Shown: positions 1 to 31,877 of the stretch, one piece after another
Layout of the letters: each line of letters starts with the position of its first letter
Position numbering within the stretch: position 1 is the first letter of the stretch
Virus record (IMG/VR): IMGVR_UViG_3300037504_000385
Span: 1-31,877 of that record
Direction: 5' to 3' (one strand)
Length of the DNA: 31,877 nt
Source: a virus
Made by a program: the position numbers and the translations under genes
The notes under the pieces: generated by a model
The model's input: the letters and a program-made list of their open reading frames with translations, nothing else
The model's database searches: none
Told to the model about the DNA's origin: nothing

Positions 1-314
1 CTGGCTGCCCCAATCTCGTTGAACGTGGCACCCGGTATTGTGACGTCCACGAACGGGAGCGCCAACAACGGGTGGATGCAAAGCGCCCCCCCTCTTCCCA
101 GCGAGGATATGGCCCCCAATGGCAGGCCATACGTGCTGAGTATCTCGCACACAATCCAATGTGTGCTGTGTGTGGCGAGAAAGCAACGCAAGTTCATCAT
201 GTTGTTTCGCTGCGGGCTGGCGGAACAAATGAATGGAGCAACCTCCAATCTATATGTCATTCCTGTCATAGTCGCCATACAGCCACACACGATGGGGGAT
301 TTGGCAATGGGTAG
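1..314 (+). CDS. HNH endonuclease, 5' end outside the window
   Basis: The reading frame is open from the first base of the window (codons start at base 3), so the gene is cut by the window edge. A GTG at 72 is possible as a start but would remove a conserved-looking N-terminal piece with a CPN...YC...H pattern usual in phage HNH proteins. The body shows paired cysteines (CAVC and CHSC), a central HH and an N in SNL, then CHSCH, which together make a zinc-stabilised HNH nuclease fold. HNH proteins next to terminase genes in HK97-type phages often assist DNA packaging by nicking or cleaving at the genome end. That role is inferred from position, directly upstream of the small terminase. About 100 bases without a gene separate it from the next start. 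Confidence 0.85.
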   Translation, partial: GCPNLVERGTRYCDVHERERQQRVDAKRPPSSQRGYGPQWQAIRAEYLAHNPMCAVCGEKATQVHHVVSLRAGGTNEWSNLQSICHSCHSRHTATHDGGFGNG

Positions 315-413
315 GGGCGTCGGAATCGCTGGCGCCGAAAACTTTCCAAACCGCGCGGGCAGTAGGATTTTTTTCTGTACGGGTTTGGGGTTGGCCAGGG
401 GAGGCGCGAAATA

Positions 414-860
414 ATGCCCGGACCACCTCCCAAACGGCCCGAGTTGAGGCAGCGGAGGAACAAATCGGCGTCGCGTGCGCTGTTGCCGGCGGAGTCGATG
501 CCGATTGAGAAGGCGCCGAGGATGCCGAATCATCCCGCGGGCGACGGCTGGCACAATATGGCGCGGCGGTGGTGGTCGGATGTGTGGTCGAGCCCGATGC
601 ACTATGAGTTTTTGCGTGGGGATTTGCCGGCGCTGTTCCGGTTGGTGCTGCTAGTGGACCAGTTTTGGCGGTCGGGTGAGTTGGAGTTGGCGCGGGAGAT
701 CCGGCTGTTGGAGCGGGAGTTTGGTTTGACGCCGCTTTCACGGCGGCGGTTGGAGTGGTCGGTGGCGCAGGCGGAGGAGGCTAAGGACCGGCACCAGGAG
801 CGGCGCGTGAGGCGGGCGGTGGTGATCGAGGATGATCCGCGTGAGGTGCTGGAATCGTGA
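414..860 (+). CDS. Terminase small subunit (P27 family-like)
   Basis: Encodes 148 residues. The N-terminus begins MPGPPPK followed by a basic stretch, as in P27-type small terminases. The C-terminal part contains GLTPLSRRRLEW, a typical conserved element of that family. Small terminases recognise the packaging site and recruit the large subunit. The ATG at 414 is preceded by a GGGGAGG ribosome binding site. The gene overlaps the large terminase start by a GTGA junction, so the two are translationally coupled. Assignment rests on motif, size and the neighbouring large terminase; sequence identity in this family is usually low, so a search would firm it up. Confidence 0.85.
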   Translation: MPGPPPKRPELRQRRNKSASRALLPAESMPIEKAPRMPNHPAGDGWHNMARRWWSDVWSSPMHYEFLRGDLPALFRLVLLVDQFWRSGELELAREIRLLEREFGLTPLSRRRLEWSVAQAEEAKDRHQERRVRRAVVIEDDPREVLES

Positions 861-2479
861 CGACGTTGGTTGTGCCTTCGGACAAGGATCCGTTTCCCTC
901 CCTCGGCGGGCAGGTGTGCGCTTTCATCGAGAGCTACCTGGTGCACGGGCCGGGGGATCTGCGGGGGATGCCGGTGCAACTGGACGAGGAGAAGCGGGCG
1001 CTGATCTGGCGGATGTATGAGGTGTTTCCGCCGGGGCACGAGCAGGCGGGACGGCGCCGGTTTAAGCGGGTGGCCTTGTCGCTGCGGAAGGGGAGCGCGA
1101 AAACTGAGCTGGCGGCGTTGATTGCGGCTGTGGAGCTTCACCCGGAGGGCCCTGTGCGGTGTGACGGGTTCGATGCTCATGGTAAGCCGGTGGGGGTGGG
1201 GGTGACTGATCCTTATATCCCGCTGGTGGCTTATACGGAAGAGCAGTCGGACGAATTGGCGTATGGTGCGCTGCGGGTGATCCTGGCCTACAGTTCGCTG
1301 GCGGATGATTTTGACATTGGGATCGAGCGGATTATGCGGATCGGCGGGGACGGGAAGGCGGTCAGTTTGGCGACGTCGCCGGACGCGCGGGACGGCGCGC
1401 GTACTACGTTTCAGGTGTGTGACGAGACGCATCGATGGAGCTCCCCCAGGTTGAAGTCGGCGCATAGGACGATGCTGGCTAATATCCCGAAGCGGTATCT
1501 GTCGGATGCGTGGTCGTTGGAGGTTACTACGGCGCCGGCTCCGGGCGAGGGCAGCGTGGCCGAGGATACTATGGATTATGCGCGGCAGGTGGCGGGGGGT
1601 AAGATCGAGGATAGCCGGCTGTTTTTCTTTCATCGGCAGGCGAGTGACGAGCACGACCTGAGCACCCCGGCCGGGGTGCGGGCGGCGGTGATCGAGGCGA
1701 GCGGGCCGGTGGCTGAATGGAGTGACATCGACGGGATCGTGGAGCAGTGGCGGGATCCCACGTCGGATAAAACGTACCTTGAGCGGGTGTGGTTGAACCG
1801 GTTGGTGCGGGCGTCGGAGCGGGCGTTCGATATTGAGCGTTGGAAAGAGCTAGAAGATGCGACTTATTTGCCGGCAGACGGCGCGCTGATTTCTCTCGGG
1901 TTCGACGGGGCGCGGTGGCACGATGCCACGGCGCTGGTGGCGACCGAGATCGAGACGGGGTTCCAGTGGCTGTGTGGCCTGTGGGAGCGGCCGGAGAACG
2001 TGCAGGAGTGGGAGGTGCCGGCCGAGGACGTGAATGCGGTGGTGGCGGCGGTTTTTGCGCGCTGGGACGTGTGGCGCATGTATTGCGACCCGCCGTATTG
2101 GGAATCGACAGTCGCACAGTGGGCGGGCCAGTATGGGGAGAAGCGGGTGATCGAGTGGTGGACGAATCGGCAAAAGCAAATGGCCTACGCTATTAAGGCG
2201 TTCGAGACGGCGATTCAGTCGGGCGAGCTGCTGCACGATGGGAATCCGCATTTGCAGCGGCACATGGGGAATGCGGTGCGGAAGATGCTCAAAATGAGGG
2301 ATGATCAGGGCAAGCCGCTGTGGACGATTTATAAGGAGCGGCCGGACTCGCCTCACAAGATCGACGCGGCGATGGCGGCGATTTTATCATGGGAGGCGCG
2401 GGGGGATGGGCTGGCGGCCGGGGTGGTGCGGCAGCGGGGGCCGAGCGTGTACGAGTCGCGCGGGATGGTGGTGGCTTGA
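857..2479 (+). CDS. terL: Terminase large subunit
   Basis: 540 residues, normal length for the HK97/P27-associated large terminase. Residues 77-83 (RKGSAKT) form the Walker A-like ATP-binding loop, and CDE at 188-190 is the Walker B with its catalytic glutamate. The C-terminal RNase H-like nuclease shows acidic residues in GFD (D350), D356, CDPPY (D411) and KIDAA (D503). It powers DNA translocation into the prohead and cuts the concatemer. Start is GTG at 857, overlapping the stop of the small subunit, with GAGGTG about 8 bases upstream. The gene is intact, with no intein or frameshift. Confidence 0.95.
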   Translation: MTTLVVPSDKDPFPSLGGQVCAFIESYLVHGPGDLRGMPVQLDEEKRALIWRMYEVFPPGHEQAGRRRFKRVALSLRKGSAKTELAALIAAVELHPEGPVRCDGFDAHGKPVGVGVTDPYIPLVAYTEEQSDELAYGALRVILAYSSLADDFDIGIERIMRIGGDGKAVSLATSPDARDGARTTFQVCDETHRWSSPRLKSAHRTMLANIPKRYLSDAWSLEVTTAPAPGEGSVAEDTMDYARQVAGGKIEDSRLFFFHRQASDEHDLSTPAGVRAAVIEASGPVAEWSDIDGIVEQWRDPTSDKTYLERVWLNRLVRASERAFDIERWKELEDATYLPADGALISLGFDGARWHDATALVATEIETGFQWLCGLWERPENVQEWEVPAEDVNAVVAAVFARWDVWRMYCDPPYWESTVAQWAGQYGEKRVIEWWTNRQKQMAYAIKAFETAIQSGELLHDGNPHLQRHMGNAVRKMLKMRDDQGKPLWTIYKERPDSPHKIDAAMAAILSWEARGDGLAAGVVRQRGPSVYESRGMVVA

Positions 2480-2481
2480 GC

Positions 2482-2799
2482 GTGAGTTATTTGGAATCGC
2501 GGTTTAAGATTATTTGGCGGGGGGTGGCGCCGAAGGGCGTCCCGGCACCAGTGAAGGAGCATCAGTTCCACCCTAAGCGGAAGTGGCGCTTTGATTTTGC
2601 CTGGCCGGAGCGGATGGTGGCGGTGGAGATCGACGGCGGGCAGTGGAAAAAGGGTGGCGGGCGGCACAACCGGGACAGCGACCGGGAGAAGTTGAACGCG
2701 GCGGCGGCGCTGGGCTGGCGGGTGTTGCGGTACAGCGGGACTATGCTGAATGATCCGGCGTCTGTGGTCGGGCAGATCGTGGAGGCGTTGGGGGTATGA
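2482..2799 (+). CDS. Vsr/DUF559-like endonuclease-fold protein
   Basis: 105 residues from GTG at 2482; a TTG at 2476 overlapping the terL stop is the alternative start. The core reads W-RFDFAWP then VAVEIDGGQW, followed by a basic region and GWRVLRYSG. This matches the PD-(D/E)XK layout of very-short-patch-repair/DUF559 proteins: the FD aspartate, the glutamate in VEIDG, and a conserved GWRVLR strand. Such small nucleases are common between terminase and portal in HK97-like phages. Whether it acts in packaging, recombination or repair is unknown; position suggests packaging or genome-end processing. It overlaps the next gene by ATGA. Confidence 0.75.
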   Translation: MSYLESRFKIIWRGVAPKGVPAPVKEHQFHPKRKWRFDFAWPERMVAVEIDGGQWKKGGGRHNRDSDREKLNAAAALGWRVLRYSGTMLNDPASVVGQIVEALGV

Positions 2800-3017
2800 T
2801 CAGGCTTTTCCGGCGTTACCCGGAGCTGCGCACAGTGATCGTGAATTTGCGGTCGGGAACAGCTTTTAAGGCTGTGGTGTGGCGGCACGATGGGCCGTAT
2901 CTGGTATTGCGTAATGCTGAGATGTTGAGTGACCGGGATACGGCGGCCCGCAAGACGGTCGACGGCGAGGTGCTGGTGAAGGTGGCCGACGTGGATTTCT
3001 TACAGGTGGTGGCGTGA
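2796..3017 (+). CDS. Small conserved phage protein of unknown function
   Basis: 73 residues from an ATG that overlaps the upstream stop (ATGA). The sequence alternates hydrophobic and charged strands (TVIVNLRSG, FKAVVWRHDGPYLVLRNAE, EVLVKVADVDFLQVV), suggesting a small beta-barrel of the Sm/SH3 sort. That is inference from pattern only. Its place between terminase and portal recurs in HK97-type phages, so a head or packaging accessory role is likely. No catalytic motif or cysteine is present. Confidence 0.7.
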   Translation: MIRLFRRYPELRTVIVNLRSGTAFKAVVWRHDGPYLVLRNAEMLSDRDTAARKTVDGEVLVKVADVDFLQVVA

Positions 3018-4951
3018 TGGCGACAATCCAAAGTTTAGGCGAGATTCAGAGTATCACGACGCCGTGGTCGACGAGTATCACGTATTCGGGCGTGCGGATG
3101 TATGACAGCTTTAATTATGATTATGCGGCGCTGTACAAATTGCAGCCGAATATTCGGACGTGCGTGGATTTCCTGGCCAGGAACATCGCCCAGCTCGGGC
3201 TGCATATTTTCAGGCGGGTGAGCGACACGGACCGTGAGCGGCTGAACGATCACCCGTTGGCGGATTTGATAGGCCAGCCGTTGCCGCCGGCGTTTAAGGT
3301 GACCCGATACCGGCTGATCGAGTCACTTATTTCTGACCTGGGGATCTACTTTAATGCGTATTGGCTGAAAATTTACCAGGATGGGCGGACGGCCGGGCTG
3401 CTGCGGATCCCGCCACCGTACATGACGGTGAAGGGGAATTTGGTGATTTCAGGGTACGAGATGAATCTGGGCGGGCGGCTGTACGAGTTCGAGCCGGAGC
3501 AGATCGTGCATTTTAGAGGGTACAACTCGGAGAATGCGATCAGCGGGCTGAGTCCGTTGGAGACGTTGCGCAGGGTGCTGGCGGAGGAGCACGCGGCCGG
3601 GAAGTATCGGGAGGGGTTCTGGCAGAATGCGGCGCGGATGAATGGGATCGTGAAGCGGCCAGTCGAGGCGCCGGAGTGGAGCGAGACGGCGCGGGCTAGG
3701 TTCAAGGCGGAGTTTGAGCAGTTGTATTCTGGCGCTGACAACAGCGGGAAAACAGCCGTCCTCGAGGAAGGTATGGAGTGGGAAGGGGTCAGTTTTAACG
3801 CGCAGGAAAGTGAGTATCTGGCGGGCCGGAAATTGACGCGGGAGGAGTGCGCGCGGGCGTATCATATCCCGCTGCCGATGGTTGGGATCCTGGATCACGC
3901 GACGTTTTCGAATATCAAAGAGCAGCACAAGCAGCTCTACCAGGATAGCTTGGGGCCGTGGCTGGCGATGATCGAAGGGGATATTGATTTGCAGTTGCTC
4001 CCGGATTTCTCTGACTCGGAGGGGGTGTACAGCGAGTTTAATATTGCGGAGAAATTGCAGGGGGATTTCGAGGACCAGATCCAGGCATTACAGGCGGCGG
4101 TGGGCCGGCCGTGGATGACGGCCAACGAGGCGCGGGCGCGGTTGAATTTGCCGAGCTTGGGCGGGGATGCTGATTTGCTGGTCACCCCGCTGAATGTCCT
4201 GGTGGGGGGGCAGGCGAGCCCGCAGGATAGCGCCCCGCAGAGCAGGGGGCTGTTGGGGGATGGGCGGAAGCGGTTCGACCCGCGGTCGCCGGCGCTGCGG
4301 GACCGGCACCAGGAGAAATGGCGGGATGCGTTGGCGCGGCACTATCGCCGGCAGGAGGCGGCGGTGCTAAGCCGGATGCCGAAGGGCCGGAAGCTGGACA
4401 TCGGCGGGATCTGGTGGGACGAGGAACGCTGGAACGTGGAGCTGAGTACGGATTTGTTCCGGTTGAATAATTTGACGGCGATGGCGTTCGCGGAGCGACT
4501 GCTGGAGCAGGTGGAGCCGGACGACGTGGATATGGAGGCGTTCGAGGCCAATATGTTGCCGTGGCTGGAGGAGCATAGCCGGATCCAGGCGGAGAGTTTC
4601 AACGAGCAGACGCGGGAGGCGTTGGCGGCGGCGTTGCGGGAGCCGGAGCAACGGGACGCGGTGGTGGATCTGTTTGCGGCGGCGGCGACGACGTGGGCCT
4701 GGAGGCAGGCGGTGGGGTCGGTGACGAGCGCCAGTTCCTTCGGGTCGATGGAGGCGGCGCGGGCGGGGAAGCTGCGGACGAAGACATGGCACGTGAATTC
4801 CAGTAATCCGCGCGATAGCCATTCGGCCCAGGATGGGATGACGATCAACATTCGGGACACGTTCCCGAATGGGTTGCGCTGGCCGGGGGACCCGAGGGGA
4901 TCAGCGGATGAAAATGCGATGTGCCAGTGTACGATCAGTTTCGATGTGTGA
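3017..4951 (+). CDS. Portal protein fused to a Mu F-like minor head domain
   Basis: About 644 residues, some 200 longer than ordinary HK97 portals. Residues 1 to about 420 carry portal features (ACVDFLARN-like helix, the strands around YLAGRKLTREE, IPLPMVGIL, and the KEQHKQLYQDSLGPWL crown helix). The C-terminal 225 residues are helical and end in NSSNPRDSHSAQDG, then PGDPRGSADENAMCQCTI, the signature of Mu gpF/SPP1 gp7 minor head proteins. The portal is the dodecameric DNA gate; the F-like part is an internal head protein that can be ejected. ATG at 3017 shares a base with the upstream TGA; GTG at 3014 is an alternative. The protease follows after 8 bases. Confidence 0.9.
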   Translation: MATIQSLGEIQSITTPWSTSITYSGVRMYDSFNYDYAALYKLQPNIRTCVDFLARNIAQLGLHIFRRVSDTDRERLNDHPLADLIGQPLPPAFKVTRYRLIESLISDLGIYFNAYWLKIYQDGRTAGLLRIPPPYMTVKGNLVISGYEMNLGGRLYEFEPEQIVHFRGYNSENAISGLSPLETLRRVLAEEHAAGKYREGFWQNAARMNGIVKRPVEAPEWSETARARFKAEFEQLYSGADNSGKTAVLEEGMEWEGVSFNAQESEYLAGRKLTREECARAYHIPLPMVGILDHATFSNIKEQHKQLYQDSLGPWLAMIEGDIDLQLLPDFSDSEGVYSEFNIAEKLQGDFEDQIQALQAAVGRPWMTANEARARLNLPSLGGDADLLVTPLNVLVGGQASPQDSAPQSRGLLGDGRKRFDPRSPALRDRHQEKWRDALARHYRRQEAAVLSRMPKGRKLDIGGIWWDEERWNVELSTDLFRLNNLTAMAFAERLLEQVEPDDVDMEAFEANMLPWLEEHSRIQAESFNEQTREALAAALREPEQRDAVVDLFAAAATTWAWRQAVGSVTSASSFGSMEAARAGKLRTKTWHVNSSNPRDSHSAQDGMTINIRDTFPNGLRWPGDPRGSADENAMCQCTISFDV

Positions 4952-4959
4952 GGTGAGAG

Positions 4960-5691
4960 ATGCCGTGGACGTACGATGATCCGCCGGCAGTAGCGATCAA
5001 TTGGACGGAGGCCGAGCAGCGCCGATGTGTGGACGCGGCTAATGCGGTGCTGGAGCGGGGCGGATCGGATGAGGATGCTATTTATGCCTGTATTGCAGCG
5101 GCAGGCAAAAGGAGAGATGGGATGAAGACTAAACGATTTCAGGCGCCAATTGAGTTGAAAGAGAACTCGGACGAAACGGGCGAGTTCAGGGCGGTGTTTT
5201 CGACGTTCAACGTGATCGACCACGACCGGGACGTGACCGTTCCGGGGGCGTTTCACGACGGGGAGAAGGTGCGAGTTTCTTATTGGGGCCATCGCTGGCA
5301 AGATTTGCCTGTGGGCCGGGGTGTGATTCACCAGGACGACGAAAAAGCGTGGATCGACGGGAAATTTTTCCTGGATACCCAGGCGGGCCGCGATACCTAT
5401 CGCACGGTGAAGAACCTGGCGGAGCTACAGGAATGGAGCTATGGGTTCGACGTGGAGGAGGCCGAGTACGGCACGTTTGAAGGTGAGGACGTGCAGTTCT
5501 TGCGGAGCCTGGAAGTGTTTGAGGTGTCGCCGGTCATGCTGGGCGCCGGGATCGGGACCGGCACGACCGATATAAAAGATCGTGACAAGGCGGGCGATGA
5601 CGAAGGCGAGGCCGGGGACGGTAAGCTGAGCGGCGTCGGGCCGGACGTTGTGCGTTATCAAATTGAGATTGTTGAATTGGAGGAATCATGA
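4960..5691 (+). CDS. Prohead maturation protease (HK97/U35 type) with ChaB-like N-terminal extension
   Basis: 243 residues. Residues 1-52 (MPWTYDDPPA...NWTEAEQRRC...ACIAAAG) form a small helical extension of the type seen in ChaB-like phage proteins. The protease core begins near residue 55. The likely catalytic histidine is H111 in YWGHR and the serine S160 in EWSYGF. The enzyme removes the N-terminal delta domain of the capsid protein during head maturation. A second start, ATG at 5122 (residue 55), has an ideal AAGGAG at 5109-5114 with 7-base spacing, so a shorter protease-only product may be made. The stop overlaps the capsid start (ATGA). Confidence 0.9.
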   Translation: MPWTYDDPPAVAINWTEAEQRRCVDAANAVLERGGSDEDAIYACIAAAGKRRDGMKTKRFQAPIELKENSDETGEFRAVFSTFNVIDHDRDVTVPGAFHDGEKVRVSYWGHRWQDLPVGRGVIHQDDEKAWIDGKFFLDTQAGRDTYRTVKNLAELQEWSYGFDVEEAEYGTFEGEDVQFLRSLEVFEVSPVMLGAGIGTGTTDIKDRDKAGDDEGEAGDGKLSGVGPDVVRYQIEIVELEES

Positions 5692-7049
5692 ACATCAAGG
5701 AGTTTTTGGAGAAACTGAAGAAGCTAGGCTTGAAGGAGCTGGCGGATGGGTTGAAGGCTGCGCTCACTGAGGCGCGGGATATCTGTGACAGCGTGGACCA
5801 GGAGGACCGCGATTTCACGACCGAGGAACGGAAGATGGTCGCGGATCTGTTGGATGGCGCCAAGCAGATCAAGGCGCGGATCAAGGAAGTGCAGGACGAC
5901 CAGGCGATGCGCAAGCAGGTCCTGGAGCTGGGGCAGGGGATCGAGATCATCGACTCGAACGGCGGGCAGCCGGGCGGGAACGGGCGGAAGGCGGATCCGT
6001 TCCGCGACGAGCTGCGGTACGAGACGCTGGGTGATGCGTTCGTCAAATCGAAGGAATGGAACGACTGGCTGTCCACGGTGGCCCCGAGCGGGCACATTGC
6101 TGAGAGCCGGAAGGGACTGACGTCCCCGCCGCTGGAGTTTAAGCGGTTCGGGTTGTTTCGGAAAACGCTGGTCACCGGGTCGAGCGATACGAGCGCGGGC
6201 GCGTTCGTGGTGCCGGATTACACGGGCATTTACGAGCCGCTGGGGCGATATCCGCTGACGCTGCGGGATCTGGTGGCCGTGCGCCAAACGACCAGTGACA
6301 CGGTGGAGTTTGTGCGCCAAACGACCCAGGTCACACAGGCGGCGCCGGTGCCAGAGGCGAACGTAACGGATTACTCGGGCGCCTCGGGTGAGGTGAGCGG
6401 GGAGAAGCCGGAAGGCGCGATGGCTTTCGAGCGGGTGACCGAGAGCGTGAAGACGATCGCGGTGTGGATCCCGGCGACGAAGCGCGCGTTGTCGGATGCG
6501 ATGCAGTTGCGCGGGCTGATCGACCAGGAGCTGCGGGAGGACCTGGCGGAGGAGCTGGAAGACCAGATCCTGAACGGGAACGGGGTCGGTGAGAATTTCA
6601 CCGGGCTGGCCAACACGTCGGGGACGCTGGTGCAGGCGTTCGACACGGACATCAACGTAACCGGACGCAAGGCGATCACTAACTTGCTGCTCAACGGAAA
6701 GCAGCGTCCGACTGCCTGGCTGGTGAATCCGATGGACTGGGAGGCTATCGAGCTGCAAACCGATAGCGAGGGCCGATACTTTTGGGGCGGTCCTATGGCG
6801 CGCGGCCCGGCGACGTTCTGGGGTGTGCCGGTGGTCCAATCGTTTTTCCAGACTCAGGGCACGGCATGGCTGGGTAACTGGATGAAGGCGGTGGTCTGGG
6901 ACCGGGAGCAGGCGGGGATCAGCGTGAGTGATTCCCACGCCGACTTTTTCATCAGGAATATGATCGCTATCCTGGCGGAGATGCGGGCCGCGTTCGGTGT
7001 GATCCGGCCGAGTGGATTCGTCGAGGTGGATCTGAGCGGCGGCAGCTAG
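5688..7049 (+). CDS. Major capsid protein, HK97 fold
   Basis: 453 residues. Residues 1 to about 105 are highly charged and helical (KEFLEKLKKLG...; KEVQDDQAMRKQVLELG), the delta or scaffold domain expected to be cleaved by the preceding protease. The fold then runs through GAFVVPDYTG, strands with VPEANVTDYSG, KTIAVWIPATKRALSDA, the E-L-E-DQILNGNG loop and NPMDWEAIELQ, ending in AAFGVIRPSGFVEVDL. All are hallmarks of HK97 gp5-type capsids. No separate scaffold gene is present, consistent with the fused delta domain. A large hairpin follows 19 bases after the stop. Confidence 0.95.
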   Translation: MNIKEFLEKLKKLGLKELADGLKAALTEARDICDSVDQEDRDFTTEERKMVADLLDGAKQIKARIKEVQDDQAMRKQVLELGQGIEIIDSNGGQPGGNGRKADPFRDELRYETLGDAFVKSKEWNDWLSTVAPSGHIAESRKGLTSPPLEFKRFGLFRKTLVTGSSDTSAGAFVVPDYTGIYEPLGRYPLTLRDLVAVRQTTSDTVEFVRQTTQVTQAAPVPEANVTDYSGASGEVSGEKPEGAMAFERVTESVKTIAVWIPATKRALSDAMQLRGLIDQELREDLAEELEDQILNGNGVGENFTGLANTSGTLVQAFDTDINVTGRKAITNLLLNGKQRPTAWLVNPMDWEAIELQTDSEGRYFWGGPMARGPATFWGVPVVQSFFQTQGTAWLGNWMKAVVWDREQAGISVSDSHADFFIRNMIAILAEMRAAFGVIRPSGFVEVDLSGGS

Positions 7050-7068
7050 TTTGTCGCTTCCCCTCTAG

Positions 7069-7114
7069 ATTGGGGCTGCCTGGCGGCGCCGGCGCTTGCC
7101 CGGGCGGCCCCAAT
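7069..7114 (+). terminator. Long GC-rich hairpin after the capsid gene
   Basis: ATTGGGGCTGCC at 7069-7080 pairs with GGCGGCCCCAAT at 7103-7114 (12 pairs, one a G-T wobble) around a GC-rich loop that can fold further. No T-run follows, so it is a weak candidate for intrinsic termination. It may instead protect mRNA ends or simply be a dispersed GGGGC/GCCCC repeat like those at 13169 and 13279. Confidence 0.4.
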
Positions 7115-7120
7115 GAGGAG

Positions 7121-7144
7121 ATCCTTCGACAAGCTCAGGATGAC
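7121..7144. repeat. Dispersed TCCTTCG/CTCAGGA hairpin repeat, copy 1
   Basis: ATCCTTCGACA at the left and GCTCAGGATGAC at the right form a short hairpin (ATCCT/AGGAT). Near-identical copies lie at 13251-13274, 18612-18632 and 18637-18657, with a diverged in-frame copy at 7582-7602. The spread across intergenic gaps marks a dispersed element, probably shared with host chromosomes. Confidence 0.75.
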
Positions 7145-7151
7145 GGAATTC

Positions 7152-7195
7152 GTGGGTTAGCAGTGACGCTCCCCCCACTTACGTGGGGGGCTTCG
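7152..7195. repeat. TTAGCAGTGAC + C6/G6 hairpin repeat, copy 1
   Basis: TTAGCAGTGAC is followed by a perfect 8-bp stem CCCCCCAC-TTAC-GTGGGGGG and CTTCG. Two related copies lie at 24327-24370 and 24698-24740. This one ends 4-5 bases before the ATG of the glycosyltransferase at 7200, so its stem sits where a ribosome binding site would normally be. Confidence 0.75.
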
Positions 7196-7199
7196 GAAT

Positions 7200-8084
7200 A
7201 TGATTGTTAATGCGGTGTGTCGGAATTTTGGGGATGACCGGGTGATACCTAGGTTTGCGCGGTATCTGCGGGATTTTCTGGGCTGGCGGCTGACTAAGCG
7301 GCCGGTGGATCCGGGCCAGGTGGATGCGTATTATTTGAGCGGGTATTTTGAGGCTCAGTTTATGCGGCCGTGGCCGGAGGGGCGGCCGGTGGGGGCGTAT
7401 TTCACCCACCGGGAGGAGGAGCCGCCGGGGAATGCGAAGGCCAAGCTGTATGATAATGTGGCGGGCCGGGTGGATCTGCGGATTGCGACGGCGGCGATGT
7501 ATGCGGGGCCGCTGGTGGAGTATGGGGCGACGGCGCAGATTACGCCTCCCGTTGAACGTGGACGATTTGTGATTCCGAAGGGCCCTTCAACGGGCTCAGG
7601 GCGACTGGCGGTGGGGTTCAGCGGGTACACGTACCGGAATGGGCGGAAGGGGGAGGCGCTGGCCAGGGCGCTGGTGGGATCGAATCTGGCCAGGAAGGTG
7701 GACTGGCGGGCGTCGGGGAGGGGGTGGCCAGTGCCGACGCGGAAGTACCGGTGGGAGGAGATGCCGGGATTCTACCAGAGCCTGGACGTGCTGGTAGTGA
7801 CGAGTTCGGTGGAGGGGGTGCCGATGCCGCCGCTGGAGTGTTTGAGCTGCGGGGTTAGTGTGGTGATCCCGCGGGGCGTGGGGCTGCTGGACGAGCTGCC
7901 AGAAGAGCCTGGAATATACCGGTACGAGAAAAATCAGGCTAAATCGTGCCTTTCTGCGCTCAGGAAGGCTCTGGGAGAGCGCAGGGACGTAAATCGGGAG
8001 AAATTGAGGGAAACGACGGCGCCGTACACGATTACGGCGTGGTGTGAGCAGCACAGGCAGGCTTTTGCGGAGGTGATGTTGTGA
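7200..8084 (+). CDS. GT4-like glycosyltransferase
   Basis: 294 residues. The C-terminal half is typical of GT-B retaining glycosyltransferases: FSGYTYRNGRKG, then MPGFYQSLDVLVVTSSVEGVPMPPLECLSCGVSVVIP, which contains the E-x7-E donor-binding motif (EGVPMPPLE). The N-terminal acceptor domain is short and divergent. It should transfer a sugar from a nucleotide-sugar to an unknown acceptor. It is the first gene of a block inserted between capsid and connector genes. A dispersed hairpin repeat is read in-frame as GPSTGSGR near residue 130. No clear Shine-Dalgarno precedes the ATG; instead there is a repeat hairpin. It overlaps the next gene by GTGA. Confidence 0.8.
   Translation: MIVNAVCRNFGDDRVIPRFARYLRDFLGWRLTKRPVDPGQVDAYYLSGYFEAQFMRPWPEGRPVGAYFTHREEEPPGNAKAKLYDNVAGRVDLRIATAAMYAGPLVEYGATAQITPPVERGRFVIPKGPSTGSGRLAVGFSGYTYRNGRKGEALARALVGSNLARKVDWRASGRGWPVPTRKYRWEEMPGFYQSLDVLVVTSSVEGVPMPPLECLSCGVSVVIPRGVGLLDELPEEPGIYRYEKNQAKSCLSALRKALGERRDVNREKLRETTAPYTITAWCEQHRQAFAEVML
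7582..7602. repeat. Dispersed hairpin repeat inside a coding sequence
   Basis: GCCCTTCAACGGGCTCAGGG at 7582-7601 is a diverged copy of the TCCTTCG...CTCAGGA element and can pair GCCCT with AGGGC. It is read through in the glycosyltransferase frame as PSTGSG. It lies between the two domains, where an insertion could be tolerated. Confidence 0.6.
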
Positions 8085-8824
8085 GTCGTGGTATTTTTTG
8101 TGTGGCGTTCGGGGACCCGGCCAGGGCGTGCGCGCAACGGATGATGGAGACGGCGAAGCAGCACATGCCGGAGATTCCTATCGCGTTGTGTGGCGCGAAA
8201 AAGATCGGGATCGAGGACGTGTTCGTGAAGCAGCCGGACAGTGACATCGGCGGGCGGCGGGCCAAGTTGAAGGCTTACGAGCTGAGCCCGCAGGAATGGA
8301 CATCCGTCCTCTACCTGGATGCGGATACTGAGGTGTGCGGGGATATCCGATTCTACTTTGAGCTGATCGAGGACGGCTGGGAATTTGTAATCTGCAAAGA
8401 CCCGCATTTGATGGATACGATGCACGCCTTCCGGCGCCAGAACAACCTGGCGGAGTTGTACGAGACGGAGAGCCAGATCGTGACGCTGCACACGTTGCAG
8501 TACAACGGGGGGGTGTGGGCGTTTGGCAGGAACAAGCGGGTGGCGGCGTTTTTCGAGCGGTGGTTGATGGAGTGGGAGAAGCACGCGCAACGGGACCAAG
8601 GGGCGCTGATCCGCGCGATGTACACCGATCCGCTGAAGGTGTACGTCCTGGGCAACGAGTGGAACACGTTCGAGAAGTATACGCGGGGGATCGAGACGGC
8701 CGGGTTGATGCACTATCCGGGGCGGGCGCGGCGATGGAAGGGGATGATCCCGGGGCGGATCGATTCAGACACGGCGTGGAAGTTTGTGGAGCGTTTCGAG
8801 GCGGAGCATCGTGGCCGACGCTAA
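8081..8824 (+). CDS. GT-A glycosyltransferase (GT8-like)
   Basis: 247 residues from GTG at 8081, overlapping the preceding TGA. SVLYLDADTEV (DAD at 80-82) is the metal-binding DxD motif of GT-A enzymes. RRAKLKAYELSP before it and LQYNGGVWAFGRN, RDQGALIRAM and GLMHYPGRARRWKG after it match the architecture of GT8-like nucleotide-diphospho-sugar transferases. The substrate cannot be told. It shares a 14-base overlap with the methyltransferase downstream. Within this block it is likely part of a multi-step glycan assembly acting on a virion protein or host surface glycan. Confidence 0.75.
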   Translation: MSRGIFCVAFGDPARACAQRMMETAKQHMPEIPIALCGAKKIGIEDVFVKQPDSDIGGRRAKLKAYELSPQEWTSVLYLDADTEVCGDIRFYFELIEDGWEFVICKDPHLMDTMHAFRRQNNLAELYETESQIVTLHTLQYNGGVWAFGRNKRVAAFFERWLMEWEKHAQRDQGALIRAMYTDPLKVYVLGNEWNTFEKYTRGIETAGLMHYPGRARRWKGMIPGRIDSDTAWKFVERFEAEHRGRR

Positions 8825-9269
8825 GCTGAATTTGGGCTGTGGCGGGGACGCCCGCGAAGGATTCGTGAATCACGATTTGCGGAAGCATTCGCCGCGCGTA
8901 GACGTGGCTTGGGATTTGAACGATCTGCCCTGGCCGTGGGAGGATGAGAGTTTCGATCTGATCGTGGCTAAGGCGGTATTTGAGCATTTACGGCTGAATT
9001 TGTTGGAATCGGTGGGAGAGTGCTGGCGGGTGTTGCGGCCGGGCGGCAAATTGTGGATGAAGTTGCCGCATTGGGAGCACAATAATTCGTACCTGGATCC
9101 GACGCATTACTGGCAGTTTGCGCTGCACACACCGGACATTTTCGACCCGGAGACCCGATACGGGAAGCGGTACAATTTTTATACTGAGCGCAAATGGAAG
9201 ATCGTGAAGGGCCCCAAACTGAACCGGGCCAAGAGCTCGATCATCGTGGTAATGGAGGTACGCAAGTGA
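8811..9269 (+). CDS. SAM-dependent class I methyltransferase
   Basis: 152 residues from GTG at 8811, nested in the end of the preceding gene. LNLGCGG (residues 6-12) is motif I for S-adenosylmethionine binding. WDLNDLPWPWEDESFDLIVAKAVFEHL holds motifs II-III and CWRVLRPGGKLWMKLPHWEH the post-motif strand. This is the Methyltransf_11 pattern common in sugar and natural-product O-methylation. Given three flanking glycosyltransferases, methylation of a glycan is more likely than DNA methylation; there is no DPPY-type DNA methylase motif. It overlaps the next gene by GTGA. Confidence 0.85.
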   Translation: MADAKLNLGCGGDAREGFVNHDLRKHSPRVDVAWDLNDLPWPWEDESFDLIVAKAVFEHLRLNLLESVGECWRVLRPGGKLWMKLPHWEHNNSYLDPTHYWQFALHTPDIFDPETRYGKRYNFYTERKWKIVKGPKLNRAKSSIIVVMEVRK

Positions 9270-9955
9270 CGGATCTGGTCGTCACGACGTGCAACCGGCT
9301 GCCGCTGTTGAAGCGGACGCTCCAACACATTTGGGAGCGGACTGGTAGCCCGTACCGATTGCACTTGCTGGACGATGCATCGGACGCGCCAACGGTCGAA
9401 TATTTGCGGCGGCTGAAACACGAGGGCCGAATCGACTCGGTTTATTTTGGCAAGCGGCCGGTGGGGATCCCTGGCCAGTTGGCGCGGATCGTGCGGGTCA
9501 CGAACACTGATCCGGTGGTGTTTACGGACGACGACGTGTTGTGTCCGAAGCTGACGCCGGATTGGCTGGCGCGGGGACTGGCGGCAATGGCGCGGCACCC
9601 GCAGGTGGGCCTGCTGGCGTTGAACGGCCCGCAGTGCAATATTGACGGCAAGCGGGGGGAGATCGTGCCGCGCGGGGAGATCACGTTGTGCAGGAATATT
9701 CCCGGCTGGTTCGCGTTCGCGCGGCGGAAGGTGCTGGAAACGTGCTTGCCGGATGATGGGGTTTACTCGCCGGTGAAACAGATGTGCAAGCGGGCGAAAG
9801 AGGCCGGCTGGGAGGTGGCGTATCTGACTGAGGTGTATTGCCAGCACATTGGGGCGCGGTCGGTGCGGAACCGGAAAGATTTGCAGCCGGAGCTGGACAT
9901 GGTGCTGCCGGTCGACCCGGACACTTTGGTGCCTCCGAAGGAGTTCCGGTTTTGA
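9266..9955 (+). CDS. GT2-family glycosyltransferase
   Basis: 229 residues. GTG at 9266 has GGAGG at 9254-9258 with 7-base spacing and overlaps the methyltransferase stop. VVTTCNRLPLLKRTL opens a classic GT2 nucleotide-binding fold; LLDDASD follows and FTDDDVLCP (DDD 88-90) is the metal site. PGWFAFARRKVLE and CKRAKEAGWEVAYLTEV fit the acceptor-side region. It likely adds a sugar to a growing glycan. Translation of the next gene is coupled by a TGATG junction. Confidence 0.85.
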   Translation: MTDLVVTTCNRLPLLKRTLQHIWERTGSPYRLHLLDDASDAPTVEYLRRLKHEGRIDSVYFGKRPVGIPGQLARIVRVTNTDPVVFTDDDVLCPKLTPDWLARGLAAMARHPQVGLLALNGPQCNIDGKRGEIVPRGEITLCRNIPGWFAFARRKVLETCLPDDGVYSPVKQMCKRAKEAGWEVAYLTEVYCQHIGARSVRNRKDLQPELDMVLPVDPDTLVPPKEFRF

Positions 9956-10485
9956 TGGCGAAAGCCAAAGTGTTTGGGATCGGGCTGTCGAAAACGGGCA
10001 CGTCGTCATTGACGGCGGCGCTGAAGCGGTTGGGGTACAAGGCGAAACATTATCCTCATTTGTTCCAGGTGATCGAGACGGCCAAAAAGTGCGACGCCGT
10101 GACGGATACGCCCGTGATCGTGTATTTCGAGGCGTTAGACCGGCTATGGCCCACGGCGAAATTTATCTTGACGGTGCGGGACGAGGATGAATGGATCGAT
10201 TCGTGCCGACGGCATTACGCCAAGAAACCGGTGAGCAAGATCATGGCCTGGAAGCTGCGGAATCGGCGGGCGGTGTACGGGATGAACGGATTCGACGCGG
10301 CGCATTTCTGCCAGGTGGCCAGGACCCACCGGAAGCGGGTGGAGGCGCATTTTGCGGATCGGCCGGGGAAGCTGCTGGTGCTGGATATTTGCGCAGGCGA
10401 GGGGTACGAGCGGCTGTGTCCGTTTTTGGGATTGCCGGTGGTGAAAGAAAAGTTTCCGCATAAAAACATTGGGAGGACGTCGTGA
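9955..10485 (+). CDS. Sulfotransferase-like protein
   Basis: 176 residues. GIGLSKTGTSSL (residues 8-19) resembles the 5'-phosphosulfate loop of PAPS sulfotransferases. AKFILTVRDEDEWIDS (68-83) resembles the 3'-phosphate site (R75, S83), and the end FPHKNIG is also typical of the Sulfotransfer_4-like group. It would move a sulfate from PAPS to a glycan or protein. It is shorter than many family members but both cofactor sites are visible. ATG at 9955 shares a base with the upstream TGA. Its presence after the sugar genes suggests a sulfated surface glycan, which is inference. Confidence 0.75.
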   Translation: MAKAKVFGIGLSKTGTSSLTAALKRLGYKAKHYPHLFQVIETAKKCDAVTDTPVIVYFEALDRLWPTAKFILTVRDEDEWIDSCRRHYAKKPVSKIMAWKLRNRRAVYGMNGFDAAHFCQVARTHRKRVEAHFADRPGKLLVLDICAGEGYERLCPFLGLPVVKEKFPHKNIGRTS

Positions 10486-11144
10486 GCAAAGGAATCATTT
10501 TGATAGGCCGGGACGATACGATCGAGGGAAAGGCCAGCAGCTCGGGGCTGGCGGTGGATTGTCCCTCGTACATTCCCCAGGACAAGCTGCCTTTCGATAA
10601 AAACTTGATCGTTCAGGCGGGGACGCGGGTGCCGTGGGATTTGTTGCCGGCGGCGTGGCATTTTTTGGAGCGTTGGGATGCGGCGGTCCCGTTGTGGCGG
10701 TATGGGGTCACGGCGGCGGATGTAGGATCGGACCAGGAGCGTCGCTTGACCAAAAAAGTGGTGCGAGATCTGCGGGTGCTTTTGCATTCTACCGAGCTGG
10801 TATTTGTGAGACGCAACCAGGCGGGCCAGGAGCTGGTTTCTGCGTGGCGGGAAGAGCAAAAAGTGGGGAAAAATCCACGGTTGGCTTTTCTACGGGCATT
10901 CTACAGAGTGAAGCCGCGTTTGTGCGTGCTGCCGACGTCGTGGATGGCGGAGATCCGGCAGCGGGAGCGGCAGGAGGCGGTGGCGCATCGAGGCCGGCAG
11001 TCTCCAAATGCGGGCCGGCCGCTGGTGCTGGTGGAGCTGGGCCCGGGCCGGTTCGTGAAGTGTCACAAGGGGGATGAGGAGCGAGTGCGGGAGCATTTTG
11101 CGCGGCAGCGGGCGGCAGGGCGAGCAGGAAGGGGGCGACGATAA
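10482..11144 (+). CDS. Unknown 220-residue protein of the glycan block
   Basis: Not recognised. GTG at 10482 overlaps the sulfotransferase stop, with GGGAGG about 8 bases upstream. The start MSKGIILIGRDDTI has a short hydrophobic strand, and the middle is basic. The end contains PLVLVELGPGRFVKCHKGDEERV, which resembles GPLVKVEIRPGQFVKMYKED in the next gene, so the two share a short module. It may belong either to the glycan block or to the head proteins that follow. No catalytic motif or membrane segment is seen. Confidence 0.6.
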   Translation: MSKGIILIGRDDTIEGKASSSGLAVDCPSYIPQDKLPFDKNLIVQAGTRVPWDLLPAAWHFLERWDAAVPLWRYGVTAADVGSDQERRLTKKVVRDLRVLLHSTELVFVRRNQAGQELVSAWREEQKVGKNPRLAFLRAFYRVKPRLCVLPTSWMAEIRQRERQEAVAHRGRQSPNAGRPLVLVELGPGRFVKCHKGDEERVREHFARQRAAGRAGRGRR

Positions 11145-11551
11145 TGCCAGTGGTGACGAGCTCGGACAATTGGCCGGTGGATAGCCAGGAGACGCGGAGG
11201 AAGCGGGGGCCGCTGGTGAAGGTGGAGATCCGGCCGGGGCAGTTTGTGAAGATGTATAAAGAGGATGCGATCCGGGAGGGACACATGGAGCCGGATAAGA
11301 AGAAAAAGCAGCCGCCGAAGGACAAGCTGCGGAAGCCGAAGCGTGACAAGGCTGCTGCTGAGGAGAAAGAGGAAGAGCCGGAGCCCGATGATTTTACGGT
11401 GATCTCGGGAGTGGGGCCGGCTACGGCGCGGGCGCTGGTGGCGCATGGTATCGTGACGTTGGAGCAGTTGCGGACGGCCGGGGAGCTCACCTATTTGAAC
11501 GAGGGGATCAACCGGTCGATCGAGGAGTGGAGGGCAAGCGGTGGAGCCTAG
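11144..11551 (+). CDS. Helix-hairpin-helix protein of the head module
   Basis: 135 residues. Residues 22-41 carry the short module shared with the preceding protein. Residues 50-82 are a lysine- and glutamate-rich linker. Residues 87-110 (ISGVGPATARALVAHGIVTLEQL) are a clear helix-hairpin-helix, which binds DNA backbone non-specifically. In phages this class appears between capsid and connector genes and may be a minor head or DNA-contact protein. Start ATG at 11144 shares its A with the upstream TAA. The next gene starts inside its end. Confidence 0.75.
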   Translation: MPVVTSSDNWPVDSQETRRKRGPLVKVEIRPGQFVKMYKEDAIREGHMEPDKKKKQPPKDKLRKPKRDKAAAEEKEEEPEPDDFTVISGVGPATARALVAHGIVTLEQLRTAGELTYLNEGINRSIEEWRASGGA

Positions 11552-11813
11552 TCGATTCAAAGAGCAGAATGGTTCATTGGGTGCGCCGCAGAATTTCGAC
11601 CCGGAACAATCGGAGGCGGCCAGCGAGATCGTCTCGTTGCCGGTATTCAGTGATGGAGAGCAGTGCATCTCGTTATGGCGGATGTCGTGGCGGGAGCGGT
11701 TGTCGGCGCTGTTGTTTGGACGGGTCTGGCTCCAGGTATTGAGTGGTCCCACGCAACCACCCGTGGCCTTGACGACGGCTCGGACCATTTTTGAGGAGCA
11801 GGACGGTGGCTAA
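11541..11813 (+). CDS. Small conserved phage protein
   Basis: 90 residues from GTG at 11541, overlapping the preceding gene by 11 bases. The conserved-looking core CISLWRMSWRERLSALLFGRVWLQVLSGPTQPPVAL is a basic amphipathic stretch seen in unnamed proteins of many siphoviruses. It might be a short membrane-associated helix, but arginines make that uncertain. It is coupled to the connector gene that follows. Function unknown. Confidence 0.65.
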   Translation: MEPSRFKEQNGSLGAPQNFDPEQSEAASEIVSLPVFSDGEQCISLWRMSWRERLSALLFGRVWLQVLSGPTQPPVALTTARTIFEEQDGG

Positions 11814-12420
11814 TTTTGCCGAGGTGGCGGACATCGAGGCGTTCTTGCAGGTGGAGATTTCGACGGCGGTGCAGATCGCCAGCGCCACGCGGGCGCTGGA
11901 GGAGGCGACGACGGCGATCAAGAATTACACCGAGCAGTATATCGAGCTGGTGGAGGATGAGGAGATCACGATTGATACGATCGGCGGGACGCGGATTTTC
12001 TTGCCAGAATTGCCGGTGGTGTCGGTGGCAAGCGTGATCGAGGACGGAAATACGCTGACAGCGGACGACGATTACAAGCTGGGCCAGCACGGGATTTTGT
12101 ACCGGATCGGTGGGGACGAATGGCCGGACGATATTCAGGCGGTGACGATTACGTACACACACGGGTACGCGACGATTCCCGACGATATCGTGAAGGTGGC
12201 CACCCGGGCGGCGTCCAGGGCGTACCAGGCGGGGTTGAGGGCGGCGGAGAGCGAGGCGGTGCTGGGGGTGGCGTCGAAGTCGTTGGGTGATTTCTCGGTG
12301 AGTTTCGGTTCGGAGTCGGGCGGCGGCGTGGGGGAGGGGATCATGGGGGCGTCGGCGGCGCGGTTCCTTTTGATGTCGGAAAAAGATATCCTGGACAAAT
12401 TCAGGTTGCGGTCGGTGTAA
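11806..12420 (+). CDS. Head-tail connector protein (gp6-like adaptor)
   Basis: 204 residues from GTG at 11806, with GAGGAG at 11793-11798 and 7-base spacing. It begins with helices including EVADIEAFLQ and TRALEEATTAIKNYTEQYIE. A beta segment follows: RIFLPELPVVSVASVIEDGNTL, then YRIGGDEWPDDIQAVTITYTHGY. It closes with helices KVATRAASRAYQAGL. This is the adaptor layout of HK97 gp6/SPP1 gp15, which docks under the portal. The downstream genes are the next expected joining proteins. Confidence 0.8.
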   Translation: MANFAEVADIEAFLQVEISTAVQIASATRALEEATTAIKNYTEQYIELVEDEEITIDTIGGTRIFLPELPVVSVASVIEDGNTLTADDDYKLGQHGILYRIGGDEWPDDIQAVTITYTHGYATIPDDIVKVATRAASRAYQAGLRAAESEAVLGVASKSLGDFSVSFGSESGGGVGEGIMGASAARFLLMSEKDILDKFRLRSV

Positions 12421-12771
12421 ATGAGCGTATTTGAGAGCCTACTGAATAATACGTTTGCGGTCGAGAGGCGGCGGCGGAGCCCGGACGGCCAGGGGGGCTG
12501 GGCGATCGATTACGTGGCGATCGGGTCGGTGGTGGGGCGGATGCGGCCGGCCGGGAGCCGGGAGCAGGATATTGCGGATCTGGAGAGCCGGGAGATTACG
12601 CACGTGTTGTACGTGGTGGCCAGTGCGAATATTGTGCGGGGGGACCGGGTTAGCGTCGGAGATTTGACGGTGGAGGTGGAGGGGATCCGGGAGCCGTCAC
12701 TGGCGGGACATCATTTGGAGATCGATTGTAGGGAAGTGCAGCCGGAGCAGGCGGTCGGAGTGGGTAGCTGA
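12421..12771 (+). CDS. Head closure (stopper) protein
   Basis: 116 residues, starting directly after the preceding stop. NTFAVERRRRSPDGQGGWAIDYVAIGSVVGRMRPAGSRE, then THVLYVVASANIVRGDRVSVGDLTVEVEGIREPS, follows the phage head-tail joining (SPP1 gp16-like) beta-barrel pattern. The protein would seal the connector channel. The stop overlaps the next ATG. Confidence 0.8.
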   Translation: MSVFESLLNNTFAVERRRRSPDGQGGWAIDYVAIGSVVGRMRPAGSREQDIADLESREITHVLYVVASANIVRGDRVSVGDLTVEVEGIREPSLAGHHLEIDCREVQPEQAVGVGS

Positions 12772-13145
12772 TGCCGTTGAAATGGACGCCGGATAACGTG
12801 AAGCGGGACGTGCTGGAGACGTTGGTGGGCAACGCGGAGCTGGTGGGCCGGTTCGTGGAGTCGGACGCGCGGCGGCGGTTGTTGGCGGTGTCGGATCCTG
12901 ATTGGGGCGAGGGGCACCGGAATTACGTGGCGCGGCTGATCACGAACGAGGTGGAGCAGGGTCGGAACGAGGTGGTGGTGCGGGTGGGGTTGCCGCCGGG
13001 ACGGACGACGGCGGAGGGACGGCCGACGCGGCACCTGGGGTATTATATCGAGACGGGGTCGCGTACGGCGGCGGCGCATCCTTTTTTGAGGCCGGCTGTG
13101 TTTCAGAATGGGCCTGAGATTGTGGCGTTGTTGAGTGATGCGTGA
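12771..13145 (+). CDS. Tail-neck protein, HK97 gp10-like
   Basis: 124 residues. The end HLGYYIETGSRTAAAHPFLRPAVF is the diagnostic motif of HK97 gp10-type proteins, which join tail tube to head. The first part is helical and contains VGRFVESDARRRLLAV. It completes the adaptor-stopper-neck series. The stop codon lies at the start of a tandem heptad array (GTGAGGC...) at 13142. Confidence 0.85.
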   Translation: MPLKWTPDNVKRDVLETLVGNAELVGRFVESDARRRLLAVSDPDWGEGHRNYVARLITNEVEQGRNEVVVRVGLPPGRTTAEGRPTRHLGYYIETGSRTAAAHPFLRPAVFQNGPEIVALLSDA

Positions 13146-13169
13146 GGCGTGAAACGTGATGCGTGATTG
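13142..13169 (+). repeat. Tandem GTGANNC heptads
   Basis: Four consecutive 7-base units: GTGAGGC, GTGAAAC, GTGATGC, GTGATTG. Related units occur at 18595-18615 (GTCAAAC, GTGATGC, GTGTCCT) and, tandem plus inverted, at 25339-25414. Exact 7-base phasing resembles heptad operators of ribbon-helix-helix proteins, but a dispersed genomic repeat is equally possible. Confidence 0.6.
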
Positions 13170-13351
13170 GGGCTTGCTACAGCGACCTGGTGGCCATCGA
13201 GCGGCCCCAAATTCTGCGAATGCAGAGCGTCTGCAAGCAACGAAAATGAGATCCTTCGCTACGCTCAGGATGACATCTTGTTGTTTTGGGGCTGGGTTTG
13301 CGGGCTCCGGAGTTTCCGGAATGCCCCAAAAGGTGGCCCCAGTGGAGGTTG
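13170..13351. other. Intergenic stretch with GGGGC inverted repeats
   Basis: No gene is seen. TTGGGGC at about 13170 pairs with GCCCCAA at 13204-13210. TTTTGGGGC near 13279 pairs with GCCCCAAAA near 13323. A TCCTTCG...CTCAGGA copy lies at 13251-13274. GGCCCCAAATTCTGCGAAT at 13203-13221 recurs with one mismatch at 15132-15150. GGAGG at 13344-13348 serves the next gene. Confidence 0.6.
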
Positions 13352-13591
13352 ATGGTGGCTGAGTTGGCGACCAGGTTGTGGGTGGTGGGGAAATTGGTGC
13401 CGGGTGAGATGTGGGAGTTTGTGGGGTTGTTCGACGAGGAGGCGGCGGCGGTGGGGGCTTGCAGGTCTGAGGCGTATTTTGTGGCGCCGGTGAATTTGAA
13501 TGTTCCGGCGCCGGAGGAACAGACGGTATGGCCGGGGGCTTATTATCCCCTGGCGGCGGACTGTGGTCCGCTGGGAGCTGATGATTTGTGA
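13352..13591 (+). CDS. Small phage protein of unknown function
   Basis: 79 residues from ATG at 13352, or GTG at 13355, which has better spacing to GGAGG at 13344-13348. TRLWVVGKLVPGEMWEFVGLFDEEAAAVGAC, then YFVAPVNLN and WPGAYYPLA, resembles unnamed proteins seen among tail genes of other siphoviruses. Near its end a palindrome GCGGACTGTGGTCCGC (13556-13571) is read as ADCGP and recurs outside genes at 15173. It overlaps the next start. Confidence 0.65.
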   Translation: MVAELATRLWVVGKLVPGEMWEFVGLFDEEAAAVGACRSEAYFVAPVNLNVPAPEEQTVWPGAYYPLAADCGPLGADDL

Positions 13592-14004
13592 GCGTTTTGA
13601 CGCAGGCGATTTACGATCAACTGGTGGCGGATGGGACGCTGGTGGGGTTGCTGGCGACGTATAATGGCAATCCGGCGGTGTTTACGACGGACCCGGCGCC
13701 GGGGGATGCTTCGTTGCCGTATATCGTGACGGCGGGGGAGGTGTCGCAGGCGCCGTTCGATACGAAGCTGACGCGCGGGCGGGATGCGATCCGGGACGTG
13801 CGGTGTTATGCGGAGGCGGACGGGAGTGTGGTGACGATCGAGGCGATTGCGGAGCGGGTGCGGGCGTTGTTGCACCGGCAGGCGTTGAGCATCGATGGAT
13901 ACGATTGGATTATGTCGGAGTGTACCGGCCCGATCGTGGCTGATGAACTGGACACGTATGGCCGGATTATTAGTGTGAGCGTAGTCGCTCAACAGGAGGA
14001 TTAG
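13588..14004 (+). CDS. Tail completion/terminator protein (DUF3168-like)
   Basis: 138 residues from GTG at 13588. It begins VLTQAIYDQLVADGTLVGLL, continues VFTTDPAPGDASLPYIVTAGE and RDVRCYAEADG, and ends with GRIISVSVVAQ. These are the helix and strand elements of the DUF3168/lambda gpU-like family that caps the tail tube. It lies immediately before the major tail protein, as expected. Confidence 0.8.
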   Translation: MSVLTQAIYDQLVADGTLVGLLATYNGNPAVFTTDPAPGDASLPYIVTAGEVSQAPFDTKLTRGRDAIRDVRCYAEADGSVVTIEAIAERVRALLHRQALSIDGYDWIMSECTGPIVADELDTYGRIISVSVVAQQED

Positions 14005-14007
14005 ATC

Positions 14008-14415
14008 ATGGGTATGAATGGAACTGACGTATTGCTGCTGGCGAATACCGGGACGCCCAGCGTGCCGGCCTACGCGGCGGTCGGGTCGCAACGGGATGCT
14101 TCCATCGAGGAGGCTAACGAGACGATCGACGTGTCGAGCAAGGATCAGCGGGAGCAGCGAGTGCTGCCCGGCCGGTATTCGAGCACGATCTCGTTGGACG
14201 CGCTGTACGTGCCGACGGATTCGGCTTACCAGGCGTTGAAGGACGCGATGCGGGACGGGGAGCTGATCCTGGTGGCGGTGGAGCGGGAGGGGACGGTGAT
14301 CGAGACCTGCGACGCGAACGTGGATTCGATCTCGGAGAGCTTTCCGGACCAGGGCGAGGCGACGATCTCGGTGGCGCTGACGGTGGACGGCGCGTGGACT
14401 GAGGTGTCGAGCTAA
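14008..14415 (+). CDS. Major tail tube protein
   Basis: 135 residues, start ATG at 14008 with a strong AGGAGG at 13994-13999, consistent with high expression. GTDVLLLANTG, DVSSKDQREQRVLPGRYSSTISLDALY and SFPDQGEATISVALTVDGAW match the TP901-1/HK97-type tube protein family. Hexamers stack around the tape measure to form the tail tube. Shorter than many homologues but without visible truncation. Confidence 0.85.
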   Translation: MGMNGTDVLLLANTGTPSVPAYAAVGSQRDASIEEANETIDVSSKDQREQRVLPGRYSSTISLDALYVPTDSAYQALKDAMRDGELILVAVEREGTVIETCDANVDSISESFPDQGEATISVALTVDGAWTEVSS

Positions 14416-14783
14416 TGGCGGGTGCTAGAGGCGAGGGGACGATTCTGACGGAAGACGGCGAGGTACACGTCCTCTTCACCAATCGAGCGTTGGCCATCGC
14501 GGAGCGGGAGCTGGGACGCGGGATCATTGGCGTGCTGGAGGGTTTCACAGACGGATCCAGCGGGATCACTGAGACGGCGACGCTGTTGCGCGTGGGAATG
14601 GAATCGGCGCGCCGCGATGCGCGGATTCGAGGACCACGGGTTACGGCGGAAAGGGCTTACGAGATCCTGGACGAGGTAGGGTTCGCGGAGGTGGTCCGTC
14701 CGGTGATGGAGGCGGTGGCGGCGGTGATCGGCTACACGCCGGAGGATGGGTCTGTCCAGGAGGACGGGGACCCAAACGTGTGA
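14415..14783 (+). CDS. Tail assembly chaperone, upstream frame (gpG-like)
   Basis: 122 residues. It has helices with TNRALAIAERELGRGIIGVLE and TLLRVGMESARRDARIRG, and an acidic C-terminus. Position between tube protein and tape measure, together with a slippery site at its end, identifies it as the gpG-type chaperone. It binds the tape measure during tail assembly. A -1 shift at 14771-14777 extends it into the next frame, predicting a 237-residue fusion in addition to the short product. Confidence 0.85.
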   Translation: MAGARGEGTILTEDGEVHVLFTNRALAIAERELGRGIIGVLEGFTDGSSGITETATLLRVGMESARRDARIRGPRVTAERAYEILDEVGFAEVVRPVMEAVAAVIGYTPEDGSVQEDGDPNV

Positions 14784-14809
14784 ATGAGCCCCTCGACTTT
14801 GAGGGGCTC
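14771..14809 (+). promoter_or_regulatory. Programmed -1 ribosomal frameshift signal
   Basis: CCCAAAC at 14771-14777 is read C-CCA-AAC in the upstream frame, an X-XXY-YYZ slippery heptamer. Eight bases later a perfect 9-bp stem forms: GAGCCCCTC (14786-14794) with GAGGGGCTC (14801-14809), loop of 6. A -1 slip enters the downstream chaperone frame without meeting a stop. The layout matches conserved tail-gene frameshifts described for lambda and relatives. Confidence 0.85.
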
Positions 14810-15127
14810 TTGAAGGATGCGCTGCGCTGTGGCGTCAGTGTCCTGGAGTTTTGGGATTTGACGCCGCGCGAGACTTACATGGCCATTGAGGCGGCGCTGT
14901 GGCGGGATCGACGACGTCAGAAACAGGATTTGTCGCTGGCGTGGCACACGGCGGCGTTGACGCGGGTGAAGCGGATGCCGAGTTTGAAGTCGCTGCTGAC
15001 GTCGCAGACGAAGGCGCGGAGGTTGAAGGGGGAGGAGTTGCGGAAGCGGCGGAGGGAGTTCCGGGAGATGTCGGGGAGTGCGGCCGGTTTGGTGGAGCGG
15101 TTGAATGAGGGGTTGAGACGTGATTAG
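14780..15127 (+). CDS. Tail assembly chaperone, downstream frame (gpT-like)
   Basis: 115 residues if started at GTG 14780, but it is more likely expressed as the C-terminal part of a -1 frameshift fusion with the preceding frame. VLEFWDLTPRETYMAIEAALWR and LAWHTAALTRVKRMPSLKSLL are typical of gpT-like segments of tail chaperones; the rest is very basic. The fusion form recruits tube subunits to the tape measure. No strong ribosome binding site precedes the GTG, which supports the frameshift route. Confidence 0.85.
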   Translation: MNEPLDFEGLLKDALRCGVSVLEFWDLTPRETYMAIEAALWRDRRRQKQDLSLAWHTAALTRVKRMPSLKSLLTSQTKARRLKGEELRKRRREFREMSGSAAGLVERLNEGLRRD

Positions 15128-15292
15128 AATTGGCCCCAATTTCTGCGAATACATAATTTTGGACAAGACGACGCGGACTGTGGTCCGCTGAGAGCAAGTT
15201 TGAGAGCAAGTTTGAGAGCAGGGTTGAGAGGATCCGGCCCCTGGCCAGCACCACACCGGCCCCAATAGTTGTGCGGATGACAGGATGCGGCT
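15128..15292. repeat. Intergenic repeat cluster before the tape measure
   Basis: No gene. GGCCCCAATTTCTGCGAAT (15132-15150) repeats the 13203 element. The palindrome GCGGAC-TGTG-GTCCGC at 15173-15188 repeats 13556. Three tandem 12-base units of GAGAGCAAGTTT start at 15190, 15202 and 15214 with a partial fourth. Another GGCCCCAAT is at 15258. A promoter for the tape measure may be here, but none is convincing. Confidence 0.6.
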
Positions 15293-17653
15293 ATGAGTAG
15301 CCAGCTTGGTGAGGCGTTTGTCCCGATTCGGGCGACGCTGGATAAATTGGATAAGGATTTGGAGCAGGCGCGCGGTAAGGTGCGCGGCGCCATCGGCCGC
15401 ATTGGGAAGATTGCGGAGGGGTTTGGCGAGGGGGTGCAGACGGCGGGTAAGGCGGCGCTGGCCGGGATGGTGGGGCTCGGAGGCGCGGCGCTGGCGGCGG
15501 CGGGGGGGATGGCGGCGCTGGCTGCGAATGCTGAGCCGCTGATTGGCTTGCAGCAGGGGTTTGCGGCGGTGACGGACCGGATCGGGACTAGCTCGGGGAC
15601 GATGCTGTCGGCCCTCCAGGATGCGAGCGGAGGGCTGATCACGAACCGGGACCTGATGGAGTCGTTTAACAAGGCGGCGGCGCTGGTGAGTGACGATTTT
15701 GCGAGCACGTTGCCGGATGCGATGAGCCTGGTGCGGAAGGCGAGCCAGGCGACGGGCCAGGATATGGGGTTCCTGTTCGATAGCCTGGTGACGGGCGTCG
15801 GACGTGTGTCACCGATGATCCTGGATAATCTAGGCATACAAATTTCGCTGGCGGAGGTGACGGAGCACGCGGCGGAGATGTTTGGCAAGCAGGCCAGCGA
15901 GCTGTCGAAGACGGAGCAGCAGGCGGCGCTGACCGAGATTGTAATGGGCAAGCTGAATGAGACGTATGGGGACGTGCCGGATACGTCGAATACGTTTGCG
16001 CGGGCGCGGGTGATGCTGGCGAATTTGAAGGACGAAATCGGATTGAAATTGCTGCCAGTTTTGACGCCGCTAGTGGAGAAGCTGCTGGAAGCGGGTCAGA
16101 TGGCAGTTCCTATTTTGATGGGGGCGCTGGATAGCATCCTCCCGGTGGTGACCAGTATCGTGACAGCGTTGAGTAATTTCTTTGCGCAGTTGATGAATGG
16201 GATCGACCCGATTACGGCGATCGTGGGGCTGATCGGGCAGTTGATTTTCGCGTTCGGCGGGACCAGCGCACAGGTGCAGGCGGTCAATAATTTCGTGTGG
16301 GCGCTGGTGGAGAATTTGCGCGGGCTGTGGGATCAGATCACGGTGTTGCTGGAGCCGATTATTGCCTGGGCTGAACAGAATATACAGTTGAAAGACCTCT
16401 TGCTGGCCGTTGGGATCGCCATCGCCTCGGTGGTGGTGCCGGCAATCGCTTCGATTATCGCGGCGGTGGCACCGGTGGTGCTGGCGTTCGCCGGACTGAT
16501 CGCCGCGGTTTCACTGGTGCGCCAGGCGTGGGAGACGGATTGGAATGGGATCCGTACAACGGTTCTCGAATTTTGGGAGAATACGGCCAAACCGGCATTT
16601 GCAGAGGTTGTTATGTGGCTGCAAACAAATATCCCGGTGGCCCTCCAGACGGCGTCAAATTTCTGGCAGAATACGCTGAAGCCGGCCATCGAGGCGGTGT
16701 GGGGTTTCATCACCGGGACGTTGATCCCGGCGCTGGGGGACGTGGTTTCGTGGCTGGCGACCAACATTCCAGTGGCGATTGAGACGGCTAAAAATTTCTG
16801 GGAGGGGACCTTACGGCCGGCGCTCGAGAACGTGTGGAGTTTCATCGACGGGACGCTGATCCCGATATTCGTGGATGTGGTGGCATGGCTGGACACGAAC
16901 ATTCCCGTGGCTATCGATACGGCAAAGGATTTCTGGGAGAATACGCTGCAACCGGCGCTCGAGAACGTGTGGAGTTTCATCGACGGGACGCTGATCCCGA
17001 TATTCGAGGATGTAGCGACATGGCTGGGGACGACGATCGTCGAGGTTGTCGGGGATGCGAAAGATGCGTGGGAGAACACGCTGAAACCGGCACTTGAAAC
17101 GGTGTGGAATTTCATATCAAATAACGTGATTCCCATTCTCGAGGACCTAGCGAGCTTTTTCACCGGCACGTTGATACCGGGGATTGCTGACCTGGCTTCT
17201 GCATTGGAGGATACGCTTAAGGGGGCGTGGGAGCGGGCGATGGGTGTGCTGCAATGGGGGAATGACAATGTACTGGCGCCATTACAGGGAGCATTCGACG
17301 GAATCAGGAGTGCGGTACAAAAAGTCGTGGACTGGGTCCAGAAACTGGCGGATAAGATAGGGGGAATCAGTTTGCCGGATTGGCTGATTCCTGGCTCTCC
17401 TACGCCGTTCGAGATTGGGCTGCGGGGTATTGCGGATGCCCTGCGGGAGGTTGACCGGGAGTGGAGCGGATTGAAGCCGCCGCAGTTTGACTTGGAACAG
17501 TCGGTGGCCACGATGGACCTGGCGGCGAGGGATATGATTCCAGCCGGGAATAGTATCTCGTATACGTCGGAGACGACGATTCACACGGACCGGGACCCGA
17601 TGCGGGTGTTGCGGGCGAGCCGGCACCTGGACAAGTTGGGAGCGTTGACATGA
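15293..17653 (+). CDS. Tail tape measure protein
   Basis: 786 residues, the largest structural gene besides the fibre. The N-terminus has glycine/alanine-rich hydrophobic helices (about 55-85). A long hydrophobic block (about 368-410) may insert in the host membrane during ejection. Residues 427 to about 635 hold five tandem repeats of the pattern FW-NTL-PA-E-VW-FI-GTLIP, mostly 45 residues long. Tape measures set tail length at about 1.5 angstrom per residue, implying a tail near 115-120 nm. The chaperone pair lies upstream, as usual. The end overlaps the next gene by ATGA. Confidence 0.9.
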   Translation: MSSQLGEAFVPIRATLDKLDKDLEQARGKVRGAIGRIGKIAEGFGEGVQTAGKAALAGMVGLGGAALAAAGGMAALAANAEPLIGLQQGFAAVTDRIGTSSGTMLSALQDASGGLITNRDLMESFNKAAALVSDDFASTLPDAMSLVRKASQATGQDMGFLFDSLVTGVGRVSPMILDNLGIQISLAEVTEHAAEMFGKQASELSKTEQQAALTEIVMGKLNETYGDVPDTSNTFARARVMLANLKDEIGLKLLPVLTPLVEKLLEAGQMAVPILMGALDSILPVVTSIVTALSNFFAQLMNGIDPITAIVGLIGQLIFAFGGTSAQVQAVNNFVWALVENLRGLWDQITVLLEPIIAWAEQNIQLKDLLLAVGIAIASVVVPAIASIIAAVAPVVLAFAGLIAAVSLVRQAWETDWNGIRTTVLEFWENTAKPAFAEVVMWLQTNIPVALQTASNFWQNTLKPAIEAVWGFITGTLIPALGDVVSWLATNIPVAIETAKNFWEGTLRPALENVWSFIDGTLIPIFVDVVAWLDTNIPVAIDTAKDFWENTLQPALENVWSFIDGTLIPIFEDVATWLGTTIVEVVGDAKDAWENTLKPALETVWNFISNNVIPILEDLASFFTGTLIPGIADLASALEDTLKGAWERAMGVLQWGNDNVLAPLQGAFDGIRSAVQKVVDWVQKLADKIGGISLPDWLIPGSPTPFEIGLRGIADALREVDREWSGLKPPQFDLEQSVATMDLAARDMIPAGNSISYTSETTIHTDRDPMRVLRASRHLDKLGALT
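16571..17200 (+). repeat. Tandem 135-bp repeats in the tape measure gene
   Basis: Units begin at 16571 (short, 90 bp), 16661, 16796, 16931 and 17066. Units starting 16796 and 16931 share an identical 55-base block (16817-16871 and 16952-17006), exactly 135 bases apart, so the last duplication is recent or kept by recombination. Confidence 0.85.
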
Positions 17654-18591
17654 TCGGTTTGACGGCGACGGTGGCGGGGGTGTCGTATGATTTGAATGAT
17701 GGCGTCGAGATCCGGCTGTTGGATTGGGATTTGAGTTTGCCCCCCGCGCGGCGGTTGAGCCAGCGGGCGCCGGGGCAGTTGGGTGACACGGATCTTGGGT
17801 ATCGAGGGGACCCGCGGTTTCTGGATTTGTTCTGGGCGATCGATGGGGCTAACTCCTCGGGATACCGGGATCTGCGGGAGACGTTTTTGACGGTGTTTCT
17901 CCCTCGGGCGGAGGATGCGGTGGTGTTGACGTTCGATTTTGGCGGGGGGATCGAACGGGCATTGGACGTGCACCTGGACGGGGAGCTGCTGTGGAGCGAC
18001 CGGGTGCGCTGGGTGGAGAAGGTGAGCGGGGTGTTCAAGGCGAGCGATCCGCGGCTGTACGACCCGGATATCAATACGGTGCAGTTCAGCCTGGTGGGGG
18101 CGGGCGGCTCGGCGCTGGGATGGGAGATACCGTGGGAGATACCGTGGGAGATTGGGGCGGCGACGTTGTACGACACGGCGAGTATCTCGTATGCGAGTGC
18201 GAGCAGGCTGGCGGCGCCGGAGTATCCGGTGATCCAGATTGTGGGCCCGATCTCGAATCCGGTGATCACGAACCAGACGACGGGCGAGGTGATCGATTTG
18301 AGCGGGGGTGACGGTCTGTCGCTGGCGGATAGTTCGGAGTATGTGGAGATTGATCTGGATAATGCGCCGCGCCGGGATGCGAAGACGATCCGGGACCAGG
18401 ATGGTGATTCTGTGGATCAATATTTGACGACGGATAGCGACCTGGCGACGTGGCATTTGGCGCCGGCGGGGGAGCGGCTGGCGGACGACAGTTATGCGAC
18501 GGGGACGAATGTGATCGTGGTGGAGGGGGATGACGTGACGGCGGATACGTTGGTGACGATGCGGTATTACGACCGGTACTGGGGTATTTAG
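17650..18591 (+). CDS. Distal tail-type protein
   Basis: 313 residues. N-terminal part LTATVAGVSYDLNDGVEIRLLDWD with GQLGDTDLGYRGDPRFLDLFWAI and LRETFLTVFLP fits siphovirus distal tail proteins that form the hub at the tail tip. The middle has a micro-repeat WEIPWEIPWEIG caused by a 12-base tandem repeat near 18120-18155. The C-terminal half (PVIQIVGPISNPVITNQTTGEVIDL...) is a galectin-like beta domain usual in this family. It follows the tape measure directly. Confidence 0.8.
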   Translation: MIGLTATVAGVSYDLNDGVEIRLLDWDLSLPPARRLSQRAPGQLGDTDLGYRGDPRFLDLFWAIDGANSSGYRDLRETFLTVFLPRAEDAVVLTFDFGGGIERALDVHLDGELLWSDRVRWVEKVSGVFKASDPRLYDPDINTVQFSLVGAGGSALGWEIPWEIPWEIGAATLYDTASISYASASRLAAPEYPVIQIVGPISNPVITNQTTGEVIDLSGGDGLSLADSSEYVEIDLDNAPRRDAKTIRDQDGDSVDQYLTTDSDLATWHLAPAGERLADDSYATGTNVIVVEGDDVTADTLVTMRYYDRYWGI

Positions 18592-18693
18592 TCAGTCAAA
18601 CGTGATGCGTGTCCTTCGACGGGCTCAGGATGTGTATCCTTCGACGGGCTCAGGATGATATACTTATTTTAGTTTGTTGGAAGGTTGGGAATT
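18592..18693. repeat. Intergenic gap with heptads and two hairpin repeats
   Basis: Heptads GTCAAAC-GTGATGC-GTGTCCT at 18595-18615 are followed by two TCCTTCGACGGGCTCAGGAT copies at 18612 and 18637, spaced 25 bases apart. An AT-rich stretch (18657-18678) and GGAAGG (18679-18684) precede the next gene, so a promoter could lie here. Confidence 0.65.
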
Positions 18694-19713
18694 ATGACTC
18701 AGAAAAGTTGGCCCTGGGACACTAATCCTCCGGGGGGCGGGACTGGCGATGGGGCTTCGGGGTTGAATGAGGCCAGTTCGCGGGAGTTTTTGGCTCTGTA
18801 TACGCAGATTCAGGATCCGACGACCGAGGGCGTGTTTAAGGGGGTGCTGAACGCGCTGGAAGTGACCGGCGCGGCGTCGCCGCTGTCGGTCGCTACGGGG
18901 TCGGCGGTGTGTTACGGCTTGTACATCTCGGATGCGGCGGAGTCGCTGGCGGTGTCGACGCCGGCGGCCGGGACGACGGGCGGCCGGGTTGTGCTACGGA
19001 CGACGTGGGCAGGGCAGCCTACGGATCCGGCCACAACGCGGCTGGCGGTGAAGACGTCGGCGGACGGGGTGGCGGCGATCCCGGCAGTGACCCAAAACGA
19101 GGGTACGGTGTGGGAGATCAGCCTGGCGACGTTTACTATCACGACGGGGGGCGTGATTACGCTGACGGATGACCGGACGTTCCGGAGCGTGACAGGGATG
19201 GTGGATACGGCCGAGATCGAGGATGAGGCGGTCACGGCGGCGAAAATCGAGAACCGGACGCGAAAGTTTTTCGTGCCGTGCATCGGCGGATACGACGACA
19301 CAAACAACAATGAAATAGACATGGACGACAATGGATTTATCGGCTGGCCGATGGCCGATACCGTGTGGTCGCAAATGCACGGATATTTTTACGTGCCGAC
19401 GGATTATGCGTCCGGGATGACGGTGACGGCGCTAGTGTACACCAACACGGCCGGGAATGCGTATGCGCAAAATAGCATCACCTACGGCGCGGATGGTGAG
19501 GATTACAACACGCACACGGACGAGGCGGCGATCGCGGCGGTGGCGTTGTCGGCGAATGAGTTGTCGGAGATTTTGACAGAGACACTGGCCAACATCGCGG
19601 CGGGGGATTATGTTTCGTGCAATTTTTACAGGGTGGCTAGCAACGTCGCAGATACGATCGCGGACGATGTGTATTTGCGAGGCTGGCTGGTGGAGTATAC
19701 GGCGGATAGCTAG
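18694..19713 (+). CDS. Tail tip / baseplate protein
   Basis: 339 residues from ATG 18694 with GGAAGG nine bases upstream; a TTG at 18685 is less likely. The N-terminal half (WPWDTNPPGGGTGDGASGLNEASSREFLALYTQ; VATGSAVCYGLYISDAAESLAV; TWEISLATFTIT-like strands; LTDDRTF) matches proteins at the tail tip of other siphoviruses that contain a small beta-sandwich. The C-terminal half is a separate beta-rich domain with aromatic and acidic residues and could bind a receptor. Likely a baseplate or receptor-contact protein; exact role unproven. Confidence 0.65.
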   Translation: MTQKSWPWDTNPPGGGTGDGASGLNEASSREFLALYTQIQDPTTEGVFKGVLNALEVTGAASPLSVATGSAVCYGLYISDAAESLAVSTPAAGTTGGRVVLRTTWAGQPTDPATTRLAVKTSADGVAAIPAVTQNEGTVWEISLATFTITTGGVITLTDDRTFRSVTGMVDTAEIEDEAVTAAKIENRTRKFFVPCIGGYDDTNNNEIDMDDNGFIGWPMADTVWSQMHGYFYVPTDYASGMTVTALVYTNTAGNAYAQNSITYGADGEDYNTHTDEAAIAAVALSANELSEILTETLANIAAGDYVSCNFYRVASNVADTIADDVYLRGWLVEYTADS

Positions 19714-19716
19714 TCT

Positions 19717-20880
19717 ATGAGCTATGAGTTGTATTTGCGGCAATATGAAAAGACCGGAGCGGTGAAGCACGCTTACGTGCCGGCACTGTGGGCGCGTTAC
19801 ACAGAGAGCGTGAATGATCAGTATCCGCTGGTGTATGCGTTGAATTTCGACGCGGACGCGGCGCAGGATCTGGCGGAGTTTGACGTCGTCGAGGTGTTGG
19901 TGCGGAATCAGGCGCTGGGTATCGACGATTTCGAGCGGGCGTTTGTCGGGATCGTGCGGGATTGGGCGCCGCAGACGGACGAGGACGGGATTACGAGCCT
20001 GGTGGTGACGGCGCCGAATGAGAAGTCTATTTTGTCGTGGCGGCACGTGTTATGGGCGGCGGGGACGAATAGACGCAGTGATTACACGGGGGTCGAGGCG
20101 GAGACGATCATGAAGGAGGTTGTCGAGTACAATTTCACGGCTGACGCCTCGGTGGCCAACGGGCGGTGGCGGGAGGGGGATCTGGCGGGGATGGGGTTGC
20201 GCATCTCGATTGCGACGGATCAGGCCAGGGGGAATACGCTCTCGGCAGCGTTCATGGGTAAGAATTGCTTGGATATTCTGCAACGAATCGCCGTCCAGGG
20301 GGGCGGCGATTTTGATCTGGCCTGGCAGGGATATGACAGCGGATCGGGGTACAACGAATGGGAGTTTGAGTTTTATCCGGATCAGTTGGGGGAGGATAAG
20401 TCGAGCGGTGCCAGCCGGGTTTTGTTCGCGCTGGAGAACAATACGATGCGGGAGCCACGGCTGCGGCGGATGGGGGCTGGGGCGACGGTGGCTATCGCGG
20501 CCGGGCAGGGGGAGGGCGCGGCGCGGGATACGAGCGAGGTGGAGGGCCCGGATTACGCGGCGGATTATGACATCGAGACGTTCGTGGATGCGAGGAGCGA
20601 GGATACGGCGGCTGGCCGGGAATTCCGCGGCGGGAAACGGCTGGATGAATTGCGGGTGTGGAAAGAATTGACGCTCGGGGTGCAACAGACGGGGGATATT
20701 TTCTACTCACCGGTGGACGTGACGGGCCGGAAGACGTACCGGGCGGGGGATCTGGTGCTGGTGAGTTACGCGGGCGTGGAGCAGGTGCGGAAAATTACGA
20801 GAGTGAGGGTGGATTGGGACGTGGCGCAGTCGGACAACCGTTTCAGTGTGGAGGTGGAGGCGCGCGAGTGCGATGAATGA
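19717..20880 (+). CDS. Tail protein, ReqiPepy6 Gp37-like
   Basis: 387 residues. YPLVYALNFDADAAQDLAEFDVVEVLVRNQALGID, FVGIVRDW, VVTAPNEKSILSWRHVLWAAGTNRRSDYTGVEAETIMKEVVEYN and LDILQRIAVQGGGDFDL are typical of the Gp37-like siphovirus tail proteins. These are hub-like tail-tip proteins with a gp27-type fold. GDLVLVSYAGVEQVRKITRVRV near the end fits the same group. It overlaps the tail fibre start by 8 bases. Confidence 0.8.
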   Translation: MSYELYLRQYEKTGAVKHAYVPALWARYTESVNDQYPLVYALNFDADAAQDLAEFDVVEVLVRNQALGIDDFERAFVGIVRDWAPQTDEDGITSLVVTAPNEKSILSWRHVLWAAGTNRRSDYTGVEAETIMKEVVEYNFTADASVANGRWREGDLAGMGLRISIATDQARGNTLSAAFMGKNCLDILQRIAVQGGGDFDLAWQGYDSGSGYNEWEFEFYPDQLGEDKSSGASRVLFALENNTMREPRLRRMGAGATVAIAAGQGEGAARDTSEVEGPDYAADYDIETFVDARSEDTAAGREFRGGKRLDELRVWKELTLGVQQTGDIFYSPVDVTGRKTYRAGDLVLVSYAGVEQVRKITRVRVDWDVAQSDNRFSVEVEARECDE

Positions 20881-23263
20881 GCTGTCGGATTTGCTGAGCG
20901 GATTTACAGAGCGGTTCCAGGACGTGGAGCGGCGGCTGATCGACCTGGAGACGCTGGAGGGCATTCCGGCAGGCGGGACGGCGCCGGCGGATGCGCCGTT
21001 CGTGACGGTGGCCAACGACGCCGGGCTGACGCACGAGCGGGCACTGGCGGCGACGTTGCCGCTGGAGCTGGCAGACGGCGGCGCGAATGGGTCGCTGACG
21101 GTGCAGTTTGAGGATCAGGCGGCGAACACGGTGCTGGCGGGGCCAGCGGCCGGGGCGGACGCGGCGCCGGATTTCAGGGCTCTGGTGGCCGGGGATGTGC
21201 CGGCGCTGGGTGGGACGCCGGCGCTGACGCTGGGGACGGCGAACTCGCCTGGGGTGGCGACGACGTATATCCGGACGGATGATACGATTTTGGTGTTCGA
21301 TGCGACGAATCCGGCGCAGTTGACGCCGGATATTGCGGCGGCGCCGGGCAGCGCGTCCGTGGCGGCGCGCAGGGACCACGTGCATAATGTGCCGGCGGAT
21401 GCGCCCACGGGCACGATCACGGAGGCGACGGCCAACGCGGAGGGGGCAGCGGCTTCCTTTGCACGCAGCGATCACACGCACGATATCGACGTGAGCGCCA
21501 CACGCGCCCCGGCCGATGCGCAGTACGTGGTGTTGGCGCTGGATGGGGCGCTATCGGCGGAACGGGTGCTGGTTGCTGGGGACGGGCTTGATCTGACGGA
21601 CGGCGGCGCGAATGGGAACGCAACGCTGACCGTAGATGTAACAGATTTTATTGGCGCTGGATTGGATGAAACGGCTAATAATATCTTTATCGGCACGCCC
21701 AGCGCAGTGACGGTATCATCAGCAAGCGGTGCATCGGGCACAACGCATACGCACGCCGCCACCACCAGTTCAAGCCCCGGCGCGGCGGCCAGTATCCTGG
21801 CAAGTGCTGCGGATGGCGGTCTGCAACTGTTGCGGTTGGGGATAGGCGCTGATCCTGATACCAACAACCGGCTGACAATTGTAGATGGCGGCACGCTGGG
21901 CAATGGCGTCCTTTTGACATTTGATGACACCGGGAATAGCCTTGAGTTGACTGGCGGAGCTCTGCATTTGTACAGCGGCAACGACTTGGTTGGCTACAGT
22001 GACGCTGGCACGACCGAGACATTACGATTGGATACCAGCGCGGGTTATATCGGAGTGGCAGATAGGCTGTACCATACTGGCGACACAGATACATATCTCG
22101 CATTCACTAGCGACAAAATCACGCTGCGCGCCGGCGGGCTGGATATGATCGAGATTGTCGAGGGCTCCAGCGACTATGTGCTCTTTAATGTAAAAGCTGA
22201 TCTCGACGGCAATATCCTAACTCTGGACGCAGGCGGTGGAGCAGGGCTGTGGGGCTCGGCGCCCAATGTGATTTCCGTGATCCTGGGGGGCACGGTTGAT
22301 TTTACTTTTTCTGCAAATGAATTTAACATATTGACCGGCAGCCGTATTGATCTGCAATCCGGTTCATGGATCAGTATGGCGAACGGGACGTATATCGGCA
22401 ATTCGAGCGCCGGACCTTTCCTGACCTTTGATAATAGCGCTAATAGACTCGAACTAGCAGGTGGGGAGATGTCATGCTACAGCCAGGATCTGGTATTGTA
22501 TTCTGATCTTGGCACGACGGAAAAAGCACGTATTGATGCGTCGAGTGGCGATATTACATTGGCCGACGGGGCCAGCATCGGCAATAGCGGCGGGCCGACG
22601 ATTACGTTTGATGATACGAATGATTATTTTGAGTTCAGTGGCGGGGATGCGTTGATTGGCCCAACAGCTCCGTACACAAGAAGTGTATTCTCGGATAGAG
22701 TAATAGCCGTTGGTGCAACTGGGGCATCTGAAAGAGCGCAACTGGAAATTATAGGCAATCTTACTAATGATGCGCTGGTGGCTGGAATATCGTTCCACAA
22801 TACTTCGTCTAGCGCATCCGACAAGAGGATATCGCAAATAAGCGTAAGGCGCGATGGAGACAACGATGCAGGCCGTATTAGATTTTCGACCTGGAACTCT
22901 TCCGCGACCGCTCAGAATGTATTAGACATTACATCAAACACGAATATTGGCATCAATACTACGTCACAATTCGGCTCCGGCGCGGGCGTCATCGGGCTAG
23001 CCAACGCTGGCACGAATCCGAGCAGCAATCCGACCGGCGGCGGGGTGTTGTATGCTGATAGCGGCGCGTTGAAATGGCGCGGCAGCAGCGGGACCACAAC
23101 TACCATCGCCAACGCCGAACCACACTGTCCGGTGTGTGGCCGGGACGCTGTGATGGAATGGCGCAACGATGACCAGGCGTGGCACATTGAAATGTGCGTG
23201 TGGTGCCTGGCAGATGAGTTGGGGCAGCGCAATTGGATAAAGAAAGAGCAGTTACATGCCTGA
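20873..23263 (+). CDS. Tail fibre / receptor-binding protein with zinc-ribbon-like end
   Basis: 796 residues from ATG 20873. Residues 1-30 are a coiled coil (ELSDLLSGFTERFQDVERRLIDLE). Two related modules, APADAPFVTVAND...LADGGANGSLTV and APADAQYVVLALD...LTDGGANGNATLTV, show an internal duplication. Three H-x-H motifs (DHVHN, DHTHD, THTHA, near residues 168, 201 and 292) recall metal sites of T4 gp12-type fibres. The central part is repeats such as LTFDDTGNSLELTGG and LTFDNSANRLELAGG, likely a beta-helix. The C-terminus has CPVC...CVWC, unusual for a fibre. Bases about 21,630-22,980 look AT-richer than the flanks, suggesting module exchange. Confidence 0.8.
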   Translation: MNELSDLLSGFTERFQDVERRLIDLETLEGIPAGGTAPADAPFVTVANDAGLTHERALAATLPLELADGGANGSLTVQFEDQAANTVLAGPAAGADAAPDFRALVAGDVPALGGTPALTLGTANSPGVATTYIRTDDTILVFDATNPAQLTPDIAAAPGSASVAARRDHVHNVPADAPTGTITEATANAEGAAASFARSDHTHDIDVSATRAPADAQYVVLALDGALSAERVLVAGDGLDLTDGGANGNATLTVDVTDFIGAGLDETANNIFIGTPSAVTVSSASGASGTTHTHAATTSSSPGAAASILASAADGGLQLLRLGIGADPDTNNRLTIVDGGTLGNGVLLTFDDTGNSLELTGGALHLYSGNDLVGYSDAGTTETLRLDTSAGYIGVADRLYHTGDTDTYLAFTSDKITLRAGGLDMIEIVEGSSDYVLFNVKADLDGNILTLDAGGGAGLWGSAPNVISVILGGTVDFTFSANEFNILTGSRIDLQSGSWISMANGTYIGNSSAGPFLTFDNSANRLELAGGEMSCYSQDLVLYSDLGTTEKARIDASSGDITLADGASIGNSGGPTITFDDTNDYFEFSGGDALIGPTAPYTRSVFSDRVIAVGATGASERAQLEIIGNLTNDALVAGISFHNTSSSASDKRISQISVRRDGDNDAGRIRFSTWNSSATAQNVLDITSNTNIGINTTSQFGSGAGVIGLANAGTNPSSNPTGGGVLYADSGALKWRGSSGTTTTIANAEPHCPVCGRDAVMEWRNDDQAWHIEMCVWCLADELGQRNWIKKEQLHA

Positions 23264-23645
23264 TGAGATGAGATACTATCCCCTCACTGGCGATCAGTGG
23301 GGTTTGTTTGTGGATGGGACCGAATTAGTTTTTGATACAATAGTGGAGGTAATGAGATCTATGAGCAAAATTACATTTGCTTCTCAGGCGCAATCGGCGG
23401 CGGCTCGGTTGGCGGCGGTGATTGATGATCTGGAGAGTTTGAGCAGTGTGTATTACGACCGGGGATATGATAGCGGCGGCGCCGACGCGATCGCTGACGC
23501 GGACGTGGAGGCGCTGGGCTTGGCTGCGGCTGAGCTCACTGCGTTCGTGACGATGGCGGATCAATTGACGAATTTTAGAGATAATCTCGCTGTTACGACA
23601 GGAGATTATGGAGCGACGATAAATCAAGTGAGGGACGACGTATGA
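23256..23645 (+). CDS. Small protein at the end of the tail module
   Basis: 129 residues from ATG 23256, overlapping the fibre stop by 8 bases. Residues from MSKITFASQAQSAAARLAAVIDDLESLSSVYYDRGYDSGG onward resemble a widespread short phage protein found beside fibre genes. The first 35 residues may be an added segment, because ATGs at 23352 and 23361 follow GGAGG (23345-23349). Function unknown; perhaps fibre-associated. Confidence 0.65.
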   Translation: MPDEMRYYPLTGDQWGLFVDGTELVFDTIVEVMRSMSKITFASQAQSAAARLAAVIDDLESLSSVYYDRGYDSGGADAIADADVEALGLAAAELTAFVTMADQLTNFRDNLAVTTGDYGATINQVRDDV

Positions 23646-23902
23646 AAAATGATAATGGCGCGGCGATAGATGGGGTTGCAAGGAAGCAGTTGATCGAGAA
23701 TAAGATCACGTTGTGGCGGAATACGATTTATGATGCGGAGTTGGACGCGCGGGTGGCGGATGCGTTGGGTAAGGAGGCAGCGTCCGAGCAGGCTCAGGAG
23801 CGGATGAAGGAGGCGATGCAGGCGGTGGAGTTGCTGGAAGGTATGTTGGATGAGTTGGAACGTGAAGCGGAAAAACCTGTCAGGTCCAAAAACCAGACCT
23901 GA
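23642..23902 (+). CDS. Small coiled-coil protein, last gene of the rightward operon
   Basis: 86 residues from ATG 23642 (ATGA overlap). Almost entirely charged helix (ARKQLIENKITLWRNTIYDAELDARVADAL; QERMKEAMQAVELLEGMLDELEREAE), consistent with a coiled coil. Its last codons and stop lie inside the terminator hairpin. Position suggests a fibre chaperone or tail accessory; this is inference only. Confidence 0.65.
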   Translation: MKNDNGAAIDGVARKQLIENKITLWRNTIYDAELDARVADALGKEAASEQAQERMKEAMQAVELLEGMLDELEREAEKPVRSKNQT

Positions 23903-23911
23903 CAGGTTTTT
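23871..23911. terminator. Bidirectional intrinsic terminator between convergent operons
   Basis: AAAAACCTGTCAGGTC (23871-23886) and GACCTGACAGGTTTTT (23896-23911) make a perfect 16-bp inverted repeat with a 9-base loop. It gives a T-run in both directions. The stop codon of the upstream gene (23900-23902) lies in the stem. It closes the rightward late operon and faces the leftward one. Confidence 0.9.
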
Positions 23912-23955
23912 GGGCCTTGAGCTGGCCATCGATGGCGAGCTCAGCGCCCCAATTT
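23912..23955. repeat. Near-perfect palindrome at the operon junction
   Basis: GAGCTGGCCATC followed by GATGGCGAGCTC forms a 24-base palindrome with one mismatched pair, then GCGCCCCAAT, a member of the GCCCCAAT dispersed family. It may be an additional terminator arm or a protein site. Confidence 0.5.
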
Positions 23956-24114
23956 TTAGTTGCAGGGGATCTGGGCGAGTATTATTATCCAGGTGATGAT
24001 GATCAGGGTGATGAGGGTGAGGGCGGCTATTAGGAAGGCGGGGTCGGCCCACCAGGGGGTTGGGTCGTGGCGGGGGCGCGGGTTTCTGGGTTTGGGTAGT
24101 TTTTTGCGGGTCAT
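23956..24114 (-). CDS. Small single-span membrane protein
   Basis: 52 residues. A basic, proline-rich N-terminus (MTRKKLPKPRNPRPRH) is followed by one strong membrane helix (about 26-47, AFLIAALTLITLIIITWIII). The ATG overlaps the stop of the upstream 65-residue gene (ATGA on the minus strand), which supports this start. It is the last leftward gene before the terminator. A holin or other lysis accessory is possible from size and topology but cannot be shown. Confidence 0.55.
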   Translation of the reverse strand: MTRKKLPKPRNPRPRHDPTPWWADPAFLIAALTLITLIIITWIIILAQIPCN

Positions 24115-24308
24115 TTTTGGCCTTTCGTTTGTAGGTGTTGTTTCCAGAGGGTGTGTTGGTTTTGCCAGAGGATGGCGATGGGTCGCCAGCCTCGGGCGGT
24201 GTGGTCGGGCAGGTCCTCGTAGAGGATGGTTTTGATTTCGATCTCGCCGGGTCGGGGGATCGGTAGGGGGAGTTGGGTTTTTCCGTTGGTTTTGCTGTTT
24301 TTGGCCAT
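24111..24308 (-). CDS. Small hypothetical protein
   Basis: 65 residues: MAKNSKTNGKTQLPLPIPRPGEIEI, then LPDHTARGWRPIAILWQNQHTLWKQHL. Not recognised. No membrane segment or cysteine. It is coupled to the membrane protein downstream by ATGA and lies 18 bases after a TTAGCAGTGAC hairpin repeat. The Shine-Dalgarno is weak. Confidence 0.5.
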   Translation of the reverse strand: MAKNSKTNGKTQLPLPIPRPGEIEIKTILYEDLPDHTARGWRPIAILWQNQHTLWKQHLQTKGQK

Positions 24309-24326
24309 TTTGGTTAGCGCCCCGTC

Positions 24327-24370
24327 GTGGGTTAGCAGTGACTGCTCCCCCCACTTACGTGGGGGGTTTC
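24327..24370. repeat. TTAGCAGTGACTGCT + C6/G6 hairpin repeat, copy 2
   Basis: Contains the palindrome AGCAGT-G-ACTGCT and the stem CCCCCCAC-TTAC-GTGGGGGG. The stop codon of the HNH gene lies in the hairpin loop. With copy 3 it brackets that gene in direct orientation. Confidence 0.8.
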
Positions 24371-24681
24371 TTTGGGTCGGCGCTGGCGTCGACGTCGGCC
24401 GGATCTGGCCCCAAACGGGCCTGGAGCCAGGCGGGGAGGGCGATGCCGGGTAGGGGTTGCTGGCCGGGGATGTAGCGGGCCTGGATGTGGAGGTGGCAAC
24501 GCTGGCAGAGGGCGACGAGGTTGGCGTTGGTGCAGTTGGCTTTGTCGCCGTCGAGGTGGTGGACGGTGAGGATGTGGTTGGTGGCGGGGTCGTGGGGATG
24601 GCCGCAGTGTTCGCAGTGCCAGTTGGCGGCGTTTTTGATGCGGGTGGATATTTCTTTCCAGTTGGGCGGGTAGTCGGACAT
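24355..24681 (-). CDS. HNH endonuclease bracketed by hairpin repeats
   Basis: 108 residues. WHCEHCGHPH, LTVHHLDGDKANCTNANLVALCQRCHLHIQARY gives two CxxC pairs, the HH, the central N and the final H of a zinc HNH nuclease. The C-terminal 35 residues (LPAWLQARLGPDPADVDASADPKK...) are a flexible tail that ends inside repeat copy 2. Repeat copy 3 lies 16 bases upstream of the start, so the whole gene sits between direct copies of a 43-base element. This could be a free-standing homing-type gene or a small cassette. AAAGGAT precedes the ATG. Confidence 0.85.
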   Translation of the reverse strand: MSDYPPNWKEISTRIKNAANWHCEHCGHPHDPATNHILTVHHLDGDKANCTNANLVALCQRCHLHIQARYIPGQQPLPGIALPAWLQARLGPDPADVDASADPKKPPT

Positions 24682-24697
24682 GGTTCATCCTTTTTCT

Positions 24698-24740
24698 GGG
24701 TTAGCAGTGACTGCTCCCCCCTCTCACGAGGGGGGCTTCG
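24698..24740. repeat. TTAGCAGTGACTGCT + C6/G6 hairpin repeat, copy 3
   Basis: As copy 2, but the stem is CCCCCCTC-TCAC-GAGGGGGG: both sides of the stem changed together, so pairing is preserved. This compensatory change argues that the folded form matters. Confidence 0.8.
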
Positions 24741-24875
24741 TTTGCGGCCCCGAGTTGGTCTATTGTACCATATTTTAGGTCATTTGTTCTTTTTTTGTGG
24801 TTGTGGTATGATTTCGGCGCGGCTGGTGTGAGTTTTGTCCTCTCCCCCCCAGGAGCTCACACCCGCCGTTTTTCG
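24741..24875 (-). promoter_or_regulatory. Candidate leftward promoter and hairpin in a gene-free gap
   Basis: On the minus strand TACAAT (plus 24762-24767) within an AT-rich stretch could be a -10 for the HNH gene; no good -35 is seen. To its right GGTGTGAG (about 24828) pairs with CTCACACC (about 24858), a possible terminator of the gene ending at 24876. Weak evidence. Confidence 0.3.
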
Positions 24876-25082
24876 TTAGATGATCCCGGCCAGGGCGAGG
24901 ACCACGAGGACGACGAGGATGGCGAGGAAGATCAGGTCGCCGGCGCCTCCGGGCCGGGGTTTTGGTTGTTCCTGGATCTCGATGTATTTTTTGGTGTTCC
25001 CTGGGGCCGGGCTGGGGCTGGCCAGGGCCAGCCAGGTGAAGAAGGCGAGTATGAGTCCGGCGAATATGGTGCTGGGGGTCAT
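24876..25082 (-). CDS. Small two-span membrane protein
   Basis: 68 residues. Two hydrophobic helices (about 5-22, STIFAGLILAFFTWLALA; about 49-68, DLIFLAILVVLVVLALAGII) are joined by a proline- and charge-rich loop (SPSPAPGNTKKYIEIQEQPKPRPGG). This is the size and topology of class II holins, but no endolysin lies nearby. It begins 2 bases after the preceding stop. Confidence 0.5.
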   Translation of the reverse strand: MTPSTIFAGLILAFFTWLALASPSPAPGNTKKYIEIQEQPKPRPGGAGDLIFLAILVVLVVLALAGII

Positions 25083-25084
25083 GG

Positions 25085-25318
25085 TTATCCCTTTCCGTTC
25101 TCTTTTGTGTCGATTGTCTCTCCCAGGTTGCGCTGTACTACGTCCACGGGCTGCACCCGGGGAAGATGAATGTCGATGTTGCCCCAGGCGTCGACGAGCC
25201 CCCAGAGTTGGGCCAGGGTGAGGGCCATATTGCGGCAATCCTGTGTGAAGCCGCCGTAGCGGGACATGGACCAGCATACGGTCTCGAGGTCGCGTTTTAG
25301 GTCGTTTTGGCTTTTCAT
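25085..25318 (-). CDS. Small hypothetical protein
   Basis: 77 residues: MKSQNDLKRDLETVCWSMSRYGGFTQDCRNMALTLAQLWGLVD then IDIHLPRVQPVDVVQRNLGETID. Helical with two cysteines; not recognised. AAGGAGG lies 11 bases before the ATG. It is separated from the translocase by a terminator-like hairpin, so it may have its own transcription signal. Confidence 0.55.
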   Translation of the reverse strand: MKSQNDLKRDLETVCWSMSRYGGFTQDCRNMALTLAQLWGLVDAWGNIDIHLPRVQPVDVVQRNLGETIDTKENGKG

Positions 25319-25338
25319 TTGATGCGTTTCCTCCTTGT

Positions 25339-25414
25339 GTGAAACGTGAAACGTGAAAAAGATAGCCGAAAAGCGGCTTTTTCACGTTTTTCACGTGAAA
25401 GTTTCACGTTTCAC
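25339..25414. terminator. Nested palindrome of GTGAAAC heptads with a terminator hairpin
   Basis: GTGAAACGTGAAAC (25339-25352) pairs perfectly with GTTTCACGTTTCAC (25401-25414). Inside, GTGAAAAAG pairs with CTTTTTCAC, and AGCCG-AAAAG-CGGCT (25364-25378) has T-runs on both strands. TTTCACGTGAAA (25389-25400) is a further palindrome. It sits just after the translocase stop on the minus strand, so termination is likely; the heptads may also be an operator. Confidence 0.65.
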
Positions 25415-25419
25415 GTTTT

Positions 25420-26805
25420 TTACCAGTCTTCGGATTCGAGGATCTGGCGGATCTGTTCGAGCCGGTATCCGGCGCGGTAGCCGAATATGGCTTCTGAGAT
25501 GGCGCTGTTGCTTTCGCCAGCGGCCCAGAGGTCGCGGATTTGCTCGATCTGGGCCTGGGTCAGGGTGGTGTCGGGTTCAGGCTCGGGAGCGGGCGGGTCG
25601 GGCAGGTCGTGGGCCGGGCCGCCATTAGACAATGCAGCTTCGAGTTGCTGGCGGCTGACGTAGGGGCCCTGCAGCTCTTGGAGCTCCTGGCCAGTGAGCT
25701 GCGCGACCATCCTCCCCTTCTGTTTGAGTTCGTTGGCGCTTTTGTCGTCCAGGACGACTCGGCTGGACGTGGGGGAGGTGCGGAAGCAGAGGCGGCTCGA
25801 AAAGTTGTCCCGGACCTGGGTGGGGATGACGCGGTGGTTGGCGGATTGGCCGGCGACCACGACGTAGACGCCGTATTGGCGGGCGGTCTGGACGGCGACG
25901 CGCAACGGGTCGCCCACCCCGGATTCGTTCATGAGCGCGGTTCCCTCGTCTACCACTACGAGCAGGGGGGGCAGGCCGGCGCCGGTGGCGCGGTTGTAGT
26001 CGACGATGTTGGCGGCGGTGGGGGCGTTGTTTTCGTAGGCTTGCTTGCGGCTGGTGATCTCGGTGCTGACGGCCTGGAGCATTGCGACGGCTTGGGGCAG
26101 TTCGCGGGCGATGGGCCAGCGGAGTTTGCCCCAATGGCGGAGGACGTTGAACTCGCTGCCATAGCAGTCGATGAGGGCGACCTCGACGGGTTCCTGAGCC
26201 AGGGCGATCTGGTAGAGGAGGGCGCGGAGCCAGACGGATTTGCCCCAGCCGGAGGCGCCGATGACGAGGCTGTGCATGAGGTCGTGGATAGATAGCGTCG
26301 CCAGGTCGAGGCCGTCAGTGGTGGGGCGGGCGCCGATGATGAGGTCATCGATGGTGGCGCGGCGGTCGCGTAGGACGTCGGCCAGGTTGACGGCGCTGGG
26401 CCAGGGCTGGCCGGGGTCGTCCAGGGCGTCCTGGATGGGCTCGGGGAGGGCCCGGGCGCGGCCGTCGCCGCCGGCCTGCATTGCAAGCAGGGTTTTTTGG
26501 ATGGTGTTGAGCCGTTCCAGGACGGGATCAAAGTAGAGGTTGATCTCCTGGGTGAAGGCGGCACGCGAATCCAGGTCGCGGTAGACGCGGCCGTCGTAGG
26601 CGATGCCGCCGCGGCCGTTGCGGTCGGGCTGTAGGATGCGGATGGATTCCAGGCGCTGGCGCTGTTCCTCGGCGCGCCAGACCTGGGCGCGGTGTTTGGC
26701 TTGCCAGTAGCGTTCTTGGGCGCGGTCGTATATGTTTTGGATCAGGTAGGTGCTGGCCCAGGTTAGGGCACCGGCACCGGCTGCGGTTAGGATTAGTTCT
26801 AGCAT
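25420..26805 (-). CDS. Membrane-anchored FtsK/SpoIIIE (TraB-like) DNA translocase
   Basis: 461 residues. One N-terminal membrane helix (about 4-24) is followed by a charged helical region. Walker A is GASGWGKS at 183-190 and Walker B LLVVVDE at 281-287. VVVAGQSANHRVIPTQVRDNFSSRLCFRT matches the FtsK/HerA motor core. Residues 415-458 (TQAQIEQIRDLWAAGESNSAISEAIFG...LEQIRQIL) look like a helix-turn-helix, comparable in position to DNA-reading domains of FtsK and of actinobacterial TraB. It should pump double-stranded DNA at the membrane. In a phage, roles in segregation, dimer handling or plasmid transfer are possible. GAGGGGGTG precedes the ATG. Confidence 0.85.
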   Translation of the reverse strand: MLELILTAAGAGALTWASTYLIQNIYDRAQERYWQAKHRAQVWRAEEQRQRLESIRILQPDRNGRGGIAYDGRVYRDLDSRAAFTQEINLYFDPVLERLNTIQKTLLAMQAGGDGRARALPEPIQDALDDPGQPWPSAVNLADVLRDRRATIDDLIIGARPTTDGLDLATLSIHDLMHSLVIGASGWGKSVWLRALLYQIALAQEPVEVALIDCYGSEFNVLRHWGKLRWPIARELPQAVAMLQAVSTEITSRKQAYENNAPTAANIVDYNRATGAGLPPLLVVVDEGTALMNESGVGDPLRVAVQTARQYGVYVVVAGQSANHRVIPTQVRDNFSSRLCFRTSPTSSRVVLDDKSANELKQKGRMVAQLTGQELQELQGPYVSRQQLEAALSNGGPAHDLPDPPAPEPEPDTTLTQAQIEQIRDLWAAGESNSAISEAIFGYRAGYRLEQIRQILESEDW

Positions 26806-26806
26806 C

Positions 26807-26927
26807 GGGTTACACCCCCTCTAGACGATTTGTCTTTTTTGGTTAGTTTGATATACTGGGGATGACGGGCGAGAGCTCGTCATCGTTCTGGCGGGCCAGC
26901 TTGGGTTACACCCCCTCGGCTGGCCCG
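26807..26927 (-). promoter_or_regulatory. Translocase leader with repeated GAGGGGGTGTAACCC
   Basis: GGGTTACACCCCCTC occurs at 26807-26821, where its complement supplies the translocase ribosome binding site, and again at 26903-26917. The second copy is in the loop of a perfect 9-bp hairpin (CGGGCCAGC at 26892, GCTGGCCCG at 26919). GATGACG...CGTCATC near 26862-26885 is another inverted repeat. The copied binding site displayed in a loop suggests leader control, unproven. Confidence 0.4.
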
Positions 26928-27020
26928 TTACTTTTTACAATAGTCGCAGAGCCAGCCGGTTTGTTTGGGTCGGCGGAAGATTGATTTTAGCCGGTTGATT
27001 AGGCGTTGGATTTGGTTCAT
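26928..27020 (-). CDS. Tiny 30-residue protein with terminal CxxC
   Basis: ATG at 27020 follows the winged-helix stop by one base. The product begins MNQIQRLINRLKSIFRRPK and ends CDYCKK, a basic amphipathic helix plus a CxxC. No separate ribosome binding site is evident, so expression would rely on coupling. Could be chance; the tight junction and sensible composition argue mildly for it. Confidence 0.35.
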   Translation of the reverse strand: MNQIQRLINRLKSIFRRPKQTGWLCDYCKK

Positions 27021-27021
27021 G

Positions 27022-27228
27022 TTATGTCTCTACGCGCAGAAACGGATATAGCTGTCCGTATTGATCTTCTGAAATCAGGTATCCGCTGTTCTCCAGCGTG
27101 GCCAGTCGCCCGGCGACGTCTCTAGGATCCAGGCCGACTGATTGTGCCAGCATTCTGATCGTCGCGCCGGGGTTGTCCTCCAGAGTGTTCCATATTTTTT
27201 CTACCATCTCACGATTTATCTGAGACAT
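27022..27228 (-). CDS. Winged-helix DNA-binding protein
   Basis: 68 residues from ATG 27228, with GGAGAGG nine bases upstream; TTG at 27246 is less likely. EMVEKIWNTLEDNPGATIRMLAQSVGLDPRDVAGRLATLENSGYLISE is a complete winged helix-turn-helix. It is small and lacks an effector domain, so a repressor or activator of the leftward genes is likely. Its leader (27242-27362) can fold into a four-helix junction whose closing stem overlaps the ribosome binding site. Confidence 0.75.
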   Translation of the reverse strand: MSQINREMVEKIWNTLEDNPGATIRMLAQSVGLDPRDVAGRLATLENSGYLISEDQYGQLYPFLRVET

Positions 27229-27241
27229 TGTATTTAGCCTC

Positions 27242-27362
27242 TCCAAGCGTGGATCTGGCGATCCACTTTGAGCATGTTCTGTAGAGGCCGGCGCGGGAGC
27301 GCCGAACGCGCCGGCCTGCGATAGAACAGCCAGATGTTGAATTTTACAACTTTTTGCTTGGA
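27242..27362 (-). ncRNA. Candidate structured leader RNA, four-helix junction
   Basis: Closing stem TCCAAGC (27242-27248)/GCTTGGA (27356-27362). Inside are hairpin GTGGATC-TGGC-GATCCAC (27249-27266); a long arm TGTTCT/AGAACA enclosing GGCCGGCGCG/CGCGCCGGCC (27275-27328); and a small GTTG/CAAC hairpin (27336-27350). All listed pairs are perfect. On the minus-strand transcript the closing stem includes the GGA of the GGAGAGG ribosome binding site for the winged-helix gene, so folding could block translation. I know no RNA class with this layout. Confidence 0.45.
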
Positions 27363-27408
27363 CGCGGCTCCTTTCTTGTGGCTAGCAATACGATATGACG
27401 CTCCTAAA

Positions 27409-27450
27409 GGCAGCAGGGCGGAGTTGAACCGCCGATACCCGGCTGCTGCC
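27409..27450 (-). other. tRNA-like mini-structure (T-arm plus acceptor-like stem)
   Basis: On the minus strand GGCAGCAG pairs with CTGCTGCC (8 bp) and encloses GGCGG-TTCAACT-CCGCC, a 5-bp stem with a 7-base loop fitting the T-loop consensus TTCRANY. D-arm and anticodon arm are absent; only about 9 bases join the stems. It is not a normal tRNA gene. It might be a tRNA 3' remnant, an attachment-site relic, or a tRNA-mimicking element. Confidence 0.35.
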
Positions 27451-27454
27451 GTGA

Positions 27455-27535
27455 CTCTCTGAGATCGTTTCTGAGCGGCTAAAACGTGGTTGCGGCACCC
27501 AGTACGCCTATTTTGGCAGAAACGATCTGGGAGAG
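27455..27535. repeat. 19-bp inverted repeat around 43 bases
   Basis: CTCTCTGAGATCGTTTCTG (27455-27473) and CAGAAACGATCTGGGAGAG (27517-27535) match in 17 of 19 pairs, including a perfect inner 12-bp run. No gene lies in the loop. It adjoins the 9-mer array and may form part of the same site. Confidence 0.7.
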
Positions 27536-27540
27536 CGCAG

Positions 27541-27648
27541 TCCGCCAGCGGTCCGCCAGCCTCCGCCAGCAAGTCCGCCAGCCTCCGCCAGCAAGTCCGC
27601 CAGCCTCCGCCAGCAAGGCGGGACTTTTGAACGGCGAAAACTGGCGGA
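27541..27648. repeat. TCCGCCAGC array, candidate centromere or iteron site
   Basis: TCCGCCAGC occurs at 27541, 27552, 27562, 27574, 27584, 27596 and 27606, with steps of 11, 10, 12, 10, 12 and 10 bases, so the paired unit repeats every 22 bases. A nearly matching inverted copy, CTGGCGGA, is at 27641-27648. Helical phasing and position just beyond the ParA/ribbon-helix-helix operon fit a partition centromere; replication iterons or a translocase recognition site are alternatives. Confidence 0.6.
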
Positions 27649-27658
27649 AATTCTGCGG

Positions 27659-27871
27659 TCATTTTTGGGCCTCTGATCCGATAGCTACGAAAAGGTCACA
27701 GGTGCGGCGAAAATGGGCTTGTCCGTCGGCTCCGAAGTCTCTGATTATATAGTCGTTGCCTTCGCGTTCGCACAGCCATCCACCGGATATGCGACAGTAG
27801 TGGCGACAGAAGCCACACACGGCTGGAATGGTGGAGCGAGCATTTTTGGGTTTTGCGAGTTTGGCGGTCAT
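27659..27871 (-). CDS. Small cysteine-rich (zinc-binding) protein
   Basis: 70 residues. The ATG overlaps the stop of the ribbon-helix-helix gene (ATGA). CGFCRHYC, then WLCERE and RRTCDLF, provides five cysteines arranged like a small zinc-binding domain. Third gene of the partition operon. Function unknown; a regulatory or nucleic-acid-binding role is plausible. Confidence 0.6.
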   Translation of the reverse strand: MTAKLAKPKNARSTIPAVCGFCRHYCRISGGWLCEREGNDYIIRDFGADGQAHFRRTCDLFVAIGSEAQK

Positions 27872-28248
27872 TGTGTTTCCTCTACTTCGAGCCACCAGTC
27901 GTTGGGGTTGTCCATTTCCACCTTGAAGGTGATGCGGCCCTGATCGTACAGGTCGGCGGCCCAGCGGAGAAGGGCGTGGGCGACGCGGGACGGGTTGTTT
28001 TGGCGTAGCTCCAGGACGGCGATGCGTTTTAGGTTTTCGATGGTTTCCTCGTCGAGGTCGTAGGTGGCCTTGACGCGATTTTCCTCGGATGGGTAGCGGG
28101 GCCGTTTGCGGCTGCCGTTGGCTGTGGGTTGGGCCTGGGGCCCGGGCTGTCCCTTGCGCAGGACCTCGGGGAGCTCGACGAGGGGCTCGGATTGCTCGTC
28201 GGCGCCGGCCCAGGTGTCGGCGATGGAGCGGCGGTTTTTAGTGGCCAT
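27868..28248 (-). CDS. Ribbon-helix-helix protein, likely ParA partner
   Basis: 126 residues. A disordered basic N-terminus (to about residue 70) is followed by RVKATYDLDEETIENLKRIAVLELRQNNPSRVAHALLRWAADLY, which fits a beta-strand and two helices of the ribbon-helix-helix fold. Centromere-binding proteins of type Ib partition systems have this layout and use the flexible N-terminus to stimulate ParA. It overlaps the end of parA by 11 bases with GGAGG inside parA. Likely binds the 9-mer array downstream and may autoregulate. Confidence 0.7.
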   Translation of the reverse strand: MATKNRRSIADTWAGADEQSEPLVELPEVLRKGQPGPQAQPTANGSRKRPRYPSEENRVKATYDLDEETIENLKRIAVLELRQNNPSRVAHALLRWAADLYDQGRITFKVEMDNPNDWWLEVEETQ

Positions 28249-28996
28249 TGGTTACCTCCAATACTCGGAAAACTAGGTTGGCGTATTCTTCTGCGGCGCG
28301 GGATCCGGGTGCGTATTCGAAAATTGATTGTGAGTGGGCGGGGCATTCGCGCAGTACGACGGCCTGGTGAATGGGGTCGAGGATCAGGTCGCCGTAGATC
28401 TGGCGCAGGTCCTGGAGCATGGTTTTGGATTCGTTGGTTCTTTCATCCAGGAACGTGGGCAGGATGCCCAGGACGCGGCCGGTCCAGCCGGTGCGGTCGA
28501 TGCGGTCGAGGGTGGTGGTGACGGCGGTGATGCCTTCGGCCGACATGATGTCGGTGGAGGCGGGGATCAGGACCAGATCGGCGGCGAAGAGGGCCATCTC
28601 TTGGAGGCCACCGACGCTAGGGGCGGTGTCGATGATCAGGAAATCGGGGCTGCCGTTGGGTAGGTTGCGGTCGATGATGCTTTTTAGGACGCGGATTTCG
28701 CCGTGGTGTTCGGTGGCCAGTACGAGCTGGGCGGTGCCGGTGCGCTTGTTGCCGGGGACCAGGTAGAGATTAGGCCGGCCGGTGGTGCGCAGGCAATCGC
28801 GCAGGGCGCGGCCGGTGAGCAGGTCGAATACGGCGGACTCTTGGCGAAGGCCCAGGGCGGTGGCGCATTGGCCCTGGGGATCGAGGTCGACGATCATGAC
28901 TTCGTGTCCGCGCAGGGATAGGCCGTGGGCCAGGGATACGACGGTGGTGGTTTTTGCTACGCCACCCTTTTGATTAGATACTGTTATTACTTGCAT
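28238..28996 (-). CDS. parA: ParA-type partition ATPase
   Basis: 252 residues from ATG 28996, preceded by GGAGG. NQKGGVAKTTT (residues 8-18) is the deviant Walker A with both lysines; VDLDPQGQ (36-43) is Walker A', and FLIIDTAPSVG is Walker B. There is no N-terminal helix-turn-helix, so it is the small type Ib form, which usually pairs with a ribbon-helix-helix protein as here. It would segregate low-copy DNA by nucleoid-bound ATP cycling. Its presence on a phage argues for an episomal prophage. Confidence 0.9.
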   Translation of the reverse strand: MQVITVSNQKGGVAKTTTVVSLAHGLSLRGHEVMIVDLDPQGQCATALGLRQESAVFDLLTGRALRDCLRTTGRPNLYLVPGNKRTGTAQLVLATEHHGEIRVLKSIIDRNLPNGSPDFLIIDTAPSVGGLQEMALFAADLVLIPASTDIMSAEGITAVTTTLDRIDRTGWTGRVLGILPTFLDERTNESKTMLQDLRQIYGDLILDPIHQAVVLRECPAHSQSIFEYAPGSRAAEEYANLVFRVLEVTNGH

Positions 28997-29007
28997 TTGT
29001 TTCCTCC

Positions 29008-29040
29008 AGGTGTATAATGTTCTAGAACCTCTTGCAGGGT
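29008..29040 (-). promoter_or_regulatory. Candidate parA promoter/operator
   Basis: GTTCTAGAAC (29019-29028) is a perfect 10-base palindrome 23-32 bases upstream of the parA ATG. It directly adjoins a TATAC-like sequence on the minus strand (plus TGTATAATG). Partition operons are commonly autorepressed, so this is a reasonable operator; the -35 is not clear. Confidence 0.4.
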
Positions 29041-29051
29041 TCCTTCCAGGT

Positions 29052-29083
29052 CGGGCGCGCCGTAAACCCACACGACGCGCCCG
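29052..29083 (-). terminator. GC-rich hairpin between the upstream gene and parA
   Basis: CGGGCGCG (29052-29059) pairs with CGCGCCCG (29076-29083). It lies just after the stop of the 29088 gene in transcript order. A T-run is present only on the plus-strand side, so leftward termination is doubtful; attenuation is possible. Confidence 0.3.
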
Positions 29084-29087
29084 GTTT

Positions 29088-29363
29088 TTATGTCAGGCTT
29101 TTTTTTGGGATGGGTTTGCCGTCGCCGGCCGGGTTGTAGGGCCAGCCCAGCGCCAGGAATCCTTCGGATGTTATCCAGATCGGCTGGTCGATCAGGCCGG
29201 TGTATTTTATGCCGAGGACGTAGTTGGTTTCGGCGGCACCCAGTCCGATGGCCTGGCAGACGTCGATCAGGAGCGCGGTTTGCTCGAATGTCATGCCTTT
29301 CTGTTCTTCGTCGAGCTCTTTGCGCAGGTCTCTGAGATTGCAGATCACGTTTACGAGGTTCAT
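29088..29363 (-). CDS. Small hypothetical protein
   Basis: 91 residues: MNLVNVICNLRDLRKELDEEQKGMTFEQTALLIDVCQAIGLGAAETNYVLG, then WITSEGFLALGWPYNPAGDGKPIPKK. A helical first half and a short aromatic end. Not recognised. Coupled by ATGA to the upstream 146-residue gene. Lies upstream of the partition operon on the same strand. Confidence 0.6.
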   Translation of the reverse strand: MNLVNVICNLRDLRKELDEEQKGMTFEQTALLIDVCQAIGLGAAETNYVLGIKYTGLIDQPIWITSEGFLALGWPYNPAGDGKPIPKKSLT

Positions 29364-29800
29364 TGGGTTTCCTCCAGTTCTACTCTAGGCCAGTCGTCGA
29401 TGAACATTGCTATTCTATCGAGGTCCCAGCGGCGTTTGTTTAGCCATTTTTCTAGCCGGTTGGCTACGTCGTCCAGGTGCTCCCAGCGGCGGCGGTTGTC
29501 GGCGAGGCGGCGGGCTTCGGCCTGGCGGGCGGGGTCGACGCCGACGTATTTTTTGCGCTTGCCGTCGGGGCCTTCGTAGCCGCGGCCGTCGCGGCAGGCG
29601 CGGAAGTACATGTAGAGGTAGCGCGGCTCGGAGTCGTTGCGAGATTGCCAGCTCTCGGTTGGAATGCCGTCGTACATGCCGGCGGCTTCGATGTTGGCCA
29701 TCTCGGCCCGGATGGCGGCCAGGTGGCGGGCGGCGGCGCGCATTTCACGTTGGATCTGGGCGTGCAGTTCGGTTAGTTCTGATACGTCAGTTGTTTTCAT
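29360..29800 (-). CDS. Hypothetical helical protein
   Basis: 146 residues. Starts with a long helix (ELTELHAQIQREMRAAARHLAAIRAEMANIEAAG), has a compact aromatic centre (EPRYLYMYFRACRDGRGYEGPDGKRKKYVGVDP) and ends in another helix (NRRRWEHLDDVANRLEKWLNKRRWDLDRI). The centre looks like a nucleic-acid-contact loop but no family is recognised. GGAGGAAC precedes the ATG; a SRTAMSG-encoding hairpin lies 13 bases upstream. Confidence 0.6.
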   Translation of the reverse strand: MKTTDVSELTELHAQIQREMRAAARHLAAIRAEMANIEAAGMYDGIPTESWQSRNDSEPRYLYMYFRACRDGRGYEGPDGKRKKYVGVDPARQAEARRLADNRRRWEHLDDVANRLEKWLNKRRWDLDRIAMFIDDWPRVELEETQ

Positions 29801-30122
29801 CGGGTTCCTCCGGGCCGGACATGGCTGTCCGGCTTACGTCTAACGGCTCGGCTTCGGGCCAGACGTGGCGGCGGTAGCGGGTGAGCTCTTCGATCAGGAA
29901 GCCGAGGGTGTCGGGGCTCTTGAATCTGAGGAGCAGGGGCGGGACGTCGCCGTCGTCGGGGAAGATGGTGAAGATGAGGTGGACCTGCTCGGGGGGGAGC
30001 TGGGCCCGGGTGTCGGGGCACCAGGCGGCTATTTTGACGTCGGGTTGGCCGACTTCGATGAAGAAGCCGTCCAGGGGTTCGGGTTGGTTGCTGCGGGTGG
30101 TTTTGCCTCTTGCTTTGGTCAT
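29787..30122 (-). CDS. Hypothetical protein with basic N-terminus
   Basis: 111 residues from ATG 30122, with AGGAGA upstream; longer in-frame starts have no ribosome binding site. MTKARGKTTRSNQPEP is basic; PEQVHLIFTIFPDDGDVPPLLLRFKSPDTLGFLIEELTRYRRHVWP is an alternating beta-alpha segment. The final residues (SRTAMSG) come from the repeat hairpin. Function unknown. Overlaps the next gene by 14 bases. Confidence 0.55.
   Translation of the reverse strand: MTKARGKTTRSNQPEPLDGFFIEVGQPDVKIAAWCPDTRAQLPPEQVHLIFTIFPDDGDVPPLLLRFKSPDTLGFLIEELTRYRRHVWPEAEPLDVSRTAMSGPEEPDENN
29814..29833. repeat. GCCGGACA-TGGC-TGTCCGGC hairpin, copy 1
   Basis: Perfect 8-bp stem with loop TGGC. It lies in the 3' end of one gene and 13 bases before the ATG (29800) of the next on the minus strand. 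Confidence 0.85.
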
Positions 30123-30292
30123 TTTGTTTTCTCCTGGCCGGACATGGCTGTCCGGCTTACGTTGTTTTGCCAGGACTGCTCCAGGGCTATTTTGGAGGTC
30201 CAGCAGAGGTCGAGCAGGATCATGCTTTCGCAGAGTTTGCAAAGCAGGCTGCCGGATTGGCGGTTTGGCGAGTTGCAGATTAGGCAGTTCAT
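30119..30292 (-). CDS. Small zinc-ribbon-like protein
   Basis: 57 residues from ATG 30292 with AAAGGAAC upstream. MNCLICNSPNRQSGSLLCKLCESM has two CxxC pairs forming a zinc ribbon. The tail ends SRTAMSGQ, encoded by the repeat hairpin. Coupled to the next gene by ATGA. Likely a small DNA- or protein-binding accessory; function unknown. Confidence 0.6.
   Translation of the reverse strand: MNCLICNSPNRQSGSLLCKLCESMILLDLCWTSKIALEQSWQNNVSRTAMSGQEKTK
30137..30156. repeat. GCCGGACA-TGGC-TGTCCGGC hairpin, copy 2
   Basis: Identical 20-base palindrome, 14 bases before the ATG at 30122 on the minus strand and inside the 3' end of the upstream zinc-ribbon gene. Confidence 0.85.
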
Positions 30293-30307
30293 TTTGTTCC
30301 TTTCTGG

Positions 30308-30327
30308 GCCGGACATGGCTGTCCGGC
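30308..30327. repeat. GCCGGACA-TGGC-TGTCCGGC hairpin, copy 3
   Basis: Identical palindrome (9 bp if one flanking pair is added), in the gap after the replication gene and 15 bases before the ATG at 30292. Confidence 0.85.
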
Positions 30328-30336
30328 CTACGTTTG

Positions 30337-31215
30337 TTACCATTGGATGTAATCGCTGTATTTTCCTTCGATGTATCTATGGCGGTCGTTGGTGGGGTTG
30401 GGTTGGTCGTCGGGATCGGGTGGTGAGTCGCCGGATAGCATGCAGTGGAACTGGAAGCGGGTGGTTTGCTTGTTGGGGCTGTCGTAGGGTTCGATGCCGG
30501 CCTGGCGGGCGGCGGTGTGAGCGCGGACGTAGTCGGCGGTGATCCAGGGTAGGGAGATGAGTTCGGGCCAGCGGTTGCGCCAGGCGCCGGACTCGGTCAG
30601 GGCCGCCTCCAGATCTGGGTCGATGGGCTGTTCTTCTGAAACGTCTCGGGGAGACACTTCAGCTTGTGAAACGTCCGCATGAGACGTTTCAGCCTGTACT
30701 TTACTACTACTTTTATGTTCTTTTTTAATCTCTATACATGTAGTAGTAGTATAGGGGCTGAAACGTCTGCATGGAGACGTTTCAGCCCCTGAAACGTCCG
30801 CATGAGACGTTTCAGCCGCCCCAACGCTTTTGGCCTGTGGATAACCCTGTGGATAACCCTGTGGATAACCCTGTGGATAACTTTCCGATCCGGTGCGGGC
30901 TTGGATTTGCGGCCGGCCGGCCTCGAGCTGCGGACGCGGGCCGGCTAGCAGGCCATCGAAGCCGGGCAGGTGGAGCTGCCCGGAGGGCAGACACCAGCGC
31001 CGGTAGTGCGGGCGTTCGACGTAACCGGCGTCGAGCAGTTGGTTTAGTGCGTCGCGTATGGTGTTGTGGCTGTATTTTAGTTCGTCTGCCAGGAACGATT
31101 GGGTGACCGGCTTCTTTACGCGGAGCATGGCTAGCATAATGATCAATGGGGCGGGGTCGTTTCTTAATTGACGGATGTCGTCGAGGGCCGGATCGGGCCG
31201 TGATGGGCGGGTCAT
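30337..31215 (-). CDS. Winged-helix replication initiator-like protein carrying the origin
   Basis: 292 residues from ATG 31215, with AGGAGG and 7-base spacing; TTG at 31218 is less likely. Residues about 15-75 (PLIIMLAMLRVKKPVTQSFLADELKYSHNTIRDALNQLLDAGYVERP) form a winged helix. Residues about 100-195 are low-complexity, including GYPQ repeats and repeated ETSHADVS, because the DNA there is origin-like. The C-terminal third (WPELISLPWITADYVRAHTAARQAGIEPYD...FQFHCML) resembles C-terminal parts of phage replication proteins. By analogy with lambda O, it likely binds the palindromes in its own gene and recruits a helicase; the helicase is not in this window. Confidence 0.65.
   Translation of the reverse strand: MTRPSRPDPALDDIRQLRNDPAPLIIMLAMLRVKKPVTQSFLADELKYSHNTIRDALNQLLDAGYVERPHYRRWCLPSGQLHLPGFDGLLAGPRPQLEAGRPQIQARTGSESYPQGYPQGYPQGYPQAKSVGAAETSHADVSGAETSPCRRFSPYTTTTCIEIKKEHKSSSKVQAETSHADVSQAEVSPRDVSEEQPIDPDLEAALTESGAWRNRWPELISLPWITADYVRAHTAARQAGIEPYDSPNKQTTRFQFHCMLSGDSPPDPDDQPNPTNDRHRYIEGKYSDYIQW
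30636..30880. other. Putative replication origin inside the initiator gene
   Basis: Four hyphenated palindromes CTGAAACGTC-N7/8-GACGTTTCAG lie at 30636-30662 and 30666-30692 (both degenerate in one arm), and at 30758-30785 and 30789-30815 (perfect arms). Each pair has a 3-base gap. Between the pairs is a 65-base AT-rich stretch (30693-30757) with its own 9-bp inverted repeat TACTACTAC/GTAGTAGTA. After 20 bases come four perfect DnaA boxes TGTGGATAA at 30836, 30848, 30860 and 30872, 12 bases apart. This is the full set expected of a theta origin. Confidence 0.75.
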
Positions 31216-31230
31216 CAAGGGGCCTCCTGT

Positions 31231-31809
31231 CTAGAATAAGCCTACGTCTTCTATGCGGTGTTGGTCTGTTTCGTCTTCGGGATTGACGAATTTGCCGCTT
31301 TCGTCTACCTGGTCGTTTAGTTGGTCCAGGCGTGTTTGCAGCTCGGTGAAGTCTCCGTCGGAGAAGTCCCAGCAGTCGCGGATTGAGCGGTTGGTGTCGA
31401 CGAGGCGATTGGCGATATGACGGGCGGTGGGCAGGCGATGCCAGTCGCCGGCGTTGCCATAGATGGGCCGGATGCCGCCGGGGATGTAGGCTCCGCGCGG
31501 TATGATGAGGATGAGGGAATCGTCGGGTCCCCAGTAGGCGATCCTTGCTCGTTGGGTGCCGTCGTCGATGGGTGCTGGCATGTCTTCACGCTCGAAAGCG
31601 TTGTTGATTTGTTCGTTGACCTGGGAGATGACGCTTTCCCAGGCGGCGGTCTGGGCGCTGGCGAGGTCGTCGGGCCCGGGATCGTCACTGTCGACGATGA
31701 CGGGCTGGCTGCGTTCGATCTGGATATTGCCGTGGTTGCCGTCGGATATAACTCGTTTGAATGATATGTGTCCGTAGGTGGTGGGGGAAGATGTGTGTCC
31801 GTTGCTCAT
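31231..31809 (-). CDS. Hypothetical acidic protein
   Basis: 192 residues, AAGGAG before the ATG at 31809. It reads SFKRVISDGNHGNIQIERSQPV early, then AAWESVISQVNEQINNAFE, SLILIIPRGAYIPGG and a C-terminal acidic helix LQTRLDQLNDQVDESGKF. Not recognised. Fifteen bases separate it from the initiator gene, so they are probably co-transcribed. A partner in replication or recombination (for instance a single-strand-binding or annealing accessory) is conceivable but not supported by motifs. Confidence 0.55.
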   Translation of the reverse strand: MSNGHTSSPTTYGHISFKRVISDGNHGNIQIERSQPVIVDSDDPGPDDLASAQTAAWESVISQVNEQINNAFEREDMPAPIDDGTQRARIAYWGPDDSLILIIPRGAYIPGGIRPIYGNAGDWHRLPTARHIANRLVDTNRSIRDCWDFSDGDFTELQTRLDQLNDQVDESGKFVNPEDETDQHRIEDVGLF

Positions 31810-31877
31810 GGTATTGCTCCTTTCGGTAAAAAATTGTAGAATGGGACTTGGATAGGGATTTGGCGGGCCGGAGGCTG

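Follow-up and report, generated by a model that had tools for sequence, protein, structure and literature searches.

What does a tailed phage gain from a compact set of glycan-modifying genes placed between its capsid and connector genes, and on which molecule do the encoded enzymes act? The window analyzed here is a complete IMG/VR record (31,877 bases) of an uncultured virus of bacteria and represents the late module of a tailed phage, with genes for terminase, portal, prohead protease, capsid, connector proteins, major tail protein and tape measure. Six genes (7200-11144) lie between the gene for the HK97-fold major capsid protein (5688-7049; Phage_capsid, E 1e-44; phrog_10) and that for the head-tail adaptor, or connector (11791-12420; phrog_442, E 2e-34). 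Together with two small genes, they fill the interval between the capsid gene end at 7049 and the adaptor start at 11791. All features described are on the plus strand.

In order, the block encodes a GT4-type glycosyltransferase (7200-8084; Glycos_transf_1, E 1e-6, above the cut-off; Glyco_trans_1_4), a GT8-type glycosyltransferase (8081-8824; Glyco_transf_8, E 9e-4), a SAM-dependent methyltransferase (8811-9269; Methyltransf_11, E 4e-10), a GT2 glycosyltransferase (9266-9955; Glycos_transf_2, E 6e-12), a sulfotransferase (9955-10485; Sulfotransfer_4, E 2e-33, 116 bits, cut-off 22.8) and a sixth protein, gp10482 (10482-11144), which has no Pfam or PHROGs family. The Pfam matches and an AlphaFold model of the GT8 protein bear out the first-pass annotation, which had recognized three glycosyltransferases, a methyltransferase and a sulfotransferase-like protein. 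It had also assigned the glycosyltransferases to different folds; they represent three families but only two folds (GT-B for GT4, GT-A for GT8 and GT2). The sulfotransferase combines its domain match with a putative PAPS-binding loop (SKTGTSSL). Based on the sequence, the most likely starts of the methyltransferase and GT2 genes are GTG codons at 8811 and 9266, which overlap the GT8 and methyltransferase stops, respectively. Every junction in the block thus overlaps by 1-14 nt, in agreement with the tight coupling noted at first, and the six genes are predicted to be translationally coupled. A scan of positions 5600-12500 gave no sigma-70-like promoter (1.6 expected by chance), which carries little weight for non-model hosts.

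A search with the capsid protein recovered 37 related IMG/VR loci, and nearly all of those of sufficient length have the same gene order. Alignment queries with gp10482 and GT8 recovered 126 and 115 stretches, respectively, of which the best 80 of each were retained; merging these with the capsid loci by shared 150-mers gave at least 99 groups. Among the deduplicated groups, 97 of 99 contain cassette genes, always on one strand, which is that of the late genes. The capsid gene is directly upstream of the cassette in 64 of the 69 groups with a testable flank, and a connector/adaptor gene is downstream in 62 of 64. Three of the five groups with no capsid gene upstream are contigs that begin within the cassette, while the other two have non-homologous head genes: in L156 a phrog_1005 capsid gene and neck-like genes precede the cassette, and in L187 it is located between a different terminase type and an SPP1-type portal. 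This placement suggests transfer of the cassette between non-homologous morphogenesis modules, each time into a position among structural genes. In every testable relative, including these two, it occurs only within the head-tail structural module. Among cultured phages, cluster N mycobacteriophages such as Mycobacterium phage Charlie have the nearest capsids (about 47% identity); they lack the block and have the capsid gene, a single 77-aa gene and then the head-tail adaptor, so the cassette does interrupt the usual capsid-to-connector order, as had been proposed. Recurrence of the cassette gene order across about 100 distinct viral groups rules out a chance arrangement or ORF artefact, and the block is no moron confined to a single genome, given a core that is nearly universal in the lineage.

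That core is apparent from gene content across the 47 spans that are complete from capsid to adaptor: 45 of them have GT4, GT8 and gp10482 together, while the remaining two encode an alternative set of intact GT8-type enzymes and Methyltransf_24 proteins. In many relatives GT4 and GT8 are fused into one protein. The variable part of the cassette, which includes the GT2 and sulfotransferase slots of the window, consists of GT2s, methyltransferases, sugar-nucleotide enzymes and two kinds of sulfotransferase (methyltransferase in 38 spans, sulfotransferase in 19, GT2 in 12, Methyltransf_24 in 12), with UDP-glucose-dehydrogenase-like or epimerase genes added in single phages. A sulfotransferase of either family is present in 33 of 99 groups. 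Sulfotransfer_4 relatives of the window's enzyme score far above the Pfam cut-off; the Sulfotransfer_3-type proteins, most of them scoring weakly and below it, have in common a loop of the form RSGGTFLAHCLSNHP. As a query for related loci, the window's sulfotransferase retrieved just one, the near-identical L040; those of other loci were identified through synteny and the Sulfotransfer_3-like proteins of L007 and L008. Since sulfation and methylation are predicted repeatedly among the relatives, they do not appear to be peculiar to this genome.

The GT8 protein of the window has a Pfam score of 19.3, below the Glyco_transf_8 cut-off of 24.3. Its AlphaFold model (pLDDT 88) has a GT-A fold and matches glycogenin and alpha-1,3-GalT (Z 15-16), and the sequence has an intact DAD and the C-terminal metal-binding His; D[AV]D and this His occur in 74 of 74 GT8 proteins of the cassettes. 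The enzyme therefore resembles glycogenin and the GT8 family in its GT8-type DXD, C-terminal His and structure (glycogenin, Z 15.7), although sequence identity is only about 18%. Taken alone, it could act on another substrate.

The sixth protein, gp10482, is the most unusual member of the block and was left unnamed in the first-pass annotation. Alignments and an AlphaFold model (pLDDT 87) describe it as a truncated GT-A core with no DXD, followed by a C-terminal hairpin-helix tail. In L003, L004, L016 and L017 the product of the gene in the same position resembles GT8 and retains DAD or DAE, and the three of these with a complete end (L003, L016, L017) bear the same C-terminal tail as gp10482. 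Comparison of gp10482 with the intact positional orthologues by hhalign (99.6%, E 1e-23) aligned DADT to QAGT, and its Foldseek and VIA matches are GT-A enzymes. The top structural rows are a chlorovirus PBCV-1 capsid-glycan glycosyltransferase and GT6-type enzymes (Z 9.7 to 9.1), the best being the PBCV-1 protein (2p72; Z 9.7, 3.1 A, 136 residues). The hhalign result and the fold search rule out an unrelated head protein. The DXD motif is present in 0 of 72 gp10482 proteins compared with 74 of 74 GT8 proteins. The tail domain (11016-11117; RPLVLVELGPGRFVKCHKGDEERV...) contains the motif LVxVEIxPGRFVKC, whose sole other occurrence, as PLVKVEIRPGQFVKMYKED, is in the small protein that precedes the adaptor (11144-11551); this protein has a C-terminal helix-hairpin-helix (DNA_pol_lambd_f / HHH_5), and in L006 it is fused to gp10482. 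Distance matrices for 28 loci, uncorrected for phylogeny, show that gp10482 is co-inherited with GT8 (rho 0.60) and GT4 (0.55) and not with the methyltransferase (-0.10). On the simplest reading of these alignments and models, gp10482 would be catalytically dead yet conserved, working together with GT4 and GT8 and docking through its tail.

Loss of the DXD alone is no proof of inactivity, as metal-independent GT-A enzymes exist, and one of them (BoGT6a, PDB 4ayj) is among the structural matches of gp10482. The protein might then be an active, metal-independent glycosyltransferase of a cassette that still glycosylates virions, a view that overlaps our main reading and competes with the adaptor step only. 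The GT-A fold and the strong conservation of the second half (mean 0.72 at residues 51-155) fit with this possibility, but the nucleotide (donor-binding) region is about 30 residues shorter than in the GT8 model and poorly conserved (0.43 at residues 1-40), residues at the DXD position are free to vary, and the protein lacks the His motif that GT8 has at its C-terminus. We therefore regard an active gp10482 as unlikely, though less so than the alternative targets considered below.

The presence of these genes at the same location in about a hundred related viruses suggests that they probably serve to decorate the virus's own particles with a custom sugar chain. We have good, if incomplete, confidence that the block is a self-contained virion-glycosylation cassette in which the pseudo-glycosyltransferase would serve as adaptor. 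The late-operon position, the coupling and the capture by unrelated head modules favor virion proteins over the host surface or DNA, as do the lack of transmembrane segments in the window's cassette proteins (no 19-residue stretch with KD > 1.6) and of hydroxymethylase partners in 20 records searched. Phage-encoded glycosyltransferases standing among structural genes, as in this block, are also expected of a phage virion glycosylation system. The soluble enzymes would be expressed late, alongside the head genes, and would build the glycan in the host cytoplasm on a particle protein, with the capsid protein or a neighboring surface protein as candidate acceptor; the gene neighborhood suggests co-expression and does not point to the acceptor. 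GT4 and GT8, often a single fused polypeptide, would make the conserved glycan core, GT2 may extend it, and the methyltransferase and sulfotransferase may cap it. With donor and metal binding presumably lost, gp10482 would serve GT4 and GT8 as adaptor or specificity subunit, and its C-terminal hairpin, common to the small connector-side protein, may tie the enzymes to the assembling particle.

The first-pass annotation had named changed host-surface sugars as the alternative to virion glycans. Enzymes of this type could alter the cell-surface glycan of an infected or lysogenic host, for example in superinfection exclusion. Surface polysaccharide synthesis commonly uses sulfotransferases and glycosyltransferases, and the relatives are at least partly temperate, with tyrosine integrases on two of the four MAG contigs that bear gp10482. 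In the loci seen, however, the coupled cassette always resides within the head-tail module and not beside an integrase, the window's block lacks the membrane proteins and flippase-like components that a surface-polysaccharide system would have, and the unrelated head modules that captured the cassette again hold it among structural genes. Serotype-converting cassettes of the Gtr type (gtrABC) likewise consist of sugar transferases carried by phages, but they need a membrane flippase and membrane glycosyltransferases and lie near the integrase, whereas the block has neither membrane proteins of this kind nor integrase proximity. The virion is thus the better supported of the two targets, and modification of the host surface seems improbable. 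Hypermodification of phage DNA, in which the glycosyltransferases would act on modified bases as the T4 glucosyltransferases do on DNA, is very improbable given the poor fit of a sulfotransferase and of the head-module location and the lack of a thymidylate-synthase-type hydroxymethylase in 20 records, many of them fragments (control genomes gave matches); TET/JBP searches of records that were often fragments also gave 0 matches, as did their positive control.

Virion glycosylation in phages has so far been known from a few mycobacteriophages. In Che8, Corndog and Myrna, phage-encoded glycosyltransferases put glycans on capsid and tail-tube proteins (Freeman et al. 2023, as cited in PMC12363180 and PMC11256854), and in the F1 relative Maravista the glycosyltransferase genes are located close to the genome's 3' end (PMC11256854). 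The block is similar in encoding its own glycosyltransferases and differs in being a core-plus-decoration cassette between capsid and connector, with a methyltransferase, a sulfotransferase and a pseudo-glycosyltransferase. GT4, GT8 and gp10482 had no tblastn match in 50,697 records of a cultured-phage collection, and thus no detectable homology to the Che8/Corndog/Myrna glycosyltransferase lineage. Another parallel is the capsid N-glycan pathway of PBCV-1 (A064R, A111/114R, A061L; PMC9614988, PMC7826918), in which the virus likewise supplies its own enzymes and does not depend on host secretory glycosylation; it also has multidomain glycosyltransferase fusions, a conserved core glycan with virus-specific decorations, and O-methylation of the terminal sugar. 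A sulfotransferase is never mentioned in the chlorovirus review. The structure 2p72, the best structural row of gp10482, comes from this system; PBCV-1 is an unrelated algal virus, and the likeness is one of structure. We know of no pseudo-glycosyltransferase in the PBCV-1 pathway, and literature searches on phage sulfotransferases and on pseudo-glycosyltransferases found nothing on point.

If our reading is correct, the fixed place of a core-plus-decoration cassette among the head-operon genes of some hundred uncultured phage groups would make virion glycosylation a lineage-wide trait. With a predicted sulfotransferase in one third of the groups, these would be the first known predicted sulfated virion glycans in phages; to our knowledge there is no earlier case. 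In their logic, the variable slots are reminiscent of antigenic surface sugars and raise the question of what selects for them outside animal hosts, with adhesion, particle stability, mucus or sediment binding, and protection as candidate forces. The conserved pseudo-glycosyltransferase provides a concrete protein with which to study how a phage steers soluble glycosyltransferases to one acceptor.

The first-pass annotation had implied an actinobacteriophage setting, which is not supported. The nearest cultured capsids are indeed those of actinophages, but only at 47% identity. Four MAG contigs contain gp10482, each within the same block, and their bins are Anaerolineae, Anaerolineales, Dehalococcoidia and Zixibacteria. 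By this binning only, the host is likely Chloroflexota-like. A broader proposal, which we advance tentatively and with somewhat more doubt than belief, is that tailed phages forming a large uncultured lineage, with probable hosts among Chloroflexota and their neighbors, bear capsids with sulfated and methylated glycans that would have a shared core and strain-specific decoration, and that the dead glycosyltransferase became an adaptor that docks on the virion and brings the active enzymes to it. Within the class of the Anaerolineae-binned MAG, gp10482 is matched in 3 of 396 genomes, that MAG included.

Four related viral loci (L003, L004, L016 and L017) carry, in place of the cassette, an alternative one that encodes Methyltransf_24 and GT8-type proteins and in which GT4 has no match. 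The capsids of these phages are at most 72% identical to that of the window. Since capsids this similar to the window's are accompanied by the alternative cassette, cassette type and capsid are exchanged among these phages.

The variable slot, where the gene content of the cassette changes, holds in the related locus L007 a 200-amino-acid protein (U_L007, 13580-14194) that is without a Pfam family and, counted with its homologues, recurs in 12 groups. Additional genes occupy the interval between the pseudo-GT and the connector in L031 (5371-7646), L127 (6796-10658), L131 (8674-11070) and L042 (11314-13982). Their products include a Gp80-type fibre/head protein and proteins with weak beta-helix and polysaccharide-lyase-like matches, and are possible particle surface proteins that could serve as alternative acceptors.

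The pseudo-GT tail (window 11016-11117) and a segment of the next small protein (11210-11266) have a short hairpin motif in common, which was not found in any other protein of these phages. By eye, the small gp7 of Mycobacterium phage Charlie, at the equivalent position, resembles this motif (VVINGVETTLQLTDEDAAARGLL).

None of the eight ORFs examined in window 20846-31877 has a Pfam match, and no integrase was recognised among them; in contrast, tyrosine integrases are present in two MAG contigs carrying the same block.

A REP-like repeat, CCTTCGACA[A/G]GCTCAGGA with at most one mismatch per copy, occurs at window 7123-7140, 18613-18630 and 18638-18655 (chance expectation, 0), and was absent from the related loci when looked for there. 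The first copy is intergenic, between the capsid gene and GT4, while the other two form a tandem pair 3' of a tail gene. GT4 itself seems to contain a diverged copy, translated in frame (peptide GPSTGSGRLAV).

Follow-up and report, generated by a model that had tools for sequence, protein, structure and literature searches.

The repetitive extragenic palindromic (REP) repeats of REP/RAYT systems, which are tied to Y1 transposases, are short palindromes with a small loop, a conserved tag on one side and stem variants that remain complementary. In some genomes they reach high copy number, lying singly, in arrays and in inverted pairs, and they flank the Y1 genes themselves. The transposase recognises its REP as folded single-stranded DNA (PMC8266576), and a GTAG or CGTC tetranucleotide defines the two large REP super-families (PMC3733652). 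REPs in the class Anaerolineae are already known, as RepRanger lists Anaerolinea thermolimosa (PMC12306157). The same paper cites Liang et al. (2015) for REPs near stop codons that lower translation. A different kind of element is found in the leaders of riboswitches and ribosomal-protein autoregulators, where a multi-helix junction has a closing stem that pairs the ribosome binding site. We describe here a viral 5′ region that folds into a junction of the latter kind, and in which one arm shares with the REP/RAYT repeats the small-looped palindrome, the one-sided tag and complementary stem variants, as well as the copy number, the arrangements of copies and the flanking of Y1 genes.

The analyzed stretch, called the window below, is a virus record of 31,877 bases whose plus strand carries terminase, portal and capsid genes, and whose minus strand carries genes for ParA, an RHH-like protein, a 68-aa winged-helix protein and an FtsK-like protein. 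Because no integrase was found among the window proteins scanned, and because four DnaA-box-like CCTGTGGATAAC repeats (30834–30881) lie inside a rep-like ORF (30337–31218), we read the window as a phage-plasmid. Relatives of its capsid protein occur in viral contigs and in an Anaerolineaceae MAG (66% identity), and the host of the phage is probably a member of Chloroflexota, class Anaerolineae. The winged-helix gene (27022–27228, minus strand) contains an HTH_24 domain (Pfam PF13412, E 4e-6, over its cut-off). The FtsK/SpoIIIE-like ATPase gene (25420–26805, minus strand; PF01580, E 3e-13; phrog_1358, E 4e-42) lies 3′ of it, and from their layout the two form a same-strand pair that may be co-transcribed.

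The leader of the winged-helix gene lies within 430 noncoding bases that adjoin the ParA and RHH-like protein genes. A 142-aa ORF running across it (27662–27234) was rejected as a real gene, as its codon score of −0.20 is that of wrong-strand ORFs, while the winged-helix gene scores +0.10. A scan of the minus strand for promoter-like sites gave none in the leader region, and a transcript through the leader is therefore an assumption. Three further elements occupy the noncoding DNA upstream. Between the ParA/RHH genes and the leader are 3.5 copies of a 22-bp tandem repeat, TCCGCCAGCAAGTCCGCCAGCC, with an inner repeat of about 11 bp (27541–27617), possibly the iterons of a centromere or origin. 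A 19-bp inverted repeat, CTCTCTGAGATCGTTTCTG, is found at 27455–27473 and 27517–27535, 89% complementary and with a spacing of 43 nt. A tRNA-like element (27409–27450, minus strand) has an 8-bp acceptor-like stem (GGCAGCAG/CTGCTGCC), a small CCGGGTATCGG hairpin and a canonical T arm (GGCGG-TTCAACT-CCGCC), is devoid of an anticodon arm, and reaches Rfam tRNA-Sec at an E-value of only 1.6. Its 3′ end was considered as an attachment site and discarded, with no match in 396 Anaerolineae genomes (1 mismatch) or in viral contigs (exact).

The original prediction had placed four perfectly paired helices within a closing stem. On the minus strand, positions 27362–27242 do fold into a four-way junction of −57.2 kcal/mol, compared to −33.5 ± 3.4 kcal/mol for 200 dinucleotide shuffles, none of which folded as low (z = −6.9). 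The closing stem consists of 7 Watson–Crick pairs between TCCAAGC (27356–27362) and GCTTGGA (27242–27248). Inside it are a weak GTTG/CAAC hairpin (27336–27350; −0.8 kcal/mol folded alone), a central arm (27271–27331; −33.3 kcal/mol alone) and a 3′ arm hairpin, GTGGATC-GCCA-GATCCAC (27266–27249; −10.4 kcal/mol alone). The central arm combines an outer GTTCT/AGAAC helix, an internal loop and an 11-bp GC-rich helix (AGGCCGGCGCG/CGCGCCGGCCT); the predicted number and position of the helices hold, but the pairing is perfect helix by helix only. Longer folds add a 4-bp outer extension between AGCC (27366–27369) and GGCT (27236–27239). When the central and 3′ arms are removed, the remainder still beats its shuffles (z = −4.5), chiefly through the closing stem. 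The plus strand of the same region folds slightly better (−62.0 kcal/mol, z = −7.6), and the minus strand also folds well as DNA (z = −5.7), as palindromes do, so that the fold alone does not identify the molecule or the strand on which it acts.

The ribosome binding site of the winged-helix gene, GGAGAGG (27238–27244, minus strand), is located 9 nt 5′ of the ATG at 27228, and the closing stem had been predicted to contain part of it. This is the case: the GGA of the site lies within the seven perfect pairs, and the outer AGCC/GGCT helix adds the last GG, so that 5 of the 7 bases are paired in longer transcripts. We calculate that opening the 7-nt site would cost 11.8 kcal/mol (about 9 to 12 kcal/mol across the longer contexts tested), and that this cost falls to 4.5 kcal/mol (4 to 5 across contexts) if the 5′ closing strand is prevented from pairing. 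With the upstream strand alone randomized, and everything from the central and 3′ arms to the site and the gene start left unchanged, the mean opening cost was 5.6 kcal/mol, and the observed energy was reached by 1 of 300 and 1 of 200 shuffles. By this computed measure, the stem appears to cover the site more than chance would, at a level of about 0.5% that is uncorrected and belongs to a test picked after inspection. Of 31 gene starts compared within the window, this one also ranks among the costliest to open, although the others were scored at a fixed −16 to −10, where their true site may be missed. The modeled energies support a leader fold that is able to cover the winged-helix ribosome binding site, and in silico the suggestion that it can hide the site was borne out.

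The identity of the 3′ arm emerged when 226 bases of the region were searched against 396 Anaerolineae genomes, yielding short matches, of which those on the 3′ arm formed a 13-fold array in one genome. When aligned, these 3′-arm matches have CATGCTCAAAGnGGATCGCCAGATCCnCG in common, and their stems differ by compensation. Together with its 5′ flank (27272–27248, minus strand, CTCAAAGTGGATCGCCAGATCCACG), the arm is a 25-nt REP-like palindrome unit of Anaerolineae (Chloroflexota), CTCAAAG-TGGATCGCCAGATCCA-CG, which includes a conserved 5′ tag. The pattern CTCAAAGNGGATCGCCAGATCCNCG, which is exact in the single copy of the window, is matched in 21 of the 396 genomes when two mismatches are allowed, at a maximum of 81 places per genome (49+32 and 46+35 in the top genomes), and its reversed control has none. 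These counts come from sampled genomes of the class to which the host probably belongs. No copies occur in 163 kb of other Anaerolineae loci or in 246 kb of related phage contigs. The 32-nt match in genome G242 is 91% identical with the 5′ tag included. Across some 50 copies the flanks are unrelated to one another and to the window, except for a longer element that some of them share.

The stem of this repeat is maintained by compensatory change. Across 34 distinct variants, 96.6% of stem cells are paired, slid structures collapse, and 21 cells have changed on both sides, a number reached by none of 500 shuffles. Copies are found singly, in 41-nt tandem arrays and in inverted pairs. Genome G242 contains large tandem and alternating arrays (L061, 1287–1928; L167, 1139–2640) in which GGATC and GGAAC stems form two types of opposite orientation, and the L167 array surrounds a Y1 transposase gene. 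Genes for Y1 transposases (PF01797) with copies on both sides occur in L067 (genome G388) and L167; PF01797 is present in 18 of the 21 REP-bearing genomes, though the family is common anyway. The unit is a short palindrome with complementary stem variation, high interspersed copy number and a Y1/RAYT association and, judged from these sequence characters, the window arm belongs in the broad sense to a REP-like family. The difference from the described REP/RAYT systems is that terminal GTAG and CGTC are absent, the conserved tag being CTCAAAG (GCTCAAAG), and that the window copy resides in a phage record, directly 5′ of a ribosome binding site.

The rest of the junction has a different standing. 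Rfam 15 gave no match for the leader at the gathering threshold and only chance-level matches at E-values up to 10, and ARAGORN found no tRNA or tmRNA in it. Viral contigs, phage and plasmid records and the 396 class genomes contained no leader homologous to the whole junction, and none was reached through relatives of the winged-helix protein, FtsK or the capsid, or through plasmid records. The Anaerolineae relatives of the winged-helix domain are at most 41% identical, with neither FtsK neighbors nor leader similarity. The same viral, phage and plasmid records and the 396 genomes yielded no relatives of the upstream closing strand, the weak GTTG/CAAC hairpin or the central arm, so that half of the junction structure is left unexplained by reading the 3′ arm as a REP. 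Hairpins similar to the central arm occur in three loci, at one place each, and were judged coding or chance instead of a second REP; weak-arm matches in L065 and L068 have E-values at the level of chance and fall within coding sequence. An intrinsic terminator was also rejected, as no U-run follows the GC-rich arm and none was called on the minus strand. Covariation is seen in the REP arm only, where it reflects the repeat family and not the leader; the searches of viral, phage, plasmid and class genomes gave no homologous leader in which covariation across the junction could appear.

We favor, with a probability of roughly 0.6, the reading that the winged-helix/FtsK pair of an Anaerolineae-type phage-plasmid has a composite 5′ region, in which a REP arm and the complementary sequence beside it probably dampen initiation. 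The 3′ arm is a REP-like palindrome known from the host group, and such palindromes are dispersed, in the form of single-stranded DNA hairpins, by Y1 (RAYT-like) transposases; we infer that it was acquired by insertion directly 5′ of the ribosome binding site. With the adjoining GC-rich hairpin and the complementary upstream sequence, it closes in the computed fold into the junction, in which five of the seven GGAGAGG bases are paired. If the minus strand is transcribed, most of the site would be covered by the base of a stable junction in the mRNA, and translation initiation of the winged-helix gene would be lowered in a standing, ligand-independent way. Opening of the outer stem by ribosomes or factors would relieve the damping; a switch would require a binder or some competing fold. 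As for the REP, it is most readily understood as a DNA-level repeat whose presence in RNA would be a side effect that selection may or may not have kept. As in the REPs attributed to Liang et al. (2015), a REP hairpin in the mRNA would cut protein output; those REPs, as cited, stall ribosomes near the stop codon, whereas the REP of the window lies 5′ of the ribosome binding site, within the stem that pairs it.

Three other accounts use the same observations. The original prediction likened the layout to a riboswitch or protein-binding leader of no known class. On such an account the region would be a dedicated phage cis-regulatory RNA with the junction as sensor and the closing stem as switch, perhaps bound by the winged-helix protein or a host factor. 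The significant fold, the pairing of the site and the position directly 5′ of it agree with such an RNA, and we nonetheless consider it quite improbable. It has neither an Rfam match nor a homologous leader in any of the viral, phage, plasmid or class genome collections, and the one arm with relatives is a stand-alone Anaerolineae repeat, found in unrelated contexts that do not contain the rest of the junction. Unlike the leaders of riboswitches and ribosomal-protein autoregulators, this one showed no family match, homologous leaders or alternative fold; no competing anti-sequestering pairing was identified, and no binder was found. Since one arm is a palindrome scattered through the likely host group, the region looks less like a new riboswitch than like a composite assembled about a widespread mobile repeat. 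A role at the DNA level, in which the region joins the iterons and the 27455–27535 inverted repeat in a centromere, a replication site or a single-strand processing site, is rather unlikely. It would suit the good folding of both strands and of the DNA, the 430 noncoding bases and iterons beside ParA and the RHH-like protein, and the recognition of REPs as folded single-stranded DNA (PMC8266576). However, the DnaA-box-like repeats are located elsewhere, in the rep-like gene, the region has no relatives in which conservation could be assessed, and this account does not explain why the ribosome binding site is paired.

The region may instead have no function, the REP having landed by accident beside a GC-rich hairpin and the closing stem being a chance complement that leaves expression unaffected. 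We regard this as unlikely, even though REPs generally land in intergenic DNA and the upstream-strand test is post hoc at its 0.5% level. When other REP copies are folded freely, 23 of 49 gain an enclosing helix of at least 4 pairs near the palindrome; such helices are thus common and not by themselves a sign of design. Yet, selected or not, a stem that covers a strong ribosome binding site with about 7 kcal/mol should be expected to lower initiation.

A stricter REP pattern has two matches in viral contigs, L140 and L141. The L140 match lies inside a methyltransferase-like gene and is probably due to chance. L141 is a phage-plasmid-like viral contig with ParA, ParB and primase genes, and carries the same REP with its tag at 504–528, about 20 bases from the ParA start and directly 5′ of an AAGGAGAGG site, the ParA ribosome binding site. 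Its orientation is opposite to that of the window copy, and its ribosome binding site is only loosely involved in the fold. Anaerolineae phage-plasmids might have co-opted the host REP as a leader building block before partition and segregation genes, as a recruited RNA part and not a passenger, but we hold this to be very doubtful. Because intergenic repeats in compact genomes tend toward gene starts, two cases of a REP before such a site do not make a rule.

What had looked like an orphan riboswitch candidate is thus recast as an instance of a host repeat family within the 5′ region of a phage gene. The comparison brings out a REP-like family of Anaerolineae that covaries, has Y1 transposase neighbors and bears a tag unlike GTAG or CGTC, and two phage-plasmid contigs in which such a repeat is placed immediately 5′ of a ribosome binding site. 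It also carries a warning for structure-based RNA discovery, in which an embedded DNA repeat can yield strong z-scores and local covariation.

Other palindromes occur in the window. Within the rep-like ORF, beside the four CCTGTGGATAAC repeats, are palindromes repeated on TGAAACGTCNGCATGRAGACGTTTCA (30667–30815), one of which forms a 16-bp perfect stem (30753–30790). The palindromic CCGGACATGGCTGTCCGGCYTACG has no match in the 21 REP-bearing genomes or in viral contigs. It is present in three copies (29815–29838, 30138–30161 and 30309–30332) versus 0 expected by chance, each in a short intergenic gap or at a gene end, and from its sequence and placement it looks like a second REP-like family.

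Follow-up and report, generated by a model that had tools for sequence, protein, structure and literature searches.

Origins of replication that are located inside genes are known from few models, lambda O and pSK41. The origin of lambda and of its Stx/lambdoid variants lies in the middle of gene O, each of its iterons is an inverted repeat, and an AT-rich tract adjoins the iterons (PMC7466680). The rep gene of pSK41 carries four sites in its central part which are bound by the winged helix-turn-helix (wHTH) N-terminus of the protein; the linker is dispensable, and the C-terminus is DnaD-like and tied to primosome function (PMC5703833). For the RepA_N type represented by pSK41 the criterion is a C-terminus that binds DnaG. 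The origins of P1 (oriR) and RK2 (oriV) are located outside the rep gene and are served by initiators of the Rep_3 or a similar type. Such iteron origins of plasmids and phage-plasmids comprise iterons, an AT-rich unwinding region and accessory DnaA boxes, and published data do not indicate contact of DnaA with the single-stranded unwinding regions of plasmids (PMC10797057). For the RepA phage-plasmids among the mycobacteriophages, which are integrase-less, carry partition genes (parABS) and encode an HTH RepA, an origin inside repA has been suggested; repeats were not found in these phages (PMC7157519).

Here we describe a locus in the genome of a Chloroflexota phage, contained in a 31,877-bp stretch of viral DNA that was analysed as a whole and is called the window. 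Its positions 30636-30880 probably constitute a theta-type replication origin located in the linker-coding part of the gene for its own initiator; this gene is here called rep. The AT core in the linker with its AT-rich third codon positions, the sites lying beside it (nine of nine genes) and the spaced inverted repeats (eight of nine) together point to an origin inside the gene, of the kind known from lambda O and pSK41, yet by its sequence the predicted Rep protein belongs to neither of these protein families. Inverted-repeat iterons inside the initiator gene and beside an AT-rich tract, as in lambda, are found in the window and in eight homologues. The window differs from lambda in that its AT core is placed between two groups of sites and bears inverted arms of short repeats, and in that its copy contains DnaA boxes within the origin. 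As in pSK41, the linker would encode the origin and four palindromes in the central part of rep are candidate initiator sites, but in the window palindromic sites flank the core on either side and DnaA boxes are present, and its resemblance to DnaD lies in a terminal tail like that of the host class's own protein. With P1 oriR and RK2 oriV it shares iterons or sites, an AT-rich region and DnaA boxes; different from these origins, all elements lie inside the gene. Finally, in contrast to the RepA phage-plasmids, the in-gene architecture is visible in the window.

The Rep family of nine members, which is not apparent in the phage and plasmid collections, presents a putative origin that is legible from sequence alone. 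It holds its own internal controls, as the linker protein and the letters of the sites drift while the layout stays; it supplies candidate origins for phages of Chloroflexota, on which a literature search (Chloroflexi phages with replication origins) returned nothing relevant; and it is relevant to the suggestion, so far a guess, that the origin of RepA phage-plasmids is concealed within repA.

Anatomy of the locus

The presumed initiator gene is an open frame for 292 residues on the minus strand (30337-31215), which starts with an ATG and reads from 31215 to 30337, with an AGGAGG ribosome-binding site at 31223-31228, 7 nt upstream. The protein consists of a winged helix at the N-terminus, the origin-encoding linker and a helical C-terminal part. 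The winged-helix domain (about residues 10-85; 30961-31188, minus strand) is MarR_2/GntR-like, its match to Pfam MarR_2 (3.8e-5) lying under the curated cut-off. The Pfam profiles of the lambda O family (matches considered to E 0.1) and of RepA_N (PF06970) do not match Rep, nor is the DnaB_2 domain (PF07261) found in it by Pfam, the terminal tail alone resembling DnaD-like proteins. An AlphaFold model built with two sequences (pLDDT 38) was too poor for use. The earlier note had seen in the locus an independently built lambda O design; Rep indeed shows no relationship in sequence to the lambda O proteins, and independent construction is plausible. Lambda is an apt precedent for the in-gene position, but the closest precedent also includes the RepA_N plasmid pSK41.

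In the direction of the gene the wHTH is followed by the DnaA boxes, two palindromes, the AT core, two further palindromes and the C-terminal part. The four palindromes are of the TGAAACGTC-N7/8-GACGTTTCA type, two per side of the core. Repeat and pattern searches placed the outer site 1, one arm of which is degenerate, at 30636-30662, the inner site 2 at 30666-30692 and the outer site 4, which adjoins the DnaA boxes, at 30789-30815; the inner site 3 (30758-30785), identified by repeat search, has a spacer of N8 and is the best palindrome of the four, with 26 of its 28 positions self-complementary. The strict N7 pattern is matched perfectly by two copies and with two mismatches by a third, and 100 shuffles contained no match. 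The AT-rich core (30693-30757, 69% AT) falls within the 60-65 bp that reach the highest AT content anywhere in the window; GC at third codon positions (GC3) is 0.10 in the best 60 bp as compared to 0.67 in the remaining gene, and as a DNA hairpin the core folds better than shuffles (z -3.3). Repeat searches also revealed a trinucleotide shoulder at each end of the core, AGTAGTAGTATAG at 30742-30754 with CTA repeats in the gene direction and, inverted to it, CTTTACTACTACT at 30699-30711 with TAG repeats in the gene direction; these inverted arrays had been missed in the earlier note. The palindrome score of the gene (53, against a mean of 1.6) is above that of all 200 synonymous-codon shuffles and its TAG/CTA runs were reached by none of 500, which indicates that these features do not simply follow from the encoded protein. 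The four perfect DnaA boxes TTATCCACA (30836-30880, minus strand; pattern search) follow one another with a 12-bp period at 30836-44, 30848-56, 30860-68 and 30872-80, encode YPQGYPQGYPQGYPQ, and are the only perfect copies of this 9-mer in the 31,877 bp. Coordinates and shuffle tests thus bear out the earlier description of palindromes, AT-rich segment and four perfect DnaA boxes inside a winged-helix gene. Its suggestion that GC skew might mark the origin finds no such support, as the skew shows no turn close to the site, although the contig ends only 1 kb away.

Homologues and the layout they keep

Whole-protein searches with Rep in IMG/VR, in phage and plasmid collections and in a first genome scan found no protein relative, and searches with its N- and C-terminal parts, with ParA or with the neighbouring gene led to none either. 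By profile searches eight homologues, all diverged, were identified in Chloroflexota phages related to this one and in genomes of Anaerolineae; together with Rep of the window they make up the alignment of nine wHTH proteins called A6. Two diverged copies are located on the related phage contig MEWP01000028, whose portal protein is 63% identical (L144:6547-7353 and L146:5060-5697), and a single copy is found in a third phage, G015 (L151:18635-19360). MEWP01000028 is labelled Zixibacteria, which is doubtful, and its two homologues differ in their origin sites. Searching 396 genomes of the Anaerolineae class with the wHTH-domain profile added five clear new members (L159-L163), and the same profile found no member outside Anaerolineae in a 400-genome sample of the phylum. 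One of the five, L160, is akin to Rep of the window over almost its full length including the C-terminal part.

Several candidates were discarded: L129 is a chance match, L164-L188 are matches to ordinary regulators, and L001-L003 from IMG/VR match solely via their tandem DnaA boxes, which translate to YPQGYPQG, and were kept as evidence of the box array in unrelated viruses. An equal repeat spacing of 30/123 bp in the window and L160 joins non-equivalent sites and was dropped as evidence.

All nine members combine a match to the A6 profile with an AT core in the linker and palindromic sites. The most AT-rich 60 bp of each of the nine genes falls within the linker, and in the eight homologues (L144, L146, L151, L159-L163) GC3 is 0.00-0.40 in the AT core of the linker versus 0.55-0.84 elsewhere. 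Palindromic or iteron sites lie beside the core in every gene and are lineage-specific in sequence, namely TGAAACGTC in the window, GAAACCGGAA in L160, AGTCGGAAT in L144, GATCGGAAT in L162, GAGGTGCAAA in L151, GCACAA in L146, GCGAGGGATGA in L159, GGAGGGCGA in L161 and CGAAAGACG in L163. A spaced inverted repeat at the ends of the core, usually (TAG)n/(CTA)n, is present in eight of the nine genes; the short tandem repeats at this place are TAG/CTA in six genes, AAG in L146, TGAT in L162 and ATG-like in L163. In seven of the nine genes hardly any shuffle reaches the longest spaced inverted repeat, and in six the same holds for the TAG/CTA runs. By the longest-repeat measure L163 has none and L160 does not exceed shuffles; the compact-palindrome score alone does not exceed shuffles in L151 and L161, the sites of which appear instead as long spaced inverted repeats.

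The earlier note had called for homologues in which the architecture is kept while the linker protein drifts, and this is what the eight homologues show, although the sequence of the sites itself differs by lineage; the view that the origin would be encoded in the linker of a presumed initiator is strengthened by the layout they keep. A layout kept while the linker drifts is the pattern expected if selection acts on the DNA layout and the linker protein is carried along. Similarity of the recognition helices does not correlate significantly with similarity of the sites among the nine members (Mantel P 0.19; the palindrome sets used in this co-variation test, and likewise the shoulder motifs given above, were taken by eye from repeat outputs), and the pairing of Rep with the palindromes thus rests on position and precedent.

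Proposed function of the parts and alternative readings

How could such a locus work? We propose that dimers of the winged-helix Rep protein would bind the palindromes on either side of the AT core, that host DnaA might occupy the four tandem boxes either as accessory help or to tie firing to the host, and that the AT core would melt. For the inverted short repeats at the core ends we favour either hairpin formation or a role as single-strand binding repeats for initiators. The C-terminus of Rep, with its copy of the host DnaD tail, would recruit the host helicase-loading machinery. This copy is made up of the last 16 residues of Rep, DRHRYIEGKYSDYIQW (30340-30387, minus strand), which resemble the C-terminal end of the DnaD-like (DnaB_2) protein that Anaerolineae encode on the chromosome and match DRRRYIEGKYRDYIEH and similar tails in proteins of about 225-260 residues. 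Six of the tail-match proteins tested contain the DnaB_2 domain of DnaD-like primosome proteins. Of 48 genomes from a single order, 28 contain matches to the tail, and at least one such match (L220) belongs to a protein of the initiator type. In one genome the DnaD-like gene, on our reading, adjoins a DnaC/I-type ATPase and a replicative-helicase-like frame. The tail is missing from L160, the closest homologue by full length. The match suggests that Rep may imitate the contact which the host protein makes in helicase loading, and the tail is a concrete, testable candidate for a host contact.

DnaA boxes, which the earlier note had treated as part of the design, are present in the window copy only and missing from all eight other homologues, and the role of DnaA is therefore the weakest step of the proposal. 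Nevertheless, two unrelated families of initiators also have boxes inside the rep gene. Those of L014 and of its relative L209 lie within an HTH_36 initiator gene ahead of an AT-rich stretch; at this place the more distant L210-L212 have no boxes and carry the palindromic sites GGTTGAC and CACAACC..GGTTGTG. The HTH_36 family L209-L212 shows the same in-gene plan in wHTH genes unrelated to rep. In L220, a third HTH_36/DnaD_N-like gene, located in an Anaerolineae genome, a perfect DnaA box is followed by GGGGTGAA iterons and GAAGAAG repeats, which is the order of the window, and the C-terminus bears a DnaD-like tail. Since boxes recur in L014/L209 and in L220 but are absent in relatives, they appear to be a recurrent option and not the basic design. 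In L241 an AT core is enclosed by arms that are perfect inversions of each other, TGTTGTTGTTGA/TCAACAACAACA; the gene also has two palindromes, GGTGACGCCC..GTCACC, and ends with the same DnaD-like tail. It is possible, though we advance it tentatively, that mobile elements of Chloroflexota join different winged-helix heads to modular, self-contained initiator-origin genes of one symmetric plan (sites, arm, AT core, inverse arm, sites), sometimes with a host DnaD tail and with DnaA boxes as an optional plug-in. Were this so, the symmetric arms would represent a novel type of element for bidirectional melting or for helicase loading. A Chlorohelix plasmid encodes a further HTH_36/DnaD_N-like protein (L024:11465-12412) with two in-gene palindromes GGAAATATA(T/C)TTCCG and a tail motif, KYTTGKYAYL, that resembles the tail of Rep.

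The boxes might also act outside origin function, by titrating DnaA or regulating rep transcription, or be a chance GYPQ coding repeat. Their absence from the other homologues would fit this, as would four-box arrays of 12-bp period that are present on 19 further viral contigs and for the most part lie outside genes. We consider it rather unlikely, as the perfect 9-mer is kept in all four units, boxes adjoin in-gene sites again in L014/L209 and L220, and the arrays outside coding sequence show that the period is not imposed by a reading frame. Four-box arrays are also found in frames that do not look like initiators, including those for a 325-residue membrane-like and a 132-residue protein (L006:1553-1597, L007:4081-4125, L008:1688-1732). 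A BLAST search with the array against plasmids and phages gave no match, for which low-complexity filtering may be responsible. Close to dnaA itself, a perfect TTATCCACA box is present in three of six Anaerolineae genomes examined. An unlikely role for the TAG/CTA shoulders is that of a DnaA-trio (BUS), in which DnaA would load from the boxes onto 3'-GAT-5' repeats and melt the core. Repeated 3'-GAT-5' beside an AT-rich region is indeed a shared trait, at least three such repeats being found (TACTACTACTAC and AGTAGTAGTA), and the window arm that is closest to the boxes runs in the same polarity as the BUS of B. subtilis. However, spacing, motif and polarity are not kept: the gap from box to repeat is 81 bp, as compared to the 0-16 bp from DnaA box to first trio in the definition of the element (PMC8287927), the polarity is reversed in most homologues, all of which lack boxes, and in other genes the repeats are AAG, TGAT, ATG or TTG/CAA.

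Two further explanations set the origin aside altogether. The palindromes could be operators by which a MarR/GntR-like regulator controls its own operon through in-gene binding, and both the best Pfam matches, which are wHTH families of regulators, and the fit of palindromes to a dimeric regulator would agree with this. Yet the sites lie 400-580 bp inside the gene and away from the promoter, are in-gene in all homologues, and enclose an AT-rich core that bears inverted arrays of short repeats, joined in the window copy by DnaA boxes, and the C-terminal part has a DnaD tail and no ligand domain, which makes operators very improbable. That the repeats are the centromere (parS) of a ParA/ribbon-helix-helix system encoded 1.3-3 kb away is suggested by the genes for ParA and a small partner-like protein close by and by the repeat arrays of which partition sites consist. 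We give this hardly any credence, because centromeres require neither an AT-rich core nor DnaA boxes, the repeats remain in the wHTH gene in homologues with other neighbours, and their sequences vary between lineages and are not canonical parS. An origin within the initiator gene is the reading we retain.

The phage and its other genes

The 31.9-kb virus contig, which may be incomplete, carries terminase, portal, capsid and tail genes together with genes for an FtsK/SpoIIIE-like translocase (25420-26805, minus strand; PF01580, 2.9e-13) and, in the same operon direction, a ParA-type partition ATPase (28238-29071, minus strand; PF13614, 1.2e-33; phrog_164, 1.6e-50). By eye, the small protein encoded beside ParA is a putative ribbon-helix-helix partition partner. 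The genes of the window that were scanned did not include an integrase. The neighbours of rep (29088-30242 and 31231-31809) gave no useful family match where scanned, and no O/P pair was recognised. Relatives of the portal protein are encoded in Chloroflexota genomes (43-63% identity) and in many virus contigs (47-71%, one at 98%), and among the matches listed the best-scoring plasmid match of ParA is from Leptolinea. The window is probably a phage-plasmid of Chloroflexota, the ParA context suggesting an extrachromosomal, plasmid-like prophage.

Three identical intergenic palindromes GGCCGGACATGGCTGTCCGGC (29813-29833, 30136-30156 and 30307-30327; chance expectation 0) lie among the small genes downstream of rep and are possibly operators or terminator-like mobile repeats. 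GC skew is positive over 1-31877 though from about 24 kb onward the genes are on the minus strand and the AT skew flips; a constant positive skew would fit one direction of replication. Adjoining the FtsK gene, 27022-27246 encodes a wHTH protein of 74 residues that is weakly like Ren-like and regulator families. Between the capsid and connector genes, 7200-10485 contains glycosyltransferase-, methyltransferase- and sulfotransferase-like genes, and glycosyltransferase- and methyltransferase-like genes occupy the same place in two related phages.
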